The translations under genes were made by a program, and so were the position numbers. This document shows, one piece after another, positions 1 through 63,437 of a stretch of DNA of 63,437 bases (positions are counted from its first letter, which is position 1; every line of letters starts with the position of its first letter). The notes beneath the pieces were generated by a model. It made no database searches. It saw only the letters and a program-made list of their open reading frames with translations, and was not told where the DNA came from. Location of the stretch: the NCBI GenBank assembly GCA_021413735.1, contig JAIOPV010000084.1, positions 1 through 63,437 on the forward strand, read 5' to 3'. Origin of the DNA: Planctomycetota bacterium (GTDB lineage Bacteria > Planctomycetota > Planctomycetia > Gemmatales > Gemmataceae).

Positions 1-1
1 T

Positions 2-100
2 CGCAGCACGCGGTGGCTGGAACGGAACGAGAAAGCACGACTCTATTTTCATCGCTCGCGTAAACTGTTGCCTGCATTGAAGAACGAACTACGAATCTAG
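2..100 (+). CDS. C-terminal tail of an unidentified protein (5' partial)
   Basis: The frame starting at base 2 is open from the window edge to a TAG at 98-100 and reads as a basic tail ending LLPALKNELRI. A strong hairpin begins 28 bases after the stop, which fits the end of a transcription unit. The segment is too short to identify a family; that it is coding is inferred from the codon pattern and the terminator position. Confidence 0.4.
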   Translation, partial: RSTRWLERNEKARLYFHRSRKLLPALKNELRI

Positions 101-127
101 GGATACAGTAGAACTAGAGAGAGATAT

Positions 128-167
128 GTAAAGGCAAGACACCCCACAAGGGGGTGCCTTGCTTTAC
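128..167 (+). terminator. Hairpin terminator candidate
   Basis: The arms GTAAAGGCAAGACACCCC and GGGGTGCCTTGCTTTAC pair apart from one bulged G and one A/C mismatch, around a short loop. There is no long T run afterwards. It follows the gene tail ending at 100. Confidence 0.6.
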
Positions 168-189
168 TAAAACATAAGAGAAGAGAAGA

Positions 190-221
190 AGAGAGAAGAC
201 ACCTAACGGTGTCTTCTCTCT
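190..221. terminator. Perfect 14-bp hairpin, probable bidirectional terminator
   Basis: AGAGAGAAGACACC at 190-203 pairs perfectly with 208-221 around the loop TAAC. No T-tract follows on the plus strand, while the minus-strand side leads into T-rich sequence. It may therefore end the leftward unit whose last visible gene is 461-811. Bases 222-460 hold no gene that I recognise. Confidence 0.55.
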
Positions 222-460
222 ATTCGTTACAGGATTGCGCAGGTTGAACGATCACCCTACCTGCTTGGTCGAAGTAGGGTCTACAACTTGCGCTGCTTCC
301 TCGACGTTTAAGGGCCACTGGTAGATGTAATCACCTTTGAGATGAATTGCTCTCGGATGGTCGACGAGAGAAACAGCATTCTTATGGATGATCACTGTCA
401 TCTTTCCATTGTCGACGAACACTTTCCCCATGGGCTCGTCATCGTCGACGTCGGAGAAGA

Positions 461-811
461 TCAGAATTTGGGTGAGAGAGTATCCTGTTTATCCTTGTCC
501 AGTGATCTCTCATACAGGTCGACGTAACCGAACAGTTCTCCATCAACCAACAAGTTGGGGCCGTAGTTCGCGGGCTGGAGTGTAACTCTTCGGCGCGCTT
601 CTGGTCGGTCGACGTCGAAGTGGACCGTGCCGTCCCTGCACTCCTCGACGAGTTCGGTGAAAAACGCCTCGTCCTTGTCGTCGGCGAAGACGGTCGAGGT
701 GCCGCCCCTGCCCCATCCCTGGGTGACCTCGAAGCCCTTGCCCATGTCTGTGAGTCGGCCGACCACGGCTCGAAGGACTGCCTTGTCTGTCACGGCGAAG
801 TGCTGTTTCAC
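461..811 (-). CDS. Hypothetical protein, 116 aa
   Basis: The 116-residue product begins MKQHFAVTDKAVLRAVVGRL and ends RSLDKDKQDTLSPKF. It has no signal peptide, membrane segment or motif that I recognise, and it is fairly acidic in the middle. Its ATG overlaps the TGA of the upstream minus-strand gene (ATGA at 808-811), so the two are probably translationally coupled. The function is unknown; the coupling and ordinary amino-acid composition are the reasons for treating it as real. Confidence 0.55.
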   Translation of the reverse strand: MKQHFAVTDKAVLRAVVGRLTDMGKGFEVTQGWGRGGTSTVFADDKDEAFFTELVEECRDGTVHFDVDRPEARRRVTLQPANYGPNLLVDGELFGYVDLYERSLDKDKQDTLSPKF

Positions 812-1236
812 GTCTTGCCCTCGTCGAAGAGGTGGTTGACCATTTCCCGATTGTTACGGAGCAGGATCGACAGGAACTGCTTGAGCATCGGGTCGAAAAA
901 CTGTGGCGGCGCCTCTTCTGTCGGAACAACGTCCGGTACGACTTCGACGTCGTGCTCGGTCTCGATCCAGGCTCTGAGGGGTTGTGGGAGTGTTTGCCGA
1001 GCCCGGGTTGGAATCCTGGCAGTCGCAGACGCGGGACCTAACCACCGGGCATGGAGGATTCCCACGACGTGTCGCTCACTCTCGGGGCCGGTGCAGGCGA
1101 GCTTGACCATTCGGTAGTCGGCGGAGGTGGTGATGGAGTACACTGAGGCCCGACACCAACTGCGGCACGGACCGGCCGCCAACGACGATGCCGGGCAGCC
1201 GCTCGTTCTGGAGGACGGCTTCCTCAGCGGCCACAA
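808..1236 (-). CDS. Hypothetical protein, possibly frameshifted at its 5' end
   Basis: From residue 31 onward (SVYSITTSADYRMVKLACTG ... REMVNHLFDEGKT) the frame looks coding and ends in a 4-base overlap with the next gene. The first 30 residues (Trp/Ser/Arg/Cys-rich) do not look coding, whereas another frame over 1145-1270 reads naturally (GLALVAAEEAVLQNERLPGI ... VPQLVSG) and runs into this one near 1145. Either the gene starts at the GTG at 1143, or a longer gene starting near 1270 carries a one-base frameshift. I do not recognise the family. Confidence 0.45.
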   Translation of the reverse strand: MWPLRKPSSRTSGCPASSLAAGPCRSWCRASVYSITTSADYRMVKLACTGPESERHVVGILHARWLGPASATARIPTRARQTLPQPLRAWIETEHDVEVVPDVVPTEEAPPQFFDPMLKQFLSILLRNNREMVNHLFDEGKT

Positions 1237-1397
1237 GCGCCAACCCAGTCGCTGCAGATGTAACGATTGATGTCAAGCTCCGTCTACGTGATGACGGGAC
1301 GGTTTTCTGATCTTTTTCTGCCTCTGCGCGCGACGGGGTAGAAGGCCCGACGTTGGGCTGAGGGCTGACAAATTGGTCTGACGATTTGAACCGTGCC

Positions 1398-2564
1398 TTA
1401 ACCGTGCCTCTTCTCTGTTCCGCTGCTTGGGGCAGGTTCGAGGCCGAAGGTTTGCACCAGATCCTCAGCCGCGGCACGGAGGTTCATCTTGTGGAGAAGC
1501 GACCATAGGTCGATCGCGTCTCCTTTCTTGCCGCAACTCTTGTCGAAGCAGTGGAACACGTTCTCTTCCAGGTTCACGCTGAACGTCCGGCCCCGACCAT
1601 CGGCTCGATGAATCGGGCAGGCACACCGACGTTGCGGACTGCTTCCACGCAACCGCGACGATAGGCCCAGATGATCCAACACCCGGCTCAGCGACAACTG
1701 GCCCTTTACGTGTGCGAAGTCGATGAACGTTCTCTCGTCGATCGGGATCTCGGATGCTACAGTGGTGCCGCAGGCTACGGTGACCACTTTCCGCGTCGGC
1801 TCACTCGCCGGCTTGTGGCCCGTAGTCTGTTCCTTTGCCACCTCGGCCTGTTCAGCGTGCTTCTCGCTGGCAGGCGTCGGCTGGGCAACCGCTTCCTCCG
1901 CCGGACCACCCCAGGGATAGTGCTTGGCGTTGAACGGCTTGTCGCTCTTCCACAATGCGTAGACCAGGTGCAAGAGTTTTCGCATCGCGTGCCCAATGGC
2001 GATGGCCTTGTGGTCGGGATGCTTGGCAACGACTCGGCAGTACAAAGCCCGCACCGCCGGGTTAAAGCGAACGGCTGACAAGGCCGCCATCCACAGGTAG
2101 CGGCGAACCAGATCATTGCCCCGGCGGCTCATGACAAAGCGGCGGCTTTTCCGCGGCTGCCCGTCGCGGTCAACACCGCTGCTGGCCTCGATCGGCAACA
2201 CACCGAAGTAAGCCACGAGTTTGTTGGGCGTCGCGAAGCGTTCGATGTCGAGGATGTAGGCGGTAAGGACGGCAGCGGTGACATCTCCGATGCCCGGGAT
2301 CGTGTCGAGGTGGTTGGGAGATGGCAAGCGACGATAGGCCTGGACCATCAGGTTTTCCAGGCGTTTTTGTCGAGCCGAGGCATCGCGGAGTTGTCGAACC
2401 TGATCGCGGACAAGTTCCTCGATAGTCGATCCGGACAGTGAGGCGATCGAGGAGCGTGCGTCTTGGAGTAGTTTGGAGATGTGCTTGTCGGGAAGGTAGG
2501 GGATGTTGGCGAGATCCTTGTCGGAGGCGGCCGCGAGGAGCTGGGCGGTAGGGAAGCGATGAAG
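1398..2564 (-). pseudogene. 5'-truncated IS110-family transposase with C-terminal CHC2-type zinc finger
   Basis: The open frame runs from about 2564 to a stop at 1398. It first shows the IS110 middle region (FPTAQLLAAASDKDLANIP; RDQVRQLRDASARQKRLENL), then the C-terminal transposase_20 part with IPGIGDVTAAVLTAYILDIE, RFATPNKLVAYFG and NDLVRRYLWMAALSAVRFNP. The N-terminal DEDD RuvC-like domain, roughly the first 150-200 residues, is missing, so the gene is dead. After a Pro/Glu/Ala linker comes a second domain, SLSRVLDHLGLSSRLRG, with CACPIH and then CFDKSCGKKGDAIDL, which is the DnaG/CHC2 primase zinc-finger layout. IS110 proteins normally end near the transposase_20 domain, so the extra finger is unusual. 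Homology stops about 15 bases before that of the metallopeptidase begins. Confidence 0.8.
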
Positions 2565-2647
2565 CTAAGTGCCCGGTCAGCTCGGAGCGCAAGGCGTGGC
2601 TCGAAAGTGGGCTGAACTGGCTCGGTGGCCAGTTCGGGGCCAGCCGC

Positions 2648-3418
2648 ATGCTCGGCAGGCAGGTAGTCCTCCCGACGCCAGAGTTCTTCCCCGACCCCTA
2701 CGACGGCTCCCGTGAGGCAGCGGCGGCGATCTTCGACCGCGTCTGCAGGTACATGGAGGTGGACCGCAACCGCGTGGCTCTCGCCTGGTTCGTCAACGAG
2801 CGTGACACCCGTCCCGACATCTTCCGCGAAGGACGATCCGACGGCGCGGCCGGGCTCTACTCGGCCGACGGCCTGAGCCGGGTTGCGATCGAGATCGACG
2901 AGGCGCAGTTGGCGAACCCTGAGGCGATGGTGGGCACCATGGCGCATGAACTGGGGCACGTCCACCTCCTGGGCGACCGCCGGCTCTCGCCGGACTCCCC
3001 CGACCACGAACCTCTGACCGACCTCCTGACGGTCCTCTACGGGATGGGCGTGTTCACCGCCAACTCGGTGATCCGCGAGTCGCACTGGACCGACGGGCCT
3101 GCGTCAGGGTGGTCGGTCGGTCGCCAGGGTTACCTCGACGGCCCGGACTACGGCTACGCAATGGCCCTACTGACACGGGCGAGGAGCGAGTCGAAACCGG
3201 CATGGGCTTCGCATCTGAGATTGGACGTGCGCTCGGCGATGAAGCAGGGGTTGCGTTTCCTGGAGTCGGCGGGTGCGTCCCCGTTCCCTGGCGAGGCGCC
3301 GTCGAGCTTCGCGGCCCCGGCGGACGACATGCCCTGGACCCGGCCGAAACCAGCGGCGGACGACTGGGAGGACGAGGACGACCACCTGCCGCCGTGGGCC
3401 AGCAAGAAGGGGCGGTAA
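2648..3418 (+). CDS. Zincin-type metallopeptidase (HELGH), N-terminus possibly altered
   Basis: The product is 256 aa from the first ATG. The motif AMVGTMAHELGHVHLLGD supplies the HExxH zinc site, and the downstream acidic DHEPLTDLLTVLYGMGVF resembles the third-ligand helix of gluzincin-like proteins. The C-terminus is Pro/Asp/Glu-rich (DDWEDEDDHLPPWASKKGR). The frame remains coding-like upstream of the ATG, back to about 2579 (SSERKAWLESGLNWLGGQFG), so the native start was probably near 2576; there the expected ATG is now GTC, immediately beside the IS110 remnant. It may therefore be translated from 2648 as a shortened protein or be inactive. No signal peptide is visible. Confidence 0.7.
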   Translation: MLGRQVVLPTPEFFPDPYDGSREAAAAIFDRVCRYMEVDRNRVALAWFVNERDTRPDIFREGRSDGAAGLYSADGLSRVAIEIDEAQLANPEAMVGTMAHELGHVHLLGDRRLSPDSPDHEPLTDLLTVLYGMGVFTANSVIRESHWTDGPASGWSVGRQGYLDGPDYGYAMALLTRARSESKPAWASHLRLDVRSAMKQGLRFLESAGASPFPGEAPSSFAAPADDMPWTRPKPAADDWEDEDDHLPPWASKKGR

Positions 3419-3493
3419 GTTCAGAACGCGAGGTGGCCCGTGCGGCCATCCGACTCACGCTCGAAGAGCGTGGGTATCTTCAGTATCGAAGGA

Positions 3494-3550
3494 GGACAAT
3501 TCCACCACCGATTTCCCGCCAATAAGCGGACAACATTCCGTATAGGCCAC
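3494..3550 (+). repeat. 57-bp inverted repeat, left copy
   Basis: This copy begins GGACAATTCCACCACCGATT and ends CATTCCGTATAGGCCAC. It matches the reverse complement of 7147-7203 at 47 of 57 positions; the last 17 bases are identical. It lies 75 bases after the metallopeptidase gene and interrupts a short open frame (VARAAIRLTLEERGYLQYRR, from about 3433) that may be another truncated gene. It is possibly the end of a degenerate transposable element. Confidence 0.7.
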
Positions 3551-3608
3551 ACCAAGCACCTTCGGTCAGTCGGGGCGAAGACGGCAGCGGAGTTGCGACA
3601 GTAAGCGG

Positions 3609-3704
3609 GCCGAACCACCCGCTCCACCTGCCCGGCGGGCACGTCGGCTTTCTGGACTTCATAGCTCCCTGCGCCCGCCGGGCAGGTGAGCGGAGTCGTT
3701 CGGC
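3609..3704 (+). other. Isolated integron-type attC site
   Basis: The 96-bp site runs from GCCGAAC (3609-3615) to GTTCGGC (3698-3704). After a 4-5 base spacer the left arm CGCTCCACCTGCCCGGCGGG pairs with the right arm (reverse complement CGCTCACCTGCCCGGCGGG), leaving one extra C unpaired in the left arm. This is the R''/L''/L'/R' plan of an attC with an extrahelical base, as in the array at 16-21 kb. The downstream trailer CACAGAGGGCGC is also shared with the array, but no cassette gene starts directly after it. Confidence 0.75.
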
Positions 3705-3843
3705 CACAGAGGGCGCATGCGGTGAGGGAAGCAAAATGGCTCGCCTGCTCCAATGGTGCTGGCAGGAAGGCCGCCTGGGAAATAGGAAAGACTCTCCAAA
3801 CGTCGCGACAGTTGGTCATGCAAATCTTTTCATGAGGTGCGGG

Positions 3844-6756
3844 ATGGCCATCGAGTTTCCATGCCCGAAGTGTGGGTCAACATTGAGAGTGGCTGACCAC
3901 ACCGTGGGGCGTGTTCGTTGTGGTGAATGCCGCAACGCGATTCCGGTACCAAAACTCGCACTTCCACCTGAGCCAGAAACTCCGACAGATTGGGATCGGG
4001 TTGAGGTCTCGCGGGCGACCCGAGAAATGATCCGCGAGAAGGAAGAACCGGCGAAATCGAACAAGATTCTGCTGCTCTCCCTTGCGGGTTTTGTCGCTGT
4101 TTGCGTGCTCGGGCTTGGCGCGTTGCTTGCCTCAAGGCTGGCGAATACTCCTGCGGAGTGGAGAGTTTACAACTCTCCCGGGGGCGGTTTCTCAGTGGAT
4201 CTTCCAGCGGCTCCTGTTCCAGATGTTGCCAAGAAACTCGGGTTGCCGGACGCCCCCGGACTGGTGGCTGAAGGGACTGCTCTTCGGAGAGGCCATTACG
4301 TCGTCATTTGGGGACCGATCCAACAACGATGGCGAACCGACGAGCAAATCATTGAGGATTCACACCAAGGTTCGCTCGCAAGTGGGAAGGCCACGAACGT
4401 GGTGAAAGGCGAGCCGTTCGCAGTCAGCGGTTTTTTGGCACGCGACCTTGAACTGACGATGTCGGACGGCACCTCCGGCCTAATCCGCGCCGTTGTCGCC
4501 GACTCACGTCTTTACATTTTGGCGGTTGGCGGTCGCGGAGTTGACCCACGCGGCGAGGAAGTTCAGCGGTTCCTGTCGTCCTTCAAGATCACGGATCAAA
4601 ATCTCATTGAAGTGGGCAAAGTGAAGGAGAAGGAAAGACAGCGCGAAGCCGAGCGTCTGAAGCAGTATCAGGCAAGGCGTGCAGAAGAGGAGCGAGAGCG
4701 AGCGGTTCGTGATGCGGCCTGGAACGAGAATGAGCGGAAGCGACGCGAAGACTCGGATAAGATGCTCGCAGAACACAAACTCGCACAAGAGAAGGCAAGG
4801 CTTGCTGCTGCGGCGACAAATGCGGCGTTCATCATTCCGCCAACCGGCATTACCGCGCCTGACCCCACCACGTTGCCTGACCTCAAGGTCTACATCTCTT
4901 TCGACAAAGAGGATCGCGGGACGACACCAATCTGGCCAAAGGGTGAGGCAATGCTGCCAGGGTTGGCGGTGACTCGCCCAGGTCTTCGGGGTAACGCGGC
5001 CTATCTCGGGAGCCGGACCGAGGGCATCAGGTTCCCCATTGAATTGTTGCCGACAACGGCTGTGAACGGCTCGATTACAGCGGCGGGGTGGGTGAAAGTC
5101 CAGCGAGACTGGGGAGTCGAGATCATCCGTTTGCTCGGCACGAGGCGAGATCGTGCGCTCTTCTCGACCGGTTTGCAGCGATCAAGGTACCACCTACCTT
5201 TGCACGCATTCGCACAACTCAACACCAACCGAGGGAAGGATTGGAAGGCGTTTCCGGGCGAATCCGTCCCCGGCACGATCTCCGCCAAGTGTCCGGAAGA
5301 GGAGGCGTGGCACCACGTCGCCGTCAGCCGGGATGTCAAGTCCCGGAACCAAGCTACTCTCTATCTGGATGGCGAGTTGGTCGCCGCCTACGAGGTTGAG
5401 CCCGGAGCGCAGCAATCCGTCCTGGAACTCGCGGTCGGTCTCCCGGTTCATTCGCCCTTGTTGCCACCGCAGTCGTTCGGCACCGAGGAGCCTCAGAAGT
5501 CGCCGCTCGTCGCCATCGACGAGGTATGTGTGTTTGATCGGGCGTTGGCAGCGCATGAAATCCGCTATCTCGCGGGCAAGACCAAGTCACCAACTCCTGC
5601 AAACGATCTGGCGGTTCGCCTCGGGTTCCATGCTTCGCTGCGGCATCTCGCAGGTGTTGCGTTCGATGTCGAACGCAAGACGATGTGGGCCGTGAGCGCC
5701 GTGGACACCTACTGGGATTCTTCCAGCCGCAATGGCACAGTTCGAGCGGCTTCTCCTCAACTGATCCGGTATAGCTACCCAGATTTCAAGCCGACCGGGG
5801 TCTGGTCGCTTCCCGTTCAGACGTTCAATCAAGATACTTATCACGGGGTCGCGAGCGCGCCTCTGCTGGATTTGAAGAATAACCGTCTGTTCGTGACGAT
5901 GAACTACGGTACCGGTCCACCCACGGAGATTCAGAGAGAGGCCGATTGGAAAGGACCCTTCTACCGATTCGACCTTGATGAACTGTCGGATGCTCCCAAG
6001 GGTCTCGCCAGTCTCAAACCCGCGGCCCAGATGAAGGGAAGCGGGAGTGCGAGTTTTGATGATGCAGTGGTTTCGCCGGACGGTCAGTGGCTCTACTACA
6101 TCGACACGTCGGCAGGCAAGAAAGGGGTTGCAGTTTGCCGCGTTGGTGTGGATTTGGCCTCGCCCGAAAACGTTGAATCTCCGGGGTGGGTCGCGTGGGA
6201 TACCAAACTGTGGCTGACCCCGGATGGCAAGACGCTGCGTGCAGTTAAACCTGAGCGAGGCAATTCCAGCTTTCCCGAGGAGCGAATTAGGATACTCGAT
6301 ATCGATACTGCGACCTGGAAAGGGGTTGCGGTTCGCGAGGCTTCTGGAATCAAATGGAATACGAGCAAGACATTCCCTCCAACTGCCGTCCACCCCGATG
6401 GGCGAACCTTCGTGGGCGGACGTGCGGGCATTTTGGAAATCACAGCAACTGCCCCGATGACCACACGGCTTCGGCCCGTCTCGCTTCCACCGATTTCGTT
6501 TCTTCGCATTTCGGCCGATGGCCGGTACTTGTTTGCGGCAGAAGCCGACGGCAAACAAAATCGGCTGTTCGTTCTGGATGTGAGACCGAATGCAAGTCAG
6601 CTTGGTGCGCTCGCGACGCTCGACGGCGAACAGGGGAAGTTTCTCGGTGGCCCATTTACCGTGGCACCCGACGGAAAGTTTGTGGTTTTTCGTTCGGGCC
6701 TGATCGTTCGACTTGATGAAGGGGCGGACCTGCTAAAGGTTGATCCAAAGAAGTAG
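3844..6756 (+). CDS. Membrane-anchored zinc-ribbon/LamG/beta-propeller protein, 970 aa
   Basis: I chose the ATG at 3844 because it is preceded by GAGGTG and opens directly into an MJ0042-type zinc ribbon (FPCPKCGSTLRVADHTVGRV, then RCGECRNAIPVP). An upstream in-frame ATG at 3736 would add 36 unlikely residues. The order is zinc ribbon (1-35), charged linker, one membrane helix (about 75-97, ILLLSLAGFVAVCVLGLGAL), a globular region, an Arg/Glu-rich coiled coil (about 255-315), a concanavalin/LamG-like domain (about 330-560, including AWHHVAVSRD and LYLDGELVAAYE) and a C-terminal beta-propeller (VVSPDGQWLYYID; RISADGRYLFAAE). The domain set is typical of planctomycetal surface proteins. No substrate can be named. 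A GC hairpin follows the stop. Confidence 0.85.
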   Translation: MAIEFPCPKCGSTLRVADHTVGRVRCGECRNAIPVPKLALPPEPETPTDWDRVEVSRATREMIREKEEPAKSNKILLLSLAGFVAVCVLGLGALLASRLANTPAEWRVYNSPGGGFSVDLPAAPVPDVAKKLGLPDAPGLVAEGTALRRGHYVVIWGPIQQRWRTDEQIIEDSHQGSLASGKATNVVKGEPFAVSGFLARDLELTMSDGTSGLIRAVVADSRLYILAVGGRGVDPRGEEVQRFLSSFKITDQNLIEVGKVKEKERQREAERLKQYQARRAEEERERAVRDAAWNENERKRREDSDKMLAEHKLAQEKARLAAAATNAAFIIPPTGITAPDPTTLPDLKVYISFDKEDRGTTPIWPKGEAMLPGLAVTRPGLRGNAAYLGSRTEGIRFPIELLPTTAVNGSITAAGWVKVQRDWGVEIIRLLGTRRDRALFSTGLQRSRYHLPLHAFAQLNTNRGKDWKAFPGESVPGTISAKCPEEEAWHHVAVSRDVKSRNQATLYLDGELVAAYEVEPGAQQSVLELAVGLPVHSPLLPPQSFGTEEPQKSPLVAIDEVCVFDRALAAHEIRYLAGKTKSPTPANDLAVRLGFHASLRHLAGVAFDVERKTMWAVSAVDTYWDSSSRNGTVRAASPQLIRYSYPDFKPTGVWSLPVQTFNQDTYHGVASAPLLDLKNNRLFVTMNYGTGPPTEIQREADWKGPFYRFDLDELSDAPKGLASLKPAAQMKGSGSASFDDAVVSPDGQWLYYIDTSAGKKGVAVCRVGVDLASPENVESPGWVAWDTKLWLTPDGKTLRAVKPERGNSSFPEERIRILDIDTATWKGVAVREASGIKWNTSKTFPPTAVHPDGRTFVGGRAGILEITATAPMTTRLRPVSLPPISFLRISADGRYLFAAEADGKQNRLFVLDVRPNASQLGALATLDGEQGKFLGGPFTVAPDGKFVVFRSGLIVRLDEGADLLKVDPKK

Positions 6757-6772
6757 TGCTTGTAAAGGACAA

Positions 6773-6793
6773 CGCCCGGGGTTCTCCCGGGCG
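6773..6793. terminator. GC-rich hairpin between convergent genes
   Basis: CGCCCGGG at 6773-6780 pairs with CCCGGGCG at 6786-6793 around GTTCT. It lies between the ends of the convergent genes 3844-6756 and 6819-7145 and probably serves both. There is no T-tract. Confidence 0.65.
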
Positions 6794-6818
6794 TGAATGG
6801 CACCGCGTTGTCACTGGA

Positions 6819-7145
6819 TCAGTTGTCGTCGTTGAACTCGGCCTTCCGCCTCGCGAGATGGGCTTGCAGCCGAGCCACGATGCTCGAATGCATCTGACTC
6901 ACACGCGACTCGCTCAGGTTCAACGTCGCACCGATCTCCTTCATCGTCATCTCCTCGGAATAGTAGAGGATGACGATGAGACGTTCGTTGCGGTTGAGAC
7001 CCCGCGTAACCAGCTTCATCAGGTCGCGCTTCTGAAGCCGACCCGTCGGATTCTCAGCTTTCTTGTCCTCAAGAATGTCGATCTCGCGGACATCCTTGTA
7101 GCTGTCGGTCTCGTACCACTTCTTGTTCAACGACACCAGATTCAC
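6819..7145 (-). pseudogene. C-terminal fragment of a FliA/WhiG-type sigma factor
   Basis: The 108-residue fragment contains sigma region 4 in the style of sigma-28/WhiG proteins: RNERLIVILYYSEEMTMKEI followed by GATLNLSESRVSQMHSSIV, a helix-turn-helix for the -35 element. Regions 1-3, normally about 170 further residues, are absent. The frame opens at a GTG only because the coding homology is cut there by the inverted repeat at 7147-7203. It is probably non-functional, although a lone region 4 could in principle bind DNA or the core enzyme. Confidence 0.75.
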
Positions 7146-7146
7146 T

Positions 7147-7203
7147 GTGGCCTATACGGAATGCTGTCCGCTGTTTGATGGTAAATCAGTAGTGGAACTG
7201 TCC
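7147..7203 (-). repeat. 57-bp inverted repeat, right copy
   Basis: This is the reverse-complement partner of 3494-3550 (47/57 identical). It sits immediately upstream of, and apparently truncates, the sigma-factor fragment. From 7204 to 7721 I see no gene, RNA or further attC; the DNA is probably decayed sequence flanking the transposase. Confidence 0.7.
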
Positions 7204-7721
7204 CATGGCTCCGGACGATCCCCAGACAGTTCGAGCCTGAATCGAGTAAGCGAACGGCAACCCCGCGCTCCGGCGTTATCACCGTCGGCCGCACGGTGCT
7301 TGAAAGTGTTTCGGGCGCGGTTGTCGCTGTGCATGACCCGCTGACGTTCGGGGCACCGGCTCGGCCTCACTCCTTCGTGTGAACCTTCCGAACACGCCTA
7401 TCAGCAAAATGCACGAGCCGTGCGGGCAACACCCACACGGCCCGCCTGTTCTCGCAGCGTTTACTTCAAGACCTGATTCGCGGAAGCCTCACGGCGCCGC
7501 CGGTCCACCGCTATATCAGCACTGTTTCCCTGTTCGATTCGCTTCTGGATTCCTGGGCAGCGAAGAAGATCGGCACACTGAGAGCGTGTTTGATATGCTC
7601 CCCGGCAGTGTGATCTATTTCCCGTTGCTTGTCACACGTCCATCCCGCACACTGGTGTCTCGGCGGGGCTGGTGAGTTTTTAGTTCGGCGGCTTCGATCA
7701 CCGTTTGGTCAAGGTTGTCCT

Positions 7722-7883
7722 ATGCCGTCGTCGTTCAATCAATCGGCTCGCAACGCACTGGTAAAGGTCGATACCGCCAAAGGCGTCTCTTACGGACACT
7801 TTAGCAGCAGGAGTGCATCCTTTGACGGTCCCTGGCCATCCAACAAGCGGAAAGGCCCGTTGGCAGAGGAGGCAGTCCGATGA
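7722..7883 (+). CDS. Short ORF upstream of transposase
   Basis: The 53-residue frame MPSSFNQSARNALVKVDTAK ... GPLAEEAVR ends in an ATGA overlap with the transposase frame, which suggests translational coupling and hence a genuine small ORF of the same element. No domain is recognised. It could also be chance open frame. Confidence 0.3.
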   Translation: MPSSFNQSARNALVKVDTAKGVSYGHFSSRSASFDGPWPSNKRKGPLAEEAVR

Positions 7884-9321
7884 CTCCCGGCGAGTATATC
7901 CCGGACCCCACAGAGGGGATCACACGGATTGAAGATCTTCCCAAGCCACACATCCAACAACGCACACGAAACTTTCGTTCGCGTCCCTGCCCTCGTTGTG
8001 GGATCTCGGCTGGCCGTTACGCACTCGACACTCGCACCTTACATGATCTGGGCAACACTCACACCGGACGGCCCATCGACCTGTTCGTTACATTCTCCCG
8101 ACATCGCTGCACATACTGTGGCCGTTGCTTCGCTGTGGACATGACGGAACTGGCTTTGCCCAAGCCTCTACACACGTCGCGTCCAAAATCTGGCTGTTCG
8201 CTTGGTGTGCGAAGATGGACTCGCCTACCAAAATGCCAGTTGGCACTTATGGCGTGATCACCGCGTCTTTGTCCCCTACGCCACCATCCAAAACTGGGTC
8301 GAGGCGGCCGGGGGAAAAAAAGGTGGGCACGCTTCCGACCACCTATCTCGACGAGGCACTGGCGAACTTCTCCGGCTACCTGGCCATTGACGAAGTCTAC
8401 GACGGACCATTTTGCATCCTGTCGGTCGTGGACAATCGACAGTACAACCGCCTGGCGTGTTGCGTCTTGGAACACGACCCGACACACGAGGATGTCCGGA
8501 CGTTTCTGAGCAACTTCAAGGAACAACTGGATAAACGCAGCCGAAGTGTCAGCGGCATCACCACCGATGGCTCGACACTTTATCCCAAGGTACTCTTGGA
8601 GCTGTGGCCAAAGGCAACGCACCAACTCTGCGAGTTTCACGTCATCAAAGAGATCAATCTGGCAGTTCTCCGAACGCTGGCCAAGTTGCGTAAGGAGATC
8701 AAGGCGACCATCCCCAAACAACGACGCGGTCGGCCCAGCAAGAAGGACAAAACCCTGACGCGGCGGATCAAGCGGTTGAAGACGTATGTGGCCGAGTTGT
8801 TCGAGCATCGCCACCTGTTCGTGATGCATCACCTGAGCGATTCCCAGAAGAAACTGCTGAGGAAGCTGACCCGTGGTCAGCCGCAGTTGCGGACGCTGCG
8901 GTTGATCATGGACGAGGTGTATCGGTTGTTCGACCGGCGGTGCCGAACTCGGACCGCGTTGGCTCGTTTGAAGAAGTTACGCCACAGAGTCCGGCGTTTC
9001 AAAAAGTTGCGACGAACCTTGGCCAAGCTGTTCAGCCCTGGTTTGGAGAAGGCGTTGTGGTTTTTGGATGATAAGTTGTTGGGAGCGACGAGTAATGCGG
9101 TGGAGAGGTCCAATCGCCGTTTTCGCAAGGCCCAGCAGAGCATCTACAGCATGAGAACCAAACGCCATCTGGAACAGCGGTTGGCGTTGGATATGTACCG
9201 CGAACAACAGTCCGGGAAACGCGCCCAAACACTCACAAGCCTGCATCAGGCTCGATCCCCTGCCAGAATGCTCAAAAAACTGCATCTACCACGCGGTGAT
9301 CCGCAATCCAAGCACGCCTGA
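7880..9321 (+). pseudogene. Zinc-finger DDE transposase with two frameshifts
   Basis: Three frames together encode one transposase. Frame 1 (from 7880, with GAGGAGG seven bases upstream) gives a zinc ribbon (PCPRCG ... CTYCGRCF). Near 8170 the reading must skip one base to continue as YTRRVQNLAVRLVCEDGLAY ... WRDHRVFVPYATIQNWVEAA. At the G5A7 run (8309-8321) it must skip one more base to continue as VGTLPTTYLDEAL, giving the catalytic core FSGYLAIDEVYDG, ITTDGSTLYPK, a leucine-rich helical insert and the final acidic site NAVERSNRRFRKAQQSIYSM. The zinc ribbon plus DDE plan is ISL3-like. Two frameshifts make it inactive unless they are sequencing errors. I could not define terminal inverted repeats. 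Confidence 0.75.
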
Positions 9322-9595
9322 TGCTGAAGTGTCGCTATTTCCGATCATTTGCCACCGGCAACTTATCGTGGTCACAGCAACAACATCTCTGGCAACGGTG
9401 TGCGATGACTTGACATGAAGGTGGCTGAAACCTTGAGGCATTGCCGTTCAGAAGATCTACACGACAGGATCGGGAGGACGAAGCATCACGGGCGATTCGT
9501 GGCGTGACTTTCTTACGGACTGCAGAGTGGCGTGCAAACTCGGAGTAAATCGAGCTTCGGTCCGAATTGGGCGAGTGCATCTCCAGAGGTGGTAA

Positions 9596-9997
9596 ATGAA
9601 GACACCGTTGAAGACGCTGGACGATCTTCGGGGCGACTCGCCCTGTCCGCTGGATAGGGACGAGTTGGCCGGGAGCGACCGTGTCCGCCACTGCGACGTG
9701 TGTGGTCAAGAGGTTCTGAACCTTTCGGCACTCACCCGAGAGGAAGCTGAACGAGCGGTCGCCAACCCAACTGTCGGGTGCGTCCGCCTACTCCGCCGAG
9801 AAGATGGCACGGCGATTACCGCTGACTCACCGGAAGATCGGCGAACCGGGCGGTTGCTTGCTGGGGCGGCAGTCGGGTTGCTCCTGGCCCTCACGGTCGG
9901 GTGTTCGGACACAACCCCTTCTCCGCCGAGGCCAGACGCGGAAGGATGCCTCAAAAGAGACGACAAAGGCAAGTGCGTCCAGTGGATGGGCAAATAG
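9596..9997 (+). CDS. Small Cys-motif protein with C-terminal lipobox-like membrane segment
   Basis: The product is 133 aa, with AGAGGTGG upstream of the ATG. Residues 10-70 form a Cys module seen in planctomycetes and myxobacteria: SPCPLDRDEL, RVRHCDVCGQEVLNLSALT and VGCVRLLRREDGTAIT. The four-Cys spacing suggests metal or redox chemistry, but no function is established. A hydrophobic helix follows (LLAGAAVGLLLALTVGC), with a Cys placed as in a lipobox but internal. The protein ends with a short tail containing two more Cys. Bases 9322-9595 upstream and 9998-10229 downstream hold nothing that I recognise. Confidence 0.65.
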   Translation: MKTPLKTLDDLRGDSPCPLDRDELAGSDRVRHCDVCGQEVLNLSALTREEAERAVANPTVGCVRLLRREDGTAITADSPEDRRTGRLLAGAAVGLLLALTVGCSDTTPSPPRPDAEGCLKRDDKGKCVQWMGK

Positions 9998-10229
9998 CCG
10001 TGGGAGCCACATTTCGTTCGAGAGTGGAGACATGAAGCAACGACAGAGGGCGTCCTCCGTGTCGAGTCCTTCAACAAGCGAATCGCTGGGAACTCGCGGT
10101 GTCCGCGAATCGCGAGCCGCTCGAAGCGTCACGCACGCCGCCTGTCACAGGGCACGGCCCAGCTGGGTACTCCACCGACACCGATTGGTGGAGGCGTGGG
10201 ATGCGGATGCGTGAAGGCCGGGCTCACGG

Positions 10230-12326
10230 CTACTTGTCACGCACCACGATGTAATCGCGAAACGCCCTCCACTTTTCGGCGAACACTTTCTGTTTCTTCT
10301 CGTCGATTGCGTCGGTGTGAGTGACGAGTTTCCCGCCAGATCCCGCACCCATCACATACGTCTTTCCGTTCCGGCCGCCCGAGACCACCCAGCCACGGCT
10401 ACGGCTCTCGTATCGCCCGATCACTTCAGACTCGTCGCGCGGATCGTGCCAGCTCGTGATGCTGAACAGGAGTGCCAGCACCCACGCCCTCTGGTGGGGT
10501 TTCAGTTTGGCGTTCTCCAGTTCGCCGAGCAACTCGGGCACGGCCCTCCACCCGAGCGCAAGAATCTTCCCGGCTGGCGATGCAGGCGTGATGAACTCGT
10601 GATCGGCCTTCGAGTACGTTCCGGCGAGGATTCGCACGCGGTCCTTCTCTTCCAGCGATGCCACGGCAACTTTCACCGCCTCACGAGCTTCCTTGGTCAC
10701 GTCGATGACCCGTGGTTGAACGTGCAGTTTGAACGGTTCCGATCGGCACAACATCAGCCCTGCCGTGTGCAGATCCGACGCAATCTCTTGGCGGTCGTGA
10801 TACTCGACCGTGACGGTGTAGTCGCCGGGCGTGAGGTCGATGAATCGCCGCATGTCGAGAATTGTGGTCCACGATTCGCCGACCTTGAGCGTATTGTAAC
10901 CGGTGAGCCCGCCACCCTCCGGATCTTCACGCGGCTTCACCGGCATCGGGTTCCCCTTGGCGTCGCGCACATTGAACCGCCACCGCTCCTGCCGACCGCT
11001 GCGATAGTCGCCGCCTTCCTGGTAGCCGATGGGGTTCTTCTGGGCATCCTTATTCACCAGTGCCGCGTCGAGGATCGGCAGGTTCGGGAAGATGCTCTCT
11101 TCCTGCTCCGGTCCGCCCAGGATGATCGGCAACGGATCGGGTTTGTTCTGCGACCGACGGAGCGCCGTGAGAAGTTCGAGGTTCGGATGCCGGAGCCAGG
11201 CCGTGTGCGAGTCAACATTCTGGCGGGCTTTGAGAAGTTCGTCGTGTTTGCGAGTGAGATAGCCGGTGATCGTCGGCCCCTTGCGGCGGGCCATTTCCAG
11301 CAGATACTCGACCTTCCGCGTGTGATCCGCGAGGCGGTCGAAGGCGGCGCATATCTCGATGTCGGTGAGTCCGGAGAAGTGCGAGCGGGAGGCTTCCTCC
11401 ACCAGTCGTTCGGCCTCACCGACCTTCCCGAGCGATCCCTGAATCATGCTCATGATGGCGAGCGGTTTCGCGAGGCGAGGGTGTCGCTTTCCGTAAAGCT
11501 CGTGCAGAAGGCCGATTGCCTTCTGTTGCGTCACGGCGGCGAGTTCGACCTTCCGTTGAGCGCCGTAAATGCGGGCGAGTTCGGTCCAGTAGTCCACCAG
11601 CGTGTAGTTCCGCTCGCCGCGTGCTTTCTTCACGAGTTCGATTGCCCTCAGCAGGCGTTTCTCCGCGAGGGGCAATTCGGTCGTGTCGTCCCATGTGATT
11701 GCCCGCGCCGCGGCGAGCAGGCATGGCGCGAGTCGCACATCGTTGGGCGGCAGCGCCTTCTCCTGAATCTTCAGCGAGTCCTCGGCATCGGAAGCTACTG
11801 TCCGTCCTTGCATCCCAATCGCTAGGAGCGGCAACGCCTCGTAGGGTCGCCACATCGCGTGGCGTGTGTGAATAGACTGCGCGATGTCGAAGTGATCTCT
11901 CGGGAGCTTCTTGGTCCGCATTTCCCAAGCGAGGTGGGTGAGTTGCGCTGCTTCGCGGTCGATCCCGAGTGCCGCACACGCACGGGCTTGCAGATCAAGA
12001 CAGCGAGCCACCTCCGGCGACTCGGCACCGTACTTCCGAGCCAGAGTCACCCACAGGTTCCGGCACAGTTGCTCGGCCTGGACGTACTTCCCGCGGGCGA
12101 GTCGCACCTCTGCCAACCGGAACGACGTTCCCGGCCGGTCGAAGTGGTCATGCGCGGTGGCGAACTCCTTTTCCGCCACATCCAGGCGACCATCGGCAAA
12201 CGCGGCTTCGCCGGCCGCCATGTAAAGCAGCCAGTCACGCTCTGCCCGACTCTGCGTGTAGCGGTTCGGGCGGTCTGATTCGGAGAACGGGAGCAGCAAG
12301 AAAGCAATCAGACCTGCCCAGCGCAT
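10230..12326 (-). CDS. Secreted TPR-repeat protein, 698 aa
   Basis: The start is taken at the ATG at 12326, preceded by GGGG seven bases upstream, giving the signal peptide MRWAGLIAFLLLPFSES; an upstream ATG at 12347 would add seven residues. The N-terminal half is tetratricopeptide-like (AAGEAAFADGRLDVAEKEFA; RLARGKYVQAEQLCRNLWVT; VELAAVTQQKAIGLLHELYG), in the style of planctomycetal TPR proteins. The C-terminal half has a beta-sandwich-like region (PGDYTVTVEYHDRQ) and a helical region. It is likely periplasmic or extracytoplasmic. No enzymatic motif is seen. Bases 12327-12694 upstream show no gene. Confidence 0.75.
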   Translation of the reverse strand: MRWAGLIAFLLLPFSESDRPNRYTQSRAERDWLLYMAAGEAAFADGRLDVAEKEFATAHDHFDRPGTSFRLAEVRLARGKYVQAEQLCRNLWVTLARKYGAESPEVARCLDLQARACAALGIDREAAQLTHLAWEMRTKKLPRDHFDIAQSIHTRHAMWRPYEALPLLAIGMQGRTVASDAEDSLKIQEKALPPNDVRLAPCLLAAARAITWDDTTELPLAEKRLLRAIELVKKARGERNYTLVDYWTELARIYGAQRKVELAAVTQQKAIGLLHELYGKRHPRLAKPLAIMSMIQGSLGKVGEAERLVEEASRSHFSGLTDIEICAAFDRLADHTRKVEYLLEMARRKGPTITGYLTRKHDELLKARQNVDSHTAWLRHPNLELLTALRRSQNKPDPLPIILGGPEQEESIFPNLPILDAALVNKDAQKNPIGYQEGGDYRSGRQERWRFNVRDAKGNPMPVKPREDPEGGGLTGYNTLKVGESWTTILDMRRFIDLTPGDYTVTVEYHDRQEIASDLHTAGLMLCRSEPFKLHVQPRVIDVTKEAREAVKVAVASLEEKDRVRILAGTYSKADHEFITPASPAGKILALGWRAVPELLGELENAKLKPHQRAWVLALLFSITSWHDPRDESEVIGRYESRSRGWVVSGGRNGKTYVMGAGSGGKLVTHTDAIDEKKQKVFAEKWRAFRDYIVVRDK

Positions 12327-12694
12327 CGCGAAATCCCCGGAGAACACGAGCCGCAGGCGATTGCCGCGGCTACACGCACGCTACCGTGAGAACGTGCGCC
12401 GGTCAAATCCGTTGGGTATTCAGCACGGATCGCTTCGGGACGGCACATTGCAGCTATTGTTGGGCGGGCAGATAACTGACCGAATATTGTGGTCCGCAGC
12501 GAGCCGTCGATAGATCTGCGTGATGGCGTGCCGCTGCTTGGGCGGCGAGGTCAGATCCTGGGTGAGGATGTTATCGACGAGTCCGCGGACAGCAAGGACG
12601 TAGCGGGTCGCAGCGCCCGCTCAGCGGTGACTACCGGAGCGACTGGGAGGACCGCCACCCTCACCGACGGAGTCTGGATCGCGGGGGTTGTTTC

Positions 12695-15130
12695 TCACTT
12701 TCGATTCAGTCGCTCCAATGCGCGTTTCGCCTCCTGGGTGCGGAATGCAGACTGATCACCGGTCGCGAGGTCATTGAGTAACTTCTGAGCACCCTCGGAT
12801 CCGAGCGATTCGATTACCTCAACCGCGCGAGCGTCACGGATTACGCCAGGACCGTTCTCGCCCTTTATGATGGGCTTCAAGTTCTGTTTCATCACCCTCA
12901 AGGTGGCGTCCGGATCGCTGGCGAGGCGTGCCATCCTGAGGTACGCATCCGGAGCGCTGGAGTCGAGCCAACCCCAGAGTTTCATGGGGTCGGTTTCCTT
13001 CTTGAGATCATCCGGCAGCGGCACGTTCTGGAGTCGCATGTCCCACACAAGAACGGTGTGATCGTTACTCGAAGTGAGCAGTCGAGAACCGTCCGGAGTG
13101 AAGCCGAGTACGTGAGCGGCGCCACGATGCACAAACCTGCGTCGCATGGCGCCACTTGCCGACTCGAACAGGTTGACTTCGTCTGGGAGCTCCTCCGATG
13201 CCCAGGCGTAATGCCCGCCCGTCGGTGAGAGCGAGATGTGGGGATAATTGGTCGGGAACCCTCCCTCTGTGTACCCGAGCCGGAATCGCGAGACTTGTTT
13301 GCCTGTGCCAGCCTCGAAGACGAGCAGGTCGTCATTTTTTCGGTACGCGACACCCAGACTTGGTGCCGACTGGAGTGAGTGCAAAGGACGAATGGAATCG
13401 ACGTGTGGTGCGTTCCAGGCAAACTGAAGGGCTTTCCCAGTCTTCGAGTCACAGCAGATTGACGATTTCACGTTGTGGAAGATCACGGAACCATCAACCG
13501 AAAAGCCCGGTGTGAAGCCGGTCGAGCGCAGAGTGTCGGGATCCGCTTCCCACCTGAACCGCTTGTTACCACTCGGCCAGTCCCACACCTCACACCCAGC
13601 CACGACGACGTCCCGTGTGAGGGCTGATTTGCCGTCGGGAGAGAACGCCACCAGTCGCGGCCCAAGTTCAGCCATATCACCTGGGAGGGGAACCTCGTTG
13701 CCGCTCTGAAGGTCTCGTGCGATCAACTTCTTGTTGGTGCCGTAGAGAATCATCGTTCCGTCGGGCGTGAACCTCGGTTCGTTGAGGTAGCTTCTGTTTT
13801 CCCCGTCCAAGACTGGCGAGTCGGTAAACGCCCGGAGTTCCTTCCCGGTCGCGAAATCCCACAACCGGGTCGTTTCGTCGGCCGCCCAAGTCAACAGGCG
13901 TTTGCCATCGGGTGAAAGTTGGGCGTGATTGACTGGAGATCGGTGTCCCGCGACGTCATTGATCGGTCTCAACGTCTTGGCGTCCCACAGTCGGATGATG
14001 CCGTCGCAGTCCGCGGTGGCCATGCGGGTTCCGTCGGCGGACACGGCGGTGGCCGTTGGCGTGGACGTATGGCCCCTGAGTTGACGGAGTTCCTTCCCGC
14101 TCTCCAAGTCGACGATGCGAGTTCGCAGACTGCGTGCTTCTACGTGAATGCGACCCGTGGGGAAGCAGAGGTTGGCGGCTGGGTGGCTTCCCTCCAGGAT
14201 TTCGTAAGACCGATCGTTCTTCCCTTCGGGCAGCGGTTGCAGAGGTATGGTTCGACGCTTCCCTGTTGCGAGATCGACCAGATCGTAGCCATCTGGTTTT
14301 GTGTCAACGAGTGCGCCACCGTCGTGAGTGAGTGCGGGGAAGTACCACATTTTCGGGTCGTCACTGAGCCACGGAATGTACGTCACGTTGACGGGTTTGG
14401 TCGCTTTCGCCGTGGCGACGTCCCAGGGAGTCGCGGCGCAATTACCGTCCAGGGTGTTCCGAAGTGGTCGAAAGGTGACAACAGTCTTTCCATTTCCCGA
14501 GATCCGGACTGCACGTGCGTTTTCGGAACCAAGGTCGAGTGCTGCAACTTGCTTGAGCTTCTTCGCAGTGTCTGCTGGCTTCAACTCGAAGACGTGGACC
14601 GCGTATTTCTCCTTGGCCGACTTCCACAATGCCGCGACTCGCTCACCGTCTGCGCCAAGGTCGAAATCGATGTACTCGTCCCCGCCCTTCGGGCGATCCG
14701 CGATGACTCGCCATTCACCTGAATGATTGAACTTTGCCTCCAAGACGGGTGGCGGTTCGGCGCTCGGATCGGTGAACTCCCAGACTAGGAAATCGTCGGG
14801 AGAAATTCTCTGAGCGTTAACCCGGATGAAGATAGCATAGCCGCCCTTCGGCCCCCATACGCACCCCTTCAATAGCTCGTTATTCACCTTCTGTCCGCGG
14901 AGCGGTTGTCCAGTCGCCGCGTCCCAGACCGTGAGCACGCTGACCCCGCCGGCGACCGGTCTAGCGGTGGCGAACTGTGTGCCATTCGGAGAAAAGGATA
15001 TGTGATGCACTCCGCTTCCCGCTCGGAAGCGATCGTCCCCGAGACGCAGGAGCACGCCAGGCGGCAGATCGGCAGCAAATGTGGCTGGCGAGAAGAGGAA
15101 AAAGACGCCGAGGAACGCAACATGCCGCAT
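12695..15130 (-). CDS. Secreted WD40-repeat protein, 811 aa
   Basis: A signal peptide (MRHVAFLGVFFLFSPATFAA) is followed by WD40/propeller repeats such as ISFSPNGTQFATA, VSADGTRMATADCDGIIRLW, LSPDGKRLLTWAADETTRLW and FTPDGSRLLTSSNDHTVLVW. The last 110 residues are a helical module (LWGWLDSSAPDAYLRMARLA ... LERLNRK) that in Gemmataceae usually follows WD40 repeats in sigma-factor fusions. Here the sigma and membrane parts are absent and replaced by a signal peptide. It is a stand-alone leftward gene. A scaffold or interaction role is inferred from the fold only. Confidence 0.8.
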   Translation of the reverse strand: MRHVAFLGVFFLFSPATFAADLPPGVLLRLGDDRFRAGSGVHHISFSPNGTQFATARPVAGGVSVLTVWDAATGQPLRGQKVNNELLKGCVWGPKGGYAIFIRVNAQRISPDDFLVWEFTDPSAEPPPVLEAKFNHSGEWRVIADRPKGGDEYIDFDLGADGERVAALWKSAKEKYAVHVFELKPADTAKKLKQVAALDLGSENARAVRISGNGKTVVTFRPLRNTLDGNCAATPWDVATAKATKPVNVTYIPWLSDDPKMWYFPALTHDGGALVDTKPDGYDLVDLATGKRRTIPLQPLPEGKNDRSYEILEGSHPAANLCFPTGRIHVEARSLRTRIVDLESGKELRQLRGHTSTPTATAVSADGTRMATADCDGIIRLWDAKTLRPINDVAGHRSPVNHAQLSPDGKRLLTWAADETTRLWDFATGKELRAFTDSPVLDGENRSYLNEPRFTPDGTMILYGTNKKLIARDLQSGNEVPLPGDMAELGPRLVAFSPDGKSALTRDVVVAGCEVWDWPSGNKRFRWEADPDTLRSTGFTPGFSVDGSVIFHNVKSSICCDSKTGKALQFAWNAPHVDSIRPLHSLQSAPSLGVAYRKNDDLLVFEAGTGKQVSRFRLGYTEGGFPTNYPHISLSPTGGHYAWASEELPDEVNLFESASGAMRRRFVHRGAAHVLGFTPDGSRLLTSSNDHTVLVWDMRLQNVPLPDDLKKETDPMKLWGWLDSSAPDAYLRMARLASDPDATLRVMKQNLKPIIKGENGPGVIRDARAVEVIESLGSEGAQKLLNDLATGDQSAFRTQEAKRALERLNRK

Positions 15131-15309
15131 AGGGCACCATTCACAATTGAACCTTCACTCCGCAAACCGAAGCCAACGGAAATGCAAACGACTAACGCGG
15201 CATCACGTTGGCGAGAGCGCGACAAATAGACACGGAAATGGAGTGAATCTCCAATAATGGTAGTTTCTGCAACCAGCCTCTTGGATCGTCCGCGAGGATT
15301 GACATCGCG

Positions 15310-15360
15310 GAGTAGCATTGGTGTGGGGTCTGTCGCCGCAAGCCATTCCGCCTCGGTCAT
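15310..15360 (-). pseudogene. N-terminal shard of a TIGR02996-class protein
   Basis: The reading MTEAEWLAATDPTPML is the characteristic opening of a large Gemmataceae protein group, but the similarity stops after 16 residues. It is joined upstream, in the same frame, to the IS110 fragment. This is a rearrangement scar; the rest of 15131-15371 shows nothing else recognisable. Confidence 0.5.
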
Positions 15361-15371
15361 CGGTCGCCCCA

Positions 15372-15610
15372 GCCCGCGCATTACGACGAGCGAACCCGGG
15401 TGTCGAGCGAGAAGCTTCGTGAGTTCGGCGGGCGTGGTGTCGAACGTGCGGAAGGAATGTTCGCGAGACGATCGTTGGTAAACGCACGCGACGCTCTTGT
15501 ACCGCCCGAGGTCCATGGCCAAAATGGTGTCCGTTGTGGTCGTCATCGCAAGCCTCCGAACGTGAAGGGCAATCACCCTTCACACTAACGCACACGGCTT
15601 GCATGGATTC
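15372..15610 (-). mobile_element. Truncated second copy of the IS1111-type element (5' end only)
   Basis: From 15546 leftward the frame matches the first ~43 residues of the intact transposase at 18744-19811 (TDTILAMDLGRYKSVACVYQ; FDTTPAELTKLLARHP), then diverges. Upstream DNA 15547-15610 is nearly identical to that of the intact copy, including the terminal region CACGGCTTGCATGGATTC. As in the intact copy, the next bases form an attC right half (TTTCGGC at 15611-15617), one base off from GTTCGGC. The left part of this element and the left half of its attC are gone. Confidence 0.8.
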
Positions 15611-15636
15611 TTTCGGCGGCAAGGAGCAGTCGGGGC

Positions 15637-15987
15637 ATGGTGCCATCATCGCGGACACCGGAAGGCACGCCGCACCGCTGCCCGGTTTGTGGCAAGACGT
15701 CAGCGGTCGAGCCATCGTACCCAGACAGCGATTCGTGCTGTCCGAACTGCGGTCAGCTACTTTGGTGGTTCCGTGATCGCCTCAGTCGAGATGCCCGTAA
15801 CGCTCCAGATCGCATAACACTTTGCAGTTCTTTCATCGAAGACATTGGCACCGATTCCCTTGAAATAGTCGAGTTGGTCATGGAGTTGGAAGAGGAGTTC
15901 GAGGTTACGATTCCTGATGACGAGGCGGAACGGATCAAGACCGTGGCGGATGCGATCCGGTACATCGAACAACACCAGCGGAAGTAG
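15637..15987 (+). CDS. Zinc-ribbon acyl carrier protein (cassette 1)
   Basis: The 116-residue protein starts after AAGGAG in the attC trailer. Residues 14-44 form a zinc ribbon (RCPVCGK ... [16 protein letters not shown]). Residues 60-113 are an acyl/peptidyl carrier domain with [20 protein letters not shown], where the Ser of the DSLE motif would carry 4'-phosphopantetheine, followed by [20 protein letters not shown]. It resembles a fatty-acid ACP, but the finger is an addition. It sits as a free cassette with no ketosynthase nearby, so its partner is unknown. The stop is three bases before the next attC. Confidence 0.8.
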
Positions 15988-15989
15988 CC

Positions 15990-16089
15990 GCCGAACATGG
16001 GCGTTGCACTTGACCTGGGCCGGCATGACGGTTTTCCGCGACACCACGTTCCTTGCAGCCGGCCCGGCAAGTGAAGGGTGTCGTTCGGC
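15990..16089 (+). other. attC site after cassette 1
   Basis: The site has R'' GCCGAAC at 15990-15996 and R' GTTCGGC at 16083-16089. The left arm TTGCACTTGACC plus GGGCCGGC pairs with the right arm (reverse complement TTCACTTGCCGGGCCGGC), leaving a G unpaired in the left arm at the same place as in the other sites. It is 100 bp long. Confidence 0.8.
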
Positions 16090-16105
16090 GGCGGAGGGCT
16101 TGCGG

Positions 16106-16468
16106 GTGGCTGAGGTGCAGCTGCGAAGATGGGGTTGCCTCACGGCTATCGCCCTGCTGCTAATCGCTACCGGGGCGCTGACCGCGTGGGTGTACTGGCA
16201 GGGGTGCTTCTCGCACGCCAATTACACGCGCATCCGGGACAGCATGAGCCGGGAGCAGGTTGCCGAGCTGCTCGGCTCGTCGGGCGAGGAGACGAAGTCG
16301 ATCCCGTGCCACCCATCGTATGTTCAGAAGCCGGGGTATCCGCCGGGCTGGACGGGGGTGGTGTGGGGCGACACCTTCATCCACTGGCAGGACGGTTCTC
16401 GGGGCGTCTACGTCGGGTTCGTCGAGGGGCGGGTCGTCAGCAAGTGCTACTTGGAGCCAAGTCTCTGA
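16106..16468 (+). CDS. Single-pass membrane protein with BamE/SmpA-like domain (cassette 2)
   Basis: The GTG at 16106 is eight bases after GGAGG, giving 120 residues. The start MAEVQLRRWG is followed by one membrane helix (CLTAIALLLIATGALTAWVY). The extracytoplasmic part has the SmpA/OmlA-like pattern IRDSMSREQVAELLGSSGEE ... WGDTFIHWQ ... GVYVGFVEGRVVSKCYLE. BamE proteins are outer-membrane assembly lipoproteins, but this one keeps a transmembrane anchor instead of a lipobox, so I claim only the fold. Its stop is 13 bases before the next attC. Confidence 0.7.
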   Translation: MAEVQLRRWGCLTAIALLLIATGALTAWVYWQGCFSHANYTRIRDSMSREQVAELLGSSGEETKSIPCHPSYVQKPGYPPGWTGVVWGDTFIHWQDGSRGVYVGFVEGRVVSKCYLEPSL

Positions 16469-16481
16469 CCGAGCAAAGGCA

Positions 16482-16578
16482 CGCCGAACCCGTCGCTGCA
16501 CCGGACCGCCGGGGCACGTAGACTTTCCCAGATTCATAGCTCCCTGTCCCCCCCCGGCCGGTGAGCTGGTTGTTCGGC
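16482..16578 (+). other. attC site after cassette 2
   Basis: The site has R'' at 16482-16488 and R' at 16572-16578, 97 bp in all. The left arm CGCTGCACCGGACC pairs with the right arm (reverse complement GCTCACCGGCC), leaving an extra G and an extra A unpaired. The trailer CACAAGAGGGCGC follows. Confidence 0.8.
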
Positions 16579-16599
16579 CACAAGAGGGCGCTGCATCGC

Positions 16600-17610
16600 A
16601 TGCCTACGCTGATTATTTCCGGCCCCGCGCAGGCGTTCGCCAAGAATCCCCGCGCCTCCAAGCCAATCACAGATCGAAAAACACTCACCCGCTTTCACGG
16701 CTTGGTATCAGAGGAAGCATGCGCCGACATTTTCGACGAGTCGCGATTGACCAAACTCAAGCTTTCCGGCGGACGACTTCGCTTCGTTTTCGACGACAAG
16801 ACGTCATCGCTTCGGATCGTCACCGCTTACCATGTGCCTCGTCAACTAACTGAGCTGGAAACCCAGCTCGTTGTTGACGCGACCAAAGAACAATGGAGCG
16901 ACGGCTGCGGCAGTGGTAGTTTCGATAACTTTCATGGCACCGTGCTCTCAACAGCGCTGGCGATGGCGCTCCTCAACTCGGGGCATTCGAAAGATGACAT
17001 CGGCGACTATTTCGTCGATGCTTTCCCGTCCGCTGAGGACGAGGAAACTCGCGTCGAATTCGTGAAGGTGGACGCCGAGAAAACGGATTCCGATTATTTG
17101 CAAGAAGCGGCAGCATGGGGTGAGCCGCAGGCGCAGTACCAATTTGCCCGACAGCTTGAAGAAGGAGACGGCGTCAAGAAAAACAAACCCTTGGCGTTCG
17201 AAAACTACCAAAGGGCCGCCGCTCAAGGGCACTCGTTGGCCCTCACGTTTCTCGGCTTGTGCTTTGAGCGTGGCACCGGGACTACCAAGGATCTCAAGCG
17301 CGGCGTCGAGTGCTTCGAGAAGGCCGCCAAGCAGGGTTTGCCGCTCGCCATGCATTGCTTGGGCGAATGCTACTTCGAGGGACGCGGTGTTGCAGCGAAC
17401 CCCGTCGAAGGCATCAAGTGGTATCGCCGCGGCTCCGAACTTGGTGACGTGGGTTGCACCGCTCAACTCGGGGACTGCTACGAGTACGGGAATGGCGTTC
17501 CGGTAGACCTTCAGCAAGCTCTGGAACTTTATGAACGCTGCATAGAGAATGGTTTCGATGCTGTTGAGCCGGCTCTCAAGCGTGTCAATAAACAACTGAA
17601 GAAGAAGTGA
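16600..17610 (+). CDS. Sel1-repeat protein (cassette 3)
   Basis: Taking the ATG at 16600, 21 bases after R', gives 336 residues; an in-frame ATG at 16561 lies inside the attC stem and is rejected. The N-terminal ~170 residues are not recognised. The C-terminal half has four Sel1/TPR-like repeats, for example AAAWGEPQAQYQFARQLEEG, YQRAAAQGHSLALTFLGLCF, FEKAAKQGLPLAMHCLGECY and YRRGSELGDVGCTAQLGDCY. Sel1 repeats mediate protein-protein contacts. It ends in VNKQLKKK, 12 bases before the next attC. Confidence 0.8.
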   Translation: MPTLIISGPAQAFAKNPRASKPITDRKTLTRFHGLVSEEACADIFDESRLTKLKLSGGRLRFVFDDKTSSLRIVTAYHVPRQLTELETQLVVDATKEQWSDGCGSGSFDNFHGTVLSTALAMALLNSGHSKDDIGDYFVDAFPSAEDEETRVEFVKVDAEKTDSDYLQEAAAWGEPQAQYQFARQLEEGDGVKKNKPLAFENYQRAAAQGHSLALTFLGLCFERGTGTTKDLKRGVECFEKAAKQGLPLAMHCLGECYFEGRGVAANPVEGIKWYRRGSELGDVGCTAQLGDCYEYGNGVPVDLQQALELYERCIENGFDAVEPALKRVNKQLKKK

Positions 17611-17621
17611 TGCAACGGCAG

Positions 17622-17730
17622 GCCGAACCGTCCGCTGCACCTGACCGCCGGCGCGCCTGTACTTTTCAGCTCGCCTGCTTGTTCCCGTCGGTGACTGGTT
17701 TCCCGGCGGCAGGTGAGCTTGTTGTTCGGC
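17622..17730 (+). other. attC site after cassette 3
   Basis: The site has R'' at 17622-17628 and R' at 17724-17730, 109 bp in all. GCTGCACCTGACCGCC pairs with the right arm (reverse complement GCTCACCTGCCGCC), leaving G and A extrahelical. This is the cleanest example in the array. Confidence 0.85.
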
Positions 17731-17745
17731 GGCGGAGGGCGCAGC

Positions 17746-18246
17746 GTGGGGAAGTGGCGAGAAGCGTTCGACCACGGGCGACCGTCTCGGTGGGACATTG
17801 AGTACAGGTTGGAGTACACGTTTGGGCCGCCAGCTACCGAGGAGCAACTCGCCCGCGTCGAGGGACAGCTCGGTGTGCGGTTGCCAGCCGAAGTGCGGGA
17901 GTTGTTGTCTGAGTTCAATGGGGTCTGGTACACGAGTGAGGCAGGTCGCATGCACGGCGGCGAGTCGGAGATTGTGTTCCTCGACACCGAGTGCATGACG
18001 GATCGGGTGCCGCGCTACCTCCGGTACGGCGGCGACCCACCAATCACGCCGGGCGGGGCGGACCTCCGCAAGGTGGTGTTCGTCGCGCAAGTGAACGGGT
18101 TCGCTGATCTGTACGGCGTGTGCCTGGAGCTGGTGGCCAGGTTCACGGCAGGGGCGGTCGTCCGGCTCGACCACGAGACGGGGGAGTTGACTGCCGAGTA
18201 CTTCACCCTCCGGGAGTTCGTCGAGTACGGGCTCAAGCCCGCCTAA
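17746..18246 (+). CDS. SMI1/KNR4 (SUKH-type) protein (cassette 4)
   Basis: The GTG at 17746 lies eight bases after GGAGG and opens a 166-residue protein, MGKWREAFDHGRPSRWDIEY. The SUKH signature begins at about residue 27: PPATEEQLARVEGQLGVRLP, then AEVRELLSEFNGVWY, IVFLD and later ITPGGADLRKVVFVAQVNGF. In bacteria this fold is known mainly as immunity proteins of polymorphic toxin systems. No toxin is encoded beside it, so any such role is inference. It ends 21 bases before an attC interrupted by the IS. Confidence 0.8.
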   Translation: MGKWREAFDHGRPSRWDIEYRLEYTFGPPATEEQLARVEGQLGVRLPAEVRELLSEFNGVWYTSEAGRMHGGESEIVFLDTECMTDRVPRYLRYGGDPPITPGGADLRKVVFVAQVNGFADLYGVCLELVARFTAGAVVRLDHETGELTAEYFTLREFVEYGLKPA

Positions 18247-18267
18247 CGCGGCCGGCCCAGCAAGACA

Positions 18268-18368
18268 GCCGAACTAGGTGCTGCACCTGACCGCCTGGCG
18301 TTTGCAGTTTCTCAGCTCTCCTGTGTTCTCCGGCGGCGGTTGTTTCCCCCGGCGGCAGGTGAGCAGGG
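18268..18368 (+). other. attC after cassette 4, left part, split by IS
   Basis: R'' GCCGAAC (18268-18274), the left arm GCTGCACCTGACCGCC and the right arm GGCGGCAGGTGAGC are all present. The sequence breaks after GAGCAGGG at 18361-18368, where GTTCGGC would be expected within a few bases. The missing R' box reappears at 19879-19885 on the far side of the insertion sequence. Confidence 0.8.
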
Positions 18369-18369
18369 T

Positions 18370-18743
18370 CGACTATGAAGCCGTGTGCAGGTCAAGTCAG
18401 TTGGTTGGTTTTCTTTGGTCGTTTTGTACCGTGAATGGTTCTCGCCCTGGGCTGGGACCTTACACGGAAAAAAACGACCCCTCAGACCCCGGCCTGCGAC
18501 CGGGACCAACACCGCACCTCGTCGATCAAAACCGCGAGGACCGCACTCGACTATCCGAGGTCACGGACGCACCACACAGGGTTTCGCGTCCGGCCCCACC
18601 TATCCGATCCGCCACGCCGCCCATTCGTTCGGCCGAGATCAGCAACACCGCAGTGTCACTCTCCCAGACCCAGCTTCGGGCTGACGTGGACAGGCCACTC
18701 GTGGACGACCGACTGTTCTCAGTGACAACCCGCTGTCACTTGC
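18370..18743 (-). ncRNA. Candidate guide (bridge/seek) RNA region of the IS
   Basis: No gene is visible in this 374-bp end downstream of the transposase. It contains ATTCGTTCGGCCG (18623-18635), identical to the right IS/attC junction at 19875-19887. It also contains TCGACTAT (18547-18554), identical to the left element end at 18369-18376. A GC hairpin (CCCGG ... CCGGG near 18496-18513) and an A-rich stretch are also present. Known IS110/IS1111 elements encode a structured RNA in their non-coding end with loops matching donor and target DNA. The RNA limits and transcribed strand are not determined. Confidence 0.6.
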
Positions 18744-19811
18744 CTACGCTTTCGTTGGCTCGGGCACCGGGTCCGCACGCCACGGTTTCCCATCTCGCAG
18801 CATGGCCCAACAACGCACCAACAGCTTTCGGGCAAGGGCGACGATCGCCGGCTTCTTCCGACTCGCGCCACCGCCCGTCAGCCGCGCGTACTGCGCTCGC
18901 GCCCACGGGTTGTATCGCAACATGCACCACGCACACTCCACCAACAGCTTCCGCAAGATACCCGGACCTCGGCGCGTGATCCGACCCTTCCGATCCGTGA
19001 CCCCGCTCTGGTACTGCTTCGGGACCAGACCCGCATATGCCCCGACCTGCTTGGCCGTCGCGAACCGCTTCGCATCTCCCAGGTGGGCCGCCACCGCCTC
19101 AGCCGTTCGTGGCCCGACGCCCGGGATTGATTCGAGCAACTGGGTCGCTTCGTCCTTCGACGCGAGGGCGTCGAGCCGCTTCTCGGTTTGGTCGATCTGC
19201 TCGACCAGGAAGCGATACTGGGCCACCGCCAGGTTCAGCAAACCTTTCCACACGTCATCGGGTTGGCAATCGGCGAGAGTCTTCGATTGCTCCTCGATGC
19301 CGGCCAGTCCGGTGACGGTCCACGCCCGAGCGCCGCACGGGACGGGCAGACCTTGGCCAGCGAACAACGCTCGGATGCGGTTCTGGCACCGGACCCGCTG
19401 ACCGACGAGCTCCTGTCGCGTGGCGATGAGCATACGCCGCTGCCGGGTCGCGGGATCGGGCAGGGCCACGGTGGGGAGTTGGCCGATGGCTTCGAGTTCG
19501 GCGAGCCGCTTGGCGTCGTCGTGGTCGGTCTTGCGCTTGAGGTGCTGGAACTTCCACGACTCCGCGGCCGTGTTGGCCACCTTGACGCGGTGCCCGGCAG
19601 CGACGGCGTGATCGTGAACCCAGCCCGCGTTGGCACATGCCTCGATGACGACAACCGAGTTGGGATGTCGAGCCAGGAGTTTCGTGAGTTCAGCGGGCGT
19701 GGTGTCGAACGTGCGGAAGGAGTGTTCGCGAGACGATCGTTGGTAAACGCACGCGACGCTCTTGTACCGCCCGAGGTCGATGGCCAAAATGGTGTCCGTT
19801 GCCGTTGTCAT
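18744..19811 (-). CDS. IS110/IS1111-family transposase
   Basis: The start at 19811 is preceded by GGAGG six bases upstream, giving 355 residues. The N-terminal RuvC-like DEDD domain shows ILAIDLGRYKSVACVY (first Asp), VVVIEACANAGWVHDHA (Glu) and RKTDHDDAKRLAEL (Asp pair). The C-terminal transposase_20 domain shows LLESIPGVGPRTAEAVAAHL, RFATAKQVGAYAGLVPKQYQ and the catalytic-Ser-region candidate RRGPGILRKLLVECAW. The length is normal and no frame damage is seen, so the element may be active. It shares its first residues and upstream DNA with the broken copy at 15372-15610. Confidence 0.92.
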   Translation of the reverse strand: MTTATDTILAIDLGRYKSVACVYQRSSREHSFRTFDTTPAELTKLLARHPNSVVVIEACANAGWVHDHAVAAGHRVKVANTAAESWKFQHLKRKTDHDDAKRLAELEAIGQLPTVALPDPATRQRRMLIATRQELVGQRVRCQNRIRALFAGQGLPVPCGARAWTVTGLAGIEEQSKTLADCQPDDVWKGLLNLAVAQYRFLVEQIDQTEKRLDALASKDEATQLLESIPGVGPRTAEAVAAHLGDAKRFATAKQVGAYAGLVPKQYQSGVTDRKGRITRRGPGILRKLLVECAWCMLRYNPWARAQYARLTGGGASRKKPAIVALARKLLVRCWAMLRDGKPWRADPVPEPTKA

Positions 19812-19878
19812 CGCAAGCCTCCAAACGTGAAGGGCGATCACCCTTCACACTAACGCACACGACGGCTTGCATGGATTC

Positions 19879-19885
19879 GTTCGGC
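19879..19885 (+). other. attC R' box displaced by IS
   Basis: GTTCGGC is followed by the usual cassette trailer CGCAGAGGGCGC and the start codon of the next cassette at 19901. With 18268-18368 it reconstitutes one attC. Confidence 0.75.
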
Positions 19886-19900
19886 CGCAGAGGGCGCTCG

Positions 19901-20536
19901 ATGGCAGGAAGGTTCGCCGACGGGTATCGCAGCGTGCTGGCCGCCATCACCGGCCGCGCGTCATCCGTCCACGGATACCCGCCGCGTGCGGTCGAGGCCG
20001 CCGAGGCCCGGCTCGGGTTCGCCATTCCCGACGCGCTCCGCGATTACTACCTGTCGGTGGGGCGGCACGAACTCAACCGCGTTCACAACCGGCTGCGGTC
20101 GCCTAATGACCTGGAGGTGGCCAACGGTCGGCTGGTCTTCCTGGAGGAGAACCAGTGCGTCGTCTACTGGGGCGTGCGGCGGCGGACGACCGCTGCCGAC
20201 CCAGTGGTGTCGCAGACGACGGACTTGGACGACGGCGAATGGTCGGCCGAGGTCCGCTGCTCGCTGTTTCTGCCGGCCATGCTGTGCTGGTACGCGGCAG
20301 GCTGGATGCCTCACACCGGCGACACCGATGAGATGCCTCACGCCGACGCCCGTCGGCTGGTGCGGGGGTGGCCACCAGCGGGCCGCGGCGGGGTGCATTC
20401 CGCATTCGCTCGTCCCGGGCAGGTCGTCACCGTCGAGGAGGCGGGTCGCGGTGCCCTGATACGGCTCGGGACACGCTCCCTCCGGGACTTCGACGCGGTG
20501 GTGTCGGGGTTCGGCATCGGCGTCCATCAGGCGTGA
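19901..20536 (+). CDS. SMI1/KNR4-like protein (cassette 5)
   Basis: The ATG at 19901, 15 bases after R', gives 211 residues. The region HGYPPRAVEAAEARLGFAIP, followed by DALRDYYLSVGRHELNRVHN and NGRLVFLEENQCVVYWGVRR, is the SUKH pattern: an initial helix pair, then a strand with the 'F..EnQ.v..W' signature. It has no signal peptide or membrane segment. It is probably a cytoplasmic immunity-type protein, with no cognate toxin visible nearby. It is the first cassette after the insertion sequence, which may supply or block its promoter. Confidence 0.75.
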   Translation: MAGRFADGYRSVLAAITGRASSVHGYPPRAVEAAEARLGFAIPDALRDYYLSVGRHELNRVHNRLRSPNDLEVANGRLVFLEENQCVVYWGVRRRTTAADPVVSQTTDLDDGEWSAEVRCSLFLPAMLCWYAAGWMPHTGDTDEMPHADARRLVRGWPPAGRGGVHSAFARPGQVVTVEEAGRGALIRLGTRSLRDFDAVVSGFGIGVHQA

Positions 20537-20598
20537 GAGGCTCAACAAGAGGTGATGACGCGAAAGGCCCGTCCCGTAGGTGAACGCTGGCGTTCGGC
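20537..20598 (+). other. Decayed attC, right end only
   Basis: R' GTTCGGC (20592-20598) and part of the right arm (GTAGGTGAACGC) are present, followed by the trailer AAGAGAGGGCGC. The matching left arm is missing; only GCTCAAC near 20549 resembles an R'' box. The site is probably deleted internally. Confidence 0.5.
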
Positions 20599-20615
20599 AA
20601 GAGAGGGCGCAGAGG

Positions 20616-21089
20616 ATGGCCGCAACGATACGTGATCGACTGACCGCTCTCGCGGCGCCGATCGGTATTGCGCTGCCAGAGGAGTACATCGCGTTCGTGA
20701 CACGCCCACCGAAACGCGGCATCCTGATCCATCACTTGTGTAACGATGGCGACGATTCGTATGAGTGGTGGCCGGAGACGATCAAGAGGTTGGAGGCGGG
20801 TTGGGGCGAAGAAGACAAGGCTGGGGTGGAGATTCCCTCTGCTCACTTACTCCGAGCCACCGCCGACGATTACGCGGAGGGCCGCAGGAAAACGCTGCCT
20901 GGTCCAGGTGGCACACGCTTCCGGCTGGACCGGCTCCGCAATGGGTTTTGGATCGGCGAGGTAGACGGCGATTCCGTGTTCATCGACCTACAGACCTTGG
21001 GCGTGTTCGCGTTTCTCCAACACGAGGACTCGGTCGTGCAGTGGGCTTCATCGTTCGGCGAGTTCGCGAAACGTGGTCAACAGCGATAG
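20616..21089 (+). CDS. SMI1/KNR4-like protein (cassette 6)
   Basis: The ATG at 20616, 17 bases after R', gives 157 residues. The short SUKH-like domain opens with LTALAAPIGIALPEEYIAFV and continues with RFRLDRLRNGFWIGEVDGDS and VFAFLQHEDSVVQWASSFGE. It is the third SUKH-class cassette in the array and differs clearly in sequence from the other two, so these are separate acquisitions rather than a recent tandem duplication. Confidence 0.7.
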   Translation: MAATIRDRLTALAAPIGIALPEEYIAFVTRPPKRGILIHHLCNDGDDSYEWWPETIKRLEAGWGEEDKAGVEIPSAHLLRATADDYAEGRRKTLPGPGGTRFRLDRLRNGFWIGEVDGDSVFIDLQTLGVFAFLQHEDSVVQWASSFGEFAKRGQQR

Positions 21090-21094
21090 GCTGG

Positions 21095-21195
21095 ATCACA
21101 AGCTCACCGGCCGCGTCGTGTGTTTTCTGCAGCTTCCCTGCTTGTCGTTGTCGCGTGTTGGTATCGCGACCAGGCAGGTGAGGCTGTTCTTCGGC
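21095..21195 (+). other. Decayed attC after cassette 6
   Basis: The right part CAGGCAGGTGAGGCTGTTCTTCGGC resembles the standard right arm and R' with one change (CTTCGGC for GTTCGGC at 21189-21195). The left part has only GCTCACCGG-like sequence (21112-21120) and no clear R'' box. Confidence 0.45.
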
Positions 21196-21210
21196 AAGTT
21201 CGAGGGGCAC

Positions 21211-23517
21211 ATGTCGGATGAGGCCGCATTTCTGGCAGCAATAGCCTCGGCCCCAGAGGACGATACCGCCCGGCTTGTGTTCGCCGACTGGTTGCAGGAG
21301 AACGGCGATCCGCGGGCACCGTGGGTTCGCAACCGGCTCGTCCGTTCGTTCATGGGGCCGCGGTGTGAGGACCCAGTCCCCGCGATGGTTGCCGCCCTCA
21401 CCAGCGGGAAACGGTTCGTGGACGCTCGCAGGGCGGCGCGGGCGATTGGGGCGCACGCGGTTGCTGGCCTCAGTCAACTCCTGACGCGCGAGACGCCGAA
21501 GGTGCGCGAATGGGCCGCCAAATGCCTTGGGGCGATCGGGCCGACCGGGCGTGAGGCATTGCCCGCTCTTCTGGCTGCACTGAAAGACACGGAGCGGTCC
21601 GTTCGCCGGGCGGCCATCACCGCCATTCGAGACATTCAGCCACGGGAACTCGCAGACACGACCGCGTTGCAGAACGCGCTGCGGGACGAGGATTGGACGG
21701 TGAGGAGCCGTGCGGAGCAACTCCTCGGCAAGTTGGGGGCGAAGTCAGTCGCTGCCGAGCAGTTCATTGGGAACCTGGACGATGACGATCCAGCGATCCG
21801 TCGCGACGTCGTCGGGTCGCTCGGACTCCTCGGGACCGAGGAATCGGTGACGGCCATTTGCCGGGCAGCGAGCGACCGCGATCCTAACGTGCGGGAGGCG
21901 GCAGCGCGGCAACTCGGACAGGTGAAACAGCAGCGGAACGAAGTCATCGGCCCCTTGCGGAAACTGTGCCGGGATCGGGCAACCCAGGTTCGACGAACAG
22001 CGGCCTTCTCGCTCGCGGAGTTGAGGACGGAAGCGGCCCCTGCAGTGCCGGAGTTGCTTGCCAACCTGAAACACGCGGATGAAGAAGTGCGGTGGCGGTC
22101 TGCTCGCGCCCTCGGCTTATCAGGCGTGCAAACGGACGAAGTCTTCCTGGCATTGCTCGAACTCCTGGCTGAATCGGGTCAGGACTATGGAAACTGGGTG
22201 ATCGAGGCACTCGATTCTTGGCCGCGCTTAACGGGTTCCGCCTTGCCGGTCCTCCTCGCGTATTTGGAACGAATTGGGGGAAGCGTCTATCATCAACGCT
22301 ATGCGATGCCGCTCCTCGGTCGCATTGACGCTCCGGCTGGGGCAGTGTTACCAACGTTGCTCGCCGCCCTCAGGTCGAACGAAGAATGGATCACCCGTGC
22401 GGCCAGCGACGCGCTGGGACAACTCGGTGACGAAGCAGCCGTCCCCGAACTCGTCGCCGCCGTCCACCGGGAATCGGGACGTTCCAACGCCGCCGAGGCA
22501 CTGGCTCGAATCGGCCGCTCTGGACTCGCCGCACTCATCGAACTCCTGGCTGATGAGTCCGCGGAGGTCGTCGCCGCAGCCGTCCACGGTCTTTCTCACG
22601 CTGGCTCGAAGACCGGTGCCTCCGTCGTCCCGAGATTGCGCGAATTGCTCCGGCAATTGACCGCCGAACACCCGCAGCTGAATCAGCAGTCTTACTGGCG
22701 GGCGAAAAGTCTGGTCGAAGCGCTTCAGGCCATCGGCCCGTCCGCGACCGAGGCAATCCCCGACATGCTCCCGCTCTTCCGCGAGCGAACGTATTTCGCC
22801 CCACGACTGGTCGCCGGAGCACTTCGGTCGTTCGGTTGGGAAGCAGTCCTGCCGTACCTGCCGCGCCTGATGGAAGTGATGCGTGACCCGACCTGTTCGC
22901 GCGGACACAGCGAACTCGCCTTTGCGTTACGCATGTTGGGTTGGCAAAAGCCCGCATTCGCCGAGGCGTTACGCGAACCGTTACGCGGGGCGATGTTGGC
23001 CCTCGTCGATTGGCCCGAGAATCAGAAGCAGCAGTACAGGGCGGTCGTGTATCCGATACTGGTCGGCGCTCTCGGTTCCCTCGGTCCGGTTGGAACCGAT
23101 GCCGTTCCCGACCTTCTCTCGCTCATCGCCTTGCCGGGTGCTGACGCCAAGTTGCTCGGAGATGTTGTGACTGCCCTCGGTCAGATCCAGTCTCCGGCAG
23201 CCGTCCCGGAGTTGCGGCGGATGCTGGTCGAGGGTGAAGAGGCGGTCCGGGCCAAGGCGGCCGAGAGTCTCGCACTGCTCGGCGAGGTATCCGAGCCGGT
23301 GGTCGCCTCATTGATGGAGGCGCTCACCGATCGTGGGCCACGTGTCCGCAAGGCGACCGCCGACGCTCTCGGCCAGTTGTGTCCGGAAGGTGCCGCAGTA
23401 CGCGATGCTCTCAAACGGGCGATGGAGGACGCGGACAAGGGCGTCCGCGATCGTGCCGGAGTCGCGCTGCGGAAGGTCGAGAAGCGTCGCTCCGTCGGCA
23501 ACAAAACCGCCAAGTGA
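21211..23517 (+). CDS. TIGR02996 plus HEAT-repeat protein, 768 aa
   Basis: The ATG at 21211, 16 bases after the decayed R', opens MSDEAAFLAAIASAPEDDTA, the repeat-companion module (EDDTARLVFADWLQENGDPR). The rest is a HEAT/PBS-lyase-like solenoid with at least 15 repeats, for example VREWAAKCLGAIGPTGREAL, VREAAARQLGQVKQQRNEVI and VRKATADALGQLCPEG. TIGR02996 is a short planctomycete/myxobacterial module of unknown role found in front of repeat arrays. If counted as a cassette it is exceptionally long; no attC follows it before the next gene. Bases 23518-23713 show no gene. Confidence 0.85.
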   Translation: MSDEAAFLAAIASAPEDDTARLVFADWLQENGDPRAPWVRNRLVRSFMGPRCEDPVPAMVAALTSGKRFVDARRAARAIGAHAVAGLSQLLTRETPKVREWAAKCLGAIGPTGREALPALLAALKDTERSVRRAAITAIRDIQPRELADTTALQNALRDEDWTVRSRAEQLLGKLGAKSVAAEQFIGNLDDDDPAIRRDVVGSLGLLGTEESVTAICRAASDRDPNVREAAARQLGQVKQQRNEVIGPLRKLCRDRATQVRRTAAFSLAELRTEAAPAVPELLANLKHADEEVRWRSARALGLSGVQTDEVFLALLELLAESGQDYGNWVIEALDSWPRLTGSALPVLLAYLERIGGSVYHQRYAMPLLGRIDAPAGAVLPTLLAALRSNEEWITRAASDALGQLGDEAAVPELVAAVHRESGRSNAAEALARIGRSGLAALIELLADESAEVVAAAVHGLSHAGSKTGASVVPRLRELLRQLTAEHPQLNQQSYWRAKSLVEALQAIGPSATEAIPDMLPLFRERTYFAPRLVAGALRSFGWEAVLPYLPRLMEVMRDPTCSRGHSELAFALRMLGWQKPAFAEALREPLRGAMLALVDWPENQKQQYRAVVYPILVGALGSLGPVGTDAVPDLLSLIALPGADAKLLGDVVTALGQIQSPAAVPELRRMLVEGEEAVRAKAAESLALLGEVSEPVVASLMEALTDRGPRVRKATADALGQLCPEGAAVRDALKRAMEDADKGVRDRAGVALRKVEKRRSVGNKTAK

Positions 23518-23713
23518 CAGGTTGGCGGATCAGTAAGACAGACCGGAAACTGAACTTTCTGTCCTTGCGGACACGCATCCGATCGGCGTATCCTCGCCGC
23601 ACTGTCGGACCACGCCGGCACTGAATCACTTCTGTCAACCAATCACTCGACTCTTCCCCGTTCCCGAACGCCGCTCACATGCGGCATGGTTTCTACTTTC
23701 ACCTGGAGGACAA

Positions 23714-24658
23714 ATGGAACTGCTGTTTTGTAACAACCCCGAGATGCGAAAGGTTCCCGAGCCTCGATTTGAACCCGAGGTTGATGCTGCCCGCGAGGTT
23801 GGTTTCATCTGCCACCTCATGGGCTTTGAAGATTTTCTCGACGGTCGCGAAGAGCGTGCACTTCAGTTCGTTCCTCCCGGACAGGGAGCATCGTTGCTGT
23901 ACCGAGGGTGGATGTTCAAGGAATCGGAGTACCAGCGGCTTCACTCGGTCCTGCGGGAACGCGGCTACACGCTCTTCACCAGCCCTGACGCCTACGCCGA
24001 AGCGCATTACCTGCCGAATTACTACCAGAAGATTGCGGGCCTGACACCGCCGGCTGCTTGGACAGAAGGGAAGGATCTGGCGATGGCGTGGAGAACCGCG
24101 AAGACGCTGGGTGACGGGCCGTGGATCGTGAAGGATTATGTGAAGTCTGCCAAGCAGCGGTGGGAAAGTGCGTGTTTCATCCCCGGTGGTGCCAACCGCG
24201 AAACATTCGAGGAGGTTTGCCGAAATCTGATTGCGTATCAGGGCGAGCGATTCGAGCGGGGTTTCGTGTTTAAGAAGTTCGTTCAGCTTTCCCGGATTGG
24301 CAAGAGTCCCTACGGCTACCCGCTCTGCGAAGAGTACAGGCTGTTCTTCTTCAAGCGTCGGCTCTTGGCAGCGGCACCATACGATCGAGAAGGTGGCAAC
24401 GAGAGTGAGTTCACACGATTTGAAGAAATCGCCAGCAGATTCCAGAGTGAGTTCTTGACCATCGACATCGCGAAGGATGCGCGCGGGAACTGGTTGATTC
24501 TCGAAGTCGGGGACGGCGGCGTCTCGATGCTGCCCCCGCGACTAGCACCGACTGCGTTTTACCAGGAGTTGTGGAATCGGATCGCGACCACCCCGAACGA
24601 CCCGCTTACAAAGTCGGGGCACCGAATGAGGGGGCCGGCGGGCGGGTCGCGATCGTAA
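23714..24658 (+). CDS. ATP-grasp protein of the R2K type (family 3, DUF4343-like)
   Basis: The product is 314 aa; the ATG follows CTGGAGGACAA. An N-terminal pre-ATP-grasp region (MELLFCNNPEMRKVPEPRFE; SLLYRGWMFKESEYQRLHSV) is followed by the nucleotide-binding core: GPWIVKDYVKSAKQRWESAC (Lys), then FKKFVQL, EEYRLFFFKRRLLAAAPYD and the acidic FLTIDIAKDARGNWLILEVG with DGGVSMLPP at the active-site end. R2K ATP-grasps are predicted peptide or protein ligases. No partner gene adjoins it; the next genes run the other way. The last ~20 residues look unstructured. Confidence 0.75.
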   Translation: MELLFCNNPEMRKVPEPRFEPEVDAAREVGFICHLMGFEDFLDGREERALQFVPPGQGASLLYRGWMFKESEYQRLHSVLRERGYTLFTSPDAYAEAHYLPNYYQKIAGLTPPAAWTEGKDLAMAWRTAKTLGDGPWIVKDYVKSAKQRWESACFIPGGANRETFEEVCRNLIAYQGERFERGFVFKKFVQLSRIGKSPYGYPLCEEYRLFFFKRRLLAAAPYDREGGNESEFTRFEEIASRFQSEFLTIDIAKDARGNWLILEVGDGGVSMLPPRLAPTAFYQELWNRIATTPNDPLTKSGHRMRGPAGGSRS

Positions 24659-24665
24659 CCACAAA

Positions 24666-25862
24666 TCAAGGTCGAACCGCTGCAATCGGGGCGGGGATTT
24701 CGAGCGTTACGAGTTCCTTGCCCGTTTGCGGATCCCACAGTCGCACCGTCCCGTCGTCCGCACCCGTGGCGAGCACCGCTCCGTCCGGCGAGAACACCAT
24801 CGGGCCGATCTGCCCGAGGTGCCCTTTGAGACTACGGAGAGGCTCTTCCAGGATCGTGCGAAGAGATTCCCTTGCCCGCATCCGTACCTCCGCCGAGCGG
24901 CTTTCCTCGCTGGCCTGTCGCAGTGACGGCGCGGCCACTGACCCCACTCGTTGCATCGCCTTCGACGCCGCAACTCGCGTCTCATACGAGTCGTCATCAA
25001 ACTCCTTGAGGATTGTCTCGATTCGCGTCTTCTCAGCGTCGGTCGGGAGCTGCAACTTCAGGTCCATGAGTTCAATCTCAGGGCGATGCCATCGGCCGGC
25101 GGTGATCCCAAGAGCTGCCGAATACGCAATCCCCTCGCCATTCCCCGGGTAGCGAAGGAGTTCCTTGCCCGAGGGTAGCTCAAGAATGCGTCGCGTCCCC
25201 GTGCTGGTTCCGAAGAGGATTCGGTCCGGGGCGACGAACGCGACCCTGTACCACTCCGTCCGTTGCTCCTGCCGGATCGCGTCCTTGAGTTCGGACCCAG
25301 CCGCCACGTCCCAGCCGCGTGTCCCGTCCTCGCCCTTGGAAATCAGCCACCTTCCATCGGGAGATGCAACAAGCGAGAGAACTTGTTTGGCGTGCCCCTT
25401 CAACTCCTTCGCGACCTTCCCGGTCTTGAGATCCCAGAGGCGGATCACGCCGTCGCTCCCAGTGGCGAGCAAATCCGTACCCGGGATGTGGACACTTGCA
25501 CGAACCACCGCCGGGTGAGGGCCGATCTGGCCGAGTTCCTCGCCGGTGATCGGGTCGAGTCGCAACACGGTCGGCTTCCCATGAACGACCGCGACCGATT
25601 TGCCATCTGGAGCAAAAGAGAGCGAAGCGAATCCGGACTGACCGTCCTTCCGCCAGAGGACCTTGTTGTTCCGAGTGTCCCACGCGACGAGAATGCCGGC
25701 TTCCGTTCTCCGGCCAACCCCGGCGACCAGCGTCTTGCCGTCCGGGGAGTAGGCGAGTGAGCGGACCGACGGCGGCCGCAACGGTGCAACGCCCTTCGCG
25801 GGAAGATCAACCCCGGGAAGCGACAGGAAGAATACCGTCCAGGCCACGACGCACGCGATCAT
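24666..25862 (-). CDS. Secreted WD40-repeat protein, 398 aa
   Basis: A signal peptide (MIACVVAWTVFFLSLPGVDL) is followed by WD40 repeats (LAYSPDGKTLVAGVG; LSFAPDGKSVAVVHGKPTVL; HIPGTDLLATGSDGVIRLWD; FSPDGAVLATGADDGTVRLW). Between repeats lies a HEAT-like helical insert (TRIETILKEFDDDSYETRVA). The gene starts 11 bases after the ECF-WD40 gene ends, in the same direction, so they form an operon. It is probably a periplasmic partner of the same sensory unit; no enzyme motif is seen. Confidence 0.8.
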   Translation of the reverse strand: MIACVVAWTVFFLSLPGVDLPAKGVAPLRPPSVRSLAYSPDGKTLVAGVGRRTEAGILVAWDTRNNKVLWRKDGQSGFASLSFAPDGKSVAVVHGKPTVLRLDPITGEELGQIGPHPAVVRASVHIPGTDLLATGSDGVIRLWDLKTGKVAKELKGHAKQVLSLVASPDGRWLISKGEDGTRGWDVAAGSELKDAIRQEQRTEWYRVAFVAPDRILFGTSTGTRRILELPSGKELLRYPGNGEGIAYSAALGITAGRWHRPEIELMDLKLQLPTDAEKTRIETILKEFDDDSYETRVAASKAMQRVGSVAAPSLRQASEESRSAEVRMRARESLRTILEEPLRSLKGHLGQIGPMVFSPDGAVLATGADDGTVRLWDPQTGKELVTLEIPAPIAAVRP

Positions 25863-25873
25863 CGGAGTAGTCC

Positions 25874-28795
25874 TTACTTGGGTGGAGTGGGCTTGAGGGC
25901 TGTTTCCAGATCGTGGAGCGTTGCAGTCGTGTCGTCGTGCGACACGGCCAATCGCTTCCCGGCGCGGTCGAATGCCACGTAGTGACCACGGTGTTGGAGA
26001 TCAATGCGTCCCATGTCGGTGCCCTTCTCCGCCTCCCACACCAGCACGGCGTGCTTGGTTTTCTCGTGAGTGACTGCCTCCGCAATCCACCTCCCGTCAG
26101 GCGAGAAGACGATTTCGCCTCCTTCGGGCCACGAACCCGGTGACTTCGCGTGCCAGCAACTCTTCGTCGTGCTGAGATCCCAAACTGTGACCGCGTGCTC
26201 CGAGGCATGAGTGTGACGCATCGTGCCATCAGGCAGTTTGGTTTCGGTCCGTTTCGCGCGACCCGCTACCGCCAGGCGCTTCCCGTCGGGCGAGAGGGAG
26301 ATGCAACCGATGCCGTTCGGGTCGGCTTCAAATTTCAGCCGCTCCCGACCGGTCTCGACGTCGAAGATCTTCACGCTCTTGTACGAACTGAGGGCAAGAG
26401 TCGAGCCGTCACCGCTGAGGTCGCCCATGAGGGTCACCATCATGATCTGGGCAGCAGCACCGTCCTCTTTGAGATCGGCCTCGGTAAACCCGTCCGGCCA
26501 GGTACGGTGCTCGGCGATGAGCTTCCCGTTGCGTGTGTCCCACACCCGGGTGTAGAGGCCATCTCCCCAGGCGACGAGCCGCCTTCCATCGGGTGTGAAC
26601 CGAACCTTACGCTTGCCACCCATTCGACCGTTGCCGACCAAGCGGAACTTTTCCATTCCGGTCTTCGCATCCCAAACTCGCAGGTCGTTGTGAAGTGCCG
26701 AGCCAGCGACGAGCGACCCATCCGGAGAAATCGCGATGCCTCGTACCTGGTAATCGTGGACCAACTCCAACCCCGACTTTCCACTCGCTGAATCCCACGA
26801 TCGGATGGTGCGGTCGTAGCTCGCGGTAAACAGCCGTCCGTCGGGTCCGAACTCGAGCGCAGTCACTCCACCTTCGTGGCCCGGCGTCGAGGGGCCGAGT
26901 GGCAACTTCGTCTTGGTGTCCCACACCCAGAGCCGAGAGTCGGTCGTCGCGGCGAGGCGCGACCCGTCCGGTGACCAGGTGGCGTCAGTGGCCGTCATCC
27001 GCCCGACGGAGAATCGATCCCGTTCTTTTCCCGTAGTGAGATCCCAGAGAACGACGGAATAGTTCGGCGGAGTGTGACGAGTTGATTCGCGGTGGGTCGC
27101 TGCGAGGGTCTGGCCGTCGGGACTGAACTGCAGGCTGTCTGGCGTGGCACCTAGATTCACAGCTCCGGTTTCCCGTCCTGTTTCAACCTCGAATGACGTC
27201 AGGATGTTGTCCGCGATACCCGAGATATAGAGCGTCTTTCCATCCGGACTGAACGTCACCAATTCCGTCCCGAAGCCGCCGAATGATGCAAACTTCTTGG
27301 GGGCTTCATCTGACTGCCACTTCCAGAGGTACACGTCATATCGCCCGAACGCGATCGTCTTCCCGTCCGGCGAGACGGCGAAAGCGTCCACGCCGTGTTC
27401 CTGCTTCCGGCGTGCCACTGCTTTGTCGTTTTCAATGTCCCAGATGTGGATCTCTTCGTGCGTTCCGATGGCCAGGTGCTTTCCGTCCGGGGTGAATCGA
27501 GCCACGACGTTGTAGCGGTTGCCCCACTCGAACTCGCGGATGGTGCGGGCGATCTTGCGGGCACGGACATCAACGACCCACACGGTCGCTTCCCCCGTCT
27601 TCAAGGGGTCAGTCGGAAATGCGATGCCAAAGATGGCCAGGCGATCGTTGCGAGTGGAGTAATCGTAGTGGTGGAAGTTGGCATTCGGGATGGTGATCTC
27701 GTGAACCAACTCCCCGGTTTCGGGATTCCACAGTTCGATCGTGCCCCTGGGGTTTGGTGCGACGATGTACTTCCCGTCGCCGGTGAAGTAGATCTTCTTG
27801 TTCCAGGCATTCGTCGGACGAAAATGCTTCGGCCCGATCCGCACGACGCCCGGCGATGGCACCGGCGCGTTCTTGGCGATCACAGGCGGCTCGTTCTTCG
27901 CGGGGATGGTCGGAGGCGGGTTGGATGGACTGGTGGGATCGGCCGAGCGACCGAGGAGATACCCGGTTGCTGCGAGTGCCATCACCGATGCGAACGCAGC
28001 ACCAACGCGAACCAGCGGAGACGTAGCCGCCTTCGGTTGGCTCAACGAGGTCACACCCTGGGAGATGTTTGAGCCGAGAGGAAGGCCGCGGACGAGATTG
28101 GCGGTTGCTACAACGGTCAGCGACAGAAGCCTTGGCGGAACGGCCGTGGCGAGCGTCGAGTCGAGCAAGGGCACGGCGAAGACGGCCGGCAGTTCGATCC
28201 CCCTCCTCGTCAGGCGGACTCGGAGGAGTTCACGCCCGCGGGCGATTCGCGCCTTCACGGTTCGCGGATTCCACCCCAATTCGACGGCCGCCTCGTCCTG
28301 CGTCTTGCCGTCGAAGTAGCACAACAGGATCGGCGCGAGCAAGTGCTCGGACAAAGTGGAGAGTTCCTCGTCGAGCGCGGACCGGACCTCGTTCCAACTG
28401 AGTTGGGTGCCTGCCTCGGGTGTATCGGGAGGTGGTCGCAGACGATTTGGGTCAGGTTGGCGATCACTCCGAGCACGAGCCTTGCGACCAATCCGGGTAG
28501 CAACCCCGTAGAGCCAACTTCCCACGGACGCGGCCTTCTTCACACGGTTCGCGTCGCGAACGAGGACAAGGAACGTCGCCTGGAACACATCCTCGGCATC
28601 GGCCTCCGAGTGGACGAGGCGCTTGCACAACCCCCAGATCATTGGCCCGTGCCGGGCGAGAAGCTCCTCGAACGCCGCGGGATCGCGTTCACGATTGATC
28701 CGATCCAGCAACGCCGCGTCGTCGCTCCCCAAACCCGGTCGGTTGAAGAGCTGAGCGGCACGACGCAGGACGATACTGATTCGAGAGCCGGACAT
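25874..28795 (-). CDS. ECF sigma factor fused to membrane helix and WD40 repeats, 973 aa
   Basis: Residues 1-190 are a complete ECF sigma factor: region 2 (FEELLARHGPMIWGLCKRLV; HSEADAEDVFQATFLVLVRD) and region 4 (YFDGKTQDEAAVELGWNPRT, VKARIARGRELLRVRL). A proline-rich, partly hydrophobic linker with a membrane helix (VRVGAAFASVMALAATGYLL, about 265-285) leads into a C-terminal WD40 propeller of about 630 residues (ALEFGPDGRLFTASYDRTIR; VRFTPDGRRLVAWGDGLYTR). Such fusions are typical of Gemmata relatives. The architecture implies an inside sigma and outside sensor on one chain, but how it would release the sigma part is unknown. Confidence 0.92.
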   Translation of the reverse strand: MSGSRISIVLRRAAQLFNRPGLGSDDAALLDRINRERDPAAFEELLARHGPMIWGLCKRLVHSEADAEDVFQATFLVLVRDANRVKKAASVGSWLYGVATRIGRKARARSDRQPDPNRLRPPPDTPEAGTQLSWNEVRSALDEELSTLSEHLLAPILLCYFDGKTQDEAAVELGWNPRTVKARIARGRELLRVRLTRRGIELPAVFAVPLLDSTLATAVPPRLLSLTVVATANLVRGLPLGSNISQGVTSLSQPKAATSPLVRVGAAFASVMALAATGYLLGRSADPTSPSNPPPTIPAKNEPPVIAKNAPVPSPGVVRIGPKHFRPTNAWNKKIYFTGDGKYIVAPNPRGTIELWNPETGELVHEITIPNANFHHYDYSTRNDRLAIFGIAFPTDPLKTGEATVWVVDVRARKIARTIREFEWGNRYNVVARFTPDGKHLAIGTHEEIHIWDIENDKAVARRKQEHGVDAFAVSPDGKTIAFGRYDVYLWKWQSDEAPKKFASFGGFGTELVTFSPDGKTLYISGIADNILTSFEVETGRETGAVNLGATPDSLQFSPDGQTLAATHRESTRHTPPNYSVVLWDLTTGKERDRFSVGRMTATDATWSPDGSRLAATTDSRLWVWDTKTKLPLGPSTPGHEGGVTALEFGPDGRLFTASYDRTIRSWDSASGKSGLELVHDYQVRGIAISPDGSLVAGSALHNDLRVWDAKTGMEKFRLVGNGRMGGKRKVRFTPDGRRLVAWGDGLYTRVWDTRNGKLIAEHRTWPDGFTEADLKEDGAAAQIMMVTLMGDLSGDGSTLALSSYKSVKIFDVETGRERLKFEADPNGIGCISLSPDGKRLAVAGRAKRTETKLPDGTMRHTHASEHAVTVWDLSTTKSCWHAKSPGSWPEGGEIVFSPDGRWIAEAVTHEKTKHAVLVWEAEKGTDMGRIDLQHRGHYVAFDRAGKRLAVSHDDTTATLHDLETALKPTPPK

Positions 28796-29353
28796 ACCTT
28801 GTCCTCATGGAGGGTTACCGACATAGTGCCGCGTACCCCGCCGAGGGGCATCACTTTTTCGTGAGAGTTTTGAGTAAATGCCATTTGCTCGTTTGTGACC
28901 GCCGCTCGAAACGACAGGTGACTATCAAGCAACCCAAACAACAAGGGCAAGCGTTCGGGAGGATTTCGTCCGCCCGCGTTTCTGTTCGACTCAGGGGCAC
29001 ACGAAATCCCAATATCCGGACACGATGTCCACGACAGCGGCACCAGAATGACTGTCTTTCCGCTATTGAGGACGGTTCTGGTGATCGGGCGATATGCCGC
29101 AGCGCGTGTTGAGGGGACGATCCCCAGAAGAAGGTTCTCCTTTTCCCAGTCCGAAGAGGCAATGACTCGTGGTCCGGAGTTCGATCGGCAAGTTCCGCAT
29201 CAAGGTGAGCGTTGTGAATCGCGTCTGAGTTCCCTTTCGGGTATCGCAGTTCGTTCGACATGACTTGGCGTCGGGAAAACAACGAGAGCATTCCCGTCGA
29301 GGTGAAGTCACGGCGAGAGCAACTGACCTGCAATGACGTGCGCCGAACATGTA
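28796..29353. other. Intergenic region without recognised gene
   Basis: This 558-bp stretch lies upstream of the ECF-WD40 operon and downstream of the reductase gene. A minus-strand frame from about 29260 (MSNELRYPKGNSDAIHNAHL) is open but has no recognisable motif and drifts into Cys/Arg-rich sequence. Presumably it contains the operon promoter, which I cannot pinpoint. Confidence 0.4.
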
Positions 29354-30349
<996 letters not shown>

Positions 30350-30470
30350 GTTGATACTCCTGCCTCATGACTACGATGGGCTTGTTCTATGGCGGTTTTC
30401 GACAACCGCTGCCTCTTCCGTGAATACGCTATCCGGAACGGAGATGTCCGACCTGCGAGGAGAACCAACC

Positions 30471-30761
30471 ATGTCGGAGCAGACGCGAGAGGTTGGCCGG
30501 ATGGCCGGCCCGGTCGTGCTGGAGTTCGGTGCATCGTGGTGCCCGCACTGCCAGGCGATCCAGTCGGATATGGCGTCAACGCTGGCCGCGCACCCCAACG
30601 TGCAGCACATCAAGGTTGAGGATGGCAAGGGTAAGCCGCTTGGCCGGTCGTTCCGTGTGAAATTGTGGCCAACGCTTGTGTTCCTGCGGGACGGTCAGGT
30701 CGTGAGTCAACTCGTCCGCCCCTCGTCGGAAGAAATCGCGAAGGGGTTTGCTGAGCTGTGA
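30471..30761 (+). CDS. Thioredoxin-family protein, 96 aa
   Basis: The ATG at 30471 is chosen because GAGGAG lies eight bases upstream; upstream in-frame ATGs (30351, 30444) would add an unlikely N-terminus. The redox motif is WCPHC in VVLEFGASWCPHCQAIQSDM, followed by VQHIKVEDGKGKPLGRSFRV and the cis-Pro in KLWPTLVFLRDGQVV. The CPHC centre is DsbA-like on a thioredoxin fold. There is no signal peptide, so it is cytosolic. It is divergent from the reductase gene, with about 120 bases between starts. Confidence 0.85.
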   Translation: MSEQTREVGRMAGPVVLEFGASWCPHCQAIQSDMASTLAAHPNVQHIKVEDGKGKPLGRSFRVKLWPTLVFLRDGQVVSQLVRPSSEEIAKGFAEL

Positions 30762-30780
30762 TCGGCCAACCGACTTCTGG

Positions 30781-31544
30781 TTACTTGCCGTGCCACTTGT
30801 TCCACGGTTTGGTGTCGGCTGCTGACAGCCTCCGGAGCCCAAGTTTCCCGCGCGACCAGTAGATGCCCACGCTGTGGAAATGCTTCCGGTGCGGGTCGTC
30901 CAGGTCAAGTTCGGGACGATCGGGGTCGCTCGTGTCGAGGCGGTAGTTGCCCGCCTCCAGCTCGTCGGCGGTGTCCGTCAGGAACTGCCCCAACTTAGGG
31001 CAAGAACAGTGTGGAACTCATCGTCGCGGCCGAATTTGATGACCTGACCTCGCGTTCCCTTCGGTCCGGGATTCAGATCCACGCCGATGTGATTGCCGCC
31101 CGAGTCATAAGTGAGGGGTATCCACCCGCGGTCGAAGTACGAGTGCTGCACAAAGCCATCCGGGAATGAAGAGCAACTCGCCGCCAAGTCATCGGCAGAG
31201 CTATCTGCGAGGGCTGACTCGTAACCCTCGACCCACGTTTTCCAGTTATTCAAGCAGTCCCTGAGCGGATCAACTGCCAGTCCGAAAACAATGCCTGGCC
31301 CAGCGCACTGGCCGTTGTAGACGAGGTAACTTTCCCGCACATCCTTCGGCAACTTCTGGCCGATCGCGAACTCGAAATTCTGAATCTCTGCGGCCGTGGC
31401 GGGTGGGCAATCCTCGCCAGTGTGCTGAGGCAACTTTGTGGTACACCACCTCTTCAGTCGCTTCCAAGCCGTCTTGATCGGGTACGAGCCCGCGGCCGGG
31501 TTGGTCCGATATGAAATGCAACCGATCGGAGACGGTTTTGCCAT
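30781..31544 (-). pseudogene. SMI1/KNR4 gene with a one-base frameshift
   Basis: The first frame, 31544 to 30978, reads MAKPSPIGCISYRTNPAAGS ... TAAEIQNFEFAIGQKLPKDV, RESYLVYNGQCAGPGIVFGL ... VIKFGRDDEFHTVLALSWGS and stops at once. One extra G in the GGGG run near 30992-30995 would continue it as SWGQFLTDTADELEAGNYRL and on to WNKWHGK at 30781, the normal SUKH C-terminus. It is therefore a real gene broken (or mis-sequenced) at one base. Outside the cassette array it shows that SUKH proteins are common here. It diverges from the STM4013-type operon, with 81 bases between starts. Confidence 0.75.
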
Positions 31545-31625
31545 TGTTGGATACCTCAGAAGGATGTGACGCCTCGCTCACAGTCGCGATGTTTCAGCTC
31601 GGTCAGCTGCGAGTCCTGAATTGCC

Positions 31626-32435
31626 ATGCTCAACGCAAACTCTCTCGTCGGCACGCACGATGTGCTGTTCGTCACGCTCGACACGCTGCGTTTCGATGTG
31701 GCCGAACAGGAACTTGCTCGCGGCCGCACGCCGACTCTTGCGTCGATGTTACCAGCCGTTGGTTGGGATCGTCGGCACTCGCCAGGAAATTTCACCTTTG
31801 CGGCTCACATGGCGTTCTTCGCCGGGTTCCTGCCCACCCCCGCCGAGCCTGGTCGCCATCCGCGATTGTTCGCGCTCAAGTTCCCCGGCAGCGAAACCAC
31901 CGTGCCCGAAACGGCCGTGTTCGACGCACCCGACATCGTCGCTGGGTTTCGCGGCCGCGGTTACCGTGCCATTTGCATCGGCGGCGTCGGCTTCTTCAAC
32001 AAACTGACGCCGCTCGGATCGGTGCTGCCGGGTCTGTTCGACGAAAGCCATTGGTCGCAGGAACTGGGCGTGACCGATCCACGCTCCACCGAGAATCAGG
32101 TGAATCTCGCGCTGTCTCGCCTCGCGGCGTTGCCGCAGGAACAGCGTGTGTTCCTGTTCGTGAATGTGTCGGCGATCCATCAGCCGAATCGCTTCTACTT
32201 GCCCGGGACCACCGAAGATTCCCTCGAATCTCATGCTGCGGCGCTGGCATACGTGGACGGTGAACTCGGGCGGTTGTTCGCAGTGTTACGACGCCGCGGA
32301 CCGTGGCTGTGCGTGATCTGCTCGGATCACGGCACGGCCTACGGTGAAGACGGCTACACGGGTCACCGCATCGCACATCGCGTTGTGTGGGACGTACCGT
32401 ATGCTGAGTTCATCCTCAGCGAGCAACCGGCATGA
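31626..32435 (+). CDS. STM4013-type hydrolase (alkaline phosphatase/sulfatase fold)
   Basis: The product is 269 aa. The N-terminal metal site DVLFVTLDTLRFDVAEQELA, the nucleophile region SPGNFTFAAHMAFFAGFLPT and the C-terminal metal site CSDHGTAYGEDGYTGHRIAH fit the alkaline-phosphatase superfamily; the length is short for a sulfatase. This corresponds to the conserved STM4013/SEN3800 family, always found with two radical SAM proteins and an ATP-grasp protein. It has no signal peptide, so it is cytosolic. Its stop overlaps the next ATG by four bases. It probably hydrolyses a phosphate or sulfate ester in the pathway; the substrate is unknown. Confidence 0.85.
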   Translation: MLNANSLVGTHDVLFVTLDTLRFDVAEQELARGRTPTLASMLPAVGWDRRHSPGNFTFAAHMAFFAGFLPTPAEPGRHPRLFALKFPGSETTVPETAVFDAPDIVAGFRGRGYRAICIGGVGFFNKLTPLGSVLPGLFDESHWSQELGVTDPRSTENQVNLALSRLAALPQEQRVFLFVNVSAIHQPNRFYLPGTTEDSLESHAAALAYVDGELGRLFAVLRRRGPWLCVICSDHGTAYGEDGYTGHRIAHRVVWDVPYAEFILSEQPA

Positions 32436-33754
32436 TGGCCACCCAGCAGCACCCCATTCTCGACGGCAGTCCGTATCAGGGGTACGTGTACGCTTACCCG
32501 CATAAGACCGCGTATCGACGGCTCGACCCGCTGTCGCTCACGGACGTCTGGGCAGACGAACCGAAAACGGGATTGTTCCTGTATCTTCACGTCCCGTTCT
32601 GCACCATGCGGTGCGGCTTCTGCAACCTCTTCACGACGCCCAACCCCAAGGATGCTCTGGTCACGCACTACATCGCTGCCCTGCGGCGACAGGCAGAATG
32701 CGTGAAGCAAGCGATTCCAGATGCGACGATTGCTCGATGTGCCATCGGTGGCGGCACGCCGACTTACCTCGATGAAGCCGCACTGGAAGAACTTTTCTCG
32801 ATTGCGCGGGAAGTGATGGGTTCAGATTTCTCCGCAATCCCGGTGGGAATCGAAACGTCGCCCGACACGATCACGCCGGGCAAGATTCAACTCCTCAAAG
32901 CCCACGGCGTGAACCGCGTGAGCATCGGCGTGCAATCGTTCCTTGAGTCTGAGACGGCGAGTTGTGGTAGACCGCAATCACGCAAGGACGTGGCCACCGC
33001 GTTGTCATTGCTCGCCGAAGCGAGATTCCCCACCCTCAACATCGACCTCATCTACGGCTTGCCAGGTCAAACGGTGACAACGTGGCTGCAATCACTTCAC
33101 GCGGTTCTCGCGTTCAAACCTCAGGAACTCTACCTGTATCCGCTGTACGTTCGCCCCCTGACCGGCCTCGGGCAGTCGCACAAGGAGTGGGACGACGTGC
33201 GGCTCGCATGCTATCGAGAGGGTCGGGAACTGCTGCTCGCGGAGGGCTATTCGCAGGTGTCGATGCGGATGTTTCGCCGGTACGACGCGAGCGAGGTCGG
33301 CGGACCCACATACTGCTGTCAAGAAGACGGCATGATCGGGCTCGGCTGTGGTGCGCGATCTTACACGCGGAGCCTGCACTACTCGCTCGACTACGCTGTG
33401 AAGCCGAAGAGCGTGAAGGAGATCATCGCCGATTATGTTGCCCGCACGCCCGCCGAGTTGTCTGTTGCCGACCACGGATTCGCACTCAATGCCGATGAAC
33501 AGCACCGACGGTATCTCCTGCAATCACTCCTGAACACCGACGGGCTCGACACCGCCCGCTACACAGCCCGTTTCGGCACCGACGCAACCGACGATTTTCC
33601 TGAGCTTCGCACCTTCGCTGAACTTGGTCTGTTCGGTTACGATGCGGGACGCTTGGTTCCGACACCAACTTGCCTGGAACGTTCCGATGCGATTGGTCCG
33701 TGGTTCTTCTCAACTCCGGTTCGCACTTTGATGGAGGAGTACGAGGCGAAATGA
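32432..33754 (+). CDS. STM4012-type radical SAM protein (HemN/HemW-like)
   Basis: The product is 440 aa. FLYLHVPFCTMRCGFCNLFT contains the CxxxCxxC cluster motif. The SAM-binding GGGTPTYLDEAALEEL, GIETSPDTITPGKIQLLKAH, GVNRVSIGVQSF and LIYGLPGQT segments match oxygen-independent coproporphyrinogen oxidase relatives, and the C-terminal region (RRYLLQSLLNTDGLDTARYT) has the HemN-type winged helix. It overlaps both neighbours by four bases, so the whole cassette is translationally coupled. It is a different family from true HemN; the reaction is unknown. Confidence 0.9.
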   Translation: MMATQQHPILDGSPYQGYVYAYPHKTAYRRLDPLSLTDVWADEPKTGLFLYLHVPFCTMRCGFCNLFTTPNPKDALVTHYIAALRRQAECVKQAIPDATIARCAIGGGTPTYLDEAALEELFSIAREVMGSDFSAIPVGIETSPDTITPGKIQLLKAHGVNRVSIGVQSFLESETASCGRPQSRKDVATALSLLAEARFPTLNIDLIYGLPGQTVTTWLQSLHAVLAFKPQELYLYPLYVRPLTGLGQSHKEWDDVRLACYREGRELLLAEGYSQVSMRMFRRYDASEVGGPTYCCQEDGMIGLGCGARSYTRSLHYSLDYAVKPKSVKEIIADYVARTPAELSVADHGFALNADEQHRRYLLQSLLNTDGLDTARYTARFGTDATDDFPELRTFAELGLFGYDAGRLVPTPTCLERSDAIGPWFFSTPVRTLMEEYEAK

Positions 33755-34605
33755 ACCTCTCGATTCTCTATCGCGGGCCGCTGTCGAGTTGCAACTATGC
33801 GTGCGACTACTGCCCCTTTGCCAAGCGCACCGAAACGAGCGCCGAACTCGCCCACGACCGCGAATGCCTGAGTCGCTTCGTCGCATGGGTCGAAGGTCGC
33901 ACGGCAGATACGATCGGCGTTCTGTTTACTCCGTGGGGCGAAGCTCTCGTGCGGTCCTGGTATCAGAACGCCTTCGCGGCTCTCACGCAGTTGCCGCACA
34001 TTCGCAAGGCTGCAATTCAGACGAACCTCTCCTGCAAGCTGGACTGGGTTGAGAACTGCGACAAGTCGAAGCTCGCATTGTGGTGCACGTTCCACCCCGG
34101 TGAAACAACCCGCGAACGCTTCCTGGCGAAATGCCGTGAACTGCTCACACGCGGCGTGCGGTTCAGCGTTGGCGTCGTTGGCTTGAAGGAACACCTCGCC
34201 GAGATCGAAGCGTTGCGAGCGGAGTTGCCCGCCGAGGTGTATCTGTGGGTGAACGCTTTCAAACGCGAGCTGGGCTACTATTCGCCCGAGATGCTGGAAC
34301 AGCTCAAGAACCTCGACCCGCTGTTCCCGCTGAACAATCGGTATCACACAAGTCGCGGCGAATCGTGCCGGGCGGGGAGCGGCGTCGTCTCAGTGGACGG
34401 CGACGGCACGGTTCGCCGCTGTCATTTCGTGAAGGAACCGATCGGGAACATTTACTCTGCGGACTTTGAATCGTGTCTCTCCGAGCGGCCGTGCCCGAAC
34501 GAGACGTGCGGCTGCCACATCGGGTACGTTCATCTGGATCGGCTGAAACTGTACGACACCTTCGGCGGCGGCATCTTGGAACGCATCCCGCTTGGGTATC
34601 GGTGA
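33751..34605 (+). CDS. STM4011-type radical SAM protein with SPASM-like C-terminus
   Basis: The ATG at 33751 overlaps the preceding TGA, giving 284 residues. The opening MNLSILYRGPLSSCNYACDY carries CNYACDYC, the radical SAM cluster. The C-terminal part holds at least seven further Cys (ESCRAGSGVVSVDGDGTVRR, then C, and SCLSERPCPNETCGCHIGYV), as in SPASM/twitch auxiliary clusters of peptide- or protein-modifying enzymes. That makes a peptide or protein substrate plausible. The next gene starts 11 bases on. Confidence 0.9.
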   Translation: MNLSILYRGPLSSCNYACDYCPFAKRTETSAELAHDRECLSRFVAWVEGRTADTIGVLFTPWGEALVRSWYQNAFAALTQLPHIRKAAIQTNLSCKLDWVENCDKSKLALWCTFHPGETTRERFLAKCRELLTRGVRFSVGVVGLKEHLAEIEALRAELPAEVYLWVNAFKRELGYYSPEMLEQLKNLDPLFPLNNRYHTSRGESCRAGSGVVSVDGDGTVRRCHFVKEPIGNIYSADFESCLSERPCPNETCGCHIGYVHLDRLKLYDTFGGGILERIPLGYR

Positions 34606-34616
34606 GGGAGACGATC

Positions 34617-35795
34617 GTGTCAGAAGCTCAGGCATTCGAGAAGGCGATTCTGGAGAAGCCAGACGAGATCGCGTCCTATGCGGCTTACGCCGATTGGTTG
34701 CAGGAACACGACGACCCGCGCGGCGAGTTCATGCAGGTCCAGCTCACACTGGAAAACCCTTCGCTCCAGAAGGAGGGACGGAAAACGCTCCAGGCCCGCG
34801 AGCGGGAGCTTCTCGATGCACACGAGACGCAGTGGCTCGGGGAACTGACACCACTGCTTCTCCAACACAGCCCGCACGGCAAGGGGGCGAACGTCGGCCA
34901 CTGGTGGGTTCGTGGCTTCCTCGCCGAGTTGACCGTTCAACACTTGACGGTGTCACTGGCCGATCTGCTGGCCACAGCACCCGCTGCGAGGTTCGTCCGC
35001 AGCCTCCGGATCGCGACTGCTGAAGCCGCCCAGTCGTCGGGCATTCCGGGCCTCACCTCACCCTCGGCATTCGCAGTCTTGATCGGTATACCGTGTCTCC
35101 AGAACCTGCGGGTGTTGCAGGTTGGCGACGAACCCGAACAGTGGGCCGACGGTCGGACCGAGGCGACCTACTACACCCCCGGCCTGGAACAATTCGTCGC
35201 AAACCTCCCATGCATCGAAGAACTCTATCTGATGTGCAGCGGGTACGACGCAGCAACACTGTTCGGCCTGCCAAACCTCACGCATCTTCAAACGCTACGA
35301 GTTTACGGGCTTGGCAATGACGAAGCAGAGGAGGACGTAGTTCCACTCGGCTCCATCGCTCGCAACCTCGCGCTCGGCTCGCTCACGCACCTGATCGTGC
35401 ATCCGTGTTCAACGCCAAACAACTCGTCCCTGCCGCACTCCCAGGTTCACGCCCTGATGAACTCGCCTCACCTGACGAGCCTCGAACACCTGCAACTGCG
35501 ACTCTCGGACATGGGTGACGACGGCGTTCGCTCGATCATCGAATCGGGAAAGTTGAAACAACTCGGCTGGCTCGATTTGCGAAACGGCACCATCACTGAT
35601 TCCGGTGCGAAGGCGCTCGCCGACTACCCGCCCACGCGGAGTCTCCGGCGGCTCGACCTTTCTCGCAACCGGGTCACACACGCGGGGCTGAATATGCTTC
35701 GTCGTGCGGAGGTGAATGCTGTTGTGGAAAACGCCCTGAGCCGCCGTGAGATCGAAGAACGCGAACGCGAAGAGCGTGAAGCGGAGATGGAGTAA
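34617..35795 (+). CDS. TIGR02996-LRR protein without WGR domain
   Basis: The GTG at 34617, six bases after GGGAG, gives 392 residues. It opens directly with the companion module (FEKAILEKPDEIASYAAYAD; WLQEHDDPRGEFMQVQLTLE), then an Arg/Glu-rich helix and a leucine-rich-repeat solenoid (LTSLEHLQLRLSDMGDDGVR; KQLGWLDLRNGTITDSGAKA; LRRLDLSRNRVTHAGLNMLR). The tail REEREAEME is very charged and ends in Glu. It is the first of four paralogues placed inside the STM4011-4014 gene set. Conserved neighbourhoods elsewhere often include an LRR protein (STM4015 family), to which this could correspond. Confidence 0.85.
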   Translation: MSEAQAFEKAILEKPDEIASYAAYADWLQEHDDPRGEFMQVQLTLENPSLQKEGRKTLQARERELLDAHETQWLGELTPLLLQHSPHGKGANVGHWWVRGFLAELTVQHLTVSLADLLATAPAARFVRSLRIATAEAAQSSGIPGLTSPSAFAVLIGIPCLQNLRVLQVGDEPEQWADGRTEATYYTPGLEQFVANLPCIEELYLMCSGYDAATLFGLPNLTHLQTLRVYGLGNDEAEEDVVPLGSIARNLALGSLTHLIVHPCSTPNNSSLPHSQVHALMNSPHLTSLEHLQLRLSDMGDDGVRSIIESGKLKQLGWLDLRNGTITDSGAKALADYPPTRSLRRLDLSRNRVTHAGLNMLRRAEVNAVVENALSRREIEEREREEREAEME

Positions 35796-35821
35796 CCCAG
35801 GAACTACCCGGAGCCCAACCG

Positions 35822-37282
35822 ATGCGGACGTTTCAGTTCAGCGATGCCAAGAGCCACAAATTTTGGAACATTGACGTGAGCGGCAACTCGTTCACAGTTA
35901 CCTACGGCAAGATCGGAACCGCTGGTCAAACGCAAACCAAGAGCTTTCCGACACCAGCGAAGGCTCTCGAAGGCGCTGACAAACTCATCAAGGAGAAGAC
36001 TGGCAAGGGATACGTCGAAACGACGCCGAAGGCGGCCGGCACAGGTTCCGCGGCCGAGGCTTTCGAGAAAGCTCTGATTGCCGATCCGTACGACGGCACG
36101 GGGTGGCGTGCATTCGCCGATTACCTCGTCGAGCAGGATGACCCGCGTGGCGAGTTCATGCAGGTTCAACTGGCTCTGGAAGACGAAGCCCGCCCCACAC
36201 CAGAACGCAAGAAGCTCCAGGCTCGCGAAAAGGCTCTGCTCAAGAAGCACGAACGCGACTGGCTCGGATCACTTGCCCCGTTCATCCTCGACCAGAAGCC
36301 GCCGGAACGGTCGTGGCGACCGAGCACAATCAACTACCGGTTCCGCCACGGCTGGCTGAGCGAACTGGAGATTCCCCAACTCGGGGTCGAGTTCACTCGG
36401 GCACTGCTCCTCTGCAAGGAGGCCCGCTTCCTATACAAGTTGCACGTCCACACCAACGCCTACGAGTACCCGGAGGGCCATCCGCAAGCCTCAGAGCATG
36501 CCGACAGCAAATACGCCCCTGGGCCAGATTTGCCAAAGGATGTGAGCCACTACGAGGTGAGCTACCACCTGCTTGCCCGGTTCCCCTACTTCGCGTCGGT
36601 GCGGGTCTTCCACCTCGGGAACCCCATCGGAGAGAATTTCGGCGACTCCGACAATTGCCACACGAATGGCGAGATGGCGTTCCACTACGTCAAACAGATG
36701 CCGCACGCAGAGGAGATCTACCTCCTCGCCCACGGCGTCGATGCGGGCAAACTGTTCGCCCACTCAATGCCGAATTTGCGTGTGTTGCAGGTATTCCACA
36801 ACAGGGCCTACCCGACGGCGAAGCTGGCGGGCAATACGTCACTCAGGAACCTGACGCACCTGCGGTTCCAGCCTCACGCTCCAGACGATCCCGACGAGGT
36901 CTTCCGGCTCAAGGATCTGCGGCCAATCTGCCGCTCGGCGAACCTGCCGAAGTTGTCGCACCTCGTGCTGCGGTGTACGGCGTTTGGCGACGAGGGAGTT
37001 ACCGAGGTCATCACGTCGGGGTTACTGAAGCGGTTGAAGGTTCTGGACCTGTCGGCCGGGTGCGTGACGGACGAGGGAGCGAAGGTGTTGGCGGCATCGC
37101 CGGACGCAAAGAACCTTGAGCAATTAAACCTGGACACGAACACATTGAGTACGATCGGGATCAAGGCGTTGCAGGCCGCGAAGGTGAAGTTCTCCGCGAA
37201 GACGCAGCACAACGAGGTGCCGCCGTTCGACTTCGAGGACGAGATACCCGAGTTCCTATACACGAACGCCGACATCGAGTAA
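35822..37282 (+). CDS. WGR-TIGR02996-LRR protein (paralogue 2)
   Basis: The product is 486 aa. Residues 1-65 are a WGR domain (KSHKFWNIDVSGNSFTVTYG; KIGTAGQTQTKSFPTPAKAL; KGYVETTP), with Y-G-K in place of W-G-R. Residues ~80-150 are the companion module (FEKALIADPYDGTGWRAFAD; DDPRGEFMQVQLALEDEA). The remainder is an LRR solenoid (MPNLRVLQVFHNRAYPTAKL; LKRLKVLDLSAGCVTDEGAK). The tail ends EIPEFLYTNADIE. WGR domains bind nucleic acid or act as protein-contact modules in eukaryotic PARPs; their role here is unknown. Confidence 0.88.
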   Translation: MRTFQFSDAKSHKFWNIDVSGNSFTVTYGKIGTAGQTQTKSFPTPAKALEGADKLIKEKTGKGYVETTPKAAGTGSAAEAFEKALIADPYDGTGWRAFADYLVEQDDPRGEFMQVQLALEDEARPTPERKKLQAREKALLKKHERDWLGSLAPFILDQKPPERSWRPSTINYRFRHGWLSELEIPQLGVEFTRALLLCKEARFLYKLHVHTNAYEYPEGHPQASEHADSKYAPGPDLPKDVSHYEVSYHLLARFPYFASVRVFHLGNPIGENFGDSDNCHTNGEMAFHYVKQMPHAEEIYLLAHGVDAGKLFAHSMPNLRVLQVFHNRAYPTAKLAGNTSLRNLTHLRFQPHAPDDPDEVFRLKDLRPICRSANLPKLSHLVLRCTAFGDEGVTEVITSGLLKRLKVLDLSAGCVTDEGAKVLAASPDAKNLEQLNLDTNTLSTIGIKALQAAKVKFSAKTQHNEVPPFDFEDEIPEFLYTNADIE

Positions 37283-37329
37283 CTTGTCCCGCCGTGGGAC
37301 GTGCTGATCGCGAACCTTCGGAGTCTCCG

Positions 37330-38742
37330 ATGCGAACGTTTCTGTCGAGCAATGCGAAGCAGTTTTGGAACATCGACCTTCAAGAGAACCAACTCAGGGT
37401 GACCGCAGGAAAGGTCGGTTCACCTGGTCGCACTTCGACCAAGAAACAGTCAACCCCGCAGGAAGCACGGACAGCGAGCCACAGACTCATTCGCGAGAAG
37501 CTGGGCAAGGGCTACATTGAAACCACACACGGAACCCCGACGCCCGAGAGCAAAGCCTTTGAGCGGGCCATCGCCGCCGACCCAAATGACGGAACCGGCT
37601 GGCGAGCATACGCCGATTATCTCGTCGAACGCAACGATCCACGCGGTGAGTTCATGCAGGTGCAGTTCGCACTGGAAGACGAAACTTTGCCGAAGGCCGC
37701 TCGAAAGAAACTCCAAACCCGCGAAGCCGCGTTGCTCAAGGAACACGAGCGAGAATGGCTGGGCGAACTCGCTCCGTTCATGCTGGAAGGCGACGAACAC
37801 GGGGTCCACAAACCTGTCTGGCGAAATGGCTTCCTGGCGGGCAACGGCTTCATGCTCCCGGTCGCGTTTGCCCAGGAGTTGGCAATCGCGCCTGCGGCCC
37901 GATTTCTGCGAGAGTTGCGGCTCAGTAGCATGGGCAACTATGGGGACACAACCCCGTTTCTTGCGACGCAACCGCCAGGAGTCCCACGGCACGCTTCGCT
38001 CTTCGAGTTGATCGGCTCGCAGTGCCTTCGAACCGTGCAAGTCTTTCAAATTGGCTTCGAGGAACCTGAAGAAGACTCTTGGTGCGAGTGCTACTCTTCG
38101 GCCTGGGGCCTCGAACACGTCATTTCCCAGATGCCCCGGATCGAAGAGTTGCATCTGCTTTGTGGCGACTACGAGATTGGCAAGGTGTTCGCGTTGCCGA
38201 ATCTCCAACATCTGCGAGTGTTCAGGGCGTTCCACCTTGGGGGTCGTGGAGGGGGCCACCGATACGAATACCCGCTCGACGTGCTGGCGAAGAACCCGGC
38301 TGTGGGGAACTTGACGCACCTGCTCTTCCATCCGCACTGTCCCGAGGGTTCCAACCCCCAAACGGGTTCCGAGTCCTACCTCCCGCTCGACCAGGTCAAG
38401 GCGTTGGTGCGATCGAAGTGTCTGCCGCGTCTCACACACCTCCAATTGCGGCTCTCGGACGCGGGCGACAAGGGAACGGAAGAGATCGTGAAATCGGGCA
38501 TCTTGAAGCAGTTAAAGTGGCTGGATCTGCGGCACGGTTGCATCACGGATGAGGGAGCAAAAGTGTTCGCGGCATGCACAGACAGCCGGAATCTGGAGCG
38601 GCTCGATCTGACCCGCAATGCCGTGACCGCGAAGGGGCTGAAGCTTCTTCGGGCTGCAGGTGTGAACGCGGTGGCGAATAACCCACTCACGGCACAGGCA
38701 GCCGCCCAACACGAGTATCTCCGCGAGGGTGCCTTCGAGTAA
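37330..38742 (+). CDS. WGR-TIGR02996-LRR protein (paralogue 3)
   Basis: The ATG at 37330 gives 470 residues. The divergent WGR domain (SNAKQFWNIDLQENQLRVTA; GKVGSPGRTSTKKQ) is followed by the companion module (FERAIAADPNDGTGWRAYAD; NDPRGEFMQVQFALEDET) and LRRs (LTHLQLRLSDAGDKGTEEIV; LKWLDLRHGCITDEGAKVFA; LERLDLTRNAVTAKGLKLLR). The tail is QHEYLREGAFE. It lies 47 bases after paralogue 2, so the set behaves as a tandem duplication with divergence strongest in the middle of the solenoid. Confidence 0.88.
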   Translation: MRTFLSSNAKQFWNIDLQENQLRVTAGKVGSPGRTSTKKQSTPQEARTASHRLIREKLGKGYIETTHGTPTPESKAFERAIAADPNDGTGWRAYADYLVERNDPRGEFMQVQFALEDETLPKAARKKLQTREAALLKEHEREWLGELAPFMLEGDEHGVHKPVWRNGFLAGNGFMLPVAFAQELAIAPAARFLRELRLSSMGNYGDTTPFLATQPPGVPRHASLFELIGSQCLRTVQVFQIGFEEPEEDSWCECYSSAWGLEHVISQMPRIEELHLLCGDYEIGKVFALPNLQHLRVFRAFHLGGRGGGHRYEYPLDVLAKNPAVGNLTHLLFHPHCPEGSNPQTGSESYLPLDQVKALVRSKCLPRLTHLQLRLSDAGDKGTEEIVKSGILKQLKWLDLRHGCITDEGAKVFAACTDSRNLERLDLTRNAVTAKGLKLLRAAGVNAVANNPLTAQAAAQHEYLREGAFE

Positions 38743-38784
38743 ATTGTCCCTGTCGTTCTACGTTTCACGATTGAGAGCCGCCCG

Positions 38785-40179
38785 ATGCGAATGTTTCAAT
38801 ACAGCGACGCGAAGAGCCACAAGTTCTGGAACATCGACGTGAGAGGCGCCTCGTTCACTGTCACTTACGGCAAGATCGGCACGGCCGGGCAGACCAAAAC
38901 CAAGTCGTTCCCGTCGTCGCAGAAGGCACAAGCTGCCGCCGAGAAACTCATCATGGAGAAAGTCGGTAAGGGTTACGTCGAAACGACCCCTCGGACCATG
39001 TCATCCGAGGCCGAGGCGTTCGAGAAGACGATCCAGGCTAACCCGCGTGACTTGGCAGGAGTCGCCGCGTATGCCGATTTCCTTGCGGAGCGTGACGATC
39101 CACGCGGCGAGTTCATGCAAATTCAGATCGCACTGGAGAACGAATCGCTGCCGAAACCAGAGCGGAAGAAACTCCTGAAACGCGAGGTCGAATTCCTTGG
39201 GACCCACGAGGCGGAGTGGGTTGGCAACTGGGCGGAACACTTCGATGCTCCGACCAGCACAGAGGGCCGCGGGCAAATCAATCACACGGGCGGGCGAAAG
39301 TACGAATTCAAACGCGGTCTGCTTTCGACAGCGAACTTCGGTGAATTGACCGTCGCTGCCGCGAGAGCATTCGTGCAATCACCGCAGACCCGGTTCATTC
39401 ACGAGTTGTTCATCGGGTACTATGCGTATGAAGAGGACGGGGACGACGATACCGCCCGGCAGATGCTCCTTGGCTGGCCGCACATGCGACACGTTCGACG
39501 ATTCCAGTACGGATGGATCGCAGATGAAGTTTACGGTGACTTCTGCAATTTCCAGTGCCACCTGCCCGGCGAACATGTCTACGACTTCGTGAAACAGATG
39601 CCGGACGTGGAAGAGTTGCTGATCTTCGCCCACTTCACGGACTCGGTCAAACTCGTTGCTCTCCCGATGCCCCATCTTCGGGTGCTGCAACTGTACCACG
39701 GTTACAGTTACCCACTCGACCGGCTCGCGAAAAACCCGTGGCTCACGAACCTCACGCATCTGCTCTGCCACCCTCATGCTCTCGAAGGAGATCAGGCTTT
39801 CATCGGGTTGACGGATCTTCGAGCGATCTGCCGTTCAGAGTACCTGAAGAACCTCACGCATCTCCGGTTGAGGTTGACGGACTTCGGTGACGAGGGCGTC
39901 CGTGTCATCATTAACTCGGGAATCCTCAAGCGGCTCAAGCTCCTGGATCTCCGGCATGGCTCGATTACCGATGAGGGAGCAAAGCTCTTGGCCGAGTGTC
40001 CGGATCTGAAGAATTTGGAACATCTCGACCTATCCCGCAACGGGCTCACGGAGACTGGCAAGAATGCCCTGATCGCCACAAAGGTATCGGTTTCGCTTGA
40101 ATTCCAGCACGCGGAAATTGGCGGACAAGAAGACTACGGGAGCCGGCCACGATATCTGTTCGAGGGAGACTACGAGTAA
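38785..40179 (+). CDS. WGR-TIGR02996-LRR protein (paralogue 4)
   Basis: The product is 464 aa. The WGR domain (KSHKFWNIDVRGASFTVTYG) is nearly identical to that of paralogue 2. It is followed by the companion module (FEKTIQANPRDLAGVAAYAD; DDPRGEFMQIQIALENES), LRRs (LTHLRLRLTDFGDEGVRVII; LKLLDLRHGSITDEGAKLLA; LEHLDLSRNGLTETGKNALI) and the tail RPRYLFEGDYE. It ends five bases before the ATP-grasp gene, so the two are surely cotranscribed. Confidence 0.88.
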   Translation: MRMFQYSDAKSHKFWNIDVRGASFTVTYGKIGTAGQTKTKSFPSSQKAQAAAEKLIMEKVGKGYVETTPRTMSSEAEAFEKTIQANPRDLAGVAAYADFLAERDDPRGEFMQIQIALENESLPKPERKKLLKREVEFLGTHEAEWVGNWAEHFDAPTSTEGRGQINHTGGRKYEFKRGLLSTANFGELTVAAARAFVQSPQTRFIHELFIGYYAYEEDGDDDTARQMLLGWPHMRHVRRFQYGWIADEVYGDFCNFQCHLPGEHVYDFVKQMPDVEELLIFAHFTDSVKLVALPMPHLRVLQLYHGYSYPLDRLAKNPWLTNLTHLLCHPHALEGDQAFIGLTDLRAICRSEYLKNLTHLRLRLTDFGDEGVRVIINSGILKRLKLLDLRHGSITDEGAKLLAECPDLKNLEHLDLSRNGLTETGKNALIATKVSVSLEFQHAEIGGQEDYGSRPRYLFEGDYE

Positions 40180-40184
40180 CCACG

Positions 40185-41333
40185 ATGCCACCACGGTACG
40201 TGCTGATCGCGAATCCGGGCACGAAGCGGTGCGAGTTGTATCGCTCCGAGTTGATCGCGTTCTGGGAAGCTCGCGGCGGGGCCGTCGATCTCGAAATCGT
40301 CCCGTGGGCAGACGTAATTCCCCGAGTCGGCAACCTGGATCATCTTCCCGCGTTCGATCACGACGCCATCGTGCGGATGGAGTCGCCGGGCAAAGACAAT
40401 CACGTCACGCGATTGCTACTCGAAGCTGGAGCACGAAACGACCCCGCTGAACCGCACCGCGACTGGCGAGCACTTGAACTGCCGAAGGGGTTGCTCGTGC
40501 GGCCGGGGTTGCTCTATGGCGGCTTCCGTCGAGTGCTCGTCGGACTGCGAAACGCCTTCGACGCTCGACCGCACCTCAAGCCGACCGCGTGCCCGCTTGC
40601 CATCGCCGAGATGTTCGACAAGACCGCAACCGCCGTGAAACTGCACAATCTTGGCGTGCCCGTTCCCGAGATGATGAGCCAGCCGATTGACATGGCCGCT
40701 GTCGTTCACGACCTCACGCTCTTTTACGACTGGCCTACGGCTTACATCAAACTCAATACGGGTTCCTCTGCCACCGGGATTGTCGTGCTGCATCCGAATG
40801 CGCCGGAACGGCCGGCGTTCGGCGTCACAACGCTCGCGGAACTCGACGGCAGCTTCTACAACTCACGGTTGGTTCGTCGTGTTTCTGGGGACGGGCTTCA
40901 GCAGGCCGCGCAATTCGTGCTCGATGAAGGAGCCATCATTCAGCGTGGCATTCCGATGGCGCAGATCGACGGGCAGAACTTCGACGTGCGAGTGGTGTGC
41001 ATTCACGGGAAACCATCGGCGATCATCTTCCGACTCAGTCCCAATCCAATGACGAACCTGCATCTCGGCGGACAACGTGGTGATTTCGCTCGCTGTCGGG
41101 CAACGATTCCCACTCGCGAATGGCTCGACGCCCTGGATCACTGCTCGGACGCCGCTGCCTGTTTCGATTCAGCAATCGCTGGCGTCGATTTGCTCTTCGA
41201 GCGTGGCTTTCGGCGGCATTACATTCTTGAGGTGAACGCCTTCGGTGACTTCTTCCCCGGCTGGACGAACGACAGCGGACAATCCGTGCATTCGCTTGAA
41301 ATCGAGGCGACCATGCAACGACTTCAGGGTTGA
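40185..41333 (+). CDS. STM4014-type ATP-grasp protein
   Basis: The product is 382 aa. The N-terminal domain (YVLIANPGTKRCELYRSELI) is followed by LKPTACPLAIAEMFDKTATA, with K in the fixed position of ATP-grasp folds. Then come WPTAYIKLNTGSSATGIVVL (Lys plus glycine-rich loop), IIQRGIPMAQIDGQNFDVRV (Asp-Arg pair) and the metal-binding end AGVDLLFERGFRRHYILEVN. Such enzymes join a carboxylate to an amine or thiol through an acylphosphate. It closes the STM4011-4014 gene set. The substrate is unknown; the adjacent LRR proteins are the obvious candidates. Confidence 0.88.
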   Translation: MPPRYVLIANPGTKRCELYRSELIAFWEARGGAVDLEIVPWADVIPRVGNLDHLPAFDHDAIVRMESPGKDNHVTRLLLEAGARNDPAEPHRDWRALELPKGLLVRPGLLYGGFRRVLVGLRNAFDARPHLKPTACPLAIAEMFDKTATAVKLHNLGVPVPEMMSQPIDMAAVVHDLTLFYDWPTAYIKLNTGSSATGIVVLHPNAPERPAFGVTTLAELDGSFYNSRLVRRVSGDGLQQAAQFVLDEGAIIQRGIPMAQIDGQNFDVRVVCIHGKPSAIIFRLSPNPMTNLHLGGQRGDFARCRATIPTREWLDALDHCSDAAACFDSAIAGVDLLFERGFRRHYILEVNAFGDFFPGWTNDSGQSVHSLEIEATMQRLQG

Positions 41334-41440
41334 ATCGGTTCATGCTTCAGACGCAGATCGAGGCCACCGAGATTCCAATTCGGCTCACGTTCGGGGATGC
41401 TGAGTCAAAATTGTGAGTTGGCATAGGAGTCATCCAAACT

Positions 41441-42678
41441 ATGACCGCAAATATCCAGACGCTTGAACAAGCCCAGCACCACACCCGTGGAGTTCGCTGC
41501 GAGGGGTGTAGCAGAGAGGGCACGCTGGCTGCGCACGAGTTCACAAGGAGGGGCCGAACCAGGGGCGTCTCTTCCTCAAATGTCGCCACTGCGGATTCTT
41601 CGGTTGGCTGACGGCGGGGACCCCCGACACCGGGTTGGAGCAACTCCTGGCGACCATCACACCGTGCCCGAGATGCGGCAAGCGGCGACAGGCCGGTCGC
41701 GTGGCCAAGGATGGTGCCAACAAGGGGCGGCTGTATCGAAGTTGCTCCGATCCCGAGTGCGGTAAGTTTGAATGGGTCACGCCTTCCGCAAGCACAGAAC
41801 CCGCAGCCGCAAATCCCCCACAGGCCGACGCCAGACCACGAGACGAAGCCAACTTCCTCGCAGCGATCCGTGACAACCCCGAGGACGACACCACACGCCT
41901 GGTCTTCGCCGATTGTCTGGACGAGCACGACCAGCCGGCCCGAGCGGAACTCATCCGCGTGCAGATCGAGCGATGCAACCTCGAAACAGCAGACCCCGCA
42001 CGGTTACCCCTCGACCAACGAATCCAGGCCATACTCGGCGAATGCGAGGCGGCGTGGACCGCATCGTTACGCCCGTTGGCGGTGCGATGGCAGTTCGCAC
42101 GCGGCCTGATCGACGAGGTCGAGATTGAACTGGAGCGTTTCGTCGAGAACGCCGACGAGGTTCTGCGGGCAGCGCCGGTGGCGGGCCTTCGTATCCGCGT
42201 TGACGGTTGGGAAGACGTGCGGACGCTGATCGGGTGTGGGCGGCTGCGACAAGTTTGTCGGCTGACCCTCACGGATGGACGCATGGGTGCTGCCGGCGCG
42301 AGAATCCTGGCGGAATCGCCTCAGGTTGCCGGTCTGCGATCGCTCGCGCTGCCAGGACAGAGCCTCGGGCAACCGGGCCTTCAAGCGTTGCTCGGCTCAC
42401 GTTATCTGACCGAACTTGAAGCTCTCGACCTCTCGGGCAATAGCCTCGCACGCAGCGCCATCCCGTTCCTGGCGAGTTCAACCAATCTCCCGCGACTTCG
42501 GCGGCTGAATCTGGCGCACAATCTCCTTCAGGACAGCGATGCGAGGGCGCTCGCCAACTCATCTCAACTCCACGAGCTACGAGAACTCGACATCACGGGC
42601 AACGGGATCACGCGCGAAGGCATTGGAGCCATTCTCAATTCGCCACTCGGTGCAAGACTCCGACGGTTTATACGCTGA
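41441..42678 (+). pseudogene. Double GRF-type zinc finger, TIGR02996 and LRR protein, frameshifted near 41548
   Basis: From the ATG at 41441 (AGGAG upstream) the frame reads a zinc-finger start (VRCEGCSREGTLAAHEFTRR). A one-base slip in AAGGAGGGG near 41545-41552 is then needed to continue as GPNQGRLFLKCRHCGFFGWL. A second finger, CPRCGKRRQAGRVAKDGANK then GRLYRSCSDPECGKFEWV, follows. Both have the GxNxGR...C...C..F.W pattern of GRF fingers. Then come the companion module (FLAAIRDNPEDDTTRLVFAD) and LRRs (LTELEALDLSGNSLARSAIP; LHELRELDITGNGITREGIG). Without the slip, translation could begin only at the TTG at 41635, losing finger one. It lacks the acidic tail of the operon paralogues. Confidence 0.7.
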
Positions 42679-42717
42679 CCTGCGAACGGCGCAATACTCA
42701 GCCGCGAGGAAATCGAC

Positions 42718-44793
42718 GTGAACAGCGATGGCCAGGGCGACGCCGAACGACCACACCCGGGAGATGTCCTTCCGAACGGTGCGCGAGTGCGGCTCGGCAC
42801 GAACCGGCTCAACCACATCTGTTATCGAAGTGCCAACTCCGGTCTGTGTTGCCTCGTCTTCTCGCCGGATAGCCAGTATTTGATTGGTCTCGGGTACGAC
42901 GATGACGAAGCGACGTTGTGGGAAGTGCCCAGCGGCCGCGAGGTGTGGCGGTTCGTGTCCGACGGACCGTGGGGCGGCAATCGCGGCAATGGCGGCGCGG
43001 CATTCAGCCCAGATTCCCGGCTCGTGGCGGTGGACGGCGGAACCGCACGGGTCTTTGAAGTCGCCACGGGCCGCATGGTGATGCAACTTGACACTGGTTC
43101 GAGTGCGTATGGTTGCTTCATGTTCTCGCCCTGCGGCCGCTTCCTCGCTCAGGTCGTATTCAACCGAGTCCTCGTTCTCGCAGTCGAAACCTGGAAAGTT
43201 GTCGCCACCCTGGAGGCCAACGACCCCGAGGTACGAGGACATGAGATGTTCGATTCCGTCGCGTTTAGCCCCGACGGTCGGCTCTTGGCAGCCGCTTCGT
43301 GCCGGGTCTGGGTCTGGGAGTGGGCGACGGGCGAGTTGGTCAACCGCTTTGAGCCGCCGGACAGTGCCGTGAGCGTCGTCCGCTTCTTGCCGGATGGACA
43401 GGTGGCCGTTGCTGTTCGGGATGGGACGTTGCGACTCTGGGAACCCGCCACAGGCCGTGAACTCCGTTGCCACCAATGCGCCGAGGGCCACGACAACACA
43501 TGGCCCGCAGTGTTCCGTGCCGACGGTCGTGTGGTCGCGATTCCGGGGCGCTGGACGGTTGTTCTCGATACCGAGACTGGAACCGAACTCGGGCGTTACT
43601 CGGGTTACACGTGCAGTGTCTTCGCCCTCAGCCCGAACGGCCAACTCGTGGCGAATGCCTGGTTGGGCCGCGTTGAGTTGGTGGACACGGCGACGGGCGA
43701 TGATGTGTCTCCGCCCGGTCGGCACAGCGAACGCTCTGAGACGATCGTGTTCAGCGACGATGGGCGGCGTGTCCTCACCGCAGAACATTCCGGCACCGGT
43801 GGCTTCCTCTGGGATGTGGCCAGCGGTCGGCTCATCGCGCCGGCACCGCCCCTCGGCAGGGCGTTGGAGAACATGGCGTTTGCTTCCCAAGGTTCCCGTG
43901 CCGTGTGTTACGAGAAGCAAAAACTCCACCTCTGGGACATCGAGACCGGCCAACTCCGTGAGTTCCCGTTGCCCGACAACCCGAGCGCTGTTGCCTGGAT
44001 GGCCGACGGTGAAGGCGTGGTTGTCGCCGCAGAGGGGCAGCTTTCGCTCCACGCCTTTGAGGGCAACCCGTCCGGTGTCTTATTTGAACCCGTCGGCGAA
44101 GCGATCCGCAGCCTCCGCAGCCTCGCGGATGGTCGCGTCGTGGGGTTGAGCAGCGGGCAGGCATACGTCTGGGGTGCGGATGGTCGGCTGTTGGTGGGGG
44201 CCGCGTTGCCGCTGGTCGAGAGTTGGGTTCGACGGCTCTTCGCGGTTTCTGCTGATGGGCTGATGGTTGCGGTGTATGGCAGAGACACCGTGGATGTCTT
44301 CGCGACGGAACCCACACACCGCGCACCTGACGAAGGAATCTCGGCTTCCTCACTGCCCTTCACCATCCCAGCAGGGTTTGGCGATGCTCCTTACCGGGGC
44401 TTGGGGATCACCGCAGAGTTCCTTGCGGATTCACGGCTTCTCGTGGCCGCGTGCCGGGGAGAATCGGACGACGGAGAACCGCTCGTGGTCAAGGTGTGGG
44501 AGGCCGCGACCGAGTTGGAGGTGTGGGAATCGCCTGCCTTCCCGTGTGGAATTGCGGAGGTGGTGTTCGCACCGGGCGGGCGCACGCTCGCCATCGCCCT
44601 CGATGATGCCACGACCGTGTTGTTTGACGTCCCCGTTCGCCCCGTCGAACTGGACCCGAGTTGGCGCTCTTCAACGGCGGTCGCACTGGCGAGAGGAATC
44701 GACGCCGAAGGTGCCTTTGATCGGCTCCCGATCCTGGCCGACGCGCTGCAAGACGCGGGCTGTGAGGACGAAGAATTGCTGGCTCACCTGTGA
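42718..44793 (+). CDS. WD40-like protein with companion C-terminal module, 691 aa
   Basis: The GTG at 42718 opens MNSDGQGDAERPHPGDVLPN. Propeller repeats follow (LVFSPDSQYLIGLGYDDDEA; AFSPDSRLVAVDGGTARVFE; VAFSPDGRLLAAASCRVWVW; VVFAPGGRTLAIALDDATTV). The last 45 residues (RGIDAEGAFDRLPILADALQ; DAGCEDEELLAHL) are a small helical module found at the C-terminus of many planctomycete repeat proteins. It has no signal peptide. It lies 39 bases after the GRF/LRR gene and overlaps the helicase fragment by four bases. Confidence 0.8.
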   Translation: MNSDGQGDAERPHPGDVLPNGARVRLGTNRLNHICYRSANSGLCCLVFSPDSQYLIGLGYDDDEATLWEVPSGREVWRFVSDGPWGGNRGNGGAAFSPDSRLVAVDGGTARVFEVATGRMVMQLDTGSSAYGCFMFSPCGRFLAQVVFNRVLVLAVETWKVVATLEANDPEVRGHEMFDSVAFSPDGRLLAAASCRVWVWEWATGELVNRFEPPDSAVSVVRFLPDGQVAVAVRDGTLRLWEPATGRELRCHQCAEGHDNTWPAVFRADGRVVAIPGRWTVVLDTETGTELGRYSGYTCSVFALSPNGQLVANAWLGRVELVDTATGDDVSPPGRHSERSETIVFSDDGRRVLTAEHSGTGGFLWDVASGRLIAPAPPLGRALENMAFASQGSRAVCYEKQKLHLWDIETGQLREFPLPDNPSAVAWMADGEGVVVAAEGQLSLHAFEGNPSGVLFEPVGEAIRSLRSLADGRVVGLSSGQAYVWGADGRLLVGAALPLVESWVRRLFAVSADGLMVAVYGRDTVDVFATEPTHRAPDEGISASSLPFTIPAGFGDAPYRGLGITAEFLADSRLLVAACRGESDDGEPLVVKVWEAATELEVWESPAFPCGIAEVVFAPGGRTLAIALDDATTVLFDVPVRPVELDPSWRSSTAVALARGIDAEGAFDRLPILADALQDAGCEDEELLAHL

Positions 44794-45584
44794 AGCGGCT
44801 CGAACAAACGCGGCCGCTGGGTCGTCGATCTCTTTCAGGACAAAGGACCGTGAATGACTCCGACTTAGTCGCTCGCGCGATGCTGGAGATGGTTGGTTCT
44901 TCTCAAGCTGAAGCAAGCGAGTACGGTGCCGCCTTCTGTCAACTCATCGACGCAGGTAGTGACCGAGAACTTGCGGAAATTGACGGAGACGAGGAACCCG
45001 ATGACGATGCCGCCGGGGAACGCTGGAGGGTGATCGAAGGGCGTTTGCGTGAGGAATACACTCGGACACGTGGGGCGTTTGCACGATTGATGTTTGGGGA
45101 CACAAGCCCAGAATCTCGTCGGATGATTCAGCTTGCGTTCAACCGACCCGAGAGTTTCCCGAAGGTGCTGGTCGCCCAGTCACTCGTCGGTCGTGAAGGG
45201 CTCAATCTTCATGGAGCGTGCCGAGTGGTCGTGCTGCTTCACCCCGAATGGAACCCTGACGTCGTCGAGCAGCAGATTGGGCGTGTGGCTCGGGTGAATA
45301 GTCGCTGGTGTTACGAACTCAGGAAAGCCGTTAACGATTGCCTGCCTCCGAATCAAACCCCGCGGATCGAAATTCGTCCGGTGATCTTCCAGGGCACATA
45401 CGATGAACACAATTGGATAGTGTTGAGGGGCCGCTGGAACGAGTTGCGTGCACAGTTGCACGGAGTTGTCATTTTTGCGAAAGCTGCTCAGGCTGAGTCT
45501 GAATACGCTACACTGCTCGAAGAGATTCTCCACGCCGCGCCAGACTTCTCACCAAAGCCTGCCGACGATGCTGGTATCCGATGA
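44790..45584 (+). pseudogene. C-terminal fragment of a SNF2/RapA-type helicase
   Basis: The 264-residue frame includes SF2 helicase motif V (VLVAQSLVGREGLNLHGACR) and motif VI (PEWNPDVVEQQIGRVARVNS), then IRPVIFQGTYDEHNWIVLRG and RWNELRAQLHGVVIFAKAAQ. Similar tails occur in large helicases of DISARM-like and RapA-like proteins. The ATPase lobe with Walker motifs, normally some 600 or more residues, is absent. The overlap start (GTG at 44790) and the first ~30 residues are probably an accidental junction. Most likely this is a relic of a deleted defence-type gene. Confidence 0.6.
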
Positions 45585-45709
45585 TCAAGTTCCGACAGGC
45601 ATTCAGCCGCCAGGGGTTGGCAGTACGTGCTTGCCACCCAACTATGCCAGAAACCGACAACACGACCGACCTCAGTTTCGATCAGACTAGAAAAGCCGTC
45701 GATCAACTA

Positions 45710-47872
45710 TCAGCGAATAAGTCTGCGAACCAACGCTCTCCGGTCTTCCTCGTAATCCACTTCAAGTTTTTTCAGTCGCGGGAGCGGGGCCAAGAGTTCG
45801 AGACCTTCATCCGTAATCTCGTTCTCGGTGAGGTTCAGTTCCTCCAACCCAATCACCTTTGCCACGTGCGGCAGGATCGTGTCGTCAAACTGGCAGTTGA
45901 ACAGGCTGAGGTTTTTGAGGCGAGGCAACTCGGCCAGGAACCTCAAGCTGTCTTGCTCGATTCTCGGGGCGGTCCAAACCCGCAGTTCCTCAAGGCCGGT
46001 CAAGTAGCGAAGCGGTTCGAGGGTGGTGATGTGCACGTCCACCAGGTGCAACTGCTTTAGAGACTTCAGACCTCGCAAGTGAGCCAGTCCGTCCGAAGTG
46101 ATAGCTAGCGTCTCGCAAAAACCCAATTGTTCCAGTTCCGAAAACTCACTCAGGTACGCGAGGTCGGCATCGGTCGTGGGTCGCTGCGAAAACCACGCGC
46201 TGAGGAGCCGATCGCCCTCGATCACCACCTCCCCCACATACCGCAGCGACCGCAGTGCCTCCTCCCGCCGTTCCTGTCGCGAGAGCCCAACGAGTCGCTG
46301 ATTTCGCTTGAGTTTGAATGCTTCCGCTTCAGGCGGCAATTGCTCGTAACCCCAGCCGTGGTGGTACACCTCGACCAACTTTGGCAGTGCTGCCAGGTGA
46401 TTGAGCGCAGCAGGCGTGATGGCAGTGCCAGTCAGAATTAACTCGCGCAAGTTGCATAATGGTTTGAGCTGGCGAAGGCCGACAGCAGTGATGCGTGAGT
46501 TGCTGAGGTCCAGTTCAAGAACCTCTGGTACGCGAGCGAGGGGCGATAGGTGCTCGTCGGTGACGGCGATCCCGGTCATGCTAATCCGCTTCACAAAGCC
46601 CCGCTCGAAAGTTGTGTTGTCAATCACCGGAAGGGCTGCTCCAAATCCCGACAACCACTCCCTCGAATGCCGATCAAGCAATTCTCTCTCGCGGGCCACC
46701 AATTTGGTGATCTGGTTCTTTCGGGGCTTCGTTTGCTTCTCAGCCGATTCAGTGAGGCGTGTCAGACCGATCTGCACGCGGATGAACTCGGCCCGTGCTG
46801 CCTGACCGTGTTCGTCGAGCCAGTCCGCGTAGGCCAACCTCGCCGTGTCGTCTTCGGGCGAGTCAAAAATCGCCTGAAGGAATGCCCCCTGTTCCGACTC
46901 GGCGATCCGCTGTTCGCGTGTTGGTGCAGTCGCAGTCGGCTTGGTCGCCGGAGCGGCCTTTAGGAGTTCAGCGACGTTCCAGGTTGTGAATCGAAAGTCT
47001 GAGCCACCCGCACTCAACTGATCTGGTGTGGGCCAGAACCCGATCCACCCGAGCCAATCGGTTTTCAGGGTGAGGCGTTCCTCGCCATTTGCTGCGTCCC
47101 GCAGTTTGATCTCATCCCAACTTGCGGTCGCGAGGATCGTGTCGTCAGGTGAAAACGCGAGAGTTTGCAGAGTGTTTGCGTGCCCCTTGACGCAGTATCT
47201 CATCGTCCCACGTGTGGCGTCCCACACGACGATTGTCTTCTCGTCGCACGATGCCAACGTGGTACTATCGGTCGAGAAGGTGAGTGCCACGGCACCGGAA
47301 TGGGCCCCCTCTCGCCAACGCAATCGACCGCCAACACTCCATACGGACACATCGGGTGTATGAGCCACGGCGAGTGAGCGGCCATCTGGTGAGAACGCGA
47401 TCTGACTGATGCCATTGACGTTCGCAAAACGGCGGATGATGCGACCGGTCCCCGCTTCCACAATCGCGATTTTCTGACTGTCACCGTAGTCCCCGCTGGC
47501 AACGGCAACCGCGTCGCCAGTCGGCGCAAAAGCGACGTGACGCAAATGCAGGTCAAGCTTGCGAGTTCGACAACGCCAAGTGCGGGTATTCCAGAATCGG
47601 AGCAGACCGTCCCATTCCTGTGGGCCAACAGTTGCAAGCGTTCGGCCATCGGACGAGAAGGCCAACCCTTCGATTTCGGACGGGTTATCGCCGATGAGTT
47701 TGCGTTGCTTCTTTGTCTCCGCGTCCCACACAAACAGTTCTTTGTGTTCGCGGTCCTTGGTGTTTGAGAGAACCGCGGCGAAAGTGGCCCCGTTTGGTGA
47801 GGCTGCCATCGCGAAAGCCCGGACACTCTGCCGGCGGGTCATTGAGATGGGGCCAACAACGGGCTGATGCAT
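45710..47872 (-). CDS. WD40-TIGR02996-LRR protein, 720 aa
   Basis: The start is placed at the ATG at 47872 (GGAAG five bases upstream), which opens MHQPVVGPISMTRRQSVRAF; an ATG at 47944 would add 24 unlikely residues. The first ~300 residues are WD40 repeats (AFSPDGRSLAVAHTPDVSVW; TFSTDSTTLASCDEKTIVVW; AFSPDDTILATASWDEIKLR). The companion module (FLQAIFDSPEDDTARLAYAD; WLDEHGQAARAEFIRVQIGL) follows, then LRRs (LEELRVWTAPRIEQDSLRFL; LEELNLTENEITDEGLELLA). It shows the companion module used as a hinge between two repeat types. It ends RALVRRLIR, with no acidic tail. Confidence 0.82.
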   Translation of the reverse strand: MHQPVVGPISMTRRQSVRAFAMAASPNGATFAAVLSNTKDREHKELFVWDAETKKQRKLIGDNPSEIEGLAFSSDGRTLATVGPQEWDGLLRFWNTRTWRCRTRKLDLHLRHVAFAPTGDAVAVASGDYGDSQKIAIVEAGTGRIIRRFANVNGISQIAFSPDGRSLAVAHTPDVSVWSVGGRLRWREGAHSGAVALTFSTDSTTLASCDEKTIVVWDATRGTMRYCVKGHANTLQTLAFSPDDTILATASWDEIKLRDAANGEERLTLKTDWLGWIGFWPTPDQLSAGGSDFRFTTWNVAELLKAAPATKPTATAPTREQRIAESEQGAFLQAIFDSPEDDTARLAYADWLDEHGQAARAEFIRVQIGLTRLTESAEKQTKPRKNQITKLVARERELLDRHSREWLSGFGAALPVIDNTTFERGFVKRISMTGIAVTDEHLSPLARVPEVLELDLSNSRITAVGLRQLKPLCNLRELILTGTAITPAALNHLAALPKLVEVYHHGWGYEQLPPEAEAFKLKRNQRLVGLSRQERREEALRSLRYVGEVVIEGDRLLSAWFSQRPTTDADLAYLSEFSELEQLGFCETLAITSDGLAHLRGLKSLKQLHLVDVHITTLEPLRYLTGLEELRVWTAPRIEQDSLRFLAELPRLKNLSLFNCQFDDTILPHVAKVIGLEELNLTENEITDEGLELLAPLPRLKKLEVDYEEDRRALVRRLIR

Positions 47873-48373
47873 GGCGTCTTCCGATGCAGTGAGGTCTCGG
47901 CTGACTGGGCATGATACCACGAACATTCGTGGGACACCCTCCATGCGTTCCCGCCTGCGAAGGGTTACTTGCTATTTGCCTGATTCCGCCTCGCACAGAT
48001 CGGAACCCTTGGAAGTCACGTAACGTCTTCATCACGAACTTCGTCTCGATCTCGTTTGCGGTCGAGCTGGCATATTGATTTTACACGACCGACCCGGATC
48101 ACCTTCTGTCGGAACTCTGGCGCATCGGTGCCACTACGACCGTACTCCCGAATCTTGGCTAGAGTCGTTCGAGACGGAGCTGGCTCGTCTAGGTTTTGCC
48201 CGCTCTGCGTGCGTGTGTTGGAGACTTCAAGTGATCGGCGACGAGCGGCTGAACAGCAAGACTGTCCGAGCGAACGGTCCACTGGTTTCTTGAAAGCGGT
48301 CACGGCCGCGATCAACCTCCGAGACGAGAACTCAGAGTGTTGACGCCTGCCGCGACGCTGTGCGACAGCCCAG
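47873..48373. other. Intergenic region without recognised gene
   Basis: Roughly 500 bases lie between the WD40-LRR gene and the end of the desaturase gene. A plus-strand frame around 48135-48235 reads TPESWLESFETELARLGFAR, which looks like part of a protein, but no start or continuation supports a gene; it may be a relic. Confidence 0.35.
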
Positions 48374-49171
48374 TCAGCGCCAAAGCGTAACCGGCTTCAC
48401 TCCCGCTCGCTCCAAGTACGGGTCGAGGCGCCGGGCCAGTTCTCCCCAGTTCTGGTGCGGCACAGCCGGGTACAGGTGGTGTTCGAGGTGGTAGAGATGC
48501 CCGAGCGCAACCGCCGACGCCACCTTGCCGCGGAACGCCCGCGTCTGCGTCAACGCGCTCGCACCGGCTGGGTCGTGCTGGAGATAGGACGTGGCGAACG
48601 GAATCACCCAACTACCCGCGACCATGAGCCCGGCATACACGGCAAAGACCGGAGTCACCACCGCGAGCCCAACTGACGCGGCCAATAGCGACACGCAGGC
48701 CACTCCCTCCCCGACCACCCACGCTCTGTTGATCCCCCTACGGTATGCCCACAGCCAGACTCGCACCTGGAAAGTGAAGCCGGACGCGAGTGCCGCAACC
48801 CACGACATCCGAGAAGCGGCCGCCTCGATATCGTCGTCCGCCGGGAACTTGGCGTGGTGGTGCAAGTGGGCCAGGCGGTAGGCGTGGCCGCTTCGCAGCG
48901 CGAGCAGTTCCGTCAGGCAGAGTAACACTTCGTTCGCCCGGTGCGACAGGCCAAGGGTTCGGTGGACAAGGTCGTGCGAGGTCGAGCCGTAGGTGAAGAA
49001 GCTGAGTGCTACCGTGGCGAGGACGGCCGGCACCCACCAACCAGCCGCCGCACACGCGAAGTATGCCGCGAAGTACAGGAAAGGCGCCGCAAGTGCAGTC
49101 GTGCGTTGAAATCGTGTGACTCGCAGCAAGTCCAGACCGAGTTCACGTAGCGGCGGGGTCACGTCATTCAT
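48374..49171 (-). CDS. Fatty-acid desaturase/hydroxylase family protein
   Basis: The ATG at 49171 (GGGAAG upstream) overlaps the end of the upstream gene, giving 265 residues. Several membrane helices (AAPFLYFAAYFACAAAGWWV; VLATVALSFFTYG) and three His boxes are present: STSHDLVHRTLG, AHLHHHAKFP and LGHLYHLEHHLYPAVPHQNW. These bind the di-iron centre of membrane desaturases and hydroxylases. It acts in the membrane on a lipid or carotenoid; the box spacing is closest to carotenoid hydroxylase/desaturase-like proteins. It is translationally coupled to the membrane protein upstream. Confidence 0.85.
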   Translation of the reverse strand: MNDVTPPLRELGLDLLRVTRFQRTTALAAPFLYFAAYFACAAAGWWVPAVLATVALSFFTYGSTSHDLVHRTLGLSHRANEVLLCLTELLALRSGHAYRLAHLHHHAKFPADDDIEAAASRMSWVAALASGFTFQVRVWLWAYRRGINRAWVVGEGVACVSLLAASVGLAVVTPVFAVYAGLMVAGSWVIPFATSYLQHDPAGASALTQTRAFRGKVASAVALGHLYHLEHHLYPAVPHQNWGELARRLDPYLERAGVKPVTLWR

Positions 49172-50129
49172 TGGACTTCCCTGCGCGGCGCGGGTGCATC
49201 GCCCGGTATGTGAGTGCCAGACCCGCAACATAGAGCGCAGCCCCTAAGACGGCGGGGGCAAGGTGGAATGCGTCGGTATATCTGATCGCCATGTGGACGC
49301 CGATCGCCGGAGTGAACCCTGCGGCCCCGACGAGTGCCAAGGTTTGAAACAACGCAGGCGATGGCCGGCCGCATAAGACACACGCAGTCAGGGCGACCCC
49401 GGCCGACAGTAACGCCCCGCCGAAGCCGGCCCGGTCGTGGGCGATCAGGGGGACCAGTTGCGGGTTAAGAGCCCGCAGTTCGGCAACGCTCACGCCCATG
49501 AACGCCAGATCCTCGGGAACGAATACCGCCGTCGAGCCGAGGGTCAGGATGGTTGCACCAGCCCCGAGTACGCCTGCGGCCGCGGCGAGTAGGCACAGGC
49601 GGCCGACGCCAGCGTACGATCCCCACGGGGGCCAGACGCTCGGAACCAGCAGACTGCGGATGCCGCGTGGTGTTTCGAGAGTGCCCCGGGAGTAGGTCAG
49701 GCCGAGGACGTAGCACGGCAACAGGGCGAGCGTCGCGGCACCGTGCCAGGCATCAAGGTAGCCGAAAACGACGTACGCCAGGAAGCTGGCGAAACCGACA
49801 ACCCCGCTGAGGAGGATCGCCCACCACGCCCAAGCGGCTCGTTGCCGAAGCGGGAACTCGGTCAACCAAAGGTACAGCAGGCCGACAGCCAGGACGACGC
49901 CACCGAATGCAGCTCGGTCGTGGATCATGAAGTGGACGACGCGGCACCCGTGGTGCGAACACAGTTGCTCGGCCGTCATACCAAGGAAGCGTTCGTCGTG
50001 GGGCAGGAAGTGCCCGGTCGCGGCGAGGAACAGTGCGGCACCGCCGGACGCGATCAGACCAAGGGCGAGGGCGAAGAGCGGCAGACGCCCGCCAGCGACC
50101 AACGCCTGGAACAAGGTAAGGTGGTCCAC
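49164..50129 (-). CDS. Multi-pass membrane protein with internal duplication
   Basis: The product is 321 aa with about eight hydrophobic helices. The two halves repeat: HFLPHDERFLGMTAEQL ... HFMIHDRAAFGGVVLAVGLL in the first, and VFVPEDLAFMGVSVAELRAL ... LIAHDRAGFGGALLSAGVAL in the second. The conserved HDRAxFGG motif is likely functional. I do not recognise the family. It is in an operon with the desaturase (8-base overlap), which suggests a membrane-lipid or redox-partner role. Confidence 0.75.
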   Translation of the reverse strand: MDHLTLFQALVAGGRLPLFALALGLIASGGAALFLAATGHFLPHDERFLGMTAEQLCSHHGCRVVHFMIHDRAAFGGVVLAVGLLYLWLTEFPLRQRAAWAWWAILLSGVVGFASFLAYVVFGYLDAWHGAATLALLPCYVLGLTYSRGTLETPRGIRSLLVPSVWPPWGSYAGVGRLCLLAAAAGVLGAGATILTLGSTAVFVPEDLAFMGVSVAELRALNPQLVPLIAHDRAGFGGALLSAGVALTACVLCGRPSPALFQTLALVGAAGFTPAIGVHMAIRYTDAFHLAPAVLGAALYVAGLALTYRAMHPRRAGKSNE

Positions 50130-50532
50130 AGTTTGTGGTCCTATGTCTCGACCCGTTGAAAATACTCAGCCGTCGGCGCAGCACGCGCTACGTTCATTAC
50201 CGACAAGCCGGGCCTGGGACAACCGGGCGGTGAAGGACCTGAGCGACTGCGGAGGTCAAGCGTTTCAATTGAGGTGGTGGGGGTTTGCTGCCGATGGCAA
50301 CCTGGTCAACAAGTGCGGACACATTCCAGTGCTCAATCGCCAGCGTTCTACCGGAAGTGTAGCGACGGGTGTTCGGCGAGTTGCCCGACCACCCCTGGAA
50401 ATGTGGCTTGAGCCAGAGGCGACTTTAAATACCGATATTAAAACTACTCCCGGTGACTGCACGGTGATCCTCAACTCACGACTCGCACTTTCGGACGGCC
50501 GCGACCGATCCTCGCTCTCGCCGAATCCGTGG

Positions 50533-50790
50533 TGTTCAAGTTCAGCGAGTGCTTTCGCCCGAAGCGTGTTCTGATTCCTGCCGATGGATTCTTCGAGTGG
50601 CGAACGGTAGGGAAGAAGAAACGGGTTTGCCATTTCTCACGCTCGGATGGCACCGTTCACATTCGTCGGCATGTGGGACGTGTAGGCGGATGAGGATGTA
50701 AAACTCGTCACCACTTGCATGATTACGACCACGCGGAACGAACTCGTGCTGCCGTTTCACGACCGAATGCCCGTGATCCTCTCGGACTGA
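50533..50790 (+). pseudogene. Relic of an SRAP (HMCES/YedK-type) gene
   Basis: Two frames hold consecutive SRAP pieces: RPKRVLIPADGFFEWRTVGK then KKRVCHFSRSDGT up to a stop near 50692, and, shifted, ADEDVKLVTTCMITTTRNEL then VLPFHDRMPVIL up to a stop near 50790. The catalytic N-terminus (Met-Cys-Gly-Arg) is missing. SRAP proteins cross-link abasic sites in single-stranded DNA. The rest of 50130-50963 shows nothing else recognisable. Confidence 0.65.
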
Positions 50791-50963
50791 AGAGAGCAAC
50801 AAGACCCTGTGAGCGGTCGGCATGGCGTCTGGGACCGAGCCGATTGCTTTGCTCCGCTCGGCGTCGGACACGAGCCTGTCGGTGGAGACATTCGCAGGAC
50901 CGAGCCCGATAATACCACAGTCGCGGGCGTTCGCCGCCACACCCTTCCACCTGCGTGACACCC

Positions 50964-52046
50964 ATGCGCCCGGTCCTCGCCATCGCACTCCTTCTCGCCT
51001 TCATCGTCGAATCGCAGGCTCAGGACGCGCCGGTTCATCTGTTCGTCAGCGGGAAGGAGGGTTACCCGCGATACCGCATCCCGTCACTGCTGGTCGCACC
51101 CAACGGCGACCTGCTGGCAGTGTGCGAGGGGCGAAAGGACGGAGGCGGGCTTAAGGGCAAGATCGACATCGTCCTGAAGCGGAGCAGCGATCTCGGCAAG
51201 ACGTGGTCGAAGATCGTCGTGGTCGCGTCCGACGGCGACAACACGCTCGGCAACCCGTGCCTGCTCGCTGATCGCAAGACCGGCATGGTGTGGATGGGCC
51301 TGACGCGAAGCCTGGGGACCGACACCGAGGAGGGGATCGTCGCCGGTACGAGCAAGGAGCGGACCCGCGTCCTCGTCACCTCCAGCAAGGACTCCGGCAA
51401 GACCTGGAGCGAACCGCTCAACATCTCCGAGACCGCCCGCGACCCGAAGTGGACGTGGTACGGAACCGGCCCAGGCACAGGCATCCAGTTGAAGTCTGGG
51501 CGGTTGGTCATCCCCGCGTACCACGCCCACGAGAAGGACGGCATCTACCGCAGTCACATGGTCTTCAGCGACGACGGTGGCAAGTCGTGGAAGCGAGGAG
51601 ATGCCGTGGGCCGGCAGATCGGCGAGTGCCACGTCGTCGAGAAACAGGGCGGCGGTCTTGTGCTGAACGCACGCACCAACGAGGGGAAAGAGCGACGGGC
51701 CGTGGCCGTCAGCAAGGATGGCGGGGAGACGTGGTCGGAGGCGGAACACGACGCCCTGTTCGACCCGAACTGCCAAGGGTGCGTGATCCGCCTGCCGGAC
51801 GCCGACGGGAAGCCGCGGTGGCTGTTCTCGAACCCGGCGGGTCCGAAGCGACGCGACCTGACGGTGCGGTTGAGCACCGACGAGGGGAAGACGTGGCCCC
51901 GGTCGAAGTTGCTCCAGGCGGGCGACGCCCAGTATTCCTCGCTGACCCTGCTGTCCGACGGCACAGTGGGTTGCCTGTTCGACCGCTGGGAAGCCGGCAA
52001 CTACCAGCTCTACTACACCCGCTTTCGACTCGACGAGTTGGAGTAG
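50964..52046 (+). CDS. Secreted exo-sialidase-like (BNR repeat) protein
   Basis: The ATG at 50964 gives 360 residues with the signal peptide MRPVLAIALLLAFIVESQAQ. The sialidase FRIP-type motif is YPRYRIPSLLVAPNGDLLAV. Five Asp boxes follow: SSDLGKTW, SSKDSGKTW, SDDGGKSW, SKDGGETW and STDEGKTW. Both fit glycoside hydrolase family 33 (exo-alpha-sialidases), acting outside the cytoplasm on glycans. The C-terminal YQLYYTRFRLDELE is typical. A DUF1501 gene follows about 185 bases downstream, a common planctomycete pairing. Confidence 0.88.
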   Translation: MRPVLAIALLLAFIVESQAQDAPVHLFVSGKEGYPRYRIPSLLVAPNGDLLAVCEGRKDGGGLKGKIDIVLKRSSDLGKTWSKIVVVASDGDNTLGNPCLLADRKTGMVWMGLTRSLGTDTEEGIVAGTSKERTRVLVTSSKDSGKTWSEPLNISETARDPKWTWYGTGPGTGIQLKSGRLVIPAYHAHEKDGIYRSHMVFSDDGGKSWKRGDAVGRQIGECHVVEKQGGGLVLNARTNEGKERRAVAVSKDGGETWSEAEHDALFDPNCQGCVIRLPDADGKPRWLFSNPAGPKRRDLTVRLSTDEGKTWPRSKLLQAGDAQYSSLTLLSDGTVGCLFDRWEAGNYQLYYTRFRLDELE

Positions 52047-52230
52047 GCGTGTGGCAGGGTCGGGTGCTTCACGGCCCCGACGAGGTTCATTTGATCTCGC
52101 CGAGGCGGTTCCTGAAGAACTCCGCCACGACCTGACAGGGTGTGACCAGAGGATCGACTCACTGTTTTTCGACCTCGAACCACAGTTCCGTGAGCGGTCC
52201 GATTCTGAGGCAGATTGGGGAGGGCGAACG

Positions 52231-53551
52231 GTGCTTGAACTTTGCACTCCGCGGGATCGCCGGAGTTTTCTCAAGGTCGCTTCACTCGGCCTCGGGGGGT
52301 TGGCACTCCCTGGCGTTCTGCGGGCGCGCGCCGACCAGCCGCCGGCCGCACGTAAGCCCGACACGGCCGTGATCCTCGTCTTCCTCAGCGGCGGCCCGGC
52401 CCAACTCGACACCTTCGACCCCAAGCCAGACGCGCCGGAAGAAATCCGCGGGCCGTTCGCCCCCATCGCGACCGCCGTCACCGGTGTTCACGTCACCGAG
52501 CTGTTCCCACGAGTCGCGCGACTCATGGACCGGATGACCATCCTGCGATCACTGCACCACACGACCGGCAGCCACCACCACGGCTACCACTGGATGATGA
52601 CCGGCACCCACCCGGACAGCCTCCAGTTCGGCGTCAACCACCGGCCGGCGATGGGGGCGGTTGCGGCGCGCTACCGCGGCGCGAACCGCCGGGGGATGCC
52701 GGCCTACGTCGGGATGCCGCGTGCCACCGGCTACGGCGGCCCTCGGCCTCGGTTACGGCCCGTTCGAGGTTCCGGACCCCAACGACCCGAAGTTCCGGGT
52801 GCCGAATTTGAAGCTCGCCGCGGGCGTGGACGCGGGATTGCTTGGCGGCCGCATGGGACTGCTCCGCTCCCTCGACGGGATGCGCCGCGACCTCGACACC
52901 CGCGGCACCGCGACCGCGCTCGACGGCTTCCAGCGCGAGGCGTACGACCTCGTGACCGGCCCGGCTGTCCGTGACGCCTTCGACCTCGGCAAGGAAGACG
53001 TCCGGTTGCGGGACCGCTACGGCCGCACGCGGATCGGCCAGTGCTGCCTGATGGCCCGGCGACTGGTCGAGGCCGGCGTGACGTTCGTCGCCTACGAGGA
53101 CTACGAGACGTGCGAGTGGGACTTGCACGGCCCGAGCGGGAACGACCCCTACGGCGTGAGCAAGGGGACGCCGCTCAAGGGCGGGCACCTCGACCGCGCG
53201 CTGGCGGCGTTGGTCGAAGACCTTGAGGATCGCGGGTCGCTCGACCGGACGTTGGTCGTGGTGGTCGGCGAGTTCGGCCGCACGCCGAAGATCAACGGCG
53301 GCGGGGGGCGTGACCACTACCCCTTCGTCTTCTCCGCGCTCCTGGCCGGTGGCGGCCTCAATCACGGCCGCGTGGTCGGCGCGAGCACGGCGAAGGCCGA
53401 CTACCCACGCGAACGGCCGCTCTCGCCCGGTGATCTGCTCGCGACCATCTACCGCGTTCTCGGCATCGACCCCAAAGTGTCCCCGTCGGATGCAACCGGA
53501 CGCCCGATCCCGCTGTTGAGCGAAGGCACGGCCATCCGCGAACTGTTTTGA
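52231..53551 (+). pseudogene. DUF1501 protein with a frameshift near 52735
   Basis: The GTG at 52231 lies six bases after GGGGAGGG and opens a Tat-type signal (RDRRSFLKVASLGLGGLALP). The sulfatase-like fold is visible (AVILVFLSGGPAQLDTFDPK; HHTTGSHHHGYHWMMTGTHP). Near 52735 the frame changes from ATGYGGPRPR to AALGLGYGPFEVPDPNDPKF and runs on to EFGRTPKINGGGGRDHYPFV (metal site) and the stop at 53551. One inserted or two deleted bases explain it. DUF1501 proteins are secreted and usually paired with DUF1553/DUF1549 proteins, which are absent here. Confidence 0.8.
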
Positions 53552-53787
53552 GTGTCCCAGTCTCGATGTGGTCGGGACTCGCTGCCTGGGTTGGCTGAGA
53601 TGTGACAGCCGTGTGGTTCTCGGGGAGAAGTTCGACCCGTTGCCGCTCTTGAAGAAAGCACTTGACAGTGCGAGGCGATCGCGGTGGTGGTGCAACGAAC
53701 GCCCGCGTCTCGGGGCTCTTCCCGGCCACTTCACACCGGAAACGATGAAAACGGGGAACGCGAAAGCAAGGCCACCGGCTCGTGTGA

Positions 53788-53941
53788 CGCGGATGCCGAT
53801 CTCGTTCACCCCGGTCGCATCCTCATCGGTATCCAAGTTCCGGAGGCCGACCGGGTTGCGCTGCGTGACTTCACGGCGGCGCTCGGCTACCCGGATGTGG
53901 ACGATACCGAGAGCCCGATCTTCCGACTGTTACTTCGGTAA
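53788..53941 (+). pseudogene. 3' relic of a threonine dehydratase gene
   Basis: The frame DADLVHPGRILIGIQVPEAD, then ALRDFTAALGYPDVDDTESP and IFRLLLR, matches the extreme C-terminus (regulatory ACT-like domain) of biosynthetic threonine ammonia-lyase. Upstream sequence does not continue the homology. The remainder of 53552-54230 shows no gene; CTCAAGCCTCG and following bases before 54231 have no recognisable promoter. Confidence 0.5.
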
Positions 53942-54230
53942 ATCGTAGCTGAGAAACACGGGTTCCTCTCCAGGATCACCAGCCGTGTGTGAGGACTTGA
54001 GACCATTCGGGCGGCAACTGAATCCATCCACCGATGTGAATACCTGACTCGTGGTGATTATCACCACATGGCTCGACGGCGGTGAAGACAGTCTGGGTGG
54101 TGGGGGTCGGTTGCAGGATCGGTGACAGCACGCCCGGTGGGAAGCAGAAGCCGACCTGAACCTCAACCTCCCGACCTGGTGCTCAAGCCTCGTTACCTCG
54201 CTTGCCGATATTAGCGGGTATTCTGCCCCG

Positions 54231-54449
54231 ATGCCCGTGGAGCCCCGCTGGATGACGCCGTTCGAGCGCCCAGACCGACGCTGTCCGAAGTGCGAGCACA
54301 AGGGCTACCTGTTCCGGGCGAGAAAGAACGTTGAGGTGCAGGCAAGCAAGTTCGTCGAGACGAAATACCGCTGCCCGTCCTGCACGCACGAGTGGTGGGA
54401 ACGGATTCCGGCCCCGCCCGAGCAGAAGCAGTCGGTTGACGCGGCGTGA
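54231..54449 (+). CDS. Small zinc-ribbon protein, 72 aa
   Basis: The reading is MPVEPRWMTPFERPDRRCPK then CEHKGYLFRARKNVEV and KYRCPSCTHEWWERIP, with two CxxC knuckles about 28 residues apart forming a zinc ribbon. There is no other domain. It lies 18 bases before the AlkD-like gene, so the two may be cotranscribed. The function is unknown. Confidence 0.65.
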   Translation: MPVEPRWMTPFERPDRRCPKCEHKGYLFRARKNVEVQASKFVETKYRCPSCTHEWWERIPAPPEQKQSVDAA

Positions 54450-54467
54450 CATCAATGGAGGTGTAAA

Positions 54468-55208
54468 GTGGCAAAGAAGACAACATCCGGCACGCCGCCG
54501 GAGCGAGCCAAAGTGTCGATCGCACCGGCCAAGGCTGCGACCGCAACTCGGGAGCAACTCCTGAAGCAGCTTGAGTCGCTCGGCAACAGCGTGACCCGGA
54601 AGCACAACGCCAAGTGGGGTGCCGACGACAACCAGTTCGGTGTCAAGCACGGCGACATCCGGGCGCTAGCGAAGAAGATCGGTTCCAACCCTGAGCTGGC
54701 GATGCCCCTTTGGGAAACCGGGAACGTCGACGCCCAACTCCTTGCCGTCCTGCTGTTCGACCCGAAAACGCTCTCCGCCGATGAGGTGGACCGGCTGGTG
54801 CGGTCCATCAGCTTCTCGCACGTCGCGGACTGGCTCCACTCCAACGTCGTCAAGCATCACGCCGACCGGGAAGCCCTTCGCCAGAAGTGGATGGCCGATG
54901 ACAACCGCTGGGCGGCCCGCGCCGGGTGGCAACTGACGGCCGGGCGGGTCGCGAAGAGTCCCGAGGGGCTTGACCTCGCCGCACTGCTCGACCGCATTGA
55001 GAAGCAGATGGGTGCGGCCGATCCCGTCGTGCAGTGGACGATGAACACCGCCCTCGCGGAGACCGGTATCCACTTCCCCGAGTGCCGCAAGCGGGCCATC
55101 GCCATCGGCGAGAAGTTGGGTGTCTTCCGGGACTACCCGTGCTCGAAGGGCTGCACATCGCCATTCGCCCCGATCTGGATCAGTGAGATGGTGAAGCGGC
55201 AGGGCTGA
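54468..55208 (+). CDS. DNA alkylation repeat (AlkD-like) protein
   Basis: The GTG at 54468 follows GGAGG with good spacing, giving 246 residues. After a basic, Ala-rich N-terminus, the HEAT-like helical fold shows KWGADDNQFGVKHGDIRALA, KKIGSNPELAMPLWETGNVD, AQLLAVLLFDPKTLSADEVD and SFSHVADWLHSNVVKHHADR. AlkD glycosylases excise alkylated purines using a Trp/Asp/Arg site; the WMADDNRWAARAGWQL segment is in the right place. It ends at a 14-bp perfect hairpin. Confidence 0.8.
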   Translation: MAKKTTSGTPPERAKVSIAPAKAATATREQLLKQLESLGNSVTRKHNAKWGADDNQFGVKHGDIRALAKKIGSNPELAMPLWETGNVDAQLLAVLLFDPKTLSADEVDRLVRSISFSHVADWLHSNVVKHHADREALRQKWMADDNRWAARAGWQLTAGRVAKSPEGLDLAALLDRIEKQMGAADPVVQWTMNTALAETGIHFPECRKRAIAIGEKLGVFRDYPCSKGCTSPFAPIWISEMVKRQG

Positions 55209-55220
55209 CGTCACGTCGCC

Positions 55221-55254
55221 CGGATCATGTGCATGTCGGAATGCACATGATCCG
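55221..55254. terminator. Perfect 14-bp hairpin between convergent genes
   Basis: CGGATCATGTGCAT (55221-55234) pairs perfectly with 55241-55254 around GTCGGA. It lies between the AlkD-like gene and the end of the leftward propeller gene at 55312. There is no T-tract. Confidence 0.7.
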
Positions 55255-55311
55255 GCAGCGTTCGGCTTGAGGATTGTCATGGCGGGCGAGGACCGGCGTG
55301 GCGGTGACGCC

Positions 55312-56799
55312 TCACCGCTCCGTGGCCGGGATCGTGATCGCCGCGAACGCGGTCAGCCCGAACCCGTCGGCCTTGCGCCCAGCCGGCCGCACCGCCGGGT
55401 CGGCCGCGTGGCCGTTGAAGTTCACGTACAGCGTCCCGCCGTCGGCGCTCAGCTTGGCACCGTACGTCCCACCCGGGACGTACCCGTACTCTTTCTCGAA
55501 CGCCGGGGCCAGGAACGCCAGTACCTTCTGCGACTTCCGGGCGATGTCGTACTGCACCACGGGCGTGCCGTGCTTGAACGCCCCGCCGTGGGCACCGGGC
55601 AGGTAGTACAGGAACCGCCCGTCCGGCGACCGGACCATGACCGTCACGTACGCCCCGGTCAGCCACACCGGGCCGAGCGTGGTCAGTTTGTCGTCCCGCA
55701 CCGAGTACCGGAACAGTTCGTTCCTCGCCTGCGTCGAGCCGTAGATGTTCCCGTCCCCGGCTTCCGGCGTCGCGGACCGCATGCCCGGCGTGCCCGCGAA
55801 CGCGCTGCCCGTCTTGCGGAGCGCCCTGGTTGCCGGGTCGAACTTCCAGATCGGCGAGGTCGTCTTTTCCAGGGCCGCTGCCTGCTCGGCCTTCGTGGGG
55901 GCCGCCGGCTTCTTCGCGGGGGGCGTCTTCGGGTCGGCGGGCTTGGGCAGTGTTCGAGCGTCGTCCGGGCCGTTGAAGTAGACGGACCCGTCGGCCCCCA
56001 GGGCGACCGCTCGGTTGAACCCGAGCGACCCGTCCGCGGCCTGGAACGCCGGCTTGCGGGTGCCCAGATCCAACCCCCACAAGGCGTTCCCCTCGCCGGC
56101 CTCCAGGTTGCACCACCAGATGTTCCGCTTCGCGTCGTACAGGGACGTGGCCGTACACCGCTTCGCCGGCAGGTTCGCCACCACCTCGGTCTTTCCGGTG
56201 GACGGGTCGTGGGCGTACAGTTGCCCGCCCGGCACCGCGTCGGTCCAGGTACACGCCTTCGCCCGGTTGCCGTCGTTGAGGGTGCAGCTGAAGTAGATCT
56301 TGCCGTCGGTCCCCTCGTCGAGCTTGGCGTGGACCTTGGACCACGACGGGCGGTCGGCTTCCGGCGGCACCACCGCGTTCATGTCCACCACCCGTTCGAG
56401 AACCTTCTTCGCCGGGTCCCAGCGGTAGACGAAGCACCGGGCGTCGCCCTGGACGTCCTGGCCGTGGTCGCCGATCGCGCAGTAGACGCGGCCGTCGCGG
56501 GCGACGCAGATGTCGCCCCACGACGACCAGAGCCGCCGTCCCTTCGCGTCTGGCCCGAGGTTCCCGTGGTACGCCAGGGTGACGGTCGGGGGCGTCTTGG
56601 CCACGACGTACGGGGCGGCCCCCTCCCTCGCGGCCTCCTCCTTGACGCCCTCGGGGACGTCGAGGAACGCCGGGGTGGTGAAGGTGACGGTTCCGTTCGT
56701 CGACCCCTTCAGGGTTGGCGGCCAGTCGCTCTCCGCGGCACCGGCGGGCGTGACCGCGAACAGGATGGCGAAGCCGAGGACACTGCGTCGTGCGTTCAT
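55312..56799 (-). CDS. Secreted beta-propeller protein, 495 aa
   Basis: The signal peptide MNARRSVLGFAILFAVTPAG is followed by repeated beta-propeller blades (WSSWGDICVARDGRVYCAIG; VHAKLDEGTDGKIYFSCTLN; GFNRAVALGADGSVYFNGPD; AKLSADGGTLYVNFNGHAAD), with an Ala/Lys/Pro-rich insertion between blades. It is of NHL/SMP-30-like type; no catalytic residues are evident. It lies 33 bases after the large glycosidase-like gene on the same strand, an operon that suggests cell-surface carbohydrate work. Confidence 0.78.
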   Translation of the reverse strand: MNARRSVLGFAILFAVTPAGAAESDWPPTLKGSTNGTVTFTTPAFLDVPEGVKEEAAREGAAPYVVAKTPPTVTLAYHGNLGPDAKGRRLWSSWGDICVARDGRVYCAIGDHGQDVQGDARCFVYRWDPAKKVLERVVDMNAVVPPEADRPSWSKVHAKLDEGTDGKIYFSCTLNDGNRAKACTWTDAVPGGQLYAHDPSTGKTEVVANLPAKRCTATSLYDAKRNIWWCNLEAGEGNALWGLDLGTRKPAFQAADGSLGFNRAVALGADGSVYFNGPDDARTLPKPADPKTPPAKKPAAPTKAEQAAALEKTTSPIWKFDPATRALRKTGSAFAGTPGMRSATPEAGDGNIYGSTQARNELFRYSVRDDKLTTLGPVWLTGAYVTVMVRSPDGRFLYYLPGAHGGAFKHGTPVVQYDIARKSQKVLAFLAPAFEKEYGYVPGGTYGAKLSADGGTLYVNFNGHAADPAVRPAGRKADGFGLTAFAAITIPATER

Positions 56800-56832
56800 T
56801 ACGGGTTCCCTTTGCGGTGACTCGCGGCCGCC

Positions 56833-59800
56833 CTACTTCATCCCGAAGAAGTCCTGCAGGTTGACCTCGTACCCCGGTGACGGCTTCGACACCTTCCCCG
56901 CCGCGTCGGTGTACGTCACGAACAGGTAGAAGTTCTGGTTCGGCCGCAGCCCGCGGACCAACTGGCCGGGTGCCTTCCACGCCTTGCCGAGGTGGAGTGC
57001 GCCGCGGCCGTCGGGGTACGCCGAGGCCCACACGTCGTACTGCCTCGCCCCCTCGACCGCCGGGAAGTGGACGTGGCACTGTGTGCCGTCGGCCTCCTGG
57101 GTTGGCAGGGTGATCCGCTCGACCTTTACGGCCGGCCCGGTGCCCTCCGCGGTGAGGGTCGCGATCGGGTTGCCGAGTCCCTTCACGTCCTTCGGCACCG
57201 GCATCCGCACCGCCGACATTCGCACGGCCTCGGGGGTCGCGTCGCCCGCCGCGGCGTACTCGGCGAACAGGTCGCCGAGCAGCACGTCGCTGCGGTCGGC
57301 CGGCTGCGGGTCGTTCACGTACATGACGTGCGTGCGCCGCTCCACCACCACCTTCTCCAGCGTCAGCGGCAGGTCGACGACACCGTCCCCGGTGCTGTAC
57401 GGCCCCCACCAGGTGGTGCCCCTTTCGCGGAACAGGTCGTGCCCGCTGTTGGCGGGTAACTCCATGCGGAGGTAGCGCCAGCCGTCGAAGTTGAAGCTGG
57501 TCCAACTGTGGAGGTCGTCGCAGTTCCACGCCCCGCGGGTGCCGACGCTGATCCAACTTTCGCCCTTCGCGTCCTGCAGGAAGTAGACGGCTCGACCCCA
57601 GTCGCCCGCCGCCTTCACCCACAGCCCCAGGTGCGACGCCTTGCCCGGAATCGGGATCGGCTTCGCGGGCGTGAGCACCGAGTAGTGCGGCACGAACACC
57701 CGCTCCTTCTCCGGTTGCGGGAAGTGGACGGCCAGCGCCGTGCCGCCCTGCGCCGGCGGCGCGTCCACCGGCTTCGCGGTCATCTTCGTGGGGAACCGGT
57801 AGATGTACGGGAGGTGGCTCCCCTCGTACTCCGCTTCCTTCTGCGTGGCGATGGCCCACGTTCCGTCGCCGGGGTTGCCGAGCTTCTTCGCGTACTCGCC
57901 CGGCTTCACGTCGGAGTGGTCCGCGGGACCGAGCACGATTTCCGCGTCGGCGGTCAGCCCCTCGACGTAGCACGGCGACTGGCCGAGCGTGAACGTGAAC
58001 GTGTTGCCGGTGCGGCCCAACTCGACCTCGTTGTCGTTCTGGTCGAACACCGCGACCGTTGCCCCCGCGGGCACGGCCAGCGTTGCCGGCCGGGTGCCGC
58101 GGAGCGTCCACATCACGTGAACGAGCTTGCCCGACTTGTAGTGCTTGAACTGGAGCGCGAACGTGTTCAGGCTGCCCGTCGGCACCCACTTGTGGTAGTT
58201 GCACCGGTTCAGGTGACGGGTCAGCGTCGCCATCGCCGTGTAGGCCACCTTCGGCGTCTCCAGCGACACGCGGTTGAGGACGCCGAACCCGTAGTGCTGC
58301 TCGCCCCAGTAGCTCGCAGTGTCGAACGCCGGGAACCCGCCGTTCTGGACGTCCACGCCGTAGGCGAGCAGGACGAGGCTGTTGCGGATCGTGATGTCGG
58401 CCTGCTCCTGGTCGGTCAGCGCCCCGGGGCCGCTCGGCACGCACGGCCCCTCGTACATCGGCAGCAGCGGCTTCCTGATGCCCGCGTCGGCCATCTCCTT
58501 GCGGGTCATGTACAGCCGGTGCAGCGCCACCTGGTGGAACTGCTGCTCGGGCAGCCGCTCGAAGCACGGGATGTCCACGCACACGCCGTCGATCAGCGGG
58601 GCCACCTCCTTCTGGTTGCGCTGGAGGAAGTGCATCGAGAACGCCGGGTCGCCGTGCGGCAGCAGGCACTTCACCCCGGGGAAGTGTTCGCGCACGATCT
58701 TCGCCCCCTCGACGAACCCGTTCAGGAACAGGTCGTACCGCTCCTTCTCGTAGGGGGTGAACGGCGTCTCCGGCTCGCCGATGAACTTCGGGAAGATGCC
58801 GTGCGTGACCGGGCCGATACTCGGCTCGGCGTAGAACGACAGGAACAGCGGGCGGCTGTGCGGCCCGGCTGCGGACTTCCGCTCGTTGAGCGTCTTGAGG
58901 AAGTTCTCCTTCGCCTTCGCGAGCCCGAGCGTCTTCAACTCCCCCGCGAACTTCCCCGTGATGTAGTGGTCGCCCGCGCCTGCGAACTTGAGCGTGAAGA
59001 GCTTGTAGTCTTCCATCACCTTCCTCGCCGCATCGCCGTGACGGGCGGTGTACTCCTCGAACGAGCCGGGCGTCGATTCGATGCCGCCCTTCGCCATCAC
59101 GAGCAACTGCTTGTCGGCCGAGGGTGTGTTGTGGCCGCCGCCCCAGTTCCAGAACCCGAACAGGGGGCCGCGGCCGAAGTCCCAGTCGCCGCGGTCGCGT
59201 GTGTCCGCCCGCAGGTACGCGAGGCTGCGCCGCTCCACCCGAGTCTGGTCGCCGTCCACGACCCTGAGCGCGACGTCGTGGTAGCCGAACGCCTTCGGCG
59301 TCACCTTGATCGTCTCGCGTGCCTCGCCGTCGGCCGGCAGCTTCAAGACGGATCGGTGCGCGGTGGACTGCTTGCCGTCGAGGCTCTTCGTCGTCAGTTC
59401 GAGTTGCACGTCTCGGGCCGGGCCGCGGCGGTTGCGGACCGTCACCGTGTACGACGGCTCCTCGGGCGCGGTCCAGACGTGCGCGTACGCGGAGGCTTCC
59501 AGTCTCACGTCCGCGGCCGGGCGTTCGGCGGTGAGCGCGTACACGTGGACGCTGCTCGGCAGCCCGGCGGCGTGGTAACTGTAGTAGAGCGGGTCGGGTG
59601 ACGCGCGGTAGACCTGGACTTGCTTGGTCAGTTCGACGTCCACGAAGTCGAGGTCGTCGAACTCGGCGAGTTGCCCGCCGTCGATCGGGATGGCGACGTG
59701 GTACAGTCGCCGGTCCTTCCCGTCGGTCGTCTTGACGGGGACGGCGTCCGTCGCGGCAGACGTCGCGATGAAAGCCGGGACGCGGGCGGAAAAGTTCTTC

Positions 59801-60936
59801 GGGAACCCGGACTGCGGGCGGAAGAACTGCGCGGTCACGACCGGCACGCTGTCGGGTTCGCCGTCCGCCGCGGCGAGCAGGTGGAGTGCGCGGTAGCGGG
59901 CCATCGGCAACCGGACGACGATCCGCGCCGGGTCTTGTACCAGTGCCCCGGGCCACCGCGCCGCCATGGCGTCGGCCCCCCGACCGCTGTACCGCCCGGC
60001 CAGGTTCCCCTGGCGGAACCAACTCCGGCCGACGTCAACGTGATCGTGCCCCTTTGCGTCCGGTTCGGCGAGACGGAACGGAACGCCGCCGTGCTCGACG
60101 GCGTTCATGCGGGCGAGCGTCACGCCGTCGATTTTCGACTCGTTCAGCACGCCGTCGAGCGGCACGGGCCGGTAGAGCCAGCCCTTGTCGAGCGGTGCCG
60201 CCTCGGTGGTCACGCCGTGCAGTTCGACGCCCGCCCCGAGGGTGACCCGCGCGTGGCCCGCGGTGTCGAACGTGTCAGCATCGACGGACGTGAGCGGGAT
60301 GCCGTCGAGCGACACCTCGTAGCCCCGCTCGCGCAAGACGACGTCGAGCGTGAGTCGGCGCTCACTCAGCGGCATCGAGGCGACCATGTCCGCCTCGACG
60401 TTCGCCCGGAGCGCCTCGGGCCACGCGAGGCTGCGCTCGACCGCGAACTGCGGCCGGTAGGTGCCGCTCGTCTGCGGCAGCCGAGCCTTGGAGGTTGGGT
60501 CGGCCACGGTCCAACTGACGGCACCCGGTGCCGCCGCGACCGAGACGGCCTTCCCCTTCTCCCTGGCGTCGGCCGGGTTCGCCAGTCCCACGGCCACGGT
60601 CAGCGTGCCCTTCGCGGCCGGGTCGGTGAGGCGGAAGCGGACCCGGACGCGGGTGTCCACGCCGAGCTTGTCGGCCGAGGCGATGAGCAGCGCCTTGCCG
60701 CCCGCGGTGACGACCGGTCGGCCGTCCCGCTGGCCGACGGCGAACGTGTTCCCCTTTCCCTCGGCGACTCGCCACGCGGCGGGGTCGAGCACGGCAGGCG
60801 GGACTGTACCGGCCGGTGCTGCTTTCTGCTGGGCGGCGGTTGCGGCGAGGAGGCCGGTCGCGATGGCAAGGAACGGGACCGCCGCGAGGCGGGTGCGCCG
60901 GCGTGTCGGCACGAGCACCGTCGGGAGAGCGTTCAT
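56833..60936 (-). CDS. Very large secreted protein with glycosidase-like TIM barrel, 1367 aa
   Basis: A long n-region and hydrophobic core (RLAAVPFLAIATGLLAATAA) act as signal peptide. N-terminal beta-sandwich domains (about 40-560) precede a TIM-barrel-like region with FGFWNWGGGHNTPSADKQLL, PLFLSFYAEPSIGPVTHGIF (a Glu in a typical acid/base setting), CLLPHGDPAFSMHFLQRNQK and LLPMYEGPCVPSG (possible nucleophile Glu). C-terminal beta domains and a fibronectin-III-like module (RQYDVWASAYPDGRGALHLG; NQNFYLFVTYTDAAGKVSKP) follow. It resembles clan GH-A glycosidases by pattern only. Long frames on the other strand and in other frames across it are GC artefacts. Confidence 0.8.
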   Translation of the reverse strand: MNALPTVLVPTRRRTRLAAVPFLAIATGLLAATAAQQKAAPAGTVPPAVLDPAAWRVAEGKGNTFAVGQRDGRPVVTAGGKALLIASADKLGVDTRVRVRFRLTDPAAKGTLTVAVGLANPADAREKGKAVSVAAAPGAVSWTVADPTSKARLPQTSGTYRPQFAVERSLAWPEALRANVEADMVASMPLSERRLTLDVVLRERGYEVSLDGIPLTSVDADTFDTAGHARVTLGAGVELHGVTTEAAPLDKGWLYRPVPLDGVLNESKIDGVTLARMNAVEHGGVPFRLAEPDAKGHDHVDVGRSWFRQGNLAGRYSGRGADAMAARWPGALVQDPARIVVRLPMARYRALHLLAAADGEPDSVPVVTAQFFRPQSGFPKNFSARVPAFIATSAATDAVPVKTTDGKDRRLYHVAIPIDGGQLAEFDDLDFVDVELTKQVQVYRASPDPLYYSYHAAGLPSSVHVYALTAERPAADVRLEASAYAHVWTAPEEPSYTVTVRNRRGPARDVQLELTTKSLDGKQSTAHRSVLKLPADGEARETIKVTPKAFGYHDVALRVVDGDQTRVERRSLAYLRADTRDRGDWDFGRGPLFGFWNWGGGHNTPSADKQLLVMAKGGIESTPGSFEEYTARHGDAARKVMEDYKLFTLKFAGAGDHYITGKFAGELKTLGLAKAKENFLKTLNERKSAAGPHSRPLFLSFYAEPSIGPVTHGIFPKFIGEPETPFTPYEKERYDLFLNGFVEGAKIVREHFPGVKCLLPHGDPAFSMHFLQRNQKEVAPLIDGVCVDIPCFERLPEQQFHQVALHRLYMTRKEMADAGIRKPLLPMYEGPCVPSGPGALTDQEQADITIRNSLVLLAYGVDVQNGGFPAFDTASYWGEQHYGFGVLNRVSLETPKVAYTAMATLTRHLNRCNYHKWVPTGSLNTFALQFKHYKSGKLVHVMWTLRGTRPATLAVPAGATVAVFDQNDNEVELGRTGNTFTFTLGQSPCYVEGLTADAEIVLGPADHSDVKPGEYAKKLGNPGDGTWAIATQKEAEYEGSHLPYIYRFPTKMTAKPVDAPPAQGGTALAVHFPQPEKERVFVPHYSVLTPAKPIPIPGKASHLGLWVKAAGDWGRAVYFLQDAKGESWISVGTRGAWNCDDLHSWTSFNFDGWRYLRMELPANSGHDLFRERGTTWWGPYSTGDGVVDLPLTLEKVVVERRTHVMYVNDPQPADRSDVLLGDLFAEYAAAGDATPEAVRMSAVRMPVPKDVKGLGNPIATLTAEGTGPAVKVERITLPTQEADGTQCHVHFPAVEGARQYDVWASAYPDGRGALHLGKAWKAPGQLVRGLRPNQNFYLFVTYTDAAGKVSKPSPGYEVNLQDFFGMK

Positions 60937-61037
60937 GGTCGTTCCTGGGGTCGGTGGGGAGGCGGCGGAGTCCGGCGGATCGGCCGCCGGCGAGGGCGCA
61001 AAAGACTACCGAAAGGGTTGGGTCGAGGCGGACCCGT

Positions 61038-61811
61038 TCAGATCTCTGAATACGCCGCCGGCGTCAGCACGCGGTTGGTGATCTTCGAGACGATCTCCTT
61101 GTCGGCGTACTCGGGGATCGCTTTCAGTTTGAGCCACTCCTCGTCCGCCCGGAACTTGTCCCACGCCGCCTTCCGGCCGGCCTCGTCGGGGAACGTCAGC
61201 AGGTAGGTGAGGTTCGGCATCGCCGCGCCCACGACCGCCGACGCGAAGAAGACCGGCGTCAGCCCGACCCGCCGGAAGATCGCCAACTCGCCCTTCTCGA
61301 ACATCTCGACCTTCTTCGCCGCCGCCCGCTCGTTGTGGCTCTCGTACACCCGGAGGTTCAGCAGCCGCGGCTTTGACGGGTCCGGCTTCTCGATCCTCGG
61401 CATGCCGGCAATGGCCGACAGCAGCGTACTCTCGATCCGGCCGTAGACGGGGTCGTCGGCCTTCGCGCCCAGGTACGCGGCCGCGGCCTTTCGGTACTCG
61501 TCGTCCGCGGCCAGCCTCGCGGGCAACGTTGCGACGGTATCGGCTGAGGAGTGGACGACCAGGACGAACACCCGGAGTTGTTCGTTCTCGGGTGCCTCGG
61601 CGAACACGCCGACCGGGCCAACGCCGGCCCGCTTCAGCGCCGGGACGTATGCCTTGCTCAGGTACTCGTCGAGGGCGGCACGCCTCGCCGGCTTGAGCGT
61701 GTACGCCCGCAACTCGTACAACTCGGGCGGCGACGCCTTCGGGTCGGCGCCGGCGGTGGCGGCAGAGCAAAGGGTGGCGACCGAGGCACCGACGAACGTA
61801 CGGCGTTCCAT
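61038..61811 (-). CDS. Secreted NIPSNAP-family protein, 257 aa
   Basis: The ATG at 61811 opens a Tat-like signal, MERRTFVGASVATLCSAATA. Two ferredoxin-like NIPSNAP domains follow: YELRAYTLKPARRAALDEYL with FVLVVHSSADTVATLPARLA, then LNLRVYESHNERAAAKKVEM with PNLTYLLTFPDEAGRKAAWD. The family is widespread and its biochemical role is unsettled. An upstream in-frame ATG at 61958 would disrupt the signal peptide. Confidence 0.85.
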   Translation of the reverse strand: MERRTFVGASVATLCSAATAGADPKASPPELYELRAYTLKPARRAALDEYLSKAYVPALKRAGVGPVGVFAEAPENEQLRVFVLVVHSSADTVATLPARLAADDEYRKAAAAYLGAKADDPVYGRIESTLLSAIAGMPRIEKPDPSKPRLLNLRVYESHNERAAAKKVEMFEKGELAIFRRVGLTPVFFASAVVGAAMPNLTYLLTFPDEAGRKAAWDKFRADEEWLKLKAIPEYADKEIVSKITNRVLTPAAYSEI

Positions 61812-62613
61812 GACCGACTCGGGTGGCGGGAGAGGGCGATGGCCGCAGTCTACCGCCGGGCCGGCAGAGTGCAAGTGCCGCGTCAGCGCCGGCCAGTGGC
61901 GGCGTTCCAGAAAGCCCGTCCGTACGGGTTCCAGGTGCTCGGGCTGGTGGACTGCCACCCGCTGTCGTCCAGTCGCTCACCCCGTGGTGCAGGACGGTGG
62001 CCAGGTGCCGGGCACCGATCATCACGAACGCGAACACGATTCGCGATCATAGAGGCGCCTCGAATTTTGAGACTGCGAAACCGAGCAAACGGAAACCCCG
62101 GTTGTTCGCCAGGGCGTGCGGTCGGATCTGGACCGAGGCGACGGAAAATGCACGACGCCGAGCGGTCGAGACTGCGGAGCGACATTCTCGCCGGGAACCA
62201 CGGCAAAAAACTTCTCGCATCTCGACGGGCCGCGGCACAGCCATCCACTGTCTCCGGGCGGCAGGGAAGGGTGGAATTCCGGGGCTGATCAGGGACTGCG
62301 AAACTTGCGAGCAGGGTTGCCCCGTAAAGCGCTGGGTTCCGACCTGGCCTGTTGCATTGCTCTGGCTCAGGTCGAGAGTCATGCTGAAGAGGGTACACAC
62401 CGCGCGGCTTTCCGCGATGCCGATCCCGACGATCTTCTTCAGGACGCCGGTCGTGACAACGTCGGCAGCCTGAGGCATCAGCGTGACGGAAATCAGGCTC
62501 ACGTCTGAGACTCCTACGTGGTCGATCCGGCGCTTCGGGAGGAGTAAAGACGCAGTGTCGACGGGCAACCCGTAGAACACCATCGCCCCACAACTCGCGC
62601 AGGAGGCTGGCAG
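61812..62613. other. Intergenic region without recognised gene
   Basis: About 800 bases lie between the divergent NIPSNAP and endonuclease genes. Frames on both strands are open but have Arg/Ser/Cys-rich, non-coding-like composition, and no RNA or repeat is evident. Promoters of both genes should lie here; I cannot locate them. Confidence 0.4.
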
Positions 62614-63437
62614 GTGGACAAACAGACCAAATCCATTCTTGCAACGGTGCTGACACTCGCAATCGCGTTCGTTTCGTGGCTGATCGTCCAGACGAAGAAG
62701 AAGGAACAGCCGCCCGAGGTTCCGCCACCGACCGAGCATGCACCGCTGCCACGAGTTCCCGGCGAGCCAGCACCCAAAACAAACGACACCCAGCCCACAC
62801 CTTCCGAGGCTGATTCGAGCATTCACCTGCTCATGGGCAACCCCAGCCGGGCGGTTGCCGATACGAAAGATCCCGACAACTACCTGATTCGGAAGGCATA
62901 CTTCGCGCTGTCGTACAACCGCACACGGGGAACGCCGAACTGGGTGAGTTGGTGCCTTCAGAAGTCGGACTTCGGTCCGGGTGACCGCGTTGAATTCTAC
63001 CCCGACGCTTCACTTCCATCGGCGTTCAAGCGGATCGTGCCACGCGACTACACCAACAGCGGGTTCGACCGCGGCCACCTCTGCCCTCGAAGTGACCGAA
63101 CCGCGACGCAGGAGATGGCGACAGCGACTTTCGTGATGACGAACATCACACCGCAGTCGCCGCACCTGAATCAGCGTGGTTGGGCTGATCTCGAAGAGTA
63201 TTCACGCGGTCTTGCGAAGCATGGAAGCACGCTCTACATCGTGGCAGGAGTTCAGGGCATCGGCGGTGAAGGCTCGATGGGTAAACGCGAAACGATCGGT
63301 GGCGACAAGGTCACGGTTCCCGCGAAGTGCTGGAAGGTGATTCTCGTAATCGGGAGCGGCACGGGGACTGCGTCGGACATTGAGAAGATCGGATCGACGA
63401 CACGTACCATCGCGATCGTAATGCCCAACGATCAGAG
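62614..63437 (+). CDS. DNA/RNA non-specific endonuclease, membrane-anchored, 3' partial
   Basis: The GTG at 62614 is seven bases after AGGAGG. The frame stays open to the window edge (about 274 residues). An N-terminal membrane helix or signal anchor (SILATVLTLAIAFVSWLIVQ) and a Pro-rich linker precede the beta-beta-alpha-metal nuclease domain: LIRKAYFALSYNRTRGTPNW, the catalytic DRGHLCPRSDRTAT (His of DRGH) and the metal-ligand Asn in FVMTNITPQSPHLNQRGWAD. The domain matches the NUC1/Serratia-nuclease family, secreted enzymes that degrade DNA and RNA. The C-terminus lies outside the window. Confidence 0.88.
   Translation, partial: MDKQTKSILATVLTLAIAFVSWLIVQTKKKEQPPEVPPPTEHAPLPRVPGEPAPKTNDTQPTPSEADSSIHLLMGNPSRAVADTKDPDNYLIRKAYFALSYNRTRGTPNWVSWCLQKSDFGPGDRVEFYPDASLPSAFKRIVPRDYTNSGFDRGHLCPRSDRTATQEMATATFVMTNITPQSPHLNQRGWADLEEYSRGLAKHGSTLYIVAGVQGIGGEGSMGKRETIGGDKVTVPAKCWKVILVIGSGTGTASDIEKIGSTTRTIAIVMPNDQ

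Follow-up and report, generated by a model that had tools for sequence, protein, structure and literature searches.

The ATP-grasp ligases LysX and ArgX act on LysW, a small zinc protein with the motif EDWGE (PMC10433800), and RimK is an ATP-grasp ligase acting on the C-terminus of ribosomal protein S6 (PMC10092738). In the pearlins, as described in PMC9303977, a group at the C-terminus of a carrier is worked on by enzymes that include radical SAM proteins, and the PEARLs use aminoacyl-tRNA. Nearest in gene content to the locus analysed here is the STM4011-STM4015 operon (e.g. of Salmonella, Streptomyces and Deinococcus), made up of five families that occur in many phyla and have curated names. 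One WGR-LRR protein of the STM4015 family has been solved (PDB 2RA8; Bacteroides fragilis Q64V53; native end YPMITE). In the literature searched, which covered few subscription journals, no report was found on the function of STM4011-STM4015, TIGR02996 or 2RA8; one of the five STM40xx locus tags appeared in each of two papers, once and in a table, and the family names were absent.

The window, i.e. the whole stretch of DNA analysed (63,437 bp; Gemmataceae, contig JAIOPV010000084.1), carries eight tightly packed ORFs on the + strand at 31626-41333 (Table 1), and the four enzymes all exceed the curated NCBIfam cut-offs of their families, in agreement with the preliminary description of a hydrolase, two radical SAM enzymes and an ATP-grasp ligase. 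The four companion LRR genes reported between STM4011 and STM4014 are present on the same strand, although 'four WGR/LRR proteins' holds for LRR2, LRR3 and LRR4 only: LRR1 has no WGR domain, while TIGR02996 is found in all four. STM4013 and STM4012, and STM4012 and STM4011, overlap by 4 bases. Two GTG starts are possible for LRR1: 34602, which overlaps the stop of STM4011, and 34617, which has GGGAG upstream. The gaps from LRR1 to LRR2, LRR2 to LRR3, LRR3 to LRR4 and LRR4 to STM4014 are 26, 11, 42 and 5 bases, the second being 47 if LRR3 begins at its likely start (ATG 37330) instead of that of the longest ORF (GTG 37294).

Table 1 Genes of the STM4011-STM4014 operon in the window, with profile scores (curated cut-offs in brackets).
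Feature	Position	Strand	Profile matches
STM4013/SEN3800-family hydrolase, alkaline-phosphatase/sulfatase superfamily	31626..32435	+	NF038075 423.7 bits (250); PF00884 28.1 bits
STM4012-family radical SAM, HemN/HemW type, HemN_C domain	32432..33754	+	NF006067 598.6 bits (380); PF04055 75.7 bits; PF06969 25.6 bits
STM4011-family radical SAM, SPASM/Twitch-like C-terminal Cys block	33751..34605	+	NF038073 408.5 bits (200)
LRR1: TIGR02996 + LRR, no WGR; ends ...EREAEME	34602..35795	+	TIGR02996 52.6 bits; STM4015 71.8 bits (275)
LRR2: WGR + TIGR02996 + LRR; ends ...LYTNADIE	35822..37282	+	PF05406 69.1 bits; TIGR02996 37.8 bits; STM4015 60.2 bits (275)
LRR3: WGR + TIGR02996 + LRR; ends ...EYLREGAFE	37330..38742	+	PF05406 39.8 bits; TIGR02996 44.8 bits; STM4015 52.1 bits (275)
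LRR4: WGR + TIGR02996 + LRR; ends ...RYLFEGDYE	38785..40179	+	PF05406 67.2 bits; TIGR02996 34.8 bits; STM4015 61.1 bits (275)
STM4014-family ATP-grasp ligase, LysX/ArgX/RimK-like	40185..41333	+	NF038074 242.3 bits (175)

Like the STM4011-STM4015 operon, the window has all four enzymes and a Glu-ended LRR protein adjoining STM4014, but the gene order differs (4013-4012-4011-LRR-4014 versus 4015-4014-4013-4012-4011) and the four companions exceed the one or two of most loci (range one to four). They also carry TIGR02996 and mostly WGR, lie far under the STM4015 cut-off and have GDYE-like rather than RYVAVGE-like tails. The preliminary description treated the LRR proteins as separate from the four enzyme families and missed that an LRR member is already named: STM4015 (NF038076), an LRR protein that adjoins STM4014 in at least eleven phyla. 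By place and tail the window companions are of this type, all four ending in Glu and LRR4 stopping next to the ligase gene, and companions from Myxococcota with WGR and TIGR02996 likewise fall under the cut-off of 275 (235.5 and 239.4 bits). On these sequence features, the four LRRs are best described as diverged occupants of the STM4015 place. The best fold match of LRR4 is 2RA8, whose close relative from B. finegoldii, unlike the window LRRs, has no TIGR02996 match.

Co-occurrence of LRR/WGR genes with STM4011-4014, on which the preliminary description had staked its reading beforehand, was found: 86 of the 88 STM4014 genes seen in 105 loci have a companion on the same strand within 200 bp (survey of the best 80 of at least 583 matches and 7 of 13 plasmid records). 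WGR-fused companions occur elsewhere too, in Myxococcota, Bacteroides, Pirellulaceae and other Gemmataceae. Fifteen loci showed neither STM4014 nor a companion; eight of these were followed up in their genomes, and a ninth (L151) via its genome, with five candidates scored per genome, L037, L040, L057, L067, L105 and L141 being left aside. Seven of the eight genomes have a companion adjoining STM4014, and the LRR gene keeps this place even where STM4014 sits apart from the radical SAM genes. The STM4014-LRR pairing is thus well supported across phyla. A minimal core without STM4012 and STM4013, considered for a Bacteroides finegoldii plasmid, was dropped in favour of a deletion because a 72-bit STM4013 remnant remains there.

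LRR genes of this kind are common in Gemmataceae, with 71 TIGR02996 places in the genome of the window, so that unrelated LRR genes could have come to lie here by chance. This is very improbable and was rejected, since the locus and genome surveys show companions beside STM4014: companions of the same family do so in at least eleven phyla, stay with STM4014 when it is apart from STM4011 and have a C-terminal Glu in common. Further, the exact pattern in which both LRR3 and LRR4 end was found at four places genome-wide, namely LRR3, LRR4 and two others, and at no other gene end; it fits neither LRR1 nor LRR2, so that looser tails may exist elsewhere. The two others were discarded as further substrates, one having no stop (TGG) and one lying opposite a reverse-strand gene.

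Of 129 companion LRRs from 88 loci, 126 have Glu at the very end (STM4015, 111/114; Gemmata-type companions, 15/15), counting ORFs with a stop codon above home-made score limits and dropping L152 and L153 (copies of L040 and L034) and L154 (no strong STM4011). With near-copies thinned, 66 of 69 STM4015 proteins still end in Glu, and at least one Glu-ended copy is present at every locus with companions (88/88). In the control, only 9 of 66 other TIGR02996 places with a visible stop in the same genome end in Glu, and the C-termini of the four enzymes, unlike those of the companions, vary. Five companion copies end otherwise (three of the 129 and two of 13 further strong ones), each in a genome with another, Glu-ended copy; in G074 a weak LRR that lies between STM4014 and the copy with a final Glu ends in Ser. 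An alignment of 50 rows (seven Gemmata-type and 43 of 72 thinned STM4015 sequences) has an invariant Glu column, but this is a selected view, since the omitted rows include the L041 copy ending SEYLQD, the L063 pair and the L073 copy ending VMVTD, among others, and 126/129 is the full count. The final Glu of LRR1 could be fortuitous, its tail being rich in Glu.

Before the last residue, the tail is acidic and varies in length. In the 69 thinned STM4015 proteins, net acidity per residue over the 25 residues before Glu is 2.6 times that of the rest, and in the 50 aligned rows the distance from an invariant Leu (Leu414, LRR4 numbering) to the end is 41 to 59 residues. In the AlphaFold model of LRR4 the last 24 residues have low pLDDT (last three blocks 62, 50 and 50), although 158-164 and 247-255 are also below 50. 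The canonical STM4015 tail is R-[YF]-x-A-V-x-E (R in 108/114, E in 111/114); this and the Gemmata-type tail have little in common beyond an aromatic residue and the final Glu. Within the tails, Glu is conserved and no conserved Ser, Thr, Lys or Cys is present in either type.

A tail conserved at several positions besides Glu might itself be a core resembling that of a ribosomal peptide, with the LRR body as leader and the radical SAM enzymes and ligase modifying residues of R-[YF]-x-A-V-x-E, through cross-links in the tail or through an STM4014-catalysed cyclisation like that of graspetides. STM4011 is suggestive here. It has CX3CX2C and five C-terminal Cys, eight conserved Cys columns in all, the five each present in 102 to 104 of 104 sequences; this arrangement, read from sequence, is that expected of SPASM/Twitch enzymes and bears out the earlier mention of SPASM-like Cys in one radical SAM protein. 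In a profile comparison its C-terminal part matches SkfB, a peptide maturation enzyme (6efn; E 3.7e-4), and PruB, which we take to be a graspetide-type ligase, is among the Foldseek rows for STM4014. We nevertheless regard a core tail as unlikely: neither tail type offers a conserved Ser, Thr, Lys or Cys as partner for the Glu side chain (a nucleophile could lie elsewhere), the two types share little, and no protease or transporter was recognised in the eight operon genes by NCBIfam and Pfam-type domain matches.

The sequence data appear to be best read as a system that modifies proteins and has LRR proteins as its dedicated partners, as first proposed. The earlier interpretation is partly supported; added here are the Glu at the C-terminus, the resemblance of the ligase to LysX/RimK and signs of joint replacement of STM4014 and LRR. 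In fold, ArgX/LysX and RimK come nearest to STM4014, other ATP-grasp enzymes being close behind. A second look by VIA, in whose list the absence of other folds carries no weight, placed ArgX:LysW first (ArgX, Z 22.7; LysX, 22.4; RimK, 21.8), with PPIP5K kinases, glutathione synthetase and D-Ala ligases ~1.7 to 4 Z below ArgX. The first four Foldseek rows were all RimK, and the 11 matches of the STM4014 profile in the PDB included LysX, RimK and biotin carboxylase. Scores against rimK_fam (22.2 bits; cut-off 143.4) and LysX (20.5; 275.6) are far under both cut-offs, and the best NCBIfam match outside its own family is MptN (27.2 bits), the substrate of which is a small molecule. Likeness therefore does not fix the acceptor, since other ATP-grasp enzymes are close and MptN works on a small molecule. 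K146, K189, D267, R269, R283, D335, E349 and N351 are present in 42 of 42 STM4014 sequences and are probably residues of the ATP site; the GSWGR motif, with which LysX recognises EDWGE, is present in none of the 42.

The LysW system and the window both combine a globular domain with an acidic, Glu-ended tail and a ligase of the same fold. The small carrier of that system, with EDWGE and Zn-binding Cys, would here be replaced by LRR proteins with GDYE-like or RYVAVGE-like tails, and the ligase has no GSWGR motif. No relatives of LysZ, LysY, LysJ or LysK were found in the eight operon genes, which include radical SAM enzymes instead. By analogy, the operon would resemble an amino-group carrier system in its working, yet it is not a member. 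RimK has the same fold as STM4014 but acts on S6 rather than an LRR protein, and we know of no radical SAM partners of RimK. No PEARL-like match was found in the eight operon genes; PEARLs are, to our knowledge, not ATP-grasp enzymes.

STM4014 and its LRR tend, in the sequences compared, to change type together. L027 and L136 are 67-77% identical to the window in STM4011-4013, as close as most Gemmata-type genomes; their STM4014 proteins share 38% and 34% identity with that of the window, and both carry canonical STM4015. In trees of a quick kind, built from 44 of 95-104 available rows hand-picked for spread, a nine-row clade of the STM4011-4013 tree, named after tree inspection, was rejected by the STM4014 data (p-AU 1.5e-6). 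Gemmataceae as a single STM4014 clade (p 0.27) and the Gemmata type without L137 as a single STM4011-4013 clade (p 0.34) were not rejected. In G074, a Gemmata-type genome, STM4014 identity to the window is only 39%.

These observations bear on a scaffold or adaptor role, in which the Glu tail would dock unmodified on STM4014 or another enzyme and the true substrate would be a small molecule. LRR and WGR are binding domains, a short conserved C-terminus can serve docking, small-molecule substrates are common among HemN-like and phosphatase-fold enzymes, and the MptN match points the same way. Such a role leaves unexplained why the ligase gene adjoins the LRR gene and tends to change with it, and one to four copies per locus would be more natural for substrates; it is improbable, to much the same degree as a core tail.

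For the LRR proteins as substrates or carriers, loaded by STM4014 at the C-terminal Glu with the radical SAM enzymes acting afterwards, we put the chances at about even. Each LRR would have a folded body of repeats and, after it, a flexible tail that is acidic and carries the terminal Glu; STM4014 would bind body and tail, activate a carboxylate of this Glu with ATP and join to it an amine, for example an amino acid, in the manner of LysX/ArgX on LysW and RimK on S6. STM4011, STM4012 and STM4013 would next modify the newly joined group, or else the tail, giving either a modified LRR protein or a small molecule built on the carrier and then released. Ligation at Glu, the order of steps and the part played by the radical enzymes are what we infer, and the C-terminus could be conserved for recognition rather than as the site of ligation. 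More tentatively, and with the balance somewhat against it, STM4014-STM4015 may represent an undescribed carrier chemistry of at least eleven phyla, with LRR amino-acid carriers charged at a C-terminal Glu and a product then assembled on them by the radical SAM enzymes; the single ligase of the window would then serve four carriers, with TIGR02996 in all and WGR in three. A near-invariant C-terminal residue on dedicated partners, together with a ligase that most resembles enzymes acting at such positions, reduces the matter to a single question, whether STM4014 causes a mass gain at the last Glu. A positive answer would point to a new kind of system, one that modifies carrier proteins or protein tails and involves radical chemistry.

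In STM4013, D19, D24, F56, T57, H61, D234, H235 and H247 are invariant in 95 of 95 sequences, Thr57 being presumably the nucleophile, as judged from motifs.

The preliminary description was right about the operon: genes for STM4013 (phosphatase-fold hydrolase), STM4012 and STM4011 (radical SAM proteins), four LRR proteins (LRR1 to LRR4) and STM4014 (ATP-grasp ligase) follow one another on one strand in a genome of 9.8 Mb. All four enzymes pass their NCBIfam cut-offs. Genes are tightly packed, with 4-base overlaps at the STM4013/STM4012 and STM4012/STM4011 junctions and later gaps of 5 to 47 bases, according to the LRR3 start chosen; for LRR1 the start may be GTG 34602, which overlaps the STM4011 stop codon, or GTG 34617. 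The proposed protein-modification system holds in direction, but that account was incomplete, having overlooked STM4015 (NF038076), the fifth member of the NCBIfam set. STM4015 proteins are LRR-like, and in gene orders drawn from 7 of 13 plasmid records the arrangement STM4015-4014-4013-4012-4011, with one or two STM4015 copies, is found in Deinococcus (two records), Streptomyces, Methylobacterium, Paenibacillus and Salmonella, while 4015-4014-4011 is annotated in a Bacteroides record. The window LRRs occupy the place of STM4015 in the operon, despite scores of 52-72 bits against its profile, far under the cut-off of 275. Two Myxococcota companions tested (L044 and L052) combine WGR, TIGR02996 and an STM4015 body (235-239 bits) in a single protein and so bridge the canonical and window kinds. 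The best fold match of LRR4 is PDB 2RA8, a solved STM4015 of Bacteroides fragilis (native end YPMITE), of which no mention was found in the literature searched.

Features of the window and of surveyed loci
Feature	Location	Coordinates	Strand	Remarks
STM4013, STM4012, STM4011, LRR1-LRR4, STM4014	window	31626-41333	+	operon, in that order
SUKH (SMI1/KNR4) protein	window	30978-31544	-	directly upstream of operon, opposite strand
TIGR02996 protein	window	41635-42678	+	beside operon; LRRs, GRF zinc ribbon
TIGR02996 protein	window	45710-47944	-	beside operon; WD40-like repeats, LRRs (by reading)
264-aa ORF	window	44790-45584	+	sole Pfam match: helicase C-terminal domain
ISL3-type transposase	window	8125-9321	+	
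IS110-type transposase	window	18744-19841	-	
973-aa ORF	window	25874-28795	-	ECF sigma factor fused to WD40-like propeller (by eye only)
LRR1 orphan paralog (66% identity)	L223, window's genome, contig C22	7562-9244	-	outside operon; Glu end
Non-Glu companion copy	L073	12035-13471		
Non-Glu companion copy	L041	2743-3696		
Non-Glu companion copy	L063	7189-8475		
Non-Glu companion copy	L229	5541-6827		
Non-Glu companion copy	L226	6603-7871		
STM4011, Bacteroides finegoldii	L024	8587-10530		C-terminal extension reading as HAD hydrolase (by eye)
HAD hydrolase gene, Salmonella plasmid	L025	9834-10568		16-base overlap with STM4011

There is good support for the pairing of STM4014 with LRR proteins that end in Glu. 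The survey took STM4011 loci from a genome collection (best 80 of 583), 7 annotated plasmid stretches, 20 planctomycete stretches and the window; removal of two copies and one stretch without strong STM4011 left 105 loci. Companion LRRs, either canonical STM4015 or a Gemmata type with TIGR02996 and mostly WGR, are encoded at 88 of these (129 genes), in eleven phyla, as assigned from the titles and taxonomy lines of the records (Planctomycetota, Deinococcota, Actinomycetota, Pseudomonadota, Bacillota, Bacteroidota, Chloroflexota, Acidobacteriota, Cyanobacteriota, Myxococcota and Verrucomicrobiota). A companion lies on the same strand within 200 bp of 86/88 STM4014 genes, the exceptions being L066 and L085, the latter at the start of its contig. 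At the 17 loci with no companion in view, STM4014 is also out of view at 15. Further searching of eight genomes without STM4014 in view located it in all eight, as a fragment only in G491, and an LRR companion adjoins it in the other seven. In these split clusters STM4014 and STM4011 are separated by ~900 kb (G074), ~15 kb (G487), ~23 kb (G488) or ~16 kb (G489) by coordinates, or lie on different contigs (G212, G486, G490). STM4014 and companion are on opposite strands in G212, the adjoining copy does not end in Glu in G489, and in G074 a weaker LRR sits between STM4014 and the Glu-ended copy. Among 392 planctomycete genomes, STM4011 exceeds its cut-off in 11 and STM4015 is found at E<=1e-18 in 12, with both in ten (Fisher p 3e-17, uncorrected for relatedness). 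The eleventh genome with STM4011 is the window's own, with companions of the diverged kind; STM4011 is truncated in G285, which has STM4015, and G138 has a weak STM4015 match not ending in Glu and no STM4011 over the cut-off.

A final Glu is present in 111/114 STM4015 (66/69 once near-copies were thinned) and 15/15 Gemmata-type companions, and none of the 88 companion loci lacks a copy that ends in Glu. The canonical tail has the pattern R-[YF]-x-A-V-x-E (R in 108/114), while in the 15 Gemmata-type tails position -4 is G (12) or A (3) and position -3 is D (13). The four enzymes from the same loci have no comparable uniform C-terminus. Elsewhere in the window's genome, the 66 other TIGR02996 places with a visible stop include 9 with a terminal Glu, one being a close LRR1 paralog; for the window's four LRRs against these 66, Fisher p is 8e-4, although the last residue of LRR1 carries little weight because its tail is Glu-rich. 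LRR1 has 40% identity to the first companion copy of genome G026 (end SYGDIE) and 48% to the third (end REGDFE). Three of the 129 companions lack the Glu (two D, one G), and 11 of 13 further strong companions have it. Non-Glu copies (Table) may be decoys, altered substrates or frameshifts; each genome with one also has at least one Glu-ending copy.

STM4014 and its LRR tend to change together, judging from sequence comparison. At L027 and L136, whose companions are canonical STM4015, identity to the window is 77% for STM4011, 67-68% for STM4012 and 72-75% for STM4013, which falls among the values for genomes whose LRRs are of the Gemmata type, whereas STM4014 shares only 38% and 34%, respectively, compared with 55-76% in seven of eight Gemmata-type genomes. 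The eighth, G074 (39%), also has the lowest identities for the other three enzymes. Gemmata-type rows form one starred set adjoining Myxococcaceae in the STM4014 tree, whereas the STM4011-4013 tree places L027 and L136 within the Gemmata type; the WGR+TIGR02996 companion label requires one change on the former and four on the latter. A nine-row clade of the STM4011-4013 tree, named after the tree was seen, is rejected by STM4014 data (p 1.5e-6); tests of Gemmataceae as one clade in STM4014 and of the Gemmata type as one clade in STM4011-4013 were non-significant. This joint change points to STM4014 as the enzyme in contact with the LRR.

The companion tail probably lies outside the fold. In the LRR4 model, built on 50 sequences with a shallow Gemmata-type share, pLDDT is about 50-62 over the last 24 residues vs 93-98 for the last LRRs before them; loops 158-164 and 247-255 are also <50. 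The stretch from Leu414 to the C-terminus is 41 to 59 residues long, depending on the protein, and the 25 residues preceding the final Glu are more acidic than the remainder.

The STM4014 profile has 11 PDB matches, including LysX and RimK (E 4e-5 to 2e-4) as well as biotin carboxylase and D-Ala ligases. Beyond its own family, NCBIfam matches are MptN (best, 27.2 bits), rimK_fam and LysX, all far under cut-offs. Foldseek with the STM4014 model (pLDDT 93.9) places RimK first (TM-scores 0.5-0.7); in a second look (VIA), ArgX:LysW gives Z 22.7 (rmsd 3.0 over 274), LysX 22.4, RimK 21.8, PPIP5K 21.0, glutathione synthetase 20.9 and D-Ala ligases near 20. According to the cited papers, LysX couples the gamma-carboxyl of the LysW C-terminal Glu to an amino group and EDWGE of LysW is recognised through a GSWGR motif (PMC10433800), RimK adds Glu to the S6 C-terminus (PMC10092738), and recognition of amino-group carrier proteins uses both globular body and C-terminal extension (PMC9303977). 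By analogy, STM4014 would ligate at the companion's C-terminal Glu, a proposal to which we give an even chance. Unlike LysX, STM4014 lacks GSWGR (0/42 sequences), and a tail read by it would therefore differ from EDWGE.

STM4011 has five conserved Cys additional to the radical SAM triad, and its C-terminal part matches SkfB, which makes a thioether; in three genomes of the window's genus group, G026, G024 and G013 (L012/L016, L013/L015 and L014/L017), the profile match is broken near position 172 by an in-frame insert. STM4012 is HemN-like. STM4013 residues D19, D24, T57, D234, H235 and H247 are kept in 95/95; judging from superfamily motifs, Thr57 is probably the nucleophile and the others metal ligands. 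The Bacteroides locus L024 has only an STM4013 remnant and lacks STM4012.

Beside the operon at 47/105 loci (including L019, L021, L022 and L030) are genes for a DUF6745 protein, its N-terminal part LRR-like in some, and a ~100-aa protein, a pair not found in the window; the former ends in Thr in 45/47 and the latter in Asp in 47/47. Both TIGR02996 proteins beside the window operon end in Arg, unlike the operon LRRs, and the 264-aa ORF between them is perhaps a remnant of a larger helicase gene.
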